Source of the DNA: Lichina pygmaea
Lineage: Eukaryota > Ascomycota > Lichinomycetes > Lichinales > Lichinaceae
Assembly: GCA_963422465.1 (NCBI GenBank)
Contig: OY730171.1
Location: 1-64,000, forward strand
DNA: 64,000 nt
Direction of reading: 5' to 3'
The notes under the pieces were generated by a model. The model was not told where the DNA came from, made no database searches, and was given only the letters and a program-made list of their open reading frames with translations. This document shows, piece after piece, positions 1 through 64,000 of this stretch. The position numbers were made by a program, and so were the translations under genes. The stretch's first letter is position 1; each line of letters opens with the position of its first letter.

Positions 1-174
1 ACCCTAACCCTAACCCTAACCCTAACCCTAACCCTAACCCTAACCCTAACCCTAACCCTAACCCTAACCCTAACCCTAACCCTAACCCTAACCCTAACCC
101 TAACCCTAACCCTAACCCTAACCCTAACCCTAACCCTAACCCTAACCCTAACCCTAACCCTAACCCTAACCCTA
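1..174. repeat. Telomere repeat tract (CCCTAA)n
   Basis: About 29 uninterrupted copies of CCCTAA, the complement of the TTAGGG telomere repeat used by most filamentous fungi. The C-rich strand reads inward, so base 1 is at or near a true chromosome end. No degenerate subtelomeric repeat follows: the last CCCTA is joined directly to gypsy-derived sequence at 175. Confidence 0.98.
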
Positions 175-3100
175 GGGTTGATGGAATCCACTGGGAGAAC
201 AACCTGATCTGCGAGTTTGACACAACTGGCTATATGGAGGAACGGGTTGACGACGAAGAACCCCAGCCACCACCAGTCCCCGACAAACCTGTCCTTTGAC
301 AACAGGACGTAACCCTATCAGAAATAGGGGAGACGCAAGTGTCATGATGGGTTGACAATACCCTCAGTATCACACAGGTCAGAGACATTGCTGATGATTG
401 CAACCAAGACCTGTGGGAACAATGCCTCACCACACGATGCAAACAACACGTGGTAGAGTGTCAGGTCCAGGGCCTAGGCAGCTCAAAAAACTAGCAGCAC
501 TCTTCAAAACTGGGGTCGGAAGAGCAGGCAAGACAACACCCCAGGAGGAAGGAGTCAAGCTGAGCCTTGACGCAACAGCCTGCAGCCCACACTTTCGCAT
601 CAAGATCAGAGTCAATGGGTGGTTGGCTAAGGCCATGATCAACTCTGGTGTGACTGGCAACTTTATGTCAGAAAGCTTTGCCAGAAGAAACAAGATTCCA
701 GTCCAAGGTAAGAAAAACCCCTACCAGTTGACAGTAGTGGACAGAACACCACTCTCCAAAGACAAGGGACAAGTGATGAAAGAGACTAAGAGCCTGAGAC
801 TGAGTGTCCATGGCATGATGATCAGAACAGAGGAATTCGACTTGGTCCAGATACCACATAAAGTTATATTGGGACTTCTGTGGTTGGAAAAACAAAACCC
901 AAGGATTGACTGGAGAAGAAGGTAACTAGTCTTTCCAGATAAGACACTGGTCACGTCAGAACCAGGGGTGATGATTAAAGAAATCTCACTGACACGCTGG
1001 AAGAAATACCACCAGCACAGGCAGGCCTGTGTGGCCTGGATGAAACCCCAAACACAACAACTTTGCACCACGCAAGACACCGTGGGCAAGACTCAGGCAC
1101 CGCAGTTGCCAAGTGAGTATAAAGAATACCAGGAGATGTTCGAAGAAACAGTGATTGTGATGCTACCAGAACATCAGGAGTGGGACCACATGATTCCGCT
1201 GGAAGACAGAAAAAAACCCACACACAGCCCTATCTACACTGTCAGCAAAAGAGCTTGAGGCCCTGAGAGACTACCTGGACAAGAACCTAGTGAAAGAGTT
1301 CATAAGACCTTCAACATCACCAGCTGGATACCCAATATTGTTTGTGCTAAAGAAAGATAGCAAACTTCAACTGTGTGTTGATTACTGGCAGCTAAATGTG
1401 ATTACGGTGAAGAACCACTACCCACTGCCACTGATATCGGAAATCCAAGACTGGATCCAAGGAGCCAAATAGTTCACCAAGTTCAACATTCAAGGTGCTT
1501 TCAACCTGGTTAGGATGAAAGACAGTGAGGAATGGAAGACAGCCTTTCGTACAAGGTACAGGCACTACAAGTATACTGTGATGCCATTCAGTCTTACGAA
1601 TGCACTGGCAACATTCCAATCACTTATTAACACTGTCCTCCGACAATACCTAGATATATTTGTCACTGCTTATATTGATGATGTCTTGGTATACACCAAT
1701 GGAACCTTGGAGGAGCATAAACAGCATGTCAAAAAAATCCTACATGTGCTCTGGAAAGCAGGCATGAGGTTACGCCTTGATAAAAGTGTTTTCCACACGA
1801 AAGAAGTGGAATAGTTGGGGTTGATCCTGACAACAGAAGGAATCTAAATAGACAACACAAAGACGGCAGCAGTACAAGACTGGCCAACACCCAAAAACCT
1901 CAAAGAAGTACAATCCTTCCTAGGATTTGCAAACTTCTACTGACAATTCATCAAGGACTACTCAAGAACAGCAGCAGCCTTGACAGAGTTAACCAGAAAG
2001 AACAAATCTTTCAGGTGGGGGGAGAGCCAACAAGTGGCCTTCCAGGAGTTGAAGGATAAATTCATCTCCACACCTATTTTGGCATCATTTGATTCTGAGA
2101 AGAGGATTATTCTGGAAACTGATGCCTCAGACCAAGCATTGGGATCCTGCTTGTGTCAACCAGACACTGACAACCACTTACACCCTGTCACGTATTGATC
2201 AAGAAAGTTCTCTGGCCCAGAACTGAGGTACAATGTTCACGACAAAGAGTTGCTAGCAATCATCAACATATTCCAAGAATGGAGGCCTTACTTGGAGGGG
2301 GCAAAATACACAGTAGATATATACTCAGACCACAAGAACTTAGCTTACTTCACAACAACAAAGAAGCTAAACTGACAACAAGTTTGATGGGCAGAGTTGT
2401 TAGCATCATACAACTTCCAAATCCTCTACTGGAAGGGCACTGAAAATGCTTGAGCAGACACTCTCAGCAGGCGACCAGACCTGATGGACAAGAAAACAAC
2501 AGAGGAACACCCAATCCTAGCAACAAAAGGACAAACCCTGGTCTATGCCCAACCCCAACTGGTAATAACAGAAACAAAGGGTCCACTCCTTACCCTTGGC
2601 CACAAAACAGCAAACAAAAAGGAAATTGTGCCAGAAAGAGCACAAGAGGAGGTGATCTGGAGGCACCATGACAGGCCTTTGCACAGACACCCTGGGCAAG
2701 ATAAAACCTTGGAGAAAATCCAAAGGAATTACCACTTTGACAGAATGAAGTGCAAAGTGACAGAGTTCATCCACAACTGCGAACAGTGTGTGAAGAACAA
2801 GCCATCAAGACATAAGCCCTATGGGCAGGCACAGCAAATAGACATACCCAAGGCACTATAGGAAACTATCATGATGGATTTTGTGGTCAAGTTGCCAAAG
2901 TCAACAGACCCAGCAACAAAGGTGGTATACGATAGCATTTTGGTGGTTGTTGACAAGCTCACCAAATACACCCACCTGGTCCTGTGGAAAGAGTCAGGAA
3001 CTACAAACAAACTTGCGAGTGTCCTACTCAGAGAGCTGGTAAGCCACTGAGGGCTACCAAAGACAATCATCTTGGATCAAGACAAACTCTTCACCTTGAA

Positions 3101-3843
3101 ATTCTGGAACATGTGGACAAGGCAACTTGGTATTGATACAAGGATGTCAACAGCCTACCACCCACAAACTGACAGACAAACTGAGCGGACAAACCAGACA
3201 ATAGAGCAGTATCTACAACACTACATCAACCACCAGCAGGATAACTGGGTGGAACTGCTACCAATAGCCCAGTTTGCATACAACAACCAGCAACATAGTG
3301 TGACAGGGACAACACTATTCTTTGTGAACTATGGAAGAAACCCCTGATGGCAGGCAACAGCAGAAGGCAATGTTGTTGATGTTAGCAAACTTGCTGCTAT
3401 GCACAAGATGATGAAAACAACAATTGACTGTGCCCAGAACACCACCGCCCACTGATTACACAACAAAAGGTTGAAGAGACCAACTCTGGAAAGGGAGGAT
3501 AAGGTCTACCTATCAACAAAAAACCTGCGCTCAAAGTGACTGAGCAAAAAGCTGGATCATGTATGAATCAGACTATTCAAAATCAAGAAGTGTACTGGGA
3601 AGGTCAACTATTGACTGAGACTACCACAAAAAGCAAGGATACACTGAGTATTCCACGTCTCACTGCTCAAACCAGCACCCAGTGACGCAGAGATCAAGAC
3701 AGAATAGAACTTCGAGGATGACGAAGAAGAGTACAATGTTGAAAGAATTCTGGATAGTCGAAGAAACAGACAGAAAACTGAGTACCTGGTGAAGTGGTTA
3801 GGATTTGACAAAGAGGAAAATTTGTGGGAACCAACCAAGAACT

Positions 3844-4370
3844 TCAGCTCTGCGATGAACCAGAAGCTGGTGGATTACCACCAAGCAAACCTGCAGCAAC
3901 CAGGTCTGATGGAGATAACAGCTCAAGAGAAGCCAAAGCCTCTGAAGAGAAGATGTCCTCAAAGGACAGTGGAGCAGCAGCCTGACTGGTCTCCTGTTCA
4001 CAGATAACACGGAGAGCCTTCTGTTCCTGAGCATCAAGGGATTCCTGATCCTTGATAGCAGACAGCTCACAACAGATGGTATCAGCCTCCTTCTGTGAGA
4101 GATGACCCAGCTGCCAGCAGAGGCAGATCTGCTGGGGAAGCAACTTTGATAATTGGTCATCAGTCTCCCGCAACTGAGCCTTGAGCTGCTCGCGCTCAAG
4201 TTCCATCTTCTTCCATTCTGATTCCGAGAGATGAAGGTCACAGCAACAACCCTTCTCAACATACTGACAACAAAAAGATGATACAGAGCTCACAACACAC
4301 TTGGTGTGGTCACAACAACAAGCACCGCATATAATTTTTGATTCCTTGCCTATTTTGCCAATATGACAAG
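3844..4370 (-). other. Antisense Cys-rich/coiled-coil reading frame at the 3' end of family A
   Basis: An open frame runs opposite to pol, from just inside the 3' LTR side of the element back across the chromodomain. Its N-terminal part is a cysteine-rich stretch starting CGACCCDHTKC (C-x2-C-x6-C), then more cysteines, then a Trp (SESEW). A long charged heptad-like stretch (WKKMELEREQLKAQL onward) predicts a coiled coil. The order Cys cluster, Trp, coiled coil and the genomic position match the antisense frame of family B at 11,845-12,345. No start codon is obvious. It is a fossil; whether it was ever expressed cannot be seen here. Confidence 0.5.
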
Positions 4371-4471
4371 AAAGAAAACTGCGACGACAAGTTCAAGTTG
4401 TCTGGCTTTGGTTCATGACAAAAGAGGAGTAGGAACAAAAAGGATCTGGGAACCTTGGAGGGAGGGGATAG

Positions 4472-4914
4472 TGTTAAGGCCTAGGCCGGAACAGCCCAGG
4501 TAAGCGAGGGAGGAGTGTTAGTCATGCGGAACAACATCTGACTGATCCGGTGGACGAGCAGGAGCTAAGCGAGGAGCTTGTCCGGTGGACGAGCAGGAGC
4601 TAAGCGAGGAGCTCGTCCGGTGGACAAGCAGAAGCTAAGTGAGGAGCTTGTCCGGTGGACAAGCAGGAGCTGAGGAGCTTGTCCGGTGGACAAGCAGGAG
4701 CTAAGCGAGGAGCTTGTCCACGCAAAAGGATGATACCCCTCAAGGAGACCCCCCCCCTTGGGGCATCTGTATAAAGACTCCCCAAAGGGCTCGGAGGGAT
4801 TAGCTCTCCAGGCTGAACACACAATACAAACCCATCGTACTGAGACAATAGCACAGGAGAGTTACCCCACCTGTCTATTCCTCTACCAAGTCCCTGTCTA
4901 GAATCCGCCCCACA
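4472..4914 (+). repeat. 3' LTR of gypsy family A
   Basis: Starts TGTTAAGGCC after a purine-rich tract (GGAGGGAGGGGATAG) and is taken to end at CCCCACA, giving TGT...ACA termini. It contains a TATA-like ATAAAG near 4,770 and an internal tandem repeat. No second complete copy is present in the window, so the right edge is uncertain by tens of bases. A rearranged relative lies inverted at 44,794-44,973. Confidence 0.7.
4545..4722 (+). repeat. About 39-bp tandem repeat inside the family A LTR
   Basis: Four to five consecutive units built on CCGGTGGACAAGCAGGAGC followed by TAAGCGAGGAGCTTGT. Units differ by single substitutions, and one is shortened. Each holds the short inverted pair GAGCT/AGCTC. 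The repeat lies upstream of the LTR TATA-like box, where iterated promoter elements are common in LTRs. Confidence 0.85.
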
Positions 4915-4964
4915 AAGCAACAGACCAAGCCGCCTTCTGTGTGAACCCAGCCCAGCCTTTAACA

Positions 4965-5262
4965 TCCAGGTCTTCAGGTTGGATATCTTCTGTTCTGACT
5001 CCATAGATCAGAACTGGAAATCTCTTGGGCTGGATGGTTGCTTTCTTTGTGAAGATAGCTGATACCCAGGCAGGGTTTTTCTCTAGGAAGACTTTAGTCT
5101 CTTGGCTTTCTGTGTTAATAAGAATATCCCCTGAAGGAAGTTTCCTTACTGCTCTGACCTGCTTGTTGTAGAGGCTGGGTAGTCTGTCTTGAAGAGCCTG
5201 GAAAAGCTGGATGTGAGTTCTATTAGCCATGTCAGGTGGCTGGATACCAGGATGTACAAGAA
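4965..5262 (-). mobile_element. LINE copy 1, inverted ORF1 segment (left part)
   Basis: On the minus strand this encodes a piece of LINE ORF1 (MANRTHIQLFQALQDRLPS; KLPSGDILINT; RFPVLIYGVRT) closely matching residues of the full-length LINE ORF1 at 20,456-21,856. Homology starts abruptly near 4,965. It stops at 5,262, where a gypsy array is inserted, and resumes at 17,742. With 17,837 onward in the opposite orientation it forms a 5'-inverted LINE insertion. Confidence 0.88.
5258..5262. repeat. Target-site duplication AAGAA, left side of the B1-B2 array
   Basis: AAGAA here is repeated at 17,742-17,746 just after the last LTR. The LINE ORF1 sequence is collinear across the two copies, so the B1-LTR-B2 array has a single pair of duplicated target bases. 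Confidence 0.88.
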
Positions 5263-5859
5263 TGTTGCGGTCTGTACCGTGCCGTCCTATCCGAGTATAG
5301 GATTAGGGTGAGAGGTGGAAGGTGGGTTGGTTCTCGCAGGAGAGGAGTGTCAAGGAGTGCGAAGGGGTTTGGTGGAACATGGTGGTGGTGACACCTGATC
5401 AACAGCTTTGTACAAAGGATTGTATTGAAGTAGATCTAGTTGTCTGGATCACAACATGAGTTGAAGACGATTGTTCCATAAGGGAACTATCGCCGGACTA
5501 TATAGTGCTGGCCTGTCGAGACAATCGAGATTGTCTCAACAGTCTCGACGTCAAGACAGGTGAGATTGTCTTGACAGTCCCACCATGTTATGCACCCTGC
5601 GTCGAGACGGGTGAGATTGTCTTGATGCTTCATGCATCATGTGTCGAGACTGGTGAGATTGTCTTGATGCTTCATGCATCATGCGTCAAGACTGGTGAGA
5701 TTGTCTTGATGCTTCATGCATCATGCGTCAAGACTCCCGTGTGTCTCGACAGTCACGTGACCCCTTGTTGGTTGGTCACTTGACTTCCATGGTGTCCTCT
5801 TGCCTGGCCCACAGCCTGATTGCCTATAAATGAGTGGCTCCCATCCCTGGGTCGTAACA
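5263..5859 (-). repeat. Family B LTR (outer left, 3' LTR of B1)
   Basis: In element orientation it starts TGTTACGACCCAGGGATGG and ends GACCGCAACA. It contains a palindromic CTATATAG box in the sense direction, a CTATAAATGAG box on the opposite strand near 5,823, and about three 42-bp tandem repeats carrying GTGAGATTGTCTTGATGC (about 5,600-5,735). The 42-bp period gives an open frame with a 14-residue repeat, which is not evidence of a protein. Confidence 0.95.
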
Positions 5860-5903
5860 CTACCCTCCTCTCCTTCATTCATCGTCCTGATGAATTCTTG
5901 AGT

Positions 5904-6404
5904 ATGTCTGCAAAATCACGTGCCTCTGCTTACTGAAACCAACTGGCAGCCCAGATCCGTGATCATAACTTTGTGTTGCTTGCTCTGTGTGACTTCTGTG
6001 TTTTGAACCATAAGCCCTGCTTCCGAATGTCTGACAACAACAATAAGTTGAAGTGCGCTGAGTGCACTCGTCGGGGAAAGTCCTGTGTGTCACTTTCTTG
6101 GGAGTCGCTGAACATGACTCAGGATAACCTTCGCAAGGATTTGGCTGTTGATGAGGCCAAGCGGGATGCTCTTGTTGAGCAGCTTGCCGAGCTGCAGGCT
6201 CGTGTGTCCTGAAAGCGAAAGGTTCTTGAGGGTGCTGAGGGTTGAGCAAAGAAGAAGCTCCAGTGCCTTGTTGCTGAAATGGAGGTGGATGGTGAAGATT
6301 TGTCGGCGACAGTCATTGACGTGTCCGCGCTGCAGGCCGAGCTGTTCAGTCCTGCTCCTGCCGGAACTGCTGCAGGAGGAGCTGGCAGTTCGCGAGGTTC
6401 CTGA
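5904..6404 (+). other. Antisense frame region of B1 (Zn2Cys6-like/coiled coil)
   Basis: Counterpart of the better preserved frame at 11,845-12,345, lying between pol and the 3' LTR on the strand opposite to gag-pol. The cysteine cluster (LCDFC, KCAECTRRGKSC) and the coiled-coil part (AKRDALVEQLAELQ) are plain. It is a decayed copy with a few breaks. Confidence 0.7.
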
Positions 6405-9400
6405 GTGGCTCCCAGGTATTTTCCGAGTCTGGGTAGTCTTTCCACTTGACAAGGTATCGCTGACCTTTTCTCTTCAGGATCTGTTCAGCCTTGAATTCCT
6501 GTTCTTCCTCTGGTTGGTAATGAAATGTTTCCTGCAAGGGTGTGCTCTGGTCAGCTAATTCGATCATTGAGATGTGAAAGTTTGGGTGTACCCGAGCATC
6601 TCTCGGTAGTCGCAGTCTGATGTTGACTGGTCCAGTTCTTTCTTTGACTGAAAATAGTCTGACCTTGACATAGTCCAGTTTCTTTGTTCTTGGTTTCTTG
6701 ACTTTCCAATTTTTTGTGAGGAGGTAGACTTTATCCCCCTTCTTCAGCTGAGGTGCCATTTTCGATTTTTTGTCCATTTGGTGTTGCATCTTTTCTGAGG
6801 TCTCTTGAAGGTAATGCCTCATCATCGTGTGTGTTTGTCGTAGGAGCTTGTCATGTTGGAGTGCTTTCTCCGCGTTTGGTGAAGCTCTGCTTGGCATTCT
6901 GATGTTTGCGTGTTGTCCAAAATTGGCAAAGAATGGTGATTCCTTTGTTGAGTCTGATCTGTGCTGGTTGATTGCCAGCTGTGCCACTGGTAATAATTGT
7001 ACCCAATTGCTGTGGGTCTGGTTGATGTAATGCCGCAAATAAGTCTCCAGGACTTGGTTTACTCGCTCTGTCTGGCTGTCAGTTCGTGGGTGGTAGGCTG
7101 TAGACATCTTGGGTTTTGTTCCCATGGCTGCACTGATTGTTTTCCAGTAGTTGGATGTGAAGAGTTTGTCTCTGTCAGTAATGACTGTGATTGGAACTCT
7201 GTGGTCCCTGACCAATCTGTCCAGTAGGAGGTGTCCCAACTGCTCTGCTGTGTGGGTTTCCTTGAATAGTACCGCTATTAGGTATTTTGTGAATCTGTCC
7301 ACAATCACCATAATTGAGTCGTAGGTGATTCCTGTGACTGGGTCTTTGGACTTGGGTAGCTTTGTGATGAAGTCCATTGACATATCTTCCCACAGGCCTC
7401 TCGGTATCGTGTTCGGGTGTCCTTCTCCATATGGCTTGTGTCTTCCATGCTTGTTTTTCTGGCATAGTAGACATTTGTTGATGTAGCTTGTGACGTGTTG
7501 TCAGAGATTGATGACATTGTTCCCTGCCTGTTGGATCAGGTCTGTGGTTTTGGTGATTCCTGGGTGACTATGTGCTGGGTTATCGTGGTAGTTCCTTATT
7601 AGTTCTTCAGTGTCTTCTGCCGTGAGCTTGTTGATCTGTGGTTGAGGCACCAGGTTTCCTTGTTGGTCCTGCTGTAAGATTGTTCCTTGGTGTTCATCAT
7701 CTTCCATGTGGTCTTTTCGTCAGCTTAGTGTGTCTGCTCTCCTATTGTCTTGTCCAGGGGTGTACAAGATCTTGAACTTGTGTTGCCCTAGGAGTTCAGC
7801 CCATCTGACTTGCCGTCTGTTCAGCTTCTTGGTTGTTGTGAACGTTGTCAGATTCTTGTGGTCTGTGAGAATAGTGAGTTCGGAACTGCTTTCCACGTAC
7901 ACTTTCCAGTGTTCGAGTGCGTTGACAACTGCCAGTAGCTCTTTATCGTGGATATCATAGTTTCGTTCTGCTTGTGACATTTTGCGTGAGTAGTAGGCAA
8001 CTGGGTGCCACTTGCCGTCTGCCTGTTGGCATAGACATACTCCCACTGCCTGATCTGAAGCGTCTGTCTTGATTCGCGTCAGTTGGCCTGTCTTGAAGTT
8101 GAGGAGAACTGGTTCCTTGGCGCAAGCATCCTTGAGCTGTTGGAATGCTTTTTGTTGTCTCTCCGTCCACCGGTACTCCACGTCCTTCTTTGTGAGTTCT
8201 GTCAGTGGTGTTGCCATCTGTGAGTAGTTCTTGATAAACTGTCGGTTGAAGTTGGCAAATCCCAGGAAGGCTTGTACTTCCTTAACTGATATCAGTGTTG
8301 GCCATTGCTGAATCACTTTGATTTTCTCAGAGTCAATTTTGATCCCTTCGATCCCTATGATGTATCCGAGGAATTCAATTTCCGGTTTGTTGAACTCGCA
8401 TTTCTTTGGGTTGAGCTTGAGCCCTGCCTCTTGTAGACATCGTAGAACATCCTTCACATGTTTGGTATGTTCTTGTTGCGTGTTCGAGTAGACAAGAATG
8501 TTGTCCAGGTAGGTGATAGCTGTTTGGTCCAGGTGTGCTCTGATGACGTTGTTGATCAATGCTTGACATGTTGCTGGTGCGTTCGTGAGTCTGAATGGCA
8601 TAACCAGATACTTGTAGTGTCTGTATCAGGTTCTGAAGGCTGTCTTCCATTCTTCTCCTTCTTTCATGCGTATCAGGTTGTATGCTCCTTTCAAGTCCAG
8701 CTTGGTAAAGATTGTAGCTTGGCTGATCCTGTCTCGCAATTCGTTCGCATTTGGCAACGGATATCAGTTCTTGATGGTAATGTTGTTGAGTTTCCTGTAA
8801 TCCACACAAAGTCGAAGACTTCCGTCTTTCTTTGGTGCAAATAGTATCGGGTATCCTGCTGGCGATTGAGATTCTCGAATGAAACTCTTTTTCAGGTTTT
8901 CCTCCAGGTACTCGCGAAGTACTTGGAGCTCTTTCTCTGATAACTGGTAAATTGGTCCAAATCCTGGCTCTGTCCCTGGTTGCAACTTGATCTCATGATC
9001 CCAAGGTTGGTGCTTAGGCAACGCTGCTGTCGTTGTCTCTTCCTGAAAGAGGTTATCATACCCAGGTCAGTACTCTTCAGAGATCTCCAGAGGGTTAACA
9101 ACTTCCTCTCTCTTCATCTCTGACTGTTTGGCCACCTGGTTCTGGGGTGTGCCTGTCGAGGTGGACCTCTTCTTTTGAGAGTCGTCCTTTCTGTCAGTGA
9201 GGTTCCACTGAGGACTCCTTCCCTCATCTGTCCACGCCTTCTGCGGCTGGTAACAGGTCCGAGCTGCGTTGTTAGTGCAGTTCCTAAACATGAGTACTCC
9301 TGTCTTCCAGTTAACAACTGGGTTGTGCTTCTTTAGCCAAGGCATCCCCAAATAGATATCCTGAGTGGCTAACTCGACAATATCAAGGTGGATCCTTTCA

Positions 9401-9698
9401 GCATGGTGTCTGGTAACTATTTCCATTGGCTGCGTCTCATGGCAGACTAGCTCTGTCTGTCCATTTGCTATCGTGAGCTGATAGGGCTGCTGCTTGCGTC
9501 TCCTTCCAGTGCTGAGGGTATCGTAAAGTTGTCTTGAAATGTAGTTCCCACTGGCTCCAGAGTCAACAAGTGCGTATGTCTGTATTGGCGTGTTGGCATA
9601 TAGTGACACAGGTAATCGCAGGTGCTTTGTGTTGCTAGGGGTCATGTTGTTGAGCTCCCGATGTCGCCCCTTGACAAGGGAGTTCAGTCTTTTCCTGA

Positions 9699-11183
9699 TC
9701 AAAGTGTCTTACCACTGACTGGGCAATAGGTCCAGCCATTCCCATCAGTTCTGAGGAATCTGTTCATGAATTTGTCTTGCTGATGCTTGTCACATCCAGG
9801 CTTGAGGCAGTACTGCCAATTGTCAACGTAGCAGTTGTAGTTGTTGCCTTGCTGTAGGAACATGAGGCGTTCGTGCCAATCATGTGTGTGCCCGGGGAAT
9901 GTGGTGTGTTGGCGTTTGTCCCAAAGATGGATCTCACACGCATCCTTCTCGCAATTGACCCAATGCTTGTGGCAGGTGGCGTGGTAGGGTGAATGTCCTC
10001 CGTACCTTCGTAGTTGTTTGTGGTAGGTGCAGTAGTGCCTTGTGCAAAACCTCCACTGTAGTTCACCATGCCGTAGATTTCGTGGGTCCATGCTGTAAGC
10101 ATAGCTTCCTTGTGGTATTTCTTCTTTGATAGACGCGGGTTTGTCTTGGTCCCCATCAGAGGTGGTTAAGGGCTCCTGTCCCTTGTCCTGACCTGTTAGT
10201 TCTGGTAGGTCCTTGCCTCCTGATGTTGCCAGTTGGTGGGCTGCTTCCAATATCTGATCGTAGTCGTCCCATTGTTCGAGGGATAGCTGAGCCTCTCCTG
10301 GTGGGTCCTCTGGCTTGATGACATTCCAGTCTCCGTCGAGCGTATTAAGTTGCTGTCGGTGCACCTTGTTCTTTGAACAACAGTCTTTCGCCATGTGGCC
10401 TAGCTTGCCACAGGTGTAGCACTTCAGTGCTTTCCTCTTTTTGTTGTTCCTTCCCTTCGTGAACCTTCCCTTGTGGTGGACTGCATCCAGTTCCATGGGT
10501 GCATAGCCATATGGGTCATGTGGTGGTGCCTTGTTAGGCAGCTTGTAGTGGTTGCTCACATGCCATGCGGGGTGGCTGTATCCTCTGTCGTGGTGTTTCT
10601 CCATCACTCGCTCGAATAGTTTGTCATCGATGTCGATTGCTTGTGCGATGAGCTTGTCCAGTGTGTTGACTGCTTGTCTGTCAAAGGTAATTTCATCCTT
10701 CACGTTTTCCTTGAGTCCACATCGGTACATGACCATCAGGGTGTTGTCGTCCCAATCAGTCAGTACTGAGTATTGTTTGAACTGCGTGGTGTACTCTGCG
10801 GCTGAGCGTTGTTGCTTGATGTGCTGGATCATTCGTATAGCCACTTTGTCTTTGTTAGATGGTCCAAGGATCCTTTTGATCTTGTCCTTGAATTGCGTCC
10901 ATTTCGTCATCCATTCTGATGTGCTGTCGTGGTCTCCGTTTCCTGAGAGATGTTTGTTGACGTAGGGTTTGATCCATCGATAAGCATTGCCTCTCATGTA
11001 AGTGGTTGCAAAGAGTGGCCACTTTTCTTTAGGCAGCTTTGTCTCTGGTTGGAATTGAAAGTAGACTTGGAGTTGCATGAGCCAATCATCAACCTTGTTC
11101 CTTTCGCCGTAGAACAGGTCTGGCTTGGCGACGCTAATCTTTCCATCTGGGAAGTTGGGGTTGGTTGCTCCTGAGGTACTCAT
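9699..11183 (-). mobile_element. gag region of B1 with CCHC knuckle and a second Cys/His-rich domain
   Basis: An open frame of 494 codons. The N-terminal half is a retrotransposon gag core (DKLFYGER-type region, WMTKWTQFKDKIKRILGPSN). A CCHC zinc knuckle, CYTCGKLGHMAKDC, follows near 10,370-10,415. The last about 120 residues form a dense Cys/His region (HYCTYHKQL; CHKHWVNC; CEIHLW; FPGHTHDWH; CLKPGCDKH) present in all four B copies. It is a fossil part, described only as such. Confidence 0.88.
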
Positions 11184-11201
11184 CCTTGAGGGTCTTCAAA
11201 G

Positions 11202-11800
11202 TGTTGTGGTCCGTACTGTGCTGTCCTATCCGAGTATAGGATTAGGGCGAGAGGTGGAAGGCGGGTTGGTTCTCGCAGGAGAGGAGTGTCAAGGAGCGCG
11301 AAGGGGTTTGGTGGAACATGGTGGTGGTGACACCTGATCAACAGCTTTGTACAAAGGATTGTATTGAAGTAGATCTAGTTGTCTGGATCACAACATGAGT
11401 TGAAGACGATCGTTCCATAAGGGAACTATCGCCGGACTATATAGTGCTGGCCTGTCGAGACGATTGAGATTGTCTTGACAGTCTTGATGTCAAGACAGGT
11501 GAGATTGTCTTGACAGTCCCACCATGTTATGCACCCTGCGTCAAGACGGGTGAGATTGTCTTGATGCTTCATGCATCATGCGTCGAGACTGGTGAGATTG
11601 TCTTGATGCTTCATGCATCATGCGTCGAGACTGGTGAGATTGTCTTGATGCTTCATGCATCATGTGTCGAGACTCCCGTGTGTGTCTCGACAGTCACGTG
11701 ACTCCTTGTTGGTTGGTCACTTGACTTCCATGGTGTCCTCTTGCCTGGCCCATGGCCTGATTGCCTATAAATGAGTGGCTCCCATCCCTGGGTTGTAACA
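11202..11800 (-). repeat. Family B LTR shared by B1 and B2
   Basis: 599 bp, TGTT...AACA. It serves as 5' LTR of B1 on its left side and 3' LTR of B2 on its right. No target duplication or foreign base lies at either edge, as expected from recombination or tandem integration rather than two separate insertions. Confidence 0.95.
11764..11773 (+). promoter_or_regulatory. TATA-like box on the antisense strand of the family B LTR
   Basis: CCTATAAATG lies 72-81 bases upstream of the ATG of the antisense frame at 11,845 and reads in its direction. The same box stands at this place in all family B LTRs. It could drive antisense transcription from the 3' LTR. It is position-consistent but untested. 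Confidence 0.45.
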
Positions 11801-14800
11801 CTACCCTCCTCTCCTTCATTCATCGTCCTGATGAATTCTTGAGTATGTCTGCAAAATCATGTGCCTCTGCTTACCGAAACCAACTGGCAGCCCAGATCCG
11901 TGATCATAACTTTGTGTCGCTTGCTCTGTGTGACTTCTGTGTTTTGAACCACAAGCCCTGCTTCCGAATGTCTGACGACAACGATAAGTTGAAGTGCGCT
12001 GAGTGCACTTGTCGGGGAAAGTCCTGTGTGTCACTTTCTTGGGAGTTGCTGAACATGACTTGGGATAACCTTCGCGAGGATTTGGCTGTTGATGAGGCCA
12101 AGCGGGATGCTCTTGTCGAGCAGCTTGCCAAGCTGCAGGCTCGTGTGTCCCGAAAGCGAAAGGTTCTTGAGGGTGCTGAGGGTCGAGCAAAGAAGAAGCT
12201 CCAGTGCCTTGTTGCTGAAATAGAGGTGGATGGTGAAGATTTGTCGGTGACAGTCATTGACGTGTCTGCGCTGCAGGCCGAGCTGTTCAGTCCTGCTCCT
12301 GCCGGAACTGCTGCAGGAGGAGCTGGCAGTTCGCGAGGTTCCTGAGTGGCTCCCAGGTATTTTCTGAGTCTGGGTAGTCTTTCCACTTGACAAGGTATCG
12401 CTGACCTTTTCTCTTCAGGATCTGTTCAGCCTCGAATTCCTGTTCTTCCTCTGGTTGGTAATGAAATGTTTCCTGCAAGGGTGTGCTCTGGTCAGCTAAT
12501 TTGATCATTGAGATGTGAAAGTTTGGGTGTACCCGAGCGTCTCTCGGTAATCGCAGTCTGACGTTGACTGGTCCGGTTCTTTCTTCGACTGAAAATAGTC
12601 CGACCTTGACATGGTCCAGTTTCTTTGTTCTTGGTTTCTTGACTTTCCAATTTTTTGTGAGGAGGTAGACTTTATCCCCCTTCTTCAGCTGAGGTGCCAT
12701 TTTCGATTTTTTGTCCATTTGGCGTTGCATCTTTTCTGAGGTCTCTTGAAGGTAATGCCTCATCATCGTGTGCGTTTGTTGTAGGAGCTTGTCATGTTGG
12801 AGTGCTTTCTCCGTGTTTGGTGAAGCTCTGCTTGGCATTCTGATGTTTGCGTGTTGTCCAAAATTGGCAAAGAATGGCGATTCCTTTGTTGAGTCTGATC
12901 TGTGCTGGTTGATTGCCAGCTGTGCCACTGGTAATAATTGTACCCAATTGCTGTGGGTCTGGTTGATGTAATGCCGCAAATAAGTCTCCAGGACTTGGTT
13001 TGCTCGCTCTGTCTGGCTGTCAGTTCGTGGGTGGTAGACTGTAGACATCTTGGGTTTTGTTCCCATGGCTGCACTGATTGTTTTCCAGTAGTTGGATGTG
13101 AAGAGTTTGTCTCTGTCAGTAATGACCGTGATTGGAACTCCGTGGTCCCTGACCAATCTGTCCAGTAGGAGGTGTCCCAACTGCTCTGCTGTGTGGGTTT
13201 CCTTGAATGGTACTGCTATTAGGTATTTTGTGAATCTGTCCACAATCACCATAATTAAGTCGTAGGTGATTCCTGTGACTGGGTCTTTGGACTTGGGTAG
13301 CTTTGTGATGAAGTCCATTGACACATCTTCCCACGGGCCTCTCGGTATTGTGTTCGGGTGTCCTTCTCCATATGGCTTGTGTCTTCCATGCTTGTTTTTC
13401 TGGTATAGTAGACATTTGTTGATGTAGCTTGTGACGTGTTGTCAGAGATTGATGACATTGTTCCCTGCCTGTTGGATCAGGTCTGTGGTTTTGGTGATTC
13501 CTGGGTGACTATGTGCTGGGTTATCGTGGTAGTTCCTTATTAGTTCTTCAGTGTCTTCTGCTGTGAGCTTGTTGATCTGTGGTTGAGGCACCAGGTTTCC
13601 TTGTTGGTCCTGCTGTAAGATTGTTCCTTGGTGTTCATCATCTTCCATGTGGTCTTTTTGTCGGCTTAGTGCGTCTGCTCTCCTATTGTCTTGTCCAGGG
13701 GTGTACAAGATCTTGAACTTGTGTTGCCCTAGGAGTTCAGCCCATCTGACTTGCTGTCTGTTCAGCTTCTTGGTTGTCGTGAACATTGTCAGATTCTTGT
13801 AGTCTGTGAGAATAGTGAGTTCGGAACTGCTTTCCGTGTACACTCTCCAGTGTTCGAGTGCGTTGACGACTGCCAGTAGCTCTTTATCGTGGATATCATA
13901 GTTTCGTTCCGCTTGTGACATTTTGCGTGAGTAGTAGGCAACTGGGTGCCACTTGCCGTCTGCCTGTTGGCATAGACATGCTCCCACTGCCTGATCTGAA
14001 GCGTCTGTCTCGATTCGCGTCGGTTGGCCTGTCTTGAAGTTGAGGAGAACTGGTTCCTTGGCGCAAGTGTCCTTGAGCTGTTGGAATGCTTTTTGTTGTC
14101 TCTCCATCCACCGGTACTCCACGTCCTTCTTCGTGAGTTCTGTCAGTGGTGTTGCCATCTGTGAGTAGTTCTTGATGAACTGTCGGTTGAAGTTGGCAAA
14201 TCCCAGGAAGGCTTGTACTTCCTTAACTGATGTCGGTGTTGGCTATTGCTGAATCACTTTGATTTTCTCAGAGTCAATTTTGATCTCTTCAATCCCTATG
14301 ATGTATCCGAGGAATTCAACTTCCGGTTTGTTGAACTCGCATTTCTTTGGGTTGAGCTTGAGCCCTGCCTCTTGTAGGCATCGTAGAACATCCTTCACAT
14401 GTTTGGTATGTTCTTGTTGCGTGTTTGAGTAGACAAGAATGTTGTCCAGGTAGGTGATAGCTGTTTGGTCCAGGTGTGCTCTGATGATGTTGTTGATCAA
14501 TGCTTGACATGTTGCTGGTGCGTTCGTGAGTCTGAATGGCATAACCAGATACTTGTAGTGTCCGTATCGGGTTCTGAAGGCTGTCTTCTATTCTTCTCCT
14601 TCTTTCATGCGTATCAGGTTGTATACTCCTTTCAAGTCCAGCTTGGTAAAGATTGTAGCTTGGCTGATCCTGTCTCGCAATTCGTTCGCATTTGGCAACG
14701 GATATTGGTTCTTGATGGTAATGTTGTTGAGTTTCCTGTAATCCACACAAAGTCGAAGACTTCCATCTTTCTTTGGTGCAAATAGTATCGGGTATCCTGC

Positions 14801-17142
14801 TGGCGATTGAGATTCTCGAATGAAACCCTTTTTCAGGTTTTCCTCCAGGTACTCGTGAAGTACTTGGAGCTCTTTCTCTGATAACTGGTAAATTGGTCCA
14901 AATCCTGGCTCTGTCCCTGGTTGCAACTTGATCTCATGATCCCAAGGTTGGTGCTTAGGCAACACTGCTGTTGTTGTCTCTTCCTGAAAGAGGTTATCAT
15001 ACCCAGGTCAGTACTCTTCAGGGATCTCCAGAGGGTTAACAACTTCCTCTCTCTTCATCTCTGACTGTTTGGCCACCTGGTTCCGGGGTGTGCCTGTCGA
15101 GGCAGACCTCTTCTTTTGAGAGTTGTCCTTTCTGTTGGTGAGGTTCCACTGAGGACTCCTTCCCTCATCTGTCCACGCCTTCTGCGGCTGGTAACAGGTC
15201 CGAGCTGCGTTGTTAGTGCAGTTCCTAAACATGAGTACTCCTGTCTTCCAGTTAACAACTGGGTTGTGCTTCTTTAGCCAAGGCATCCCCAAATAGATAT
15301 CCTGAGTGGCCAACTCGACAATATCAAGGTGGATCCTTTCAGCATGGTGTCCGGTAACTATTTCCATTGGCTGCGTCTCATGGCAGACTAGCTCTGTCTG
15401 TCCATTTGCCATCGCGAGCTGATAGAGCTGCTGCTTGCGTCTCCTTCCAGTGCCGAGGGTGTTGTAAAGTTGTCTTGAAATGTAGTTCCCACTGGCTCCA
15501 GAGTCAACAAGTGCGTATGTCTGTATCGGCGTGTTGGCGTATAGTGACACAGGCAATCGCAGGTGCTTTGCGTTGCTAGGGGTCATGTTGTTGAGCTCCC
15601 GATGTTGCCCCTTGACAAGGGAGTTCAGTCTTTTCCTGATCGAAGTGTCTTACCACTGACTGGGCAATGGGTCCAGCCATTCCCATCAGTTCTGAGGAAT
15701 CTGTTCATGAATTTGTCTTGCTGATGCTTGTCACATCCAGGCTTGAGGCAGTACTGCCAATTGTCGACATAGCAGTTGTAGTTGTTGCCTTGCTGTAGGA
15801 ACATGAGGCGTTCGTGCCAATCATGTGTGTGCCCGGGGAATGCGGTGTGTTGGTGTTTGTCCCAAAGATGGATCTCACACGCATCCTTCTCGCAATTGAC
15901 CCAATGCTTGTGGCAGGTGGCGTGGTAGGGTGAATGTCCTCCGTACCTTTGTAGTTGTTCGTGGTAGGTGCAGTAGTGCCTTGTGCAAAACCTCCACTGT
16001 AGTTCACCGTGCCGTAGATTTCGTGGGTCCATGCTGTAAGTATAGCTTCCTTGTGGTATTTCTTCTTTGATAGACGTGGGTTCGTCTCAGTCCCCATCAG
16101 AGGTGGTTAAGGGCTCCTGTCCCTTGTCCTGACCTGTTAGTTCTGGTAGGTCCTTGCCTCCTGATGTTGCCAGTTGGTGGGCTGCTTCCAATATCTGATC
16201 GTAGTCGTCCCATTGTTTGAGGGATAGCTGAGCCTCTCCTGGTGGGTCCTCTGGCTTGATGACATTCCAGTCTCTGTCAAGTGTATTAAGTTGCTGTCGG
16301 TGCACCTTGTTCTTTGAACGACAGTCTTTCGCCATGTGGCCTAGCTTGCCACAGGTGTAGCACTTCAGTGCTTTCCCCTTTTTGTTGTTCCTTCCCTTCG
16401 TGAACCTTCCCTTGTGGTGGACTGCATCCAGTTCCATGGGTGCATAGCCATATGGGTCATGTGGTGGTGCCTTGTTAGGCGGCTTGTAGTGGTTGCTCAC
16501 ATGCCATGCGGGGTGGCTGTATCCTCTGTCGTGGTGTTTCTCCATCGCTCGCTTGAATAGTTTGTCATTGATGTTGATTGCTTGTGCGATGAGCTTGTCC
16601 AGTGTGTTGACCGCTTGTCCATCAAAGGTAATTTTATCCTTCATGTTTTCCTTGAGTCCACGTCGGTACATGACCATCAGGGTGTCGTCGTCCCAATCAG
16701 TCAGTACTGAGTATTGTTTGAACTGCGTGGTGTACTCTGCGGCTGAGCGTCATTGCTTGATGTGCTGGATCATTCGTATAGCCACTTTGTCTTTGTTAGA
16801 TGGTCCAAGGATCCTTTTGATCTTGTCCTTGAATTGTGTCCATTTCGTCATCCATTCCGATGTGCCGTCGTGGTCTCTGTTTCCTGAGAGATGTTTGTTG
16901 ACGTAGGGTTTGATCCATCAATAAGCATTGCCTCTCATGTAAGTGGTTGCAAAGAGTGGCCACTTTTCTTTAGGCAGCTTCGTCTCTGGTTGGAATTGAA
17001 AGTAGACTTGGAGTTGCATGAGCCAATCGTCAACCTTGTTCCTTTCGCCGTAGAACAGGTCTGGCTTGGCGACGCTAATCTTTCCATCTGGGAAGTTGGG
17101 GTTGGTTGCTCCTGAGGTACTCATCCTTGAGGGTCTTCAAAG
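11801..17142 (-). mobile_element. Gypsy family B, internal region of B2
   Basis: Collinear with B1 and offset by about 5,941 bases. Parts on the minus strand: gag (about 15,640-17,124), protease (about 15,010-15,590), reverse transcriptase (about 14,240-14,930), RNase H (about 13,670-14,050), integrase (about 12,800-13,500), chromodomain (about 12,340-12,500). The antisense frame at 11,845-12,345 is fully open. Gag-pol carries roughly six to eight breaks. Differences from B1 are nearly all transitions. Confidence 0.93.
11845..12345 (+). other. Antisense open frame of family B: Zn(II)2Cys6-like cluster plus coiled coil (166 aa)
   Basis: Starts MSAKSCASAYRNQ and ends at a TGA shortly inside the 3' end of pol on the other strand. 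Cysteines 29, 32, 39, 51, 54 and 61 fit C-x2-C-x6-C-x11-C-x2-C-x6-C, the spacing of fungal Gal4-type binuclear zinc clusters. Conserved LSWE follows, then a charged helical stretch (about residues 75-135; AKRDALVEQLAKLQ, RKRKVLEGAEGRAKKK), then an Ala/Gly/Ser tail. Known Gal4-type clusters often precede coiled-coil dimerisers. Whether this binds DNA or RNA, or is expressed, is inference. Related hypothetical proteins with KCAECTRRG are, from memory, widespread in fungal genomes. Confidence 0.75.
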
Positions 17143-17741
17143 TGTTGCGGTCTGTACCGTGCCATCCTATCTGAGTATAGGATTAGGGCGAGAGGTGGAA
17201 GGCAGGTTGGTTCTCGCAGGAGAGGAGTGTCAAGGAGTGCGAAGGGGTTTGGTGGAACGTGGTGGTGGTGACACCTGATCAACAGCTTCGTACAAAGGAT
17301 TGTATTGAAGTAGATCTAGTTGTCTGGATCACAACATGAGTTGAAGACAATCATTCCATAAGGGAACTATCGCCGGACTATATAGTGCTGGCCTGTCAAG
17401 ACGATCAAGATTGTCTTGACAGTCTTGACGTCAAGACAGGTGAGATTGTCTCGACAGTCCCACCATGTTATGCACCCTGCGTCGAGACGGGTGAGATTGT
17501 CTTGATGCTTCATGCATCATGCGTCAAGACTGGTGAGATTGTCTTGATGCTTCATGCATCATGTGTCAAGACTGGTGAGATTGTCTTGATGCTTCATGCA
17601 TCATGCGTCGAGACTCCTGTGTGTGTCTTGACAGTCACGTGACCCCTTGTTGGTTGGTCACTTGACTTCCATGGTGTCCTCTTGCCTGGCCCGTGGCCTG
17701 ATTGCCTATAAATGAGTGGCTCCCATCCCTGGGTCGTAACA
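17143..17741 (-). repeat. Family B LTR (outer right, 5' LTR of B2)
   Basis: 599 bp, TGTT...AACA, followed immediately by the AAGAA target duplication (17,742-17,746) and by resumed LINE ORF1 sequence. Confidence 0.95.
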
Positions 17742-17836
17742 AAGAACTTCTTTGAGAATTCTTGCAGGTAGAGAGATTTGTGCTGGAATAGATTTTTGGA
17801 CAGTCTGGGCATATGATGGCTTGGCTTCTTGTACAG
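17742..17836 (-). mobile_element. LINE copy 1, inverted ORF1 segment (right part)
   Basis: Continues the antisense LINE ORF1 homology broken at 5,262. Its complement matches the full-length LINE at about 20,785-20,875 (for example GGGCATATGATGGCTT). It ends abruptly near 17,836, where sequence switches to sense-strand ORF2. Confidence 0.85.
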
Positions 17837-19825
17837 ACCTATACTAACTAGCCTAGACCTGGATTCTCCAAGGAAAACCTAGAAGCCAGAAAGAAACTGG
17901 AAGACACTAGACTCAAACTTTGCAAGAGTAGGGTGTGAGAAGCTACAGCTACCTTCCCACTTTCAAGATAAAGATGAAGTGGATAAGTACTTGGAGTACC
18001 TGGACAACTTTCTCCAAGAAGTGGCAAGTAAATGTACACAGCTCCAGAAACAATCTGGTCACTCAGTTCTCTGGTGGAACCAAGACATCCAAAACAAGGT
18101 TAGAGAGGAAAGAAAAGTAAGAAGACAAGTTCTCAGAGAACAGGCATCCTAAGAAGACCTTGAGCAAGCAACTAAGAACAAGAAAGAAAACAGTCAGAAA
18201 GAGAAAGCAGACCACCTTCAGACAACAAGTCTATAAGCTAGCCAGTTCTTCAAAATTCTGGAAGCTTGCAAAGTGGGGAAAAACAAAAGCCAACAGGACT
18301 TCTGATCTTCCCCTGGTCCCAGATTTGGAAACTCAAAAAGGACTAGCTAAAACTTTTGAGGAGAAGACAAAAGTATTCTCAGCCCAGTTCTTCCCCAAAG
18401 TACTTGTTCCAGAACCAAGTACAGAGAGTTCCCAGAGTACTCCAGAGATCCAGCTCTCTCAGGAAGTTACTGCTGAAGAAGTAGAACAAATCCTGAACAA
18501 AAAGAAACTTTTCACAGCAGGAGGAAAAGATAAGCTGCCAAATAGATTTCTGAAAGCTCTGGGTTCCAAGTTCTGCCAAGCTATAGCTGTTCTTACATCA
18601 ACATACTGGAGACTGGAATACTTTCCAGAGAGGTTCAAGAATACAAAGACAGTCTGTCTAAGAAAACCTGGTAAAGAATACTATAACCAAGCTAAAGTCT
18701 GGCACCCTATAGCTTTGCTAAACACAACTAGCAAGCTGATGGAAGCTATTACAGTAACCAGGCTAAGCAAGGTAGCAGAAGAAGCTAGACTTTTACCAGA
18801 AATCCAGATGGACTTCAGGAAAGGAAGATCAACTGAATCAGCACTCTTCCTACTAACTTCCCAAGTGGAAAAAGTCTGGAAGGAAGGTATGGTTACATCT
18901 CTACTTTCTCTGGATATCTCAGGAGCCTATGACAGAGTTCTACCTAAGATCCTCCAACAAATTCTAGAGAGAAAAGAAATTCCTCTCTGGCTATCTTCCT
19001 AGATTCTCTCTTTCTGCACCAGATGTTCTACCACTCTTGTGTTTGATAACTCTGAGTCTTCTGCTATTCCTAGTTACTGTGGAGTTCCTCAAGGTTCCTC
19101 TTTATCTTCTATTCTATTTCTATTTTATATTTCTGAACTTCATGAAACTGTACACTCCTTCCACTGGTGTTTCTGCTCTGGGATTTGCAGATGATACAAA
19201 TCTGCTTGCATTTGGATACTCTCTAAAAAGCAACCTTCTGAAGTTGAAGAACACACACCTTAAATGTCTATCATAAGCTGCAAGACATGGAATAGTCTTC
19301 TCTTCTGAGAAATATAAAATACTTTATTTTTCCAGAAGAAGATCAGATAATCTTCAGCTTAAGCTCAGACTGGGGAATGTGATTTTAAGACTAAAAGAAG
19401 AAGTGCAAGTATTAGGAATGTACCTGGATGCAAAACTCCACTAGTATAAGCACCAGAGAATTATTCTTCAAAAACCTCAGAAAGCACTTTTCTTTTTTTC
19501 TAGAACTTCATATTCTACTTGGGGCTTCCCAGTCTTCACATCACATCTTGTGTACACTGCAATACTCAGATCTTTACTGAGTTATGCTATGGAGATCTGG
19601 TTCAATCCTCTAAGAAAATCTTCTAATATCTCTTCTCTTAGCATATTCCAGAACAAATACCTAAGACTTATTGGAGATGCCTTCAAAGCCACTCCATCTT
19701 TCTTATTAGAGAGTGAGCCTTTTCTTTTACCTCTAGATCTCTATTTCAAATTTTGCAGTCTGTTTTCTCTCTTCTATTCAAACCTTCTCTCTGAAAACAC
19801 TTCTGGACAATATTTTTTCTAATAT
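17837..19825 (+). pseudogene. LINE copy 1, ORF2 remnant (first sense part: end of endonuclease, RT)
   Basis: Homologous to the full-length LINE from about 22,530 (end of the endonuclease, SDHRPVLTSL region) through reverse transcriptase (NTTSKLMEAIT; LSLDISGAYDRV; GFADDTNLLAFG). It is translated in several frames with stops, for example after IPLWLSS near 19,000 and in the FADD-containing part near 19,275. The longest open piece is 18,160-19,002. It stops at the TTTTTTCTAATAT duplicated by the full-length LINE insertion. It is a dead copy, diverged from the intact LINE by substitutions and small indels. Confidence 0.9.
19813..19825. repeat. 13-bp target-site duplication of the full-length LINE (left)
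   Basis: TTTTTTCTAATAT is repeated at 25,274-25,286. LINE copy 1 is collinear across it, which fixes the borders of the full-length LINE. Confidence 0.88.
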
Positions 19826-20094
19826 ACAAACTCTTCCCAGTACCACTACGTTCAAGGACCATCACTTCTGATAATCACCGGACTTTGTCAGAAGTTCTGG
19901 AAACCAAGCGAGTATCTGTTGGGAACCACCAAAACCTTAAGGTGAAAACCCATCACTTTGGGTAACCCAGCTTGTTTGTCAAAAGTTGTGATCTCTGAAT
20001 CTTCGATCTTCAACTTCAACAACCAACAGACTATCTATAACAAGGCAGAGGGTGGCCAGTGGGATTCTGAAAGACTGGGGACAGGCCCCAATTA

Positions 20095-20455
20095 CCTAGG
20101 AACACTCAGTCTTGGGGTGTGGTCCCAGGATTGAGCAAGTACTCCCAGTCAGACAGATAACAGCTTGAACTTCTCTCAAGAGAAACATCTAGCATCAAGG
20201 AGATCAGGGCTCCCAGGATAAGAGAAATGGTTTAGAGCTTGCCTCTAGTGCTGGTAGAGTTGAAAAACTCTAGGAAAGCTCAGGCAGGGGGTGTGGTCTC
20301 CAGCTTGAGTTAATACAGCCAGATTTCCCTAGAGTCTAGTTGGAAAAGACTGCCCAGGAAAGTACAGTCTTGGGGAGTGGTCCCAGGATTGTGCAATTAC
20401 TGCTAGGAACCAGGTGACCCTTTGTGAACAACCCACTGTGCAGGCTACCTACCCT
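20095..20455 (+). promoter_or_regulatory. Iterated motifs in the LINE 5' UTR
   Basis: A motif close to GGGGTGTGGTCCCAGGATTG recurs near 20,113, 20,285 (diverged) and 20,372, each followed by a GAG/GTG-CAA-TACT-like stretch. The spacing is irregular (about 90-170 bp). LINEs carry internal promoters in this region, and some mammalian L1s use repeated monomers. A promoter role here is inference. Confidence 0.45.
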
Positions 20456-21856
20456 ATGCCTGTCAAAAAGAAGAAACCGGACTCCTCCCAGAACACTACC
20501 AGAAAAACAACACCTTCTCCAACAATGCCAGCTCCCAGTTCTGCTGGTACTCAGCCTAGTTCTTCTACCCCCTATCCAGCTCTCCAGAATGACTACAACC
20601 TACTGGACTCATGGCTCAAGACTCAAGCTACCCCAGAATCTGTACTGAAAAGCTGGGAGAATATTAAGAAAAACTCTTGTACTAATGAAGCCCAGTCCAC
20701 CAAAACCCAGTCTCTCCCCACTGGTCTGACCAACAAGATTTTCCAGGAGCTGGAGAATATTAGCAAGCGGCTAGACAAGCAAGAATCTAAGCCATCATAT
20801 GCCCAGGCTGTTCAGAAACATATCCCAGCTCAAATCCCTCTAGCTCCAAGGATTCTGAAGGAAGTTCTTGTCCACCCTGGTAACCAGACACCTGATATGG
20901 CCAACAGGACTCACATCCAGCTTTTTCAAGCTCTCCAAGACAGACTCCCCAGTCCCTATAATAAACAAGTCAGAGCAGTGAGAAAACTTCCCTCAGGGGA
21001 CATTCTTATTAACACTGAAACCCAAGAGACTAAGAGTTTTCTGGAGAAAGACTCTGCCTGGATATCAGCTATTTTTACCAAGGAAGCAACTATCCAACCC
21101 AAGAGATTCCCAGTGTTGATTCATGGAGTCAGAACCACAGACATCCAGCCAGAAAACCTGGAAAAAACTCGCCAGACTATCCAGAACAGCAACCCATCCC
21201 TGAGCAAGCAAATCACTATTCTAAGAGCCTACTGGTCAAAGAAGGCTATAGCTCAAAAGAAACCAGTTACTTCACTCCACCTGGATCTGGCCACCCCGGA
21301 ACAGGCCAATCTTCTAATTGAGAGTGGAGTAGTGCTGGGCCACAGATTGCATGAGGCAGAGCCTTTTCTGGCTAACACAGTGGTGGCACAATGCTTCAAG
21401 TGCTTTGGGTATGGACACCAAGCTCGCCTGTGCAGGAATCAAGCTGTATGTGGTGCCTGTGGAGGCCAGCATGAAAGAAGAACCTGCCAAATCCCTGAGC
21501 AACTGCTAAAGCCAAAATGCAGCAACTGCAAAGGAGCTCACCCAGCCTGGGCTAGCACATGCCCAGTATGCCAAGAAGCAGTCAAGAAGGCAAGAGAGGC
21601 ATGGATTTCCCGCCCAGGGAAGTATGAGATCTCCACTGCTACCACTGTCCCAGTCACACAGTCTCCAGTTACTTTCCCCTTCATACAGACTCTTCCAGGG
21701 GGAAAAAGACGGAAAACCACAGAGCCAACTAGAAGCTCAGAGAGACTCAGAGGAGGGTCTCCAGAAGTGCAAATTCTGTCTACAAGATCAACAAACACAG
21801 GGGGAAAGCAGTCAGTCAACCCCTTCAAGATCTTTGAAGATGAAATGTCTACATGA
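20456..21856 (+). CDS. LINE ORF1 protein, three CCHC zinc knuckles (466 aa)
   Basis: Nucleic-acid-binding ORF1 protein of a non-LTR retrotransposon, which coats the element RNA. The start chosen is the ATG giving MPVKKKKPDS, a basic, possibly nuclear-targeting N-terminus; the frame is open 14 codons further upstream but with no ATG. A Ser/Thr/Pro-rich N-terminal third is followed by a central domain (IQLFQALQDRLPS, RFPVLIHGVRT). Three C-terminal knuckles follow: CFKCFGYGHQARLC, CGACGGQHERRTC and CSNCKGAHPAWASTC. The tail is Ser/Arg-rich. Its TGA overlaps the ORF2 ATG as ATGA. A partial antisense copy of this ORF lies at 4,965-5,262 and 17,742-17,836. Confidence 0.93.
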   Translation: MPVKKKKPDSSQNTTRKTTPSPTMPAPSSAGTQPSSSTPYPALQNDYNLLDSWLKTQATPESVLKSWENIKKNSCTNEAQSTKTQSLPTGLTNKIFQELENISKRLDKQESKPSYAQAVQKHIPAQIPLAPRILKEVLVHPGNQTPDMANRTHIQLFQALQDRLPSPYNKQVRAVRKLPSGDILINTETQETKSFLEKDSAWISAIFTKEATIQPKRFPVLIHGVRTTDIQPENLEKTRQTIQNSNPSLSKQITILRAYWSKKAIAQKKPVTSLHLDLATPEQANLLIESGVVLGHRLHEAEPFLANTVVAQCFKCFGYGHQARLCRNQAVCGACGGQHERRTCQIPEQLLKPKCSNCKGAHPAWASTCPVCQEAVKKAREAWISRPGKYEISTATTVPVTQSPVTFPFIQTLPGGKRRKTTEPTRSSERLRGGSPEVQILSTRSTNTGGKQSVNPFKIFEDEMST

Positions 21857-24800
21857 AGAATACAAAGTTCACTCTTCTTCAATACAATGTGCAGAAAAGC
21901 CAATCAGTCCAAGAGCTACTTCTAGCAACCCCAACTCTTCAAGAAGTAGATATTATTGCACTTCAAGAACCCTGGAAGAATCCTCACCTTCAAACCAGCA
22001 CCTCAACTGTTTTTTCTTCTTTTCTTCCTTTATATTCTCCAGAGATTGGTAGAACTCTTTTTCTTATTAACAAAAACCTGAATCTGTCATCTCTCCACCC
22101 TACTTTCTGGAGTAAAGACTTTGTTTCTCTTGAAATTCATCTGGAAAACACCTCTACTTCTCTGTGGGTGCATAATCTATACTTCACTCCCTCAAGTCAA
22201 GAGAACTACCTACAAGCATCAGAAGCTCTTCTCTGTCTACTCCAAAATGCTTTACAAGCAAAAGGGCAGCATATTCTTCTTACAGACTCAAATCTTCACC
22301 ACCCTGACTGGTCAAAGAAAAGAAGACTATATTCTGACACTGCACACAAGTTCCAAACTCTAATGAAAAACTCAAATCTGGAGTTAGCTATTGCACCTTT
22401 TACACCCACAAGAGCTAGATCTCTTTCCCACAAACCCTGTTCACCTATTGATCTTTCCTTTATATCTTCTTCTCTTTCTAACTCTCTAATCTTTTCTAAA
22501 ATTGCTTTGCAGTTCTTTCATGGGTCTGACCACAGACCTGTGCTAACTAGCCTGGACCTGGACTCACCAAGAAAAACCTGGAAGCCAGAAAGGAACTGGA
22601 AAACACTGGACACAAACTTGGCAAAACAAGAGTGTAATAATTTGCAGCTGCCCTTCCACTTTCAAGATAAACATGAAGTGGATGAGTACTTGGAATATCT
22701 TAACCACTTTCTCCAAGAAATAGCAGACAGATGCACAGAACTCCAGAAGCAATCTAGCCACTCAGTCCCCTGGTGGAACCAAGAGATCCAAACTAAAGTT
22801 AAGCAGGAAAGAAGAATAAGAAGACAAGTGCTCAGAGGACAGGCAAGCCAAGAAGAGCTAGAAGAAGCAACTAAGCTCAAGAAGAAAGCTGTCAGAGAAG
22901 GCAAACAGAACACCTTCAGAAAACAAGTTCATGAGCTAGCCAGTTCCTCAAAATTCTGGAAGCTTGCAAAGTGGGGAAAATCAAAAGCCAACAAGACCCC
23001 TGATCTTCCTCTGGTCCCTGATCTGGAGACTCAAGAAGGACTAGCCAAAAGCTTTGAGGAGAAGACAAAATCTTTCTCAGCTCAATTCTTTCCAGAAGCA
23101 CGTGTTCCAGAACCAAGTACAGAAAGTCACCAGAGTACCCCAGAGATCCAGCTTTCTCAGGAGGTTACCACTGAAGAAGTGGAGCAAATTCTGAACAAGA
23201 AGAAACCTTTTACAGCAGGAGGAAAAGACAAGCTGCCAAATGGATTTCTGAAAGCTCTGGGTCCCAAGTTCTGCCAAGCTATAGCTGTTCTCACATCAAC
23301 ATGCTGGAGACTGGAATACTTTCCAGAGAAATTCAAGAATGCAAAAACAGTCTGTCTAAGAAAACCTGGCAAGGGAATCTATAACCAAGCTAAAGCCTGG
23401 CGCCCTATAGCTCTGCTAAACACAACTGGCAAGCTGATGGAAGCTATTACAGCAGCCAGACTAAGCAAGGTAGCAGAAGAGGCTAAACTCTTGCCAGAAA
23501 TCCAGATGGGGTTCAGGAAAGGCAGATCAACTGAATCAGCACTTTTCCTTCTAACTTCCCAAGTGGAAAAAGTCTGGAAAGAAGGCATGGTTGCATCTCT
23601 ACTTTCTCTGGACATCTCAGGAGCATATGACAGAGTTCTTCCAGAGATTCTTCAAAAGATTCTGGAGAGAAAAGGAATCCCTCTCTGGCTAACTTCTTGG
23701 ATCTTCTCTTTCTGTACCAGACGTACCACCACCCTAGTTTTTGATGACTCTGAGTCCTCTTCTATTCCTATTCACTGTGGAGTTCCCCAAGGTTCCCCTT
23801 TGTCTCCTATTCTTTTTCTATTCTATATTTCTGAACTTCATGAGACTGTACATTCTCCTACTACTGGTGTTTCTGCTCTGGGATTTGCAGATGATACAAA
23901 TCTGCTTGCATTTGGACACTCTCTTAAAAGCAACCTTCTGAAGTTGAAGAATACACATCTTAAATGTCTATCTTGGGCTGCAAGACATGGAATGGTCTTC
24001 TCTCCTGAGAAATATGAAATACTTCATTTTTCCAGAAGAAGATCAGACAATCTGCAGCTCAAGCTTAGACTTGGGAATGTGATTCTAAAACCAAAAGAAG
24101 AAGTGCGAGTATTGGGAGTGTACCTGGATGCCAAACTCCACTGGCACAAACACCAGAGAATTATTCTTCAAAAAGCACAAAAAGCACTATCTTCTCTTTC
24201 TAGAACCTCTTACTCCACCTGGGGCTTTCCAGTTCTCACAGCACACCTTGTGTACACTGCAATACTCAGATCTGTACTGAGCTATGCAGTGGGAATTTGG
24301 TTCAACCCACTCAGAAAATCCTCTAATATTTCCTCTCTTATCATATTCCAAAACAAATGTCTGAGACTTATTGGGGGTGCTTTCAAAGCCACTCCTTCTT
24401 TTCTATTAGAGAGTGAGCTTTTTCTTTTACCTCTAGATCTCTATTTTAAATTTCGCACAGCTTGTTTTCTATCTTCTATCCAAACCTCCTCTCTGAAAGA
24501 CTTTCTTGACAGTACCTTTTCTACTATTTCTTCCTATGCTTCTTCACTGAGGAAACCTTTAAAGAAATCCTCAACTATCTCTCCTAATTGGAAGTTCACT
24601 TGGTTAAGTCAAATAACTACTAACCAGGCTAGTTCAAAGAAAGAACTACAAATACTCTTTACTAAAGAGTGGGAAAACCAATGGGAGAAGAAGAAAAGAA
24701 AAGGCTATGCTGGATGGCAGGTGTTTTGCCAAAAACCTCACTACAACAACCTAAAGCTCTACAAAGAGCTACAGAAAGCTGACGCAAGTCTACTACTGCA

Positions 24801-25095
24801 AACCAGAACTGGGAGAATTGGTCTAGCAAGTTTTCTTTTCAGAGCTGGAGTCCCTGACTTTCCTACCCCCCTATGCATGTGTGGTCAAGCAGAAGAGACA
24901 GTAAAGCATATCACCTCTTCATGCTCTCTCTACTCAAGTCAAAGACAACATGCTCTCTTTAACCCCCAAGATTTCACTACTATTATTTCAAACCCAGAGC
25001 TTCTACAGAAGTTTCTGTACTGGTTTATGTCTTTGAAAAGACTAAACCAATTTAATCTGGCTTTCAAACTTCACTATTCACACTCCAACATCTAG
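21853..25095 (+). CDS. LINE ORF2 protein: APE-type endonuclease and reverse transcriptase (1,080 aa)
   Basis: Enzyme of target-primed reverse transcription. Residues about 1-235 are an exonuclease-endonuclease-phosphatase domain (LLQYNVQKS, IALQEPW, TDSNLHHPDWS, SDHRPVLTSL). Residues about 480-760 are reverse transcriptase (WRPIALLNTTGKL, GFRKGRSTESAL, LSLDISGAYDRV, GVPQGSPLSPILF, catalytic FADD at about 678-681). A C-terminal CCHC-type motif, CMCGQAEETVKHITSSC, lies near residue 1,015. No RNase H domain is recognised. The start overlaps the ORF1 stop by ATGA, suggesting termination-reinitiation. The frame is intact and could be active. Copy 1 of the same LINE is decayed. Confidence 0.94.
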   Translation: MKNTKFTLLQYNVQKSQSVQELLLATPTLQEVDIIALQEPWKNPHLQTSTSTVFSSFLPLYSPEIGRTLFLINKNLNLSSLHPTFWSKDFVSLEIHLENTSTSLWVHNLYFTPSSQENYLQASEALLCLLQNALQAKGQHILLTDSNLHHPDWSKKRRLYSDTAHKFQTLMKNSNLELAIAPFTPTRARSLSHKPCSPIDLSFISSSLSNSLIFSKIALQFFHGSDHRPVLTSLDLDSPRKTWKPERNWKTLDTNLAKQECNNLQLPFHFQDKHEVDEYLEYLNHFLQEIADRCTELQKQSSHSVPWWNQEIQTKVKQERRIRRQVLRGQASQEELEEATKLKKKAVREGKQNTFRKQVHELASSSKFWKLAKWGKSKANKTPDLPLVPDLETQEGLAKSFEEKTKSFSAQFFPEARVPEPSTESHQSTPEIQLSQEVTTEEVEQILNKKKPFTAGGKDKLPNGFLKALGPKFCQAIAVLTSTCWRLEYFPEKFKNAKTVCLRKPGKGIYNQAKAWRPIALLNTTGKLMEAITAARLSKVAEEAKLLPEIQMGFRKGRSTESALFLLTSQVEKVWKEGMVASLLSLDISGAYDRVLPEILQKILERKGIPLWLTSWIFSFCTRRTTTLVFDDSESSSIPIHCGVPQGSPLSPILFLFYISELHETVHSPTTGVSALGFADDTNLLAFGHSLKSNLLKLKNTHLKCLSWAARHGMVFSPEKYEILHFSRRRSDNLQLKLRLGNVILKPKEEVRVLGVYLDAKLHWHKHQRIILQKAQKALSSLSRTSYSTWGFPVLTAHLVYTAILRSVLSYAVGIWFNPLRKSSNISSLIIFQNKCLRLIGGAFKATPSFLLESELFLLPLDLYFKFRTACFLSSIQTSSLKDFLDSTFSTISSYASSLRKPLKKSSTISPNWKFTWLSQITTNQASSKKELQILFTKEWENQWEKKKRKGYAGWQVFCQKPHYNNLKLYKELQKADASLLLQTRTGRIGLASFLFRAGVPDFPTPLCMCGQAEETVKHITSSCSLYSSQRQHALFNPQDFTTIISNPELLQKFLYWFMSLKRLNQFNLAFKLHYSHSNI

Positions 25096-25273
25096 AAGCT
25101 TTTCCTACCAGACACTACAAGATTTCCTTTTGCTACACTTTCTAGTCACCTCCCTGTCTTCAGTTTTTATTCCTTTAAAGGTTTTCTGAAGAAGTTCACT
25201 ATTAGCTGGAAGATCTGCATGGCTGTAAAGCTACAAACAGTGTAAGAATCAAATCAAAATCAAAAAAAAAAAA

Positions 25274-25286
25274 TTTTTTCTAATAT
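25274..25286. repeat. 13-bp target-site duplication of the full-length LINE (right)
   Basis: TTTTTTCTAATAT follows the poly-A of the LINE directly and matches 19,813-19,825. Confidence 0.88.
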
Positions 25287-25353
25287 CTCCCACTATGTCT
25301 CTTCTGTGAAGAAATCTTTAAAGGAATCCTCAACTATCTTCCTCTATTGGAAG
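25287..25353 (+). pseudogene. LINE copy 1, ORF2 fragment between two insertions
   Basis: Matches the full-length LINE at about 24,537-24,595 (AATCCTCAACTATCT, TTGGAAG). It joins the remnant ending at 19,825 to the one resuming at 43,914. Confidence 0.85.
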
Positions 25354-25699
25354 TGTGACAAGGCAATAGCAGAGCAGAACTCAAGCCTAACTGATTCAGT
25401 AACCTTGACCTGACTTGGCTTGAGACTTGAGACTTGGATTGATGTACAAGACGAAAGACAAGGAAGGAAAAGAGAAAAGAAGAAGAGAAGAAGCTGGGGG
25501 AGCAGGAGAAGTTCTTATAGGCAGGGGATACAGTGGAGCAAACAGGCAACAGTGCAGATGGAACTTCCCAGCAAGGTGCGTGACTTGTGCCAGATATGCA
25601 ACAAGGCAATAGTAGAGCAAACAGGTAACAGTGCAGATGGAACTTCCCAGCAAGGTGTGTGACTTGTGCCAGATATGCAACTGGGCCAGAACTGTGACA
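25354..25699 (-). repeat. Family C LTR (left, 3' LTR)
   Basis: 346 bp, TGTGACA...GTGACA. It contains an internal direct repeat of about 77 bp, built on GCAACAGTGCAGATGGAACT, present twice. GGAAG precedes it. Confidence 0.93.
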
Positions 25700-26762
25700 T
25701 TACCCCTCTCCTTCACATGGCAAGCTCCTGTGAGTCTCAGGCCGCTTGTGGGCATAGTTCTGTGGCTGTGGTTTCCTTGGGTATTTCTTATGGAAGTTGT
25801 AGATGGTATCTTTGGTGTTGTCAAGATGCTCAATAGGCTCTTCAGTGGTATCTTCAATTGGCCATCCAGACTATTTGACTAGGTACTTGAACTTCTGTCA
25901 AGATGTTGCTGGCTTGGAGTCAAGGATTTCTTCAACCTGGAACTCTTCATCTGTGTCTTGACTAATAACAGAGCCAGGGTGTTCATTTGATTGGCCAGGG
26001 ATAGGATTAGCAGGTGTCAGATGTAGAAGGGAAACATGAAAGACAGAGTGGATCTTGAGAGTATGTGGAAGCTCTAGATGGCAGGCACAGCTTCTGACTG
26101 TCTTCAACACCTTGAATAGTCCAATCCACTTGTTGTCAAGCTTTTTGCATAGGTGGTGTGTCCTGATGTTCTTGGTATTCAGCCAAACAAGATCTCCAGT
26201 TTGATAGGATAGTGACAGGACTTGATGCAAATTGGTGGTGTGAGCTTGAGCTTCCTGGGATAGTCAGAGTTCAGCTTGCAACTGTTCTAGAATCTGTGTT
26301 ATTTCTCCAGAGATTTCCATAGCATCTTGGTTGCAGGCTTCACTCATGGGTGTGATGCTGAGCTGTGGATGGAACTCTTTATTGGCAAAGAACAGTGACA
26401 TGCCAGAGGAATCAGACTGGGAGTTATTCTGTGTGAACTCTGCCAGAGGAAGCTATTGGACCCAGTCATCTTGGAGATAGTTGACATAGGATCTCAGGTA
26501 GTGTTCAAGCTCCTGATTCTCTTGTTCTGTCTGACCATCTGTCTCTGGGTGGTGTTCTGAGGATAGTCATAGCATGATGTCAAGATGGGCACAGAGTGCT
26601 TTCCAGAATAAGCTGACAAACTGACCTCCTCTGTCTGAGACAATGCTCCTGGGTAAGCCATGGGTACAGACAACAAACTGGATGAACATCCGGACAAGAT
26701 GTGAGGTTGTCATCTCAGCACATGGCACAAAGTGGTGTTCTTTGGTGAGACAGTCAGTGATG

Positions 26763-29700
26763 TGTTGCGGTCTGTACTGTACTGTCCTATCTGAGTATAG
26801 GATTAGGGCTAGAGGTGGAAGACAGGTTGGTTCTTGCAGGAGAGAAGTGTCAAGGAGTGCGAAAGAGTTTGGTGGAACATGGTGGTGGTGACACCTGATC
26901 AATGGCTTCGTACAAAGGGATTGTATTGAAGTAGATCTAGTTGTCTGGATCACAACATAAGTTGAAGATGATTGTTCTATAAGGGAACTATCACCAGACT
27001 ATATAGTGCTAGCCTGTCAAGACAATTGAGATTGTCTTGACAGTCTTGATGTCAAGACAGGTGAGATTGTCTTGACAGTCCCACCATGTTATGCACCCTG
27101 TGTCAAGATAGGTGAGATTGTCTTGATGCTTCATACATCCTGTGTCAAGACTGGTGAGATTGTCTTGATGCTTCATGTATCCTGCGTCAAGACTGGTGAG
27201 ATTGTCTTGATGCTTCATGCATCCTGCGTCAAGACTCCTGTGTGTGTCTTGACAGTCACGTGACCCCTTGTTGGTTGGTGACCTGACTTCCATGGTGTCC
27301 TCTTGCCTGGCCCACGGCCTGATTGCCTATAAATGAGTGGCTCCTATTCCCTGGGTTGTAACACTACCCTCCTCTCCTTCATTCATCATCCTGATGAATT
27401 CTTGAGTATGTCTACAAAATCACATGCCTCTGCTTACTGAAAACAACTGGCAGCCCAGATCTGTGATCATAACTTTGTGTCACTTGCTCTGTGTGACTTC
27501 TGTGTTTTGAACCACAAGCCCTGCTTCTGAATGTCTGACAACAACAATAAGTTGAAGTGCGCTGAATACACTTATCATGGGAAGTCCTGTGTGTCACTTT
27601 CTTGGGAGTCGCTGAACATGACTCAGGATAACCTTTGTGAGGATTTGGCTGTTGATGAGGCCAAGCAGGACACTCTTGTTGAGCAGCTTGCCAAGCTGCA
27701 GGCTTGTGTGTCCTGAAAGTGAAAGGTTCTTGAAGGTGCTGAAGGTCAAGCAAAGAAGAAGCTCCAGTGTCTTGTTGCCGAAATAGAGGCAGATGGTGAA
27801 AACTTGTCGGCGACAGTTATTGACGTGTCTGTGCTGCAGGCTGAGCTGTTTAGTTCTGCCTCTGCCAGAACTGTCGCAGAAGAAGCTGGCAGTTCACAAG
27901 GTTCTTGAGTGGTTTCCAGGTATTTTCCAAGTCTGGGTATCCTTTCCACTTGACAAGGTATTGCTGACCTTTCCTAGCCAGGATCTGTTCAACTTCAAAC
28001 TCCTGTTCTTCCTCTGGTTGGTAATGAAATGTTTCCTGAAAGAGTGTGCTCTGGTCAGCTAATTTGATCATTGAGATGTGAAAGTTTGGGTGTACCTGAG
28101 CATCTCTCAGTAGTCGCAGTCTGATGTTGACTGGTCCAGTTCTTTCTTTGACTGAAAATAGTCTGACCTTGATGTTGTCAAGTTTCTTTGTCTTTGGTTT
28201 CTTTGTTTTCCAATTTCTTGTAAGGAGGTAGACTTTATCTCCCTTCTTTAGCTGAGGTGCCATTTTTGATTTCTTGTCTATTTGATGTTGCATTCTTTTT
28301 GAGGTCTCTTGAAGGTAGTACCTTATCATCATGTGTGTTTGTCGTAGGAGCTTGTCATGTTGGAGTGCTTTCTCCGTGTTTGGTGAAGCTCTGCTTGGTA
28401 TCCTGATGTTCACATGTTATCCAAAATTGGCAAAAAATAGTGATTCCTTTGTTGAGTCTGATCTGTGCTGGTTGATTGCCAGCTGTGCCACCAGTAATAA
28501 CTGTACCTAATTGCTGTGGGTCTGGTTGATGTAATACTGTAAGTAAGTCTCCAGGACTTGGTTTGCTCACTCTGTCTGGCTGTCAGTTCGTGGGTGATAG
28601 GCTGTAGACATTTTGGGTTTTGTTCCCATGGCTGCACTGATTGTCTTCCAGTAGTTGGATGTGAAGAGTTTGTCTCTGTCTGTAATGATCATGATCAGAA
28701 CCCTGTGGTCTCTGACCAATCTGTCCAGTAAGAGGTGTCCCAACTGTTCTGCTGTTTGGGTCTTCTTGAATAGTACTGTGATTAGATATTTTGTGAATCT
28801 GTCCACTATCACTATAATCAAGTTGTAGGTGATTCCTGTGACTGGGTCTTTAGACTTGGGTAGCTTTGTGATGAAGTCTATTGACACATCTTCCCATAGG
28901 CCTGTCAGTATCGTGTTCAGATGTCCTTCTCCATATGACTTATGTCTTCCATGTTTGTTTTTCTGGCATAGTAGACACTTGCTGATGTAGTTTATGACAT
29001 GTTGTTGGAGGTTAATGACATTGTTCCCTGCCTGTTGGATAAGGTCTGTGGTCTTGGAGATTCCTGGGTGACCATGTGCTGGATTATTATGGTAGTTCCT
29101 TATTAGTTCTTCAGTGTTTTCTGCTGTGAGCTTGTTGATCTGTGGTTGAGGCACCAGGTTTCCTTGCTGGTCCTGCTGTAAGATTGTTCCTTGGTGTTCA
29201 TCATCTTCCATGTGGTTTTTTTGTCAGCTTAGTGTGTCTGCTCTCCTATTGTCTTGTCCAGGGGTGTACAAGATCTTGAACTTGTGTTGCCCTAGGAGTT
29301 CAGCCTATCTGACTTGCTGTCTGTTCAGCTTCTTGGTTATCGTGAATGTTGTCAGATTCTTGTGGTCTGTGAGAACAGTGAGTTCAGAACTACTTTCTGT
29401 GTACACTCTCCAGTGTTCGAGTGTGTTGACAACTGCCAATAGCTCTTTATCGTGGATATCATAGTTTTGTTCCACTTGTGTTATTTTTTGTGAGTAGTAG
29501 GCAACTGGGTGCCACTTGCTGTCTGCCTGTTGGCATAGACATGCTCCCACTGCCTGATCTGAAGTGTCTGTCTTGATTTGTGTCGGTTGGCCTGTTTTGA
29601 AGTTGAGGAGAACTGGTTCCTTGGCGCAAGTGTCCTTGAGCTGTTGGAATACTTTTTGTTATCTCTCTGTCCACCAGTACTCCACATCCTTCTTTGTGAG

Positions 29701-32700
29701 TTCTGTCCGTGGTGTTGCCATCTGTGAGTAGTTCTTAATGAACTGTCAGTTGAAGTTGGCAAATCCTAGGAAGGCTTGTACTTCCTTAACTGATGTCAGT
29801 GTTGGCTATTACTGAATCACTTTGATTTTCTCAGAGTCAATCTTAATCCCTTTAATTCCTATGATGTATCTGAGGAATTCAACTTCCAGTTTGTTGAACT
29901 CACATTTCTTCAGGTTGAGCTTGAGCCCTACTTTTTGTAGGCATCGTAGAACATCCTTCACATGTTTAGTATGTTCCTGTTGTGTGTTCGAGTAGACAAG
30001 AATGTTGTCCAGGTAGACAATAGCTGTTTGGTCCAGGTGTGCTCTGATTATGTTGTTGATCAATGCTTGACATGTTGCTGGTGTGTTCATGAGTCTGAAT
30101 AGCATAACCAGATACTTGTAGTGTCCATATCAGGTTCTGAAGGCTGTCTTCCATTCTTCTCCTTCTTTCATGTGTATCAGGTTGTATACTTCTTTCAAGT
30201 CCAGCTTGGTAAAGATTGTAGCTTGGCTGATCCTGTCTCGCAATTTGTTTGCATTTGGCAACAGATATTAGTTCTTGATGGTAATGTTGTTGAGTTTCCT
30301 GTAATCCACACAAAGTCGAAGACTTCTGTCTTTCTTTGGTGCGAATAGTATCGGGTATCCTGCTGGCGATTGAGATTCTTGAATGAAACTCTTTTTCAGG
30401 TTTTCCTCCAGGTACTCGCGAAGTACTTGGAGCTCTTTCTCTGATAACTGGTAAATTGGTCCAAATCCTGGCTCTGTCCCTGGTTGCAACTTGATCTCAT
30501 GATCCCAAGGTTGGTGCTTAGGCAACACTGCTGTTGTTGTCTCTTCCTGAAAGAGGTTATCATACCCAGGTCAGTACTCTTCAGAGATCTCCAGAGAGTT
30601 AACAACTTCCTCTCTCTTCATCTCTGACTGTTTGGCCACCTGGTTCCAGAGTGTGCCTGTCAAGGCAGACCTCTTCTCTTGAGAGTTGTCCTTCCTGTCA
30701 GTGAGGTTCCACTGAGGACTCCTTCCCTCATCTGTCCACACCTTCTGCGGCTGGTAACAGGTCTGAGCTGTGTTGTTAGTGCAGTTCCTAAACATGAGTA
30801 CTCCTGTCCTCCAGTTAACAACTGGGTTGTACTTCTTTAGCCAAGGCATTCTCAAATAGATATCCTGAGTGGCCAACTCGACAATATCAAGGTGGATCCT
30901 TTCAGTATAGTGTCTGGTAACTATTTCCATTGGCTGCGTCTCATGGCAGACTAGCTCTGTCTGTCTATTTACCATCGTGAGCTGATAGAGCTACTGCTTG
31001 TGTCTCCTTCCAGTGCTGAGGGTGTTGTAAAGTTGTCTTGAGATGTAGTTCCCACTGGCTCCAGAGTCAACAAGTGCGTATGTCTGTACTGGCGTGTTGG
31101 TGTGTAGTGACACAGGTAATCGCAGGTGCTTTGTGTTGCTAGGGGTCATGTTGTTAAGCTCCTGATGTCACCCCTTGACAAGGGAGTTCAGTCTTTTCCT
31201 GATTGAATTGTCTTTCCACTGACTGGGCAATAGGTCTAGCCATTCCCATCAGTCCTGAGGAATCTGTTCATGAATTTGTCTTGCTGATGCTTGTCACATC
31301 CAGGCTTGAGGCAGTACTGCCAATTGTTGATGTAGCAGTTGTGGTTGCTGCCTTGCTGTAGGAACATGAGGTGTTTGTGCCAATCATGTGTGTGCCCGGG
31401 GAATGTGGTGTGTTGGTGTTTGTCCCAAAAGTGGATCTCACACACATCCTTCTTGCAATTGACCCAATGCTTGTGGTAGGTGGCGTGGTAGGGTGAATGT
31501 CCTCTGTACCTTCGTAGTTGTTTGTGGTAGGTGCAGTAGTGCTTCATGCAAAACCTCCACTGTAGTTCGCCGTGCTGTAGATTTCGTGGGTCTATGCTGT
31601 AAGCATAGCTTCCTTGTGGTATTTCTTCTTTGATAGACACAGGTTCATCTCAGTCCCTATCAGAGGTGGTTAAGGGCTCCTGTCTCTTGTCCTGACCTGT
31701 TGGTTCTGGTAGGTTCTTACCTCCTGATGTTGCCAGTTGGTGGGCTGCTTCCAATGTTTGATTGTAGTTGTCCTATTGTTCAAGGGGTAGCTGAGCCTCT
31801 TCTGGTGGGTCCTCTGGCTTGATGATATTCCAGTCTCTGTCAAGTGTATTAAGTTGCTGTCAGTGCACCTTGTTCTTTGAACAACAGTCTTTCGCCATGT
31901 GGCCTAGCTTGCCACAGGCATAGCACTTCAGTGCTTTCCCCTTTTTGTTGTTCCTTCCTTTCATGAACCTCCTCTTGTGGTGGACTGCATCCAGCTCCAT
32001 GGGTGCATAGCTATATAGGTCATGTAGCAGTGCCTTGTTAGGCAGCTTGTAGTGGTTGCTCACATGCTATGCAGGGTGGCTGTATCCTCTGTTGTGGTGT
32101 TTCTCTATCGCTCGCTTGAATAGTTTGTTATTGATGTTGATTGCTTGTGTGATGAGTTCATCCAGTGTGTTGACTGCTTGTCTGTCAAAGGTGATTTCAT
32201 CCTTCATGTTTTCCTTGAGTCCATGTCAGTACATAACCATCAGGGTGTTGTTGTCCCAGTCAGTCAGTACTGAGTATTGTTTGAACTGCGTGGTGTACTC
32301 TGCGGCTGAGTGTTGTTGTTTGATGTGCTGGATTATTTGTATAGCCACTTTGTCTTTGTTAGATAGTCCAAGGATCCTTTTGATCTTGTCCTTGAATCAC
32401 ATCCATTTTGTTATCTATTCTGTTATACTGTTATGGTCTCTGTTTCCTGAGAGATGTTTGTTGACGTAGGGCTTGATCCATCAATAAGTATTGCCTCTCA
32501 TGTAAGTGGTTGCGAAGAGGGGCTACTTTTCCTTAGGCAGCTTTGTCTCTGGTTGGAATTGAAAGTAGACTTGGAGTTGCATGAGCCAGTCGTCAACCTT
32601 GTTCCTTTCACTGTAGAACAGGTCTGGCTTGGTGATGCTAATCTTTCCATCTGGGAAGTTGGGGTTGGTTACTCCTGAGGTACTCATCCTTGAGGGTCTT

Positions 32701-33306
32701 CAAAGTGTTGTGGTCTGTACTGTACTGTCCTATCCGAGTATAGGATTAGGGCGAGAGGTGGAAGGCAGGTTGGTTCTCGCAGGAGAGGAGTGTCAAGGAG
32801 TGCGAAAGGGTTTGGTGGAATGTGGTGGTGGTGACACCTGATCAATAGCTTTGTACAAAGAGATTGTATTAAAGTAGATCTAGTTGTCTGGATCACAACA
32901 TGAGTTGAAGATGATTGTTCCATAAGGGAACTATCACCAGACTATATAGTGCTGGCCTGTCAAGACAATCAAGATTGTCTTGACAGTCTTGATGTCAAGA
33001 CAGGTGAGATTGTCTTGACAGTCCCACCATGTTATACACCCTGTGTTGAGATGGGTGAGATTGTCTTGATGCTTCATGCATCCTGCGTCAAGACTGGTGA
33101 GATTGTCTTGATACTTCATGCATCCTGTGTCAAGACTGGTGAGATTGTCTTGATGCTTCATACATCCTGCGTTGAGACTCCTGTATGTGTCTCGACAGTC
33201 ACGTGACCCCTTGGTGGTTGGTCACCTGACTTCCATGGTGTTCTCTTGCCTGGCCTGCGGCCTGATTGCCTATAAATGAGTGGCTTCTATTCTCTGGGTT
33301 GTAACA
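26763..33306 (-). mobile_element. Ty3/gypsy family B copy B3, inserted in element C
   Basis: LTRs 26,763-27,363 and 32,706-33,306 (601 bp each); TGATG flanks at 26,758-26,762 and 33,307-33,311. Minus-strand parts: gag (about 31,200-32,690), protease (about 30,570-31,150), RT (about 29,800-30,530), RNase H (about 29,240-29,640), integrase (about 28,400-29,110), chromodomain (about 27,900-28,080). The antisense frame region is 27,408-27,908. It is the most decayed B copy, with ten or more breaks and strong excess of A/T relative to the other copies. Confidence 0.94.
27408..27908 (+). other. Antisense frame region of B3
   Basis: The same position and layout as 11,845-12,345: cysteine cluster, LSWES, then a coiled-coil stretch (VEQLAKLQ). 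A decayed fossil copy with several breaks. Confidence 0.6.
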
Positions 33307-36271
33307 TGATGACCCAGATGTGCTTGGCACCAGGGAAGCAGGTATCTCTTGACTTGGGCAAGTCAGTAATGAAATCTATAGCCAGATCCTGCCAATGTTG
33401 CTGAGGCACAGGAAGAGACAGTAGCTCTCCTTGGCGATCACAGGCAGGCTTTGCTCAAGAGTAGACATGACAATTCCTGATGTACTGCTGTATGATGTTC
33501 ACCATCTTTGGCCAATAGTACCAACAAGACAGAAGATTGTGGGTCTTGGCAATCCCAGTGTGGCCAGCTATTGCTTGGTCATGGGCTTCTTGGAACAGGT
33601 GTAGGTGTAGCTTATTGTTCTCAGAGATCCAGAGTCAGTTCTTGTAGAAGAGACAGTTATTTTCCAAGCTGCAGTCTGAGAGAGACACTTCTTGACTGTG
33701 CCTGACACTATCCCTTAGCATCTGTGACACTGTTGCCACTGGATCACCTTCAGCAAGGTTGTTATAGGCAGCTTGGATGATGTCTGAAAGAGGTGTAGCA
33801 TCAGGTTCAGTGTCAACTGGTGCAGCTTCTGAACGTCTCAGGATCTGGATAGGCTTGACTTGAACCTCTGAATGTACAAGATTCTTGGGCTTGAGGACAA
33901 CTTACTCCATGAAGTCTTGACAGAGATCACTGTCTGACAGGAAGTCTTGGGAACATTGAGTGAGGGTGTCAGCCTTGCACTGACTGCCTGGACAGTAGCT
34001 GATCTTGAAATTAAAGTGTGACAAGAACTTGCTCCAACAGACTTGACAGTGGGAAAGGTACTTTGACAACATGAAGTACTCCAAGTTCTTGTGGTCAGAG
34101 ATCACCTTGACAGGTTCTGGAGATCCTTCAAGCTCTGCTTGCTATTCTTCAAAGACACAGACAATTGCCAGTAACTTTTTGTTGTAGATCTTGTAGTTAC
34201 ATTCTGCCAGCAGGTGGCGGTGTGACAAGAAGGCAACAGGGTGTAGAACTCCTTCATGGTCTGGCTGTGACAGGACAGCACCAGAGATGTAGTCAGAAGT
34301 GTCAGTCTTAACAACACACTCCTTCTCCAGATCAAAGTGCTGCAGGATAGGTGCAGTGCTGAACACCTTCTTGATACTTTCAAACAAGTGCTGCTCTGGG
34401 GTTTCCCACTTGAAGGCAACATTCTTCTTGGTCAGAGCTGTGAGCAGGGATGCAAGCTTGGCAAAGTCTTTGATGAACTGGCAGTAGAAGTTTGCAAAGA
34501 CAATAAAGCTCTGCACTTCCTTGAGACTGGCAGGAGGATTCTACTCCTTGATGGCGTCAGTCTTGGCTGGGTCTATGCTCACAGATCTGGGTCAGCCATC
34601 TTCAGTGGCAGACTGAATGATGAGGCCAAGGTACTTGACTTGATGTACTTCAAAGTCACACTTGGAGATGTCAACTTGCAGGCTTACATCTTGTAGTTGA
34701 CTGAGAACAAGCTTGACATGCTTCTGGTGTTCCTTGAGTGTCTGACTGTAGACAAGGATGTCATCCACATAGGCAGTGCCAAAGACATCAAGGATGTCAG
34801 GTCCCAAAACATTATTGATGTAGTTCTGGAACATGCTTGGAGTATTGGCAAGACCAAAGAGCATGACAAGGTATTTGTAGAGGCCTGAGTGTGTGCAGAA
34901 CGCAGTCTTCTATTCTTCACCTTCCTTCATCTGGATACAGTTGAAGGCACCAACAATGTCACACTTGGTGTACCACACAGCTTTGCAAAGCTGGTCCAAT
35001 GTCTCCTGGATCAGTGGCAGGGGGTAACAGTTCTTGATGGTGATGGTGTTGAGTGCTCTGTAGTCTACACAGAAACACAATCCACCTCCTGGCTTCTTGA
35101 CAAAGAGGACTGGTGCAGCAGCAGGTGATGAAGATGCTTGAATGAAGCCCTTGTTCAGGTTCTCTGTCAGGTACTTCTTGAGAACTTCGAGTTCTTCTCT
35201 GCTCATGCTGTACAGAGGTCTAGAGGGTGCCTGGGTTCCTGGTTCCATCTTGATCTTGTGGTCAACTCCTGGGTGTAGAGGAGGAAGCTTGTCAGCGTCA
35301 TCCTTGCTGAAGATGTCCAGGAACTTGTGGTACTGAGCAGGGAGAAGTGTGGCAGAATCCACACACTTCTTTGGCTTCAACACCTGCTCAATGTCTCTCA
35401 GAGAAACACTGAACACCTGGTGATCTGGCTTGGCAGCAAGAAGAGAAAATACGGCAGCATTGATGGGGATTGGCGTGGCAGAAAGGGGCTTGGGATCCTG
35501 AGGCTTTCCAGCAGACATCTTGGCTTCAAGATCTAAAGAGATTGGATAGCCATTGTTTGACTTGAGGTATGTGGATCAGCAGTGATCTGACTTGAACATG
35601 ATTAAGGTGTTTATCCAATCAATGTGTGGCCTGTGCTTCTGGAGCTATAGCATCCCCAGAATCACATCATAGTGAAGACCAGGAGACACAAAGAGAGAGA
35701 CTTCTTCCTGGTGCACACCATGTACTGTGGTCATGATTGTCTTGGCGAGATGTGTGGTTTGTGATGTCTTGCCATCGAACAATCACAATGTGCGTGGGTA
35801 GGGGAGAGGTTCTTGGTGAAGAGATTGCGCAAAGGAAGCACCAATACAGCCAAATGCTGAACAGCCAGAGTCAATAAGAGTATTGCACTTGAATTTCCCA
35901 TCTAGGATACAAGGAAGAAACAAGCACTTGCTGTCCAATTGCTGGTCTGGAGACAGATAGCCAATATGGAGATCTTTTTCATGTTCTTGGGTGTGACGAT
36001 AACCAAGGACTACTTGTTTTCCAACTCTGGAGTAGTCTCAACAGTGGCAGACTTGGTGGTGGTCATGGTGGTGGCAACAACAGGTATACTTTTCACTGGA
36101 CAGAAGGTTGAGACATGACCTTGGTTCCCACAGTAGAAGCAGAGACCTTTGCTTTGGCAACATTCTCACTCTTCTGGTGTCAGCTTAGAGTAGCTGAGAT
36201 CCATGGTAGGACTTGGTGGCTGTGGTGTGAAGGCTGGCTTGATGAACCCTGGACACAGAACTGAAGCTCCT
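33307..36271 (-). mobile_element. Family C internal segment (integrase N-part, RNase H, RT, protease, gag knuckle)
   Basis: Homology blocks on the minus strand include RNase H ([32 protein letters not shown]), RT (YVDDILVYSQTLKEHQKHV near 34,740), the pre-RT region (CVDYRALNTITIKN) and CFYCGNQGHVS-type knuckle sequence near 36,130. It is a fossil. Confidence 0.88.
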
Positions 36272-39200
36272 TGTTACAACCCAGGGATGGGAGCCACTCA
36301 TTTATAGGCAATCAGGCTGTGGGCCAGGCAAGAGGACACCATGGAAGTCAAGTGACCAACCAACAAGGAGTCACGTGACTGTCGAGACACACACGGGAGT
36401 CTTGACGCATGATGTATGAAGCATCAAGACAATCTCACCAGTCTCGACACATGATGCATGAAGCATCAAGACAATCTCACCAGTCTCGACGCATGATGCA
36501 TGAAGTATCAAGACAATCTCACCAGTCTTGACGCAGGGTGCATAACATGGTGGGACTATCGAGACAATCTCACCTGTCTCAACGTCGAGACTGTCAAGAC
36601 AATCTCGATTGTCTCGACAGGCCAGCACTATATAGTCTGGCAATAGTTCCCTTATGGAACAATCGTCTTCAACTCATGTTGTGATCCAGACAACTAGATC
36701 TACTTCAATACAATCCTTTGTACAAAGCCGTGATCAGGTGTCACCACCACCACGTTCCACCAAACCCCTTCACACTCCTTGACACTCCTCTCCTGCGAGA
36801 ACCAACCCGCCTTCCACCTCTCGCCCTAATCCTATACTCGGATAGGACAGTACAGTACAGACCGCAACACTTTGAAGACTCTCAAGGATGAGTACCTCAG
36901 GAGCAACCAACCCCAACTTCCCAGATGGAAAGATTAGTGTCGCCAAGCCAGACCTGTTCTACGGTGAAAGAAACAAGGTCGACGACTGGCTCATGCAACT
37001 CCAAGTCTACTTTCAATTCCAACCAGAGACGAAGCTGCCTAAGGAAAAGTGGCCCCTCTTTGCAACCACTTACATGAGAGGCAATGCTTATTGATGGATC
37101 AAACCCTACGTCAACAAACACCTCTCAGGGAACAGAGACCACGACGGCACAACGGAATGGATGACAAAATGGACACAATTCAAGGATGAGATCAAAAGGA
37201 TCCTTGGACTATCTAACAAAGATAAAGTGGCTATACGAATGATCCAGCACATCAAACAACAACGCTCAGCCGCAGAGTACACCACGCAGTTCAAACAATA
37301 CTCAGTACTGACTGACTGGGACGACGACACCCTGATGGTCATGTACTGACGTGGACTCAAGGAAAACGTGAAGGATGAAATCACCTTTGACGGACGAGTA
37401 GTCAACACACTGGACAAACTCATCGCACAAGCAATCGACATTGATGACAAACTATTCGAGCGAGCGATGGAGAAACACCACGACGGAGGATACAGCCGCC
37501 CCGCATGGCATGTGAGCAACCACTACAAGCCGTCTAACAAGGCACCGCCACATGACCTATATGGCTATGCACCCATGGAACTGGATGCAGTCCACCACAA
37601 GGGAAGGTTCACAAAGGGAAGGAACAACAAAAAGGGGAAAGCACTGAAGTGCTATGCCTGTGGCAAGCTAGGCCACATGGCAAAAGACTGTTGTTCAAAG
37701 AACAAGGTGCACCGACAGCAACTTAATACACTCGACAGAGACTGGAATGTCATCAAGCCAGAGGACCCACCAGGAGAGGCTCAGCTATCCCTTGAACAAT
37801 GGGACAACTACGATCAGACATTGGAAGCAGCCCACCAACTGGCAACATCAGGAGGCAAGGACCTACCAGAACTAACAGGTCAGGACAAGGGACAGGAGCC
37901 CTTAACCACCTCTGATGGGGACCGAGATGAACCCATGTCTATCAAAGAAGAAATACCACGAGGAAGCTATGCTTACAGCATAGACCCACGAAATCTACGG
38001 CACGGCGAACTACAGTGGAGGTTTTGCATGAAGCAATACTGCACCTACCACGAACAACTACAAAGGTACGGAGGACATTCACCCTACCACGCCACCTGCC
38101 ACAAACATTGGGTCAATTGCGAGAAGGATGTGTGTGAGATCCATCTTTGGGACAAACACCAACACACCGCATTCCCTGGGCACACACATGATTGGCACAA
38201 ACGCCTCATGTTCCTACAGCAAGGCAACAACTACAACTGCTACGTCGACAATTGGCAGTACTGCCTCAAGCCTGGATGTGACAAGCATCAGCAAGACAAA
38301 TTCATGAACAGATTCCTCAGGACTGATGGGAATGGCTGGACCCATTGCCCAGTCAGTGGAAAGACACTTCAATCAGGAAAAGACTGAACTCCCTTGTCAA
38401 GGGGCGACATCGGGAGCTCAACAACATGACCCCTAGCAACGCAAAGCACCTGCGATTACCTGTGTCACTACACGCCAACACGCCAGTACGGACATACACA
38501 CTTGTTGACTCTGGAGCCAGTGGAAACTACATTTCAAGACAACTTTACAACACCCTCAGCACTGGAAGGAGACGCAAGCAGCAGCCCTATCAGCTTGTGA
38601 TGGCAAATGGACAGACAGAGCTAGTCTGCCATGAGACGCAGCCAATGGAAATGGTTACCGGACACCATGCTGAAAGGATCCACCTTGATATTGTCGAGTT
38701 GGCCACTCAGGATATCTATTTGGGGATGCCTTGGCTAAAGAAGCACAACCCAGTTGTTAACTGGAAGACAGGAGTACTCACGTTTAGGAACTGCACTAAC
38801 AACGCAGCTCGGACCTGTTACCAGCCGCAGAAGGTGTGGACAGATGAGGGAAGGAGTCCTCAGTGGAACCTCACTGACAGAAAGGACAACTCTCAAAAGA
38901 AGAGGTCTGCCTTGACAGGCACACCCCAGAACCAGGTGGCCAAACAGTCAGAGATGAAGAGAGAGGAAGTTGTTAACCCTCTGGAGATCCCTGAAGAGTA
39001 CTGACCTGGGTATGATAACCTCTTTCAGGAAGAGACAACAACAGCAGTGTTGTCTAAGCACCAACCTTGGGATCATGAGATCAAGTTGCAACCAGGGACG
39101 GAGCCAGGATTTGGACCAATTTACCAGTTATCAGAGAAAGAGCTCCAAGTACTTCGCGAGTACCTGGAGGAAAACCTGAAAAAGGGTTTCATTCAAGAAT

Positions 39201-42200
39201 CTCAATCACCAGCAGGATACCCGATACTATTTGCACCAAAGAAAGACAGAAGTCTTCGACTTTGTGTGGATTACAGGAAACTCAACAACATTACCATCAA
39301 GAATCGATATCCACTGCCAAATGCGAACAAATTGCGAGACAGGATCAGCCAAGCTACAATCTTTACCAAGCTGGACTTGAAAGGAGCATACAACCTGATA
39401 CGCATGAAAAAAGGAGAAGAATGGAAGACAGCCTTCAGAACCTGATACGGACACTACGAGTATCTGGTTATGCCATTCGGACTCACAAACGCACCAGCAA
39501 CATGTCAAGCATTGATCAACAACGTCATCAGAGCACACCTGGACCAAACAGCTATCGCCTACCTGGACAACATTCTTGTCTACTCGAACACACAACAGGA
39601 ACATACCAAACATGTGAAGGATGTTCTACGATGCCTACAAGAGGCAGGGCTCAAGCTCAACCCGAAGAAATGCGAGTTCAACAAACCAGAAGTTGAATTC
39701 CTCAGATACATCATAGGGATTGAAGGGATCAAGATTGACCCTGAGAAAATCAAAGTGATTCAGTAATGGCCAACACCGACATCAGTTAAGGAAGTACAAG
39801 CCTTCCTAGGATTTGCCAACTTCAACCGACAGTTCATCAAGAACTACTCACAGATAGCAACACCACTGACAGAACTCACGAAGAAGGATGTGGAGTACCG
39901 GTGGACGGAGAGACAACAAAAAACATTCCAACAGCTCAAGGACACTTGCGCCAAGGAACCAGTTCTCCTCAACTTCAAGACAGGCCAACCGACACGAATC
40001 GAGACAGACGCTTCAGATCAGGCAGTGGGAGCATGTCTATGCCAACAGGCAGACAGCAAGTGGCACCCAGTTGCCTACTACTCACGAAAGATGACACAAG
40101 CGGAACAAAACTATGATATCCACGATAAAGAGCTACTGGCAGTCGTCAACGCACTTGAACACTGGAGAGTGTACACGGAAAGCAGTTCTGAACTCACCAT
40201 TCTCACAGACCACAAGAATCTGACAACGTTCACGACAACCAAGAAGCTGAACAGACAGCAAGTCAGATAGGCTGAACTCCTAGGGCAACACAAGTTCAAG
40301 ATCTTGTACACCCCTGGACGAGACAATGGGAGAGCAGACGCACTAAGCTGACAAAAAGACCACATGGAAGATGATGAACACCAAGGAACAATCTTACAGC
40401 AGGACCAGCAAGGAAACCTGGTGCCCCAGCCACAGATCAACAAGCTCACGGCAGAAGACACTGAAGAACTAATAAGGAACTACCATGATAACCCAGCACA
40501 CAGTCACCCAGGAATCTCCAAGACCACAGACCTTATCCAACGGGCAGGGAATAATGTTATTAACCTCTGACAACATGTCACAAACTACATCAGCAAGTGT
40601 CTACTATGCCAGAAAAACAAACATAGAAGACATAAGCCATACGGAGAAGGACACCTGAACACAATACTGAAAGGCCCGTGGGAAGACGTGTCAATGGACT
40701 TCATCACAAAGCTACCCAAGTCCAAAGACCCAGTCACAGGAATCACCTACAACTTGATTATAGTGATAGTGGACAGATTCACAAAATATCTAATAGCAGT
40801 ACCATTCAAGGAAACCCACACAGCAGAACAGTTGGGACACCTTTTACTGGACAGATTGGTCAGAGACCACGGAGTTCTGATCATGATCATTACAGACAGA
40901 GACAAACTCTTCACATCCAACTACTGGAAGACAATCAGTGCAGCCATGGGAACAAAACCCAAAATGTCTACGGCCTATCACCCACAAACTGACAGCCAGA
41001 CAGAGTGAGTGAACCAAGTCCTGGAGACTTACTTACGGCATTACATCAACAAGACCCACAGCAATTGGGTACAGTTATTACCAGTGGCACAGCTGGCAAT
41101 CAACCAGCACAGATCAGACTCAACAAAGGAATCACCATTTTTTGCCAATTTTGGATGACATGCGAACATCGGGATGCCAAGCAGAGCTTCACCAAACATG
41201 GAGAAAGCACTCCAACATGACAAGCTCCTACGACAAACGCACACGATGATGAGGCACTACCTTCAAGAGACCTCAGAAAGAATGCAATGTCAAATGGACA
41301 AGAAATTGAAAATGGCACCTCAGCTAAAGAAGGGGGATAAAGTCTACCTCCTCACAAGAAATTGGAAAATGAAGAAACCAAGAACAAAGAAACTGGACCA
41401 TGTCAAGGTCGGACTATTTTCAGTCGAAGAAAAAACTGGACCAGTCAACATCAGACTGCGACTACCAAGAGATGCTCGGGTACACCCAAACTTTCACATC
41501 TCAATGATCGAATTAGCTGACCAGAGCACACCCTTGCAGGAAACATTTCATTACCAACCAGAGGAAGAACAGGAATTTGAGGCTGAACAGATCCTGAAGA
41601 GAAAAGGTCAGCGATACCTTGTCAAGTGGAAAGACTACCCAGACTCGGAAAATACCTGGGAGCCACTCAGGAACCTCGTGAACTGCCAGCTCCTCCTGCA
41701 GCAGTTCCGGCAGGAGTAGGACCAAACAGCTCAGCCTGCAGCGCGGACGCATCAATGACTGTCGCCGACAAGTCTTCACCATCCGCCTCCATTTCAGCAA
41801 CAAGGCACTGGAGCTTCTTCTTTGCTCAACCCTCAGCACCCTCAAGAACCTTTCACTTTCAGGATACACAAGCCTGCAGCTCGGCAAGCTGCTTGACAAG
41901 AGCATCCCGCTTGGCCTCATTGACAGCCAAATCCTCGCGAAGGTTATTCCGAGTCATGTTCAGCAACTCCCAAGAAAGTGACACACAGGACTTTCCCCGA
42001 CGAGTGCACTCAGCGCACTTCAACTTATCGTTGTTGTCAGACATTCGGAAGCAGGGCTTGTGGTTCAAAACACAGAAGTCACATGGAGCAAGTGACACAA
42101 AGTTATGATCACAGATCTGGGCTGCCAGTTGGTTTTGGTAAGCAGAGGCACGTGATTTTGCAGACATACTCAAGAATTCATCAGGACAATGAATGAAGGA

Positions 42201-42809
42201 GAGGAGGGTAGTGTTACGACCCAGGGATGGGAGCCACTCATTTATAGGCAATCAGGCCGCGGGCCAGGCAAGAGGACACCATGGAAGTCAAGTGACCAAC
42301 CAACAAGGAGTCACGTGACTGTCGAGACACACACGGGAGTCTTGACGCATGATGCATGAAGCATTGAGACAATCTCACCAGTCTTGACACATGATGCATG
42401 AAGCATCGAGACAATCTCACCAGTCTTGACGCATGATGCATGAAGCATCGAGACAATCTTACCAGTCTTGACGCAGGGTGCATAACATGGTGGGACTGTC
42501 AAGACAATCTCACCCGTCTCGACGTCAAGACTGTCAAGACAATCTCGATTGTCTTGACAGGCCAGCACTATATAGTCTGGCGATAGTTCCCTTATAGAAC
42601 AATCGTCTTCAACTCATGTTGTGATCCAGACAACTAGATCTACTTCAATACAATCCTTTGTACAAAGCCATGATCAGGTGTCACCACCACCATGTTCCAC
42701 CAAACCCCTTCGCGCTCCTTGACACTCCTCTCCTGCGAGAACCAACCCGCCTTCCACCTCTCACCCTAATCCTATACTCGGATAGGACGGTACGGTACAG
42801 ACTGCAACA
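36272..42809 (+). mobile_element. Ty3/gypsy family B copy B4, inserted in element C in opposite orientation
   Basis: LTRs 36,272-36,869 and 42,212-42,809 (598 bp each); CTCCT flanks at 36,267-36,271 and 42,810-42,814. Plus-strand parts: gag (36,888 to about 38,387), protease (about 38,400-39,004), RT (about 39,050-39,770), RNase H (about 39,950-40,350), integrase (about 40,450-41,160), chromodomain (about 41,560-41,720). The antisense frame lies at 41,667-42,167. The purine-rich tract GAAGGAGAGGAGGGTAG precedes the 3' LTR. Roughly six to nine breaks. With B3 it forms an inverted pair about 3 kb apart. Confidence 0.94.
41667..42167 (-). other. Antisense frame region of B4 (Zn2Cys6-like/coiled coil)
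   Basis: Equivalent of 11,845-12,345 on the strand opposite to B4 gag-pol. It has the cysteine cluster CDFCVLNHKPC and KCAECTRRGKSC and a coiled-coil part (LVKQLAELQACVS). Its N-terminal half is mostly open; it is a fossil with few breaks. Confidence 0.68.
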
Positions 42810-43567
42810 CTCCTGACTGTGGAACTGAGGCTTGGGTGGGAAGTGCTTGACGTGGACAGTGAGAGTTGGCAGAAGTGGCACGCAACTGGTTGTCCTGCAG
42901 CTGGCATTCCTCAACAAGCTTCTGATAGCTGATGTCCTTGAGGTTGATGCTGACAAGCTGCTTGGCAAGCTCTTCAGAGACAGCACATCAAAGATGGCAC
43001 TTCAAGGTCTTGTTGTTGAAGTCTGTGCGTGGAGCATACTGATTGAACTCTGTGAAGAACTTGGCAAAGGAACAGTTGGTCTGACACAAGGCGATAAGCT
43101 TCCTCTGAGCTAGGAACTCTGGGTCTGGGTCAGAGAAGGTGTTCTGGAGATCTTGGACAATGTTGTGCTAGTCAATGTACTGGCCAGCTGTGATCTTAGC
43201 TGAGATGTAGGACTGTGCAGTGCCAGTTGTGCGTGAAAAGACATACACAATCCACGATGTTTCTGTGGGGTACCAGTCAGTGTTGAGTGTCATCTTGAGT
43301 GACAGTGACATGATGAAGCTCTCAAGCTTCTCATACATGATTTCTGTGTTTCTGCCATTGCCACTGAAGATCTCTGGGTCAGCAGTGTGTTCAGACTTGG
43401 ACTTGGGAGTAGTGTTAGTAGCTTGAATTCACATGAACTCTGCAAACATGTTGTGAAGGAACTTGTTATTTCCAGCAACTGGCATGGCTTGGTCTGGTTG
43501 TTGAGATATGACAAGGATGTGAACATGGCTTGGTGAAGTGTGTTATGGTTGGGTAGGTCTTTCGTAG
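42810..43567 (-). mobile_element. Family C gag segment
   Basis: The minus strand shows a retrotransposon gag core between B4 and the 5' LTR of element C (NTDWYPTETSWIVYVFS, then a stretch ending in ISYQKLVEEC-like sequence). It is a fossil. Confidence 0.75.
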
Positions 43568-43913
43568 TGTGACAAGACAATAGCAGAGCAGAACTCAAGC
43601 CTAACTGATCCAGTAACCTTGACCTGACTTGGCTTGAGACTTGAGACTTGGATTGATGTACAAGACAAAAGACAAGGAAGAAAAAAAGAAAAGAAGAAGA
43701 GAAGAAGCTGGGGGAGCAGGAGAAGTTCTTATAGGCAGGGGATACAGTGGAGCAAACAGGCAACAGTGCAGATGGAACTTCCCAGCAAGGTGTGTAACTT
43801 GTGCCAGATATGCAACAAGGCAATAGCAGAGCAAACAGGCAACAGTGCAGATGGAACTTCCCGGCAAGGTGTGTGACTTGTGCCAGATATGCAACTGGGC
43901 CAGAACCGTGACA
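43568..43913 (-). repeat. Family C LTR (right, 5' LTR)
   Basis: 346 bp, TGTGACA...GTGACA, followed by GGAAG and the continuation of LINE copy 1 ORF2. Confidence 0.93.
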
Positions 43914-44593
43914 GGAAGTTCACTTGGTTAAACTAATTAACTACTAACCAGGCTAGTTCAATGAAAGAACTACAGAAACTCTTTGTTAAAGAGTGGGAAA
44001 ACCAATAGGAGAAAAAGAAAAGAAGAAGCTACTCTGGGTGGCAGGTGTTTTGTCAAAAGCCTCACCACAACAACCTGAAGCTCTACAAAGAGCTACAGAA
44101 AACTGAGGCAAGTCTACTACTACAAACCAGAACTGGGAGAATTGGCCTGGCAAGTTTTCTATTCAGAGCTGGAGTTCTAGATTTTCCTACCTCTTTATAT
44201 GTCTGTGGTCAAGCAGAAGAGACAGTGAAACATATCACCTCTTCATACTCTCTTTATTCAAGTCAAAGACAGCAAGCTTCTTTTAATTCTCAAGATTTCA
44301 CTTCTATTATTTCAAACCCAGAGCTTCTACAGAAGTTTCTATACTGGTTCATGTCTTTGAAAAAACTGAACCAGTTTAATCTGGCTTTCAAACTCTACTA
44401 TTCACACTCTAATATCTAGAAGTTTTCTTTCTACCAGTCACTACAAGATTTTCTTTTGCTACATTCTCTAGTCACCCCCAGTCTTCAGTTTTTATTTCTC
44501 TAAAGGTTTTCTGAAGAAAATCACTCTTAGCTAGAAGATCTGCATGGCTGAAAAGCTACTATCAGTGTAAGAATCAAATAAATAAAATAAAAA
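43914..44593 (+). pseudogene. LINE copy 1, ORF2 end, 3' UTR and A-rich tail
   Basis: Matches the full-length LINE from about 24,590 to its 3' end: GGAAGTTCACTTGGTTAA, the open piece 44,045-44,419 corresponding to the ORF2 C-terminus (MFCQKPHHNNLKLYKELQ; SCSLYSSQ-type end), then 3' UTR, ending in an AAATAAAATAAAAA tail. The CCHC-like motif is partly altered relative to the intact copy (CxCGQAEETVKHITSSY). Confidence 0.88.
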
Positions 44594-44793
44594 TGTTATG
44601 ATCCAGACAACTAGATCTACTTTAATACAAACCACAAGTCTTGTACAAAGCCACTGATCAGGTGTTATCACCACTATATTCCACCAAACTTCTTCACACT
44701 TCTTGACACTTCTCTTCTGCAAGAACCAACCTGCCTTCCACATCTCACCCTAATCCTACACTCAGGTAGGACAGTACAGTACAGACTGCAACA
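44594..44793 (+). repeat. Partial family B-like LTR remnant
   Basis: TGTTATGATCCAGACAACTAG to GACTGCAACA matches the last about 200 bases of a B LTR in sense orientation, more diverged than any full LTR here. No internal region and no target duplication. It abuts the LINE A-rich tail. Confidence 0.8.
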
Positions 44794-44973
44794 CTTATAT
44801 ACAGAAGTCTGAGGGGGGGGTCTGCCCCAAGGGGTATCAGCTTTCTGTGTGGACAAGGTGGTCAAGCTGGTTACACCTTGTCCACCTTGTCCACCAGTTT
44901 GGGTGAACATTGTTCTGTGTACCTCAGTACACTCACTTTGGCCAGCTCAGCTGTTCTGGCCTGGGTCTTAACA
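44794..44973 (-). repeat. Partial family A-like LTR remnant, inverted
   Basis: The complement begins TGTTAAGACCCAGGCC and keeps the GGACAAG repeats, the GATACCCC and C-run block and the TATA-like box in the order seen at 4,472-4,800. It is truncated where the B-like LTR remnant begins. Confidence 0.72.
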
Positions 44974-45239
44974 AACTCCTGAACAGGAGACTGACTCACA
45001 GAGAAGAGAACTTATAGCTGTGGTTGGGGACATCAGCTAGAGCTATAAGAGAGAGGTAGCTGGCCTCTTAGAGAAGGCCAGTGAACAATTCAATCATTGT
45101 TCAAATATTCATCTTGACACTGCTGGAGCAAGATCCACCCTTACATTACATAACATCTGTAGTCTCACACATAGTTCTAGATAATCCAGTTTATTAATGT
45201 ACCAGCAGACAACCAGCTCTTCAGCTGGAGAAAGCTTCA

Positions 45240-45621
45240 GATTGACCAGAATTCAAGTGCTTCAAGAGGGAACCTCACTTTTTTAGGCAGTTCTGGAGTT
45301 GCTGTACAGGAACACTAAATTTATTGGCTAATTCTGGAATTGAGAATTCCTTGTTGGGGGCAAGGGAACCCAAGACTTCCTGGATGTAAGTCTCAACTTC
45401 ATTGTAGGATTTCACTATATTGTTGAGAAGTTAAGGAGATTTGAAGACAATTAGGTTGTTTTGTGCAGGCACTGTTGAGGTGACCAAACTGTTTAGGTGG
45501 CAGACACTCTTACAGAGTAAGAGTGTCCCAACCGAGCTAGCGAGGGGAGGGGAGGTACGAAGTACCTCCAAGGCACGGGTACTCCGTATAATTAGCTTTT
45601 GGGTTAGCCCAGGTCTTAACA
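45240..45621 (-). pseudogene. Remnant of a pogo/Fot1-like DNA transposon
   Basis: On the minus strand about 45,275-45,420 encodes KSYNEVETYIQEVLGSLA followed by FSIPELANKFSVPVQQL, resembling the psq-type helix-turn-helix of pogo-family transposases, then a stop (TGA at 45,275-45,277). Upstream on that strand lies a leader holding GGGACACTCTTAC and the inverted pair GGAGGTA/TACCTCC. The catalytic DDE domain is not seen. The edge at about 45,621 is where repeat DNA gives way to host sequence. An alternative is an unrelated psq-domain fragment. Confidence 0.4.
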
Positions 45622-46078
45622 GCAGGAGTGGTTTGGTGTATCATGTGACTGTCGCAAACATCTGAAAACAGCAGAAATTGCCGACAGTATCCATCAAGGT
45701 GTTGCCACTCACGACATCCTTCTCTGTGTTCTCTCAAATCGGATGATACTTCACTTTAACTTGTGTACACTACTATAGTGGCAATTATTGTCGGATGAAG
45801 GCCACGAGCTAATGCGATGTTCTCCCAGACAACCTGTCTCTCTTGCTCAGAATGGTCTGGCAAAACTCTTGAATGTTCATCAGAAGCTCTCAATATCTCT
45901 TCCGCTAGGACACTACTGTTTCCGTCGTCTTGTTGAGTTGTCAAAAAGCACCTGTCAAATCCACAACACGGCGACTCGTACGCAGTCTGTCGTGCGACAG
46001 TTATTGGTGACAGGTTCTTCGTCAGAGACTGCTTTTTCCTCAGCAAATCTCAAACAGCGCTATCACATTCTCTCAACT
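45622..46078. other. Upstream region of the M16 protease gene
   Basis: First non-repetitive DNA after the retroelement block. The frame of the protease exon 1 stays open upstream to about 45,788, but family conservation starts only after the chosen ATG. No clear TATA box was identified. Confidence 0.4.
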
Positions 46079-49000
46079 ATGCATCAGTCGGACGTTTGCC
46101 CTATGCCTGCTATGGCTCCTGCAGTTACGGATCGAGCCTGCTTGACGAGGTCGGCCGAGCGTCTCACCGATCATCTCGAAACCCCGGCTTTGGACGATCG
46201 CTTATACCGAGTTATTCGGCTCTCGAATCAGCTGGAGGCAATGTTGGTCCATGATGCGGATACCGATAAAGCGAGCGCTGCCATGGACGTCAATGTCGGT
46301 GCTTTTAGCGACCCCGACGACATGCCCGGCATGGCGCATGCCGTGGAGCATCTCCTCTTCATGGGAACGAAGAAGGTCCGTTCTTCAGAGGACTGGAGCC
46401 ACTCACTCTGTGACCAGGTGGATTATTGCTGACGTACCTATGAAATCGACTAGTATCCGACAGAGAATGCCTACAGCCAATACCTCAGCAGCCACTCGGG
46501 CTACTCCAACGCCTACACGGCTTCGACCTCTACGAACTATTACTTCGAGGTGGACGCAACCGCGCGTGATGGTCAAGCGTCTCCGTTCTACGGTGCACTT
46601 GACCGATTCTCTCAATTTTTCGTCACGCCGTTGTTCCTTGAGTCGACCCTTGACCGCGAGCTACAGGCGGTTGACTCAGAAAACAAGAAGAATCTTCAGA
46701 ACGACATGTGGCGACTGAATCAGCTCGGCAAGTCTACCGCTAGTCCGCGGCATCCATATCACAAATTCTCGACTGGCAACCTACAGACGCTTCGCGATCT
46801 TCCCCGAGCGCGGGGGATTGACATCCGGAAAGAGTTCATGAACTTCTACGAGAGTCACTACTCAGCGAACCGCATGAAGCTTGTGGTGCTTGGTCGCGAA
46901 TCTCTAGATGAGTTGGAATCTTGGGTGGTGGAACTGTTCTCCGGTGTTCGCAACAAAGATTTGCGGCAACCCCGGTGGGACGAGGAGCAACCTTTAACAG
47001 ATGACCAGCTGTTGACTCAGTGCTTTGCGAAGCCAGTCATGGACACTCGTCTTTTAGAGCTCACATTCCCGTCCCTGGACGAGGACTACCTATACAAGTC
47101 GCAGCCGAGTCGCTATATCGGCCACCTGATCGGCCATGAAGGTCCTGGTAGCATCCTTGCATACATCAAGGAAAGGGGCTGGGCTACGGAGCTGTCAGCT
47201 GGGCTAAGCCAGGTCGGTCCGGGGGCTTCCCTATTCGAGATCTCTGTCCGCCTCACCGAGGACGGCCTGAAGAATTATCCCCAAGTCGTGAAGGTTATCT
47301 TCCAGTACATTTCACTCATCCGGGAACAGTCGCCACTAGAGTGGATCGTGGACGAGATCAAGGGCATGGCCGAGGTTGAATTCCGCTTCAAGCAGAAGAC
47401 CGGCGCGAGCAAGTTCACAAGCCGGATCAGCAGCGTGATGCAAAAGCCACTTCCGCGGGCATGGCTCCTTAGCGGCTCCAGCCTGATCCGGCGCTTTGAC
47501 GCCAAGGCGATCGATGAGGCGTTGAGTTTCCTTAGACCCGACAATTTCCGCTTGACGCTCGTCAGTCAGGACTTTGGGCCCGAGCTGGAGCAGCGTGAGC
47601 GCTGGTACGGGACGAGATACCACATGGAACGCATTCCCCAGGACTTTCTTGACGAGATCGAACACGCAACGAGGATAACAGGCGAGGAGCGGCTGCCGGC
47701 CCTGCACCTTCCACACAAGAACGGTTTCATCCCGACCAATTTCGACGTCGAGCGACGGGAAACACAGACGCCGGCGAAGGCTCCGAAGCTGATCCGTCAC
47801 GATGACGGTGCTAAGATCTGGTGGAAGAAAGACGATAGCTTCTGGGTGCCCAAGGGTAACGTCGTCTTTCGCGTGGCGAACCCGATCGTCGACGCCACGC
47901 CGGCGAACTTCATCAAGACAACGCTCTACTGTGAGCTCGTCAACGACGCACTTGTCGAGTACGCCTACGATGCCGAGATTGCGGGCCTCGGCTACGATCT
48001 ACGGCCCGGCCGCTTTGGACTCTCGGTGCAGATTTCGGGATACAATGACAAGATGGGCGTGCTTCTCGAGAAGATTCTCTCCACGATGAAGAACCTCGAC
48101 GTGCGGTCCGATCGCTTCGACGTGGTCAAGGAGCGTCTTCTCGAGGAGTACCAGAATTGGGACTACCAGCCCCCGTATAAGCAGATTGGCGACTATGGCG
48201 ACTGGCTTGGCAGCGAGATTGCTTGGTCCAACGGCCAATATCTGGCCGAGCTGCCCTATATTGTTGTGGACGACGTTCGCCGCTTCGTTCCCTCGCTACT
48301 TGAGCAGTTCCATGTCGAAGGGTTGGCGCACGGCAACATACATAAGGAGGATGCGCTGGGCATGGCCAGTCTGGTCGAGAGCAGGCTGCGGCCGCGCCTG
48401 ACACTTTATTCACAGCTCCCCGTCCGCCGGTCACTCATCCTGCCTCCCGGAAGCAACTTCGTCTACTCCCGCCAGCTCAAGGATCCTTTGAACGTCAACA
48501 GTTGCATAGCTTACGGGCTCTACATCGGCGATAAGGCCGATCGATCCCTCCGTGCCCGCTTACTTCTCTTCGCGCAGATGACTGAAGAGCCTGTCTTTGA
48601 TCAGCTGAGGACGAAAGAGCAATTGGGCTACATTGTCTTCTCGGGCGAGTGGAGCTTGGCCACGACCCAGTTCTATCGAGTGCTAGTGCAGAGCGAACGT
48701 ACTCCGGAATACCTCGAAAAGAGAATTGACTTGCTCCTGGCCAACTTTGGCGAAGTCCTTACCCGGATGACAGACGATGAGTTTGAGACTCACAAACGAA
48801 GCTTGGTGCAGAGACGCTTGCAGAAGCTCAAGAACCTTGATCAGGAAACCTTACGTTTCCGGCAACACATCGGAAGCCAACGCTATGATTTTGAGCAAGG
48901 TAGGGCTTCGCCGTGAACTCGTCCAACACTCTCACTCTCTTGGACATCTCGTTACTGTAGTAAACACAGATGTTCCCGCTGACATGACACTAGTTGATGG

Positions 49001-49592
49001 CGATGTCGCCGCAATTGAGCCGCTCTCCAAGAAAGACGTTGTGGACTTTTACGAGCACTACATCCGACCTGATTCGGCCACCCGGGCGAAATTATCAGTA
49101 CACTTGTACGCTCAGAAGTCAACCACCGACTTGCTGCTTGGCCAGGTAGCCGACCCTGGCAACACCATCGTCCCGCTCCTAGAGCGATTCTTCGATTCAT
49201 GCGACGTCGAAGCCAACGATGAGAAGCTTCGACGACGCTTCGAGAATATCCACGTGACGCAGACAGGCCCAGATATCATCCTCGAGGCGCTCAGGCTCTA
49301 CCTCTCCGAAGACCTCAAGCTTGACGAGGTGAAAGTCGCGTTGGTGGTCGAACACGGCGAGATGCTGTTGCGAGGTGTGGTTCCCGAACAAGTCAACAGC
49401 ACCCTCTCACTTCACCCCTTGGTCGACACTTCAGTGGAGGGCAACCAGCGTGAAGGCTTCAACGTGGGCCAGCCTCAAGGTCCCACCATCATCGACGACA
49501 TACGTCAATTCAAGGCCAGCTTGGCCGTCACTCCAGGAGCAAGACCAGTGAGGCCGCTGAGCGAGTTTGAAGAGCTGACCCCGAAGCCTTGA
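46079..49592 (+). CDS. ste23: Insulin-degrading-enzyme-like M16 zinc metalloprotease (Ste23 type), 3 exons
   Basis: Model: exons 46,079-46,375, 46,454-48,899, 48,961-49,592; introns of 78 and 61 bp; 1,124 aa. M16A proteases clamp and cut short peptides; yeast Ste23 and Axl1 act in a-factor maturation. The inverted zinc motif HAVEH is at residues 87-91 (H87, E90, H91) in GMAHAVEHLLFMGTKK. The first intron falls after MGTKK and splicing restores the family sequence YPTENAYSQYLSSHSG; it contains a GCTGACG branch point. The second intron restores FEQ-V. The protein keeps the C-terminal M16 modules (RTKEQLGYIVFSGEW) and ends LSEFEELTPKP as in fungal relatives. It is somewhat longer than yeast Ste23 or human IDE (about 1,020). 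The start could also be the next ATG (MPAMAPAV, 46,103 region). Confidence 0.93.
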
Positions 49593-52212
49593 GACTTGTG
49601 GGGATGTTCGAAGCGTTGCCGTGTTCTGACAGTCTTGTTGGAATGCGGTTCTACAACCACAGTCTGAATCTGGCTCTGTACCGAAGTTTTTGTTCATAGA
49701 GTCAAGGGTGACGTGTTGCTACCTGAAAGGCCTACTCAACTTGTGTATCGGCACTGATATAGATCTATAAAGTTAGACGTTTCATTCGAGTGACCTGGTT
49801 GAAAGACTGCATACATACTTATAGCCGTTTGTCCCAGCTATCTCTTCGATCTTTCCTAGAAATTTTTGAGGATTTGAGTTGAACGCGGCCACAATGTTTG
49901 CTAACTTGTTGACATCTCTCCAACAAAAGCAATCAAGCTGAGCAAAGATCTGGTCTAGCACAACTGCTTCGAGAGGCTGCACTGTACAACACATCTTCTT
50001 CTGACTGGCAAGGTTTTGACAAGTTTCCCTCCACAAGAACTGTCGCGATCACAATCACGATAGGCTGGGATTGTGCCATCAGAACTTATGCCCGCCCCAG
50101 ATGAGACCTGGCATTATCATGTATTCAGGCATGAAATATCATTCACCGGGCTCTGTACTTCCATCAGGGCAATAGTGTGGAATACGCCCCCCCCCCCCCC
50201 CCCCCCCACTCGACAGAGCACCGTATCAAGACCACCATACTTACCCGGTACAGTACTTCTGCATACATACGTTTTAGTGACTGTCCAGAACAGCGGTGAG
50301 TCAGTCTAGGGGTTGGCGCGAGCACACATGCCTCTTCTCAAGAGTCCGCATACCATCGATGGCTCCGGTATATTGGAACCTGGTCGCTGCTGCAATCGCT
50401 CCGCAGCTGGCAACACGTATTCGCAAAGCGTGCATACCGGTACAGATCGAGCGTGGCGAGCGGAGTTCTGGGGCATCGTACACGGATGAATGGCGTCTAC
50501 CGGCTCGAGGACTTGGCGGCGCCATCCTCTCGCCCCTCGGCGCTTAAGCGTAGGCTTCCCCTGGCTCGACTGGCAATCCTGTACTCATGAACTGACGTAG
50601 CGTATTACGTCTGCTTCTAGCCCACGAGCTTTTTCTGCGTGAACATATCGTCCTCGGCGCCTGAGGATCCTGGGTACCACCGCTCTGGTATTATTAGGCA
50701 GCCGGGTGGGAGTCGTGTCAAAATCCCCCAGTCGAAGCGCCCGGCAGTCGCAGTGCTCTTCCGCCAGATCCGACCAAACGGAGGGCCAACAGCTGCTGGA
50801 GTCGAAAAACAAAGTCGGCCATGACGGTAGCACCTTGTCCAGATGATCAATTGACGCAACTTCTATGGCGTCGTAGGTCCAGCGGCGTCGTGGACCACGC
50901 GGGCATCATCCCTCCCGACTGCGTCGTATTTGCGGAGCAGTTGCACCGATGGCGGCGCGGCCTCGGGTCACCCTGGAGGACAGCCAGGCACGCCTGGAAG
51001 CGCGAGGCTAGCCCTACGGGGTGCGATAATTAATTGTTCACGGACGTCGCTGCCGGTACGGTATTGGTATTGCGCTGCCATCTCAAGCTCTCGTGGAAAG
51101 GATGACGAAGCAGCCAGCAGCTGCTCCGGGTGAAGTGCTAGAGGACTCTGGCAAAGCTCGTTTATGCACCCCGCTATTTCAGAAGGACACTTTCGGACGT
51201 CGTTCGCCGAAGGTCTAGCCGACAAGCATCGGACTCTCTGTTCTGCCGAGGTCGGAACACGGACCTCGATGTCGCAGGTCGAGCTGCCCTCATTGTTCCG
51301 CTGTTCGAACAGGCCCGTCTCCAATGAATATCGAAACCCAGCCGGTTTGATGACAGTGGATGGATCTCTAGCAAATAGAATTGATCGCCAGCACCCCCTG
51401 GCTCTTTGCGGGCATGTTTACTACGTCTCTCATCCGTAGAACAGGCGATGCTTGCGTGGACATGCTTCAAGCCAAGTACATACGTATATGCAGCGTCGCA
51501 ATCGGCAAATGGCGCAGCAATTTCTCACGAAATGATTCATGTGTCTTCCCACATGCTAGGATATCGTTGCCGGCGTGTATCCTTTGGGCTGCAATGACCT
51601 CCGTACGAACTTGTCAACGGATGAAGTGAACAGCTTCATAACGGGTAAGCTTCCTCGAAGCCTCCTTCGTCAATTGAGACCGAGCCCGTTGTCTTTGTTG
51701 ACGCCGCCTGTGTTGCATGACTGAATCATGGCTTCTCTACTCCGTACATACGTACATACGTGCATCGACGGTGCCATTCGCCGCGACTCTACATCAACCG
51801 GTCCGAGCATCGTCACGGGTCGCCTATCTCGTGTCCCTTGCTGCTACGATGCCAGTTCGATCCCTTGACGTACTGTGTCATGTCAACGTGCTGGCCAACG
51901 GTTGCGGTATTTGCCTCTGCTTTCCGAATCCACGTTGCGATGAACGATACATCCTAGCGAAACCATGTGCCTGGGAGAACAGAATGCGGGGGAGGGGCAT
52001 CCCTGCCACGAGAGAAAAAGGGCAAAAACGAGGATGCGGCCAAAGAACCCAGGTCACGATCACCCAGCCGTTGTCCTGGGGCCGACTCGAAGGGGACTTA
52101 AACCCGATCTGATGTCCAGACTTCCGCGAATTCAGCAAAGACTGTGCTCGACAAGACACTTGCTTCCAGCGCCCGTCCAGCTTCTCTGACATAGCCTGTC
52201 CGACTCGAAGCC
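49593..52212. other. Intergenic spacer, no gene supported
   Basis: About 2.6 kb with many short frames on both strands but no family match, no consistent codon structure and no tRNA-like fold noticed. It holds a run of 21 C at 50,187-50,207 and TACGTA-type repeats near 51,740-51,765. Confidence 0.6.
50187..50207 (+). repeat. Poly-C tract (21 C)
   Basis: Uninterrupted homopolymer in the spacer. Similar tracts occur at 57,270-57,284 (in an intron), 62,509-62,525 and 63,466-63,480. Confidence 0.95.
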
Positions 52213-53221
52213 ATGGGAGGTACCGTTAACGTCCATCAACACGGCAAGGAGGTCGAGGGAGCCACACACTCCCATCAGGACTCGTCTGGCAGCGGTAATC
52301 TGCACTCCTCCAGCACGGACGGCGATGTTGCTCGACCGACGACGCTGGTGGGCGAACTACCGCTGGGTTTCTTTCCTCCCCCCCGCAAGTTTGCGAATCC
52401 GGGTCCGCTGGGTCTCTCGGCTTTCGCTTTGACAACCTTCGTCCTCAGCTTGGTCAACGTCAACGCTCGGGGGCTGACGAAGCCGAACCTGGTGGTCTCG
52501 CTGGCTTATGGATATGGTGGCCTGTTGCAGTTCATATCGGGCATGTGGTACGAAAGTCTCGCACGCAGCCAAAAGGGACCTGTTGAGGGCTGATCATCAT
52601 GAACACCCAGGGAGATTGTGATGGGAAATACTCTAGCTGCAACGGCCATGGCGTCATATGGCGGCTTCTGGATCGCCTTGGCCATCATCTTGACCCCATC
52701 GTTCGAGATTGAGAGCGCGCTTGGGGCCAAGTCGCCGGACTATGTCAACTCGATGGGTTTCTTCTTGATCGTAAGTGTTCGACCCCGGGACTGATTTCGT
52801 ATCCGCTTGATCGTGGCTCACAAGACAATCTCAGGGCTGGTTCATCTTCACGACATTGATTCTGGTCGGAACACTTCGATCCACGCTCGTCCTGTTCCTG
52901 ACCATCTTCTTCTTGGACCTGACGTTCCTCTTCTTGGCCGTCGGCTACCTCCACAACGACCACGGTCTACCAAGAGAGGGCTGGACCAAGGCTGGTGGTT
53001 GGGCTGGCATCTTCACTTCGATCTGCGCCTGGTACGGTGCTCTCGCTGGACTATTGGACCGGACCAACAGGTAAGTCTTTCAGGAGGGAGCACCAGACAT
53101 GGATGAAGATGTGTGCTCACGTTCGCTCTGTCTTAGCTTCTTCATCCTACCAGTCTGGCCATTTCCGTGGTCGGTGCAAGGCCGGGAGCAGACGACCAAA
53201 CGACAGCGAGAAATGGCCTGA
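52213..53221 (+). CDS. GPR1/FUN34/YaaH-family membrane protein (acetate/ammonium transporter family), 4 exons
   Basis: Model: exons 52,213-52,547, 52,611-52,770, 52,835-53,070, 53,137-53,221; 271 aa. The family (yeast Ady2/Ato, Aspergillus AcpA, E. coli SatP) moves acetate or affects ammonium export across the plasma membrane. The signature NPGPLGL is at residues 62-68 after a His/Ser-rich cytosolic N-terminus. Hydrophobic segments follow: LGLSAFALTTFVLSLVNV, ASYGGFWIALAIILTP, GWFIFTTLILVG, LVLFLTIFFLDLTFLFLAVG and AGIFTSICAWYGALAGLL, consistent with six helices. Introns are 63, 64 and 66 bp with GT-AG ends; each junction restores family sequence (MW-EIVMGNT, FFLI-GWFIFTT, TNR/S-FFILPVWPFPW). 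Ends KRQREMA. Confidence 0.92.
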
Positions 53222-54039
53222 TTCTCTTGAGAGAGGGTGTCCTCCATCTTGGGTCGGATAACGCATAGGAAACGGAGTCTGGTTGTGGAAAGACACGATA
53301 TCCTTTGCATGGCCGGTTTTTATGAATGGTCTGAAAGTAGATCTGGGATTACACCCCAACGCCATAGAATCAGCATTTTCATTTGCTCTTTGTGTTTATC
53401 AGAACATGTTGCCTGTAGAGTGATCAGTACACTGGCTCCACGCTGTGCGGCGTCGCGTTCGTCTTTCATACACATCTCATGTCAATGTATGAAACATCAG
53501 TTCTCAAGCATAATGTTCTCTCATAATATGTCAGAGGCATTTGCACTGTGGTGGGCAATTTGAGTAACATGTATCAAAGGCGGTCGTTGGGCTCCATCGC
53601 AGTCGTTGGTACTTGGATATTGCATTTGATATTCAATATCGTTCTCTGACCCAAGATCATGGTTTCGAAACTTGTACCTCCTTCGTGAAAGGACCCAAGG
53701 GCACATGGTGAAGTGTCACGAGCAAGCAAGTCATCGTTGAGCAACATCTCGACCGGGCATACAAGTAAAGCCATGTGGCTTGTCCTTGGGAGTGATGATA
53801 TTTCTCCAGATGACACTCACTCGTGGCGGCTGGTATCGGCCCCGACTGCTTAGGCAGAATACCATTCGTCCACGAGCTTTCTCTCTTGCCACCATCCATT
53901 GTCAGCCTGAGAGACAGCCTGGATGAGAATCAGAGGGCCTGACATGGCTCGGCGACCTGAGTGACGGTGTCGGGTAGAAAAGCTGAAGGATGATCTAGAC
54001 ATTGTTGCTGCCCATCCTGCAACAGGTACGGGTCACCGC
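53222..54039. other. Spacer between convergent genes, no gene supported
   Basis: About 0.8 kb of 3' flanking sequence between the transporter (+) and the Mpp6-like gene (-). It is more AT-rich than its neighbours. Short frames here have no recognisable content. Confidence 0.55.
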
Positions 54040-55120
54040 TCAGTTTGATGGGCATTCTTTGGCAAAATGGCCAAGACGGCCACATCGGTAGCACTTTGTA
54101 TTAGGGTCGACAGATCTTCCATGCTTTACGCCCGAAATGGCCGTGAGTTTGTTGAGGTTGACTTTCTTGGGTACATGACCCTGAGTCTCTGTGGCAGGCT
54201 GGAAAGAAGTCGCACTTGCCGCTGCTCTGCGCCGTTCCTTGGCGATACGTTTGGCCTCTTTGCGGGCCTGCCGCAGCAAAGAGTTTGCGTCTAGCGCGGC
54301 ACCATCGGAATGAGAGTCTCGCTGTATACCGGGCTTCCCGTCCTGAGCGTCGTCCTCGGACGAATCACTGGATGGCGCTCCCTTCCATGGCAGTGTCAGT
54401 GTCTGGAACAATCATAGCAAGGTCCCCTACCCTGTTGCTCAAATCGTGGGGTGAGAGGCCATCTGTAAGGTCTCACCTCGGGACCCTGTTCGACAAGGCC
54501 GTACCGTCTCCGTCCTCTGTTCTGCGAACGCAGACCAGGCTCGTAGTCGTTCTCTACAACGTCGGCAAAGCGAGTTGTGTCGTCGATGCTTGCATATCCG
54601 GCGGTCACAACCTGAAGGCCTCCGAGTTCTCCTTCGCCGACAGTGGCGTCACGGCCGCTCTGGATGCTAAATGCCCACCTCGTCTCACCAACGAGAGCAG
54701 CTTGGCGCTCGACGGCTTCGGCGCGTCTTGCTTCTTCTCGGGCCAACTCGGCTTGGATGTCTTCGTCCGCCGTCGAGCGCGCCGATGTTTTTCGGCGCTT
54801 GGAGTTGGGTTCCTCAGCCACAGGTGGCGCTGTGTCTTGCGAGTGTGCAGCTGCTCTTTGCATAAACTAGCAACATTTCAGCGCATGGCACGCCACGGCG
54901 CAACGAGGCAACAGGAGTTTTCTGGTCAAGCGAGAATACTCACCTTCATTGTCATGAGTCGCGATGACATGGACTTCGTCGGCCGAGCCGCTTGAGATGG
55001 AGGGTTCGCCATGACGGTTGCAGGCGACGACGATGCCGACGACGTTGCGACGGCCTTGCCTCTCGTTAGCCACTGGGAAGCAAGAGAGTGCTTCCGTATA
55101 CGATAGAAGTCAGAAGTCAT
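54040..55120 (-). CDS. Mpp6-like nuclear exosome cofactor with C-terminal CCHC knuckle, 3 exons
   Basis: Model on the minus strand: exons 55,120-54,944, 54,866-54,477, 54,402-54,040; introns of 77 and 74 bp (GTGAG donors); 309 aa. Splicing the first intron creates SRLMTMKFMQRAAA, the conserved MPP6/MPH6 motif (human KNLLRMKFMQRG), which tethers cofactors to the nuclear exosome. Then come a basic NLS-like SKRRKTSARS, a charged helix (AREEARRAEAVERQAA), RWAF (as in the family HWYL position) and LQVVTAGYASID. After the second intron follow a Lys/Arg-rich helix (ARKEAKRIAKERRRAAAS) and a CCHC knuckle CYRCGRLGHFAKEC four residues from the end. The true start may be a later in-frame ATG (residue 37 or 51). 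The added knuckle suggests direct RNA contact. Confidence 0.8.
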
Positions 55121-55388
55121 GAAAAGTCATGACCACGTACTCAAGTTACTAGTCCAGCAGAGAGTACGTACTGTGCGCTGGCACTATATGTGAGTGGGTA
55201 CTGTACTACCGTACGTACGAGTAGGTAGATTGCACATGAACAGGTCGACCCTAAGAAGCTACTTTCGATGAAGCACTAGGCCTAATTTGCGATGGCCACA
55301 TAGACCGGGATTGGTTACGTAAGCTGGAAGGCCGTTCGAGGTCGGAGTCGTCTACTTGGAAATCCCAAACGACCTTGCGGCTGCGAAG

Positions 55389-56244
55389 ATGCTTCCAGCA
55401 GGACAGCGGCTCGGCCTCGGCGCCGTCCTGACCAGGGGCTTCCACACCTTCGCCGCTCGTGCGGCGGGCTCGTCGCCGGTTCTGCCAAACGACCCTACTC
55501 GTCGCAAGCCGGTGGCTAACGTCTCCGAGACCAACGCCCTGCCGACAACGTCGACAGGAAACCAAGATGGCGCTATCCAGGAGACGGTCGATGAGGGAGA
55601 ACGCCGGCGAGTGAGGCAGGCGCCCAACAGAGAGCGGGTCTGGTCGGGGAGTCAACAGGAGCGAGCCAAGGCAATGGTCGGGCCACGCTTCGAGCAAGTG
55701 ATGATGGAGTATCAGGTCGGTCTGAGGCCATGTCGAGCCTCGTCGTCGGCATGACGATCCCCCCGACATTTAACGAGTGCGTCCATGTCAAATGCCTCGG
55801 CTGACTTTATCTGGATACAGCCACAACCTTGGGCGGCCATTGACCTGATCCACCAGCAACCGGTCCGGTGGCGGAAGGAGTCCCTGGCCTCGTGCGACGG
55901 TGGCGGCGGGCCGTTGGGTCATCCCAGAATTTTCATCAACCTAGATCAGCCAGCGATCGTTCCGTGCAACTACTGTGGCCTCCCCTTTGTGAGTCTTGCA
56001 TGCTTCTGTTGCCTAGTCCGTTTCTACTCCATATGCCAGTGGCCGGAGTAGAGGTCGGCTTGTGTACTTGACGGTATTGGGAATGCTGACGAGACCGGGC
56101 TATGCGGCGTGACAGGCCAACGAACGCCATCGACCGACGCTGGAGTCTCTTCCTCGAACGAGCTATCCTCTGGAGCCACAGGGAAGGGCAGAAGAGGTCG
56201 AGGAACGACAGCGAGTCACAGACCACCCGTTCGAGCAACGGTGA
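55389..56244 (+). CDS. Mitochondrial complex I zinc subunit (NDUFS6 / 13-kDa type), 3 exons
   Basis: Model: exons 55,389-55,715, 55,821-55,988, 56,116-56,244; introns 105 and 127 bp; 207 aa. An accessory subunit of NADH:ubiquinone oxidoreductase at the hinge between the matrix and membrane arms. The zf-CHCC zinc site is C134, H143, C158, C161 in SCDGGGGPLGHPRIFIN and PCNYCGLPF. The N-terminus (MLPAGQRLGLGAVLTRGFHTF) is basic and hydroxylated like a mitochondrial presequence. The first junction joins FEQVMMEYQ to PQPWAAIDLI and the second LPF to ANERHRPTLESLP, both family-conserved. The C-terminal tail after PLEPQGRAEE is Glu/Arg-rich. Confidence 0.92.
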
Positions 56245-56696
56245 AACAAGGCTCCTCGGCGATTGGGGGTGATTCCGAGTGCTCTTTTAGACGTGGCACG
56301 CCTTCTCTCTTTTGATTATTCCAGGGTTTCAGCGCATAAACTCGTGTGGGTCGTCGAAAGAGGCCATCATCCTGCCTCCGGGTTGCATCAATGAGGTTTG
56401 AGGGCACTTTTGTCTGGCCCCGTCCAGTTGATCTGCTGTTGTATATCAGTAGTCATCCAGAGAGAACAGTTCTAGATTTCCATCGGCTCTGATATTAGCA
56501 TAGGGCCAAGGACGTTGATTGCGACATCGTGGCAGGGTCTTCACTCGCTAGAACCTATGTTTATGTATGCATACGTGCTGCACTCCGTACGTACGTACGT
56601 ACGTACGTACTGAGATGTGACATCAGGTAACCCCGCCCTCGGCCTGACTAACGCAAGTTCTGCCATGACGTCGGCCGTAGTCGCGGTGGGGCGGAA
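56245..56696. other. Spacer with (ACGT)n run
   Basis: No gene seen. A run of alternating CGTACGTA lies at about 56,587-56,609, about 90 bp upstream of the YjbQ-type gene, with other GTAC-rich stretches near 56,565. Confidence 0.6.
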
Positions 56697-57650
56697 ATGT
56701 CACCTTCGACCTCCTCGTCGACGAAGGCTCCTCTGCCAGAGCCGCGTCCTCTTCGGGCACTGCCACGACAATCGACGGCCGGCACGCTGCTGCTTCTCTC
56801 GGCCCTACTGCTGGCCTTCTTCCCGTCCCAGTTCATCTCGGCGTCGCGCTTGCCGTTCGATCTCGTGCGGCAGTCGTCCATCCTCTGGGCCCAACCGAGG
56901 CCGAGGCCGAGTCCGAGTGCGGACGGGGCCATGTCGACCTCGTCGGCGACGACCGCCGCCGCCGCCGCCGCGCCGGCCGGTGGCTGGTTCCAGACGACCT
57001 TCACCCTGCCGCCGAGAGCGCGTGGGTCCTATCTCGTGACGTCGCACGTCGAGTCGACCCTCGGCTCCGAGATCGCCAAGTACCGCGTCGGCATCCTGCA
57101 TCTGTTCGTGCAGCACACGTCGTGCGCCCTCTCGCTCAACGAGAACTGGGACGACGACGTCAGGGCCGACATGTCCGATGCCCTGGATCGCATCGTGCCC
57201 GAGGCAGGCAAGGCCTCCGGCGTGTCCTATCGACACAGCGCCGAGGGCCGCGACGACATGCCCGTAGGTCCCCCCCCCCCCCCCTCCTCCCTCCGCGTCG
57301 CGCCATCTCGTCGCTCCCCGTTGCGGCGTGGCACTCGCGTTCTTGGGGTCGTTGCGATGGTCTACCGAGTGTGCCCTTGGCACGCACGGTCCATCACACA
57401 GACGGACGTCCACTTCCTTCGGCATCCGCCACTACTCTCGACGACGGGTTCGGATCGATCGCGGTGGAGCATTGACGCTGACGGTCCGCAGGCACACATC
57501 AAGTCGGCTCTGATCGGTTCGTCCGTGAGCATCCCAATATCGGACGGCCGCCTGGCGACTGGCACGTGGCAGGGCATCTGGTATCTGGAGTTTCGGGCCG
57601 TCAAGCACACGCGCAGGGTGGTGGCTACGATCAACGGCGAGAGACGCTGA
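56697..57650 (+). CDS. YjbQ/UPF0047 family protein, 2 exons
   Basis: Model: exons 56,697-57,263 and 57,492-57,650; one 228-bp intron containing 15 C; 241 aa. The YjbQ fold is a small trimeric beta-barrel; a thiamin-phosphate-synthase-like activity has been reported for some bacterial members, and the fungal role is unknown. Core motifs: WFQTTFTLPPRARGSYLVT, LHLFVQHTSCALSLNEN, YRHSAEGRDDMP joined to AHIKSALIGSSVSIPI, then GTWQGIWYLEFRA. The core alone starts at an internal ATG (56,931; MSTSSATT), giving 163 aa. The longer form adds 78 residues with a hydrophobic helix (AGTLLLLSALLLAFFP), which would anchor or target the protein. Which start is used cannot be decided from sequence alone. Confidence 0.9.
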   Translation: MSPSTSSSTKAPLPEPRPLRALPRQSTAGTLLLLSALLLAFFPSQFISASRLPFDLVRQSSILWAQPRPRPSPSADGAMSTSSATTAAAAAAPAGGWFQTTFTLPPRARGSYLVTSHVESTLGSEIAKYRVGILHLFVQHTSCALSLNENWDDDVRADMSDALDRIVPEAGKASGVSYRHSAEGRDDMPVGPPPPPSSLRVAPSRRSPLRRGTRVLGVVAMVYRVCPWHARSITQTDVHFLRHPPLLSTTGSDRSRWSIDADGPQAHIKSALIGSSVSIPISDGRLATGTWQGIWYLEFRAVKHTRRVVATINGERR

Positions 57651-58277
57651 CGCGGGCCGACTACGGCTGAGACGGTCCTGCACAAGCACGACGGGTCCAT
57701 GCTCTTGCTTCCGCCTTGGGCGCTCCGGCTCGGCACACTAGAGGGTGTATCGTTGGCCATGCAAACGGCTGGACCGAAGAGCATGCCTCTGTCATCGGAG
57801 GCCTTATCATGATGTCGATCAAGCCGGAGAAGTTGCAGATTAGGCACCAGGTATATCTTTCTCTCGGTTGATCTCGATGATCGTCATGCAGCCATGAAGA
57901 AGCTCATGAGACGTTTGTACGTGGGCATAGGCAGGGGTGGTGGATCGCTGTGCCTACTAGGGTCTGCCGCCCATCAGTGCAAGTCTGCACTGCGATGTAG
58001 AGGACGCACAGGGCGCGTGGACAAGAGACTCCTCTCAAGACGACGACCGCTGCGCCCTTTGTCGATCAAGCCTGACCATAGCCATGCCTGTCACCTTGAG
58101 ACCGAACATCGTAGAACCACACGTCACATTCGAGTACATGTGGGAAACCCTCTCGATAGAATCTGCATCGATCGGCGGCTGCTCTTCGACGATCGAGCCT
58201 GCGACAGGACGCCCCCTCTCCGAAGAAGGACGAGGGGGGAGACAGGACGAAACAGAGACGAGCTCACACCGGCGCCG
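57651..58277. other. Spacer between convergent genes
   Basis: Contains the 3' flanks of the YjbQ-type gene (+) and the low-complexity gene (-). Long GC-rich frames on the plus strand (57,894-58,754) have composition but no recognisable domain and mirror the minus-strand gene beyond 58,278. Confidence 0.5.
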
Positions 58278-58922
58278 TCAGGAGGCAGCAGGTTTCTGGC
58301 GGATGAAGTATGGGTAACCACCGCGCGGAGCAAAGGCCCAGTACCCCGGTTGCAGCGCCGCCTGGATCGTGCCAAGGTTGCGGAGTGTGTACGTGCCGTT
58401 GAGCTCGCACACCCAGAAGGTCTGGCCGCTGCTGGCGCCCTGCGGTACAAGCTGAGTCGGCTTGTTCGCGCCGCTCCTTTGAGCGATGGCCATGTTTTGA
58501 CGATCGACCTCCTCCTTGGTGTTCCCGTACCAGGTGTGTGGGCGCTGAGCGGTGCCGACCGGGGCCGTAGCCGTAGCCGGTGCCGGTGCCGGTGCCACGG
58601 CCGCAGCGGTCGCGCCAGGTTGGGCCATTCCGTAGTAGTAAGCATTCGGATGCATGCCTGGGTGAGGATACTAGGACCTGCCCGTCAGCCAAAGAGTCCG
58701 ACGCCGCCAACCGTTCGAGACAACGAAAACAGAAATGCGGCATGTACGCAATAGTATGGATGCTGCGGGTGGCTCATCTGGCCTTGTCTCTGTGGCGGCT
58801 GCTGTCGCTGCTGTTGCGATTGCGGCTGCTGCTGTTGCTGCGACGTCCTGGGCACATATCTGAAGACCTGGGCGCTGTCGAGTCCGGATGTCGGCGCTGC
58901 CGGAGCGGCGGCAGCAGCGGTC

Positions 58923-58958
<36 letters not shown>

Positions 58959-59528
58959 GCTGGAGCCGATGCCGGTGCTGAAGCTGGAGCTGGAGCTGGA
59001 GCTGGAGCTGGAGCTGGAGCCGGAGCCGGAGCCGGAGCCGGAGCTGGAATCGAAGCGGCAGTGAGGAGTGCGGGCGGCGGTGCCGCCGGAGCAGCCGGGT
59101 TGGGGGCCTGGTACCAGAAGTAGTCCATGAACGATTAGTCGTATCGATGAGATATGTCACAGGTCAGATGGCCGTCGACGACGAGTCGGCGGAATTTACG
59201 TGACGAGATTGCTATTGTGACGTGACCGACGCAGCGGGCAGACGTGTGATCGTGGCCAAAGTGAGATTTTTTCCTCTTTGGTGCCGGTGCCTCGTTCAAG
59301 TCTCGAGCGAGTTGGGAAGGCGATATCACATCCTGGGGCGGTGCAGAGACCATCCCCGAGCGAAATCGCACGGAGACAGAAAGGGGCGGGCCAGACGCAG
59401 ACCGCACTTACGTAGATCCAGACCCAGTTCCCCGTCTCGGGTCTGTTCACCTCCTTCTCCTTCTTCTTCTTCTTCTTCTTCTGCTCGGGAGGATCCTCGA
59501 GCCAGACGTCGACGAACGGCCAGCACAT
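58278..59528 (-). CDS. Ala/Pro/Gln low-complexity protein with Trp/Tyr-rich C-terminal domain
   Basis: Minus strand. The last two exons are well supported: one ending at 58,748, and 58,670-58,278, with a 77-bp intron (GTACAT...CCTAG, GGCTGACGG branch point) joining QHPYYC to YPHPGMHPNAYYYG. Two 5' ends are possible. (a) An ATG at 59,128 (MDYFWYQAPNP), giving 257 aa. (b) An extra exon 59,528-59,412 (MCWPFVDVWLEDPPEQ, Lys run, NWVWIY) with a GTAAGT donor spliced in phase to 59,107. The middle is Ala-Pro dipeptide repeats, poly-Ala and Gln-rich. The C-terminal about 90 residues hold PHTWYGNTKEEVDRQN, FWVCELNGTYTLR and LQPGYWAFAPRGGYPYFIRQ. I do not know a named family; the tail looks like a real domain. 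Confidence 0.65.
58910..59043 (-). repeat. GC-rich trinucleotide/hexanucleotide run in coding sequence
   Basis: GCC-type and GCTCCA/GCTCCG-type repeats encoding poly-Ala and Ala-Pro in the low-complexity protein. Slippage here would change repeat length in steps of one or two residues without loss of frame. Confidence 0.85.
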
Positions 59529-60881
59529 GGTCTCCGCCGCGCTTTTCACTCTCGCTGTACGTATGTAGTCGTCGACGGTCTTGCTATCGGCCGATCGAAG
59601 AAGAGCACCGTGAAAATTCGAGAGGGTTGTCAGCGGAGCGTCTGCACGCGAACGGAAGGAAGCGTGGGCGAGCCATTCAAGCTTGTGTTTGTTCTCAGCA
59701 GAGCCGCTTCCCCTTTTGGCATCCAGTCCCAGGACTGCAGAGCATGTGCCTCGGTGTCACACGGTCTTCGGACTGCAGCTTGACACCAACCGGTTGATTG
59801 CGTTGCCCCAAACTTGACCATCACGTCGACTTGACCCATCCCGGGTTGATGGGATCGTCCGGAGGAGGGCATCCTCGATCGAGCCATGGCGACGGCGGCG
59901 AGAGGATATCATCGGAAGAGACGCTCCCGGCTTCTTCATCCAGCACGGGATGAACTACGTGGAGATGAGGACAGCGTTTGCGACACCGTGGGTCAGGGTC
60001 TTCGCCATCTTTGCACGAGCGATCGGACGATGGAGACGGCCAAGGGGGAAGGAGGAGACGGCGTCGTCGTCGGCTTCACCCACGTCGTACCAAGCGCAAC
60101 GGCGCAGTCTGGACACAGGCCTGTGGTGGATAGGCACGACCATGCATACCGCTCCATGCTCGGGGGGGGGGAGGGGGGCCAGCCGGCTCTTCGGGGGCAG
60201 TGACCAGCGTGCGAACAAGACGAGGAAGCTCAGGGACAGATGCTGTGGGACTACTTGAGCGGAATGGCGCAAGGACCGCACACGTTCCATCTCGAGAGAT
60301 GGAACATCACGGACAGGTAGTACGATCAAGAGGAGCAGTCGGATCCACCCGACAGGCCGCGGTAGCAACGCGACGAGATATCTTCCGACGCCTCAAAACA
60401 CGCCAGATTGGTAGGAGACGGTGCGGCACTGCAGTAGGAGTGCTACGGATCTCTCGCGGCCGCCTGTTCACCGGCCAGACGGCGACGGCGAAGTATCTTT
60501 GGATGCTTCGGCACGCCATGGCAGCAGAGGATGGTGTAGCACCGCGGCGTCCGGTGGGAACACGCCACGCCGGCAACGAGGACCAACAGCAGCTTTCCCG
60601 GTCCGGCCTCCGTCTTTGATGCTCCGCGCACAGCGGCCTCGGATTTGGGCGAACCGTCTTTCGGACGGAGCTGCGGTTTCTGGACGACGGCGCAGCCAGA
60701 GGTAAGACGAGAGCAACGACAGGGCCTCGGTGGGCCAATCACGGACGGACCACCGCAGAGGCCGCCAACGACACGCGGCGAGGGTGGCAGGAAGAGAGCG
60801 GCGGCGCAGCTCCACAAGAGACGAGCGCCGTCGCAGCAATCTCCCGGCCGTGTCCCGCAGCGACGACGAAGGACGAAGATG

Positions 60882-60915
60882 ATGGTGGTGGTGGTGGTGG
60901 TGGTGGTGGTGGTGG
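60882..60915 (+). repeat. (GGT)n microsatellite
   Basis: About eleven GGT units after GATGAT. It would code poly-Val or poly-His in frames that have no other gene character. Confidence 0.9.
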
Positions 60916-61032
60916 TGACGATGACGGGGACGGTCTAGCGTGTGATGGGGTCGATCTCGAAGCCGCATCTTCAGCGACGAGCTTGCGCAGCTTGCTGATT
61001 GGCCGAGCCCGATGATGAAGAGCGATCCCATC

Positions 61033-61060
61033 CGTACTTACTCCGTACGGAGTAAGTACG
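61033..61060. repeat. Perfect 28-bp palindrome
   Basis: Both arms read CGTACTTACTCCGT from the outside in, with no spacer, so the 28 bases equal their own complement. It lies in a spacer with no gene on either side for at least 1 kb. Confidence 0.9.
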
Positions 61061-61577
61061 AGAAAGCCTTCTCTCGGCGGATCGCAATAAAAAACGCATC
61101 CAATCTCCTCCGACATCCATCTCAAAGCCTCGAACAGACCGTGTCACGGGCGTGCCACGGACAGAAGAGCGACGAGAAAGGCTCCTGGAGATGCCAAGTC
61201 CGAGGGCTCGTCCGTGAAGGAAGCGGGGCAGGAAGGGCTTTTGAATCCATCGTCGCCGATGGAGCGTTCGCAGACCCGAGACGAACAAGCGTCGCAGAGG
61301 TGGCAGAGTGCCGAAGCCTCCTGAGCGCGACCATCCCAGTCAAGACCGGCCGCCGACGCGACAGACCCCATGTCGACCCTGCTGCGCCGTCATCCTCGGT
61401 CGTACAGGCTCGGAGACGGGTTCGATACGGTACGACACGACATGCAGCGGTCCAGTTCGACATCGGTCAGCCCAGCCGGGGGCGGCCAGCAAGCTGACAG
61501 CAGACTGGCTGTGCCACCGCCCTCCCCCGTCTTGCACCATCTCTGTCCTGTACGTACGTATCGGAGATTATCTTCGT

Positions 61578-61611
<34 letters not shown>

Positions 61612-62974
61612 CACTGCGGCTCTGCCGGCACAGAGTCGGGTCACATGATCCGAGAGCACGGATTGACGTCACGTGACGTAGACCGTGTTGGCAGCACACT
61701 CCCAGCCGTCCCTTCAGCGGATCCCCCGGCCGTGCCTGACGATCGTCAGCCGCGAAACGCACTCACGAGAGGAAGGAGGGGGGCGTAGAGAGACTGCCGC
61801 ATCGGGCAGCTGCCGCCAGGCTTCGTTCGTGCCCTGAACGGCCGTCTCGGTCCTTTGTTTCCGTCCCAGGAGGCAGTGTCGCCGGGTCGAGGGCGCCGAG
61901 GCCGGGCTCGATTGGAGTGACGACGTCGGTGGCGGCGAGACGGTCGACCGGCCGTTTCGCGTCGAAGAGGATGTGCCGGAGGAGCGAAACGAGAGACGAC
62001 GGCAAACCGAGGCGGAGTCTCCGTTTCGACGACGCCACGCGCAATCACGCGGCCGGCCAGGCGTGCCACGGCCTGTCGGCCCCTGCTGATTGGCCCTGCG
62101 TCGCCAGACTAGGGTGTGTGAGGGTACGAAGTAAAGCCTGAGGCGTTCGATAACCCTATCCGACAGGTCTGCACGGTCCATACCCCTCGACGCCCGGCCT
62201 CCTAGGGCGCGCTGCGTTGGGGCGTGTCGATTGGCGCGCGCGGGTGCCACTTTGGTTCTGTACGGCGTCACGACACAAGTCTGCGTACGCCAGTACGAGC
62301 CGTCAGCCGCTACTTTCACAAGTGATACGACCGGATTGAGGGATCATACCAGTAACAACCAGCAGCTATCTATTGATCATCCGGAGTAGCCCGAGCTAGA
62401 TTTTGTATGGAGGTGTACGCAGACTTTTGTTGCGCCACTGTATCTTACTGTACGTACGAGTATGTACTGTACGTACACCGTCATACTAGTACGCCGTAGG
62501 GGGCACTTCCCCCCCCCCCCCCCCCTTTTTCCCTCGCGTCCATCCGGCCGGGGACCGAGCCGACCTATGGCAGACCCGGCCAGCGATGTGACACCCCCCA
62601 AGCCGAAACGGACGGCCGCCGCTGTACGGTATGGGCTGCGACCGCCACCGGGCCCTGGGACAGGGCGACGCGTTCACGACGGCTCAAGCGATCTGCCGCC
62701 GGCCTTCGCGAAGCATCATCCGGGGCCGTGGACGCCCATCATCGGCCGTCGTCCAATCGCGGCGTCGGGCCGCGTACGTACCTACATAGGTACCTTGCAT
62801 CGAGTCGCAGGCTCGACCGGGGACGGACCTGCCTCTGGATCCGCAGAGGCAGGTACGGCAGGGGTGGGGAGGGGGAGGGGGAGGGGAAGGGGGAGGGGGG
62901 ATGGTGATCCGCCGTTTCGACCCTGCACACACCCCGACCAAGCTTTGACGGGAGGAAGGCCGAGAGAAAAAAAA

Positions 62975-63060
62975 CTCGATATAAAGAGCGGCCTCCCCCG
63001 TCTGCCTGCCTTCCGCTCTCCATCCCGTCGTCCGTCCTCGACAGTCCCCGTACGGTCTAG
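62975..63060 (+). promoter_or_regulatory. TATA box followed by a CT-rich tract
   Basis: GATATAAAGAGCGG near 62,979 followed by CTCCCCCGTCTGCCTGCC and further CT-rich DNA, the usual look of a strong filamentous-fungal core promoter. About 0.95 kb upstream of the next certain ATG (63,935). A splice-donor-like CAACAG/GTGAGC follows at 63,346-63,357, so a 5' UTR exon is possible. Confidence 0.45.
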
Positions 63061-63465
63061 CACGCCCGCCCCCCGTCCTCGCGCCCTCCCCACGACTGGT
63101 TCGTCTCCCCCTTTCGAAGGCAAGACCTTCCCCGTCGCTCCTTCTCTTCTCATCGCTCCTTGAGCCGCCCGGTCCCTTCTGGAAGGTGTATCGGCTCCAT
63201 CGGTCTTCATCGACGTCCGACGTCCCCGACCCTCTTTCTTCGTCCGAGCTCGGCTTTGCCGCTGTGCACTGCGACCAGAAGCGACGCCGTCGACCCGAAA
63301 GGACTTCGTCGGCTGCATCGTGAACGTGTTCCGGTGACCATCGCCAACAGGTGAGCCTGTCGAGCTCGGTCGCGCGTCCGATCTCGTCGTCGGTCGAGAC
63401 CTTGCCCAGACACCATCGACCCCTCCTTCGTTGTTCGCTGTTCGTTTCTCGCCGTACTTTGTTCG

Positions 63466-63480
63466 CCCCCCCCCCCCCCC
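63466..63480 (+). repeat. Poly-C tract (15 C)
   Basis: Homopolymer in the upstream region of the secreted-protein gene. Confidence 0.95.
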
Positions 63481-63795
63481 TCGTGCATGGCCTCCGGACA
63501 AAGGCATTGTGGCCTTGACAATGCGCTGTTCAGCCTGTCCATTCACTCGTCCTCCATTGTGCCCCATTCACTACTTCGATTCCATGCTGCCTCGGGCCGA
63601 CTATTTAAACCTCTGTCTTGGCTCTCCTTCGTCCTTTTTCCTCGCCCGACCATCTTCTCCTTTCCAGCACAAGCGTCTGCGACCCGTCCCTCGAGCCCAC
63701 GCGTTGATCGCTGACCTCGATTCTCTCTCGTCCAGAACCGACCACGTCCTTCCGGGCCGTACCTGCGACGCATCTCCAGAGACGCCCTTCCTGAT

Positions 63796-63808
63796 CGCAT
63801 AAATACCC
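63796..63808 (+). promoter_or_regulatory. TATA-like box upstream of the secreted-protein gene
   Basis: GCATAAATACCC about 130 bases before the ATG at 63,935, followed by CT-rich sequence (CACTCCTTTTCTTCTTC). A second candidate, CTATTTAAACC, lies near 63,601. Positions fit a fungal core promoter. Confidence 0.6.
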
Positions 63809-63934
63809 ACGCGTCGTCCTCGACCGTCCACTCCTTTTCTTCTTCTTGGGACGCATCTCGTCTGGCACGGATCGTTCCCCCCTCCTCGCACCACCCATCT
63901 ACACACCCACGGATCATCCGTCGGTCCCGTCGAC

Positions 63935-64000
63935 ATGCATTTCTCGACCGGCACCCTGGTCGCTCTGGCCATCGGCCTCGTCGGTGTTGACGCCCACATG
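63935..64000 (+). CDS. Secreted protein with His-Met mature N-terminus (candidate AA11-type LPMO), cut by window end
   Basis: Only 22 codons are present: MHFSTGTLVALAIGLVGVDA followed by HM. The first 20 residues form a classical signal peptide with a V-D-A cleavage site, leaving His as residue 1 of the mature protein. Fungal AA11 lytic polysaccharide monooxygenases, which oxidatively cleave chitin, start with HM after just such a peptide, and the N-terminal His is half of their copper brace. The assignment rests on the N-terminus alone. Other secreted proteins can also start with His. The start is preceded by CCCGTCGAC and a TATA-like box. Confidence 0.55.
   Translation, partial: MHFSTGTLVALAIGLVGVDAHM

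Follow-up and report, generated by a model that had tools for sequence, protein, structure and literature searches.

An antisense gene named brtn was reportedly described by Zhao et al. in 2011 in Boty, a Ty3/gypsy retrotransposon of Botrytis cinerea. A passage of PMC7264820 presents brtn as an extra gene in antisense orientation between pol and the 3' LTR, and the relevant part of PMC4227169 states that gag-pol of Boty ends in a chromodomain. The gene is mentioned in passages of PMC8365987, PMC4227169 and PMC5987419, the last of which reports a Monilinia transcript resembling truncated Pol and BRTN. Antisense frames (aORFs) are also documented in plant elements, including gene23 of Grande, RIRE2 and TRP28 of Retand (passages of PMC7264820 and PMC11963269); the Retand section of PMC11963269 deals with the TRP28 antisense frames. 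In these accounts, the gene23 product is nuclear and expressed from its own promoter, and TRP28 is predicted to bind DNA (PMC7264820, PMC11963269). Additionally, HBZ of HTLV-1 is described in part of PMC10186651 as an antisense gene driven from the 3' LTR, encoding a nuclear bZIP regulator that lowers sense expression. According to a passage of PMC7264820, the function of the antisense accessory genes of LTR elements is not known. A search by titles and abstract beginnings, with many subscription papers out of reach, found no literature on an antisense zinc-cluster gene in gypsy elements. With a probability of roughly 55%, we propose that the locus described here is an accessory gene of this kind, carried by a fungal chromodomain Ty3/gypsy lineage between pol and the 3' LTR, whose antisense-encoded, Zn2Cys6-like dimeric protein would bind LTR dyads and tune its own element.

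The window analysed is a stretch of 64,000 nucleotides at the start of one contig of Lichina pygmaea, and all positions refer to it; the genome searched comprises 32.5 Mb in 8 contigs. Four copies of gypsy family B lie in the window (B1, 5263-11800; B2, 11202-17741; B3, 26763-33306; B4, 36272-42809), with gag-pol on the minus strand in B1-B3 and on the plus strand in B4. Pfam matches to gag, zinc knuckle, protease, RT-RNase H, integrase core and chromodomain, obtained with four pieces of B1 and B2, identify the carrier as a Ty3/gypsy chromovirus. The original prediction held that all four copies carry a frame on the opposite strand, open for 166 codons in B2; both statements were borne out, as the frame is colinear and free of indels in 4/4 copies, open in one (B2) and closed by 3-4 stops in the other three. 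The features are as follows.

11202..11800, minus strand: LTR common to B1 and B2 (the 3' LTR of B2)
11845..12345, plus strand: antisense gene of B2, ATG at 11845, 166 codons with 0 internal stops, stop codon at 12343-12345; Cys29-61 cluster and predicted helix 66-129
12287..12345, unstranded: tail-to-tail overlap of 59 bases between the B2 antisense gene and the end of pol (chromodomain)
5904..6404, plus strand: antisense frame of B1, closed by 3 TGA
27408..27908, plus strand: antisense frame of B3, closed by 4 stops, with Cys54 lost (Tyr)
41667..42167 (read from 42167 to 41667), minus strand: antisense frame of B4, closed by 3 TGA

B1 and B2 form a three-LTR tandem (5263-17741) with a common LTR, and the same 5 bases, AAGAA, occur on both flanks, indicating that the tandem entered or arose as a unit. 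A lone fragment of about 200 bases (44593-44796) matches one end of the B LTR at 83-86% identity. The window also contains a LINE (20414-25095) whose two long open frames (480 and 1080 codons) overlap by 4 bases. Two RNase H matches with other profile ends may belong to further gypsy families.

The genome search with the B antisense protein scored at least 150 matches, and 26 of 150 among the matches listed were stop-free by hand count. Copies were compared in one row set per family, consisting of the window copy and 29 loci picked by pol DNA as the best 30 of 40 listed, that is, the copies nearest to that of the window. Other alignments (one per family), built by antisense-protein search, are biased to intact copies; the selection tests used the pol-picked loci instead. 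In family B, 28 of the 30 rows span the antisense stretch at exact length and two cover it partly. The frame is fully open with an ATG in 6/28 rows, one further open row has ATA as its start, and all six cysteines are retained in 26/28. A pol segment of 948 bases is open in 7/30 rows; the antisense frame is thus preserved about as well as pol. Among the B rows, the gene (442 bases compared) has no indel, pol (949 bases) has one and the LTR (597 bases) has 13. Five of the LTR indels are 1-2 bases long; the other eight measure 35-226 bases, and several of these come close to multiples of a 42-base repeat unit. TGA accounts for 30 of the 31 stops in the B antisense frame, which fits the CpG-dominated decay of this genome. 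This decay is mainly CpG to TpG or CpA; the CpG states left at such sites average 58% in B and 31% in a second family, A (30 aligned rows each).

Family A is also a chromo-gypsy family and has an antisense gene of its own in the window, opposite a plus-strand pol that ends at 4007.

3844..4416, minus strand: antisense gene of family A, overlapping pol tail to tail over 3844-4007 (164 bases); the window copy has TGA at codon 8 and has lost Cys52

Open genomic A copies encode 190 residues. The A gene starts 55 bases from the LTR edge, as read from the TG...CA ends (the other LTR lies outside the window), and the B ATG lies 44 bases from its LTR edge. The two families share 52% identity in RT and 41% in integrase-chromodomain. 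At least 150 matches were scored in the genome search with the A antisense protein, and 114 of 150 among the matches listed were stop-free (hand count over a compared stretch that excludes the N-terminus). Among the 30 aligned A rows, 28 have the exact length and two have indels; of the 28 copies, four have a fully open frame with an ATG and 23 retain all six cysteines. TGA at codon 8, present in 21/30 A rows, is a CpG site within the CpG decay range of the family (median 73% lost). Spread of A elements with a dead antisense gene was considered for TAG at codon 68 (5/28 copies) and rejected: the carriers resemble one another no more than they resemble other copies, and recurrent mutation is likelier.

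BlastN of A against B gave no match over 150 bases in the antisense region. A local alignment of the two proteins placed all six cysteines in register (p = 0.009, 2000 shuffles), and no similarity was left when the cysteines were masked (p = 0.34). Hhalign gave E = 0.052 with a probability of 1%, over the first half of the cluster only. That the element has a genuine antisense gene is supported by family A, in which position, strand and arrangement of the six cysteines are the same as in B. The gene would be older than the split between A and B, and its protein would since have diverged almost completely outside the cysteines.

The window also contains a copy of a third gypsy family, C (25354-43913), with LTRs near 25354-25699 and 43568-43913 that are 96.8% identical, and with GGAAG on both flanks. 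It is interrupted by B3 (duplication TGATG) and B4 (CTCCT). Its RT is 40% and its integrase 31% identical to those of B. The pol stop codon of this copy abuts the LTR, leaving no room for an antisense gene; among the three families compared, the gene seems to belong to the A/B lineage within this genome.

The product would be a small protein whose N-terminal part bears a Zn2Cys6-like cluster. The predicted cysteine spacing for B2, C-x2-C-x6-C-x11-C-x2-C-x6-C, was found as stated.

11929..12027, plus strand: six-cysteine cluster of B2 (cysteines at residues 29, 32, 39, 51, 54 and 61)

In open A copies, the cysteines are at residues 30, 33, 40, 49, 52 and 59. The Zn2Cys6 binuclear cluster has a spacing range of C-x2-C-x6-C-x5-12-C-x2-C-x6-8-C, and both families fall within it, with a middle loop of x11 in B and x8 in A. 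In shuffled proteins, the pattern appeared 3 times in 200,000 for B and 55 times in 200,000 for A (copy L010); the B pattern had been pointed out beforehand, and A is the independent case. A six-frame scan of the 64 kb window found the pattern three times, all in B antisense frames; the A copy of the window, one cysteine short, does not match.

The proposed profile search against Zn2Cys6 went against the prediction: the Pfam model Zn_clus (PF00172) hit neither B2 (E up to 1) nor any of two B and two A copies (E up to 5). Elsewhere in the genome, that model matches at 27 places (41 candidates scored), none of them among the listed B or A antisense copies; 27 is few for a fungus of this genome size. 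For the A cysteine segment, the best match among 177635 PDB sequences was the Zn2Cys6 domain of Leu3 (2er8), with six cysteines in register and a non-significant E = 0.5. The whole A profile matched one coiled-coil chain (E = 0.017), and the PDB sequence search with B returned nothing useful. AlphaFold pLDDT was low over the cluster, at roughly 45-57 for B and below 50 for A. Zn2Cys6 proteins are expected to have a proline in the middle loop and basic residues; the loop between the third and fourth cysteines has no proline in either family, and basic residues are few between Cys 32 and 39 in B. We therefore call the cluster Zn2Cys6-like rather than a member of that family. Beyond this genome, no relatives were found in IMG/VR (both protein alignments) or in prokaryote genomes (B alignment only).

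A helix of approximately 60 residues is predicted directly after the last cysteine in both families, and it would dimerise the protein. In B, it spans 64 residues (66-129), mostly with pLDDT above 80; in A, it spans 65-124 with moderate confidence. The C-terminal helices are short and poorly predicted. A charged coiled coil had been predicted after the cluster: a long predicted helix is indeed present, and the heptad test was not significant in B (p = 0.116) and borderline in A (p = 0.05). Dimeric Zn2Cys6 factors have the layout of a cluster followed by a helix.

These features bear on the rival that survives best, namely, that the gene encodes a genuine antisense accessory protein that does not bind DNA, a cysteine-rich helical factor binding RNA or protein (for example, in Rev-like export, or as a partner of the capsid or pre-integration complex). 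The missing Zn_clus match, the weakly predicted fold, the loops lacking proline and the scarcity of basic residues are what one would expect of such a factor. The cysteine spacing of both families within the Zn2Cys6 range, the order of cluster and helix, and the in-register, if non-significant, match of A to Leu3 point the other way, and we consider this rival possible yet clearly less probable than the DNA-binding dimer proposed above. Overall, the earlier idea of a transposon-encoded regulator made from the antisense strand stood in part: the antisense gene is supported through family A, and its identity as a Gal4-type regulator is no more than plausible, in view of the missing Zn_clus match, the low-confidence cluster models and a Leu3 match that is non-significant and limited to A.

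The LTRs contain the candidate sites on which such a dimer could act.

11765..11773, plus strand: TATA-like box CTATAAATG for the antisense direction, located within the LTR and 72-80 bases ahead of the ATG
11436..11445, minus strand: TATA-like palindrome ACTATATAGT, proposed as the sense (gag-pol) core promoter from its position
11454..11691, unstranded: stretch flanked by the two TATA-like boxes, with nine GTC-NN-GAC dyads to which a dimeric regulator might bind
4546..4719, unstranded: 35-bp tandem array (5.1 units) in the A LTR with four GTCC-NNN-GGAC dyads

The antisense TATA-like box was found on the predicted strand in the LTR, within the 72-81 bases claimed. The string CTATAAATG has seven matches in the window, one in each of the seven B LTRs, and it is intact in 28/28 covering B rows. 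Because 85% of 218 CpG-free LTR 8-mers are likewise at least 96% identical, and because the antisense strand of the A LTR has no TATA string except within the sense TATAAAG at 4770, the box is weak evidence. Transcription would most likely start from the inner edge of the 3' LTR, as suggested by the start positions in both families and the box in B.

Nine dyads occur in the B LTR, vs no 3-mer dyad more than four times in 300 simulations, with the caveat that arrays inflate dyad counts and that host factors could use these sites. At most B dyad sites, the sequence across copies is GTCGAGAC, its complement or a variant altered by CpG decay. The A array is placed between the sense TATAAAG (4770) and the antisense start (4416), and the spacing of the GTC half-sites in the palindromes is 2 in B and 5 in A. 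In the single C LTR tested, no dyad recurs to a similar extent (at most 3). The position of the repeated dyads in A and B, with the sense start on one side and the antisense start on the other, suggests autoregulation. The dimer would bind these dyads, which lie upstream of gag-pol and of the antisense gene alike, and would thereby tune the transcription of the element, as HBZ does in HTLV-1. An element-encoded dimeric factor that controls both directions would be the simplest joint reading of the dyads and the gene. More tentatively, the protein might be a true Gal4-type dimeric factor that binds palindromes between divergent LTR promoters and acts as a switch for latency; it would parallel HBZ while using a DNA-binding fold of fungal type.

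An improbable reading is that the frame is a by-product, open through base composition or through present or past coding on the sense strand, with a cysteine pattern that arose by chance. In the B antisense region, the sense-strand frames are also fairly open, each with 1-5 stops per copy; an open frame is thus little proof in itself, and B could not settle the coding strand on its own. With every non-CpG variant included, N/S in the B gene is 29/15 vs an expected ratio of 1.89, a neutral appearance that this reading would predict. With CpG set aside, N/S in the B antisense frame was 20/7 for singletons, 6/1 for variants in two copies and 3/7 for those in three or more. The contrast between the last class and singletons leans synonymous (p = 0.023) and disappears once the two-copy variants are added to the last class (p = 0.198). 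The test covered all six frames: an identical p came from the sense frame with the same wobble positions, again as a by-product would give, and one other frame gave p = 0.036 in the opposite direction. The same test found no contrast in A (27/16, 10/5 and 18/14) or in B pol (31/27, 12/5 and 18/16), and the result for pol indicates that the test has little power. The synonymous-site pattern, named beforehand as the refuting test, thus came out as a weak and strand-ambiguous lean in B and as no signal in A, and we do not rest the case on selection.

The antisense frame of family A has 0-3 stops per copy (28 copies), vs 2-13 in the five other frames and 2-12 in the sense frames; as the most open of the six, it points to the antisense strand as the coding strand. 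Of the six frames, the antisense one had the highest codon score in each of two B copies; for A, both training sets used gave a higher score to a sense frame, and those frames hold 4 and 11 stops. In addition, the cysteine layout recurs in A at a matching position (from residue 30, and from 29 in B), and the C copy of the window, which has no such gap, has no antisense gene, both of which argue against a by-product. Better evidence of constraint than the variant counts is that frame and cysteines persist in A and B alike, deeply split as these families are. Least probable of all is an antisense transcript that acts mainly as RNA, pairing with the end of gag-pol RNA and feeding small-RNA silencing or interference with little role for a protein, which has precedents in non-coding antisense retroelement transcripts and in dsRNA as a proposed regulatory route (passages of PMC7264820), but does not account for two families whose six cysteines align in register where their DNA shows no match.

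The accessory-gene reading, with an LTR-binding dimer as product, can be set against the known systems. A recognisable DNA-binding type together with candidate sites in the same LTR makes the regulatory role directly testable; if true, retrotransposons outside retroviruses can carry their own transcription factors. Compared with the Zn2Cys6 regulators Gal4 and Leu3, the A/B protein has the six-cysteine spacing and the helix afterwards; unlike them, it has no Zn_clus match and no loop proline, is only 166-190 residues long and is encoded by a transposon. HBZ is a retroviral gene with bZIP instead of a cysteine cluster, and no homology is claimed. The plant aORFs differ in their proteins (TRP28, SMC-like), in the long region between pol and the 3' LTR of Retand and in their hosts, and the word zinc is absent from PMC11963269. 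A close counterpart is brtn of Boty, likened here by description: a fungal chromodomain gypsy element with an antisense gene between pol and the 3' LTR. As in that case, the genes of A and B are antisense to gag-pol, lie between pol and the 3' LTR and are present in most copies; no zinc domain is named for BRTN in the passages that describe it. An antisense gene in this place is therefore already known from brtn and Grande gene23, and the gene described here looks like a zinc-cluster variant.
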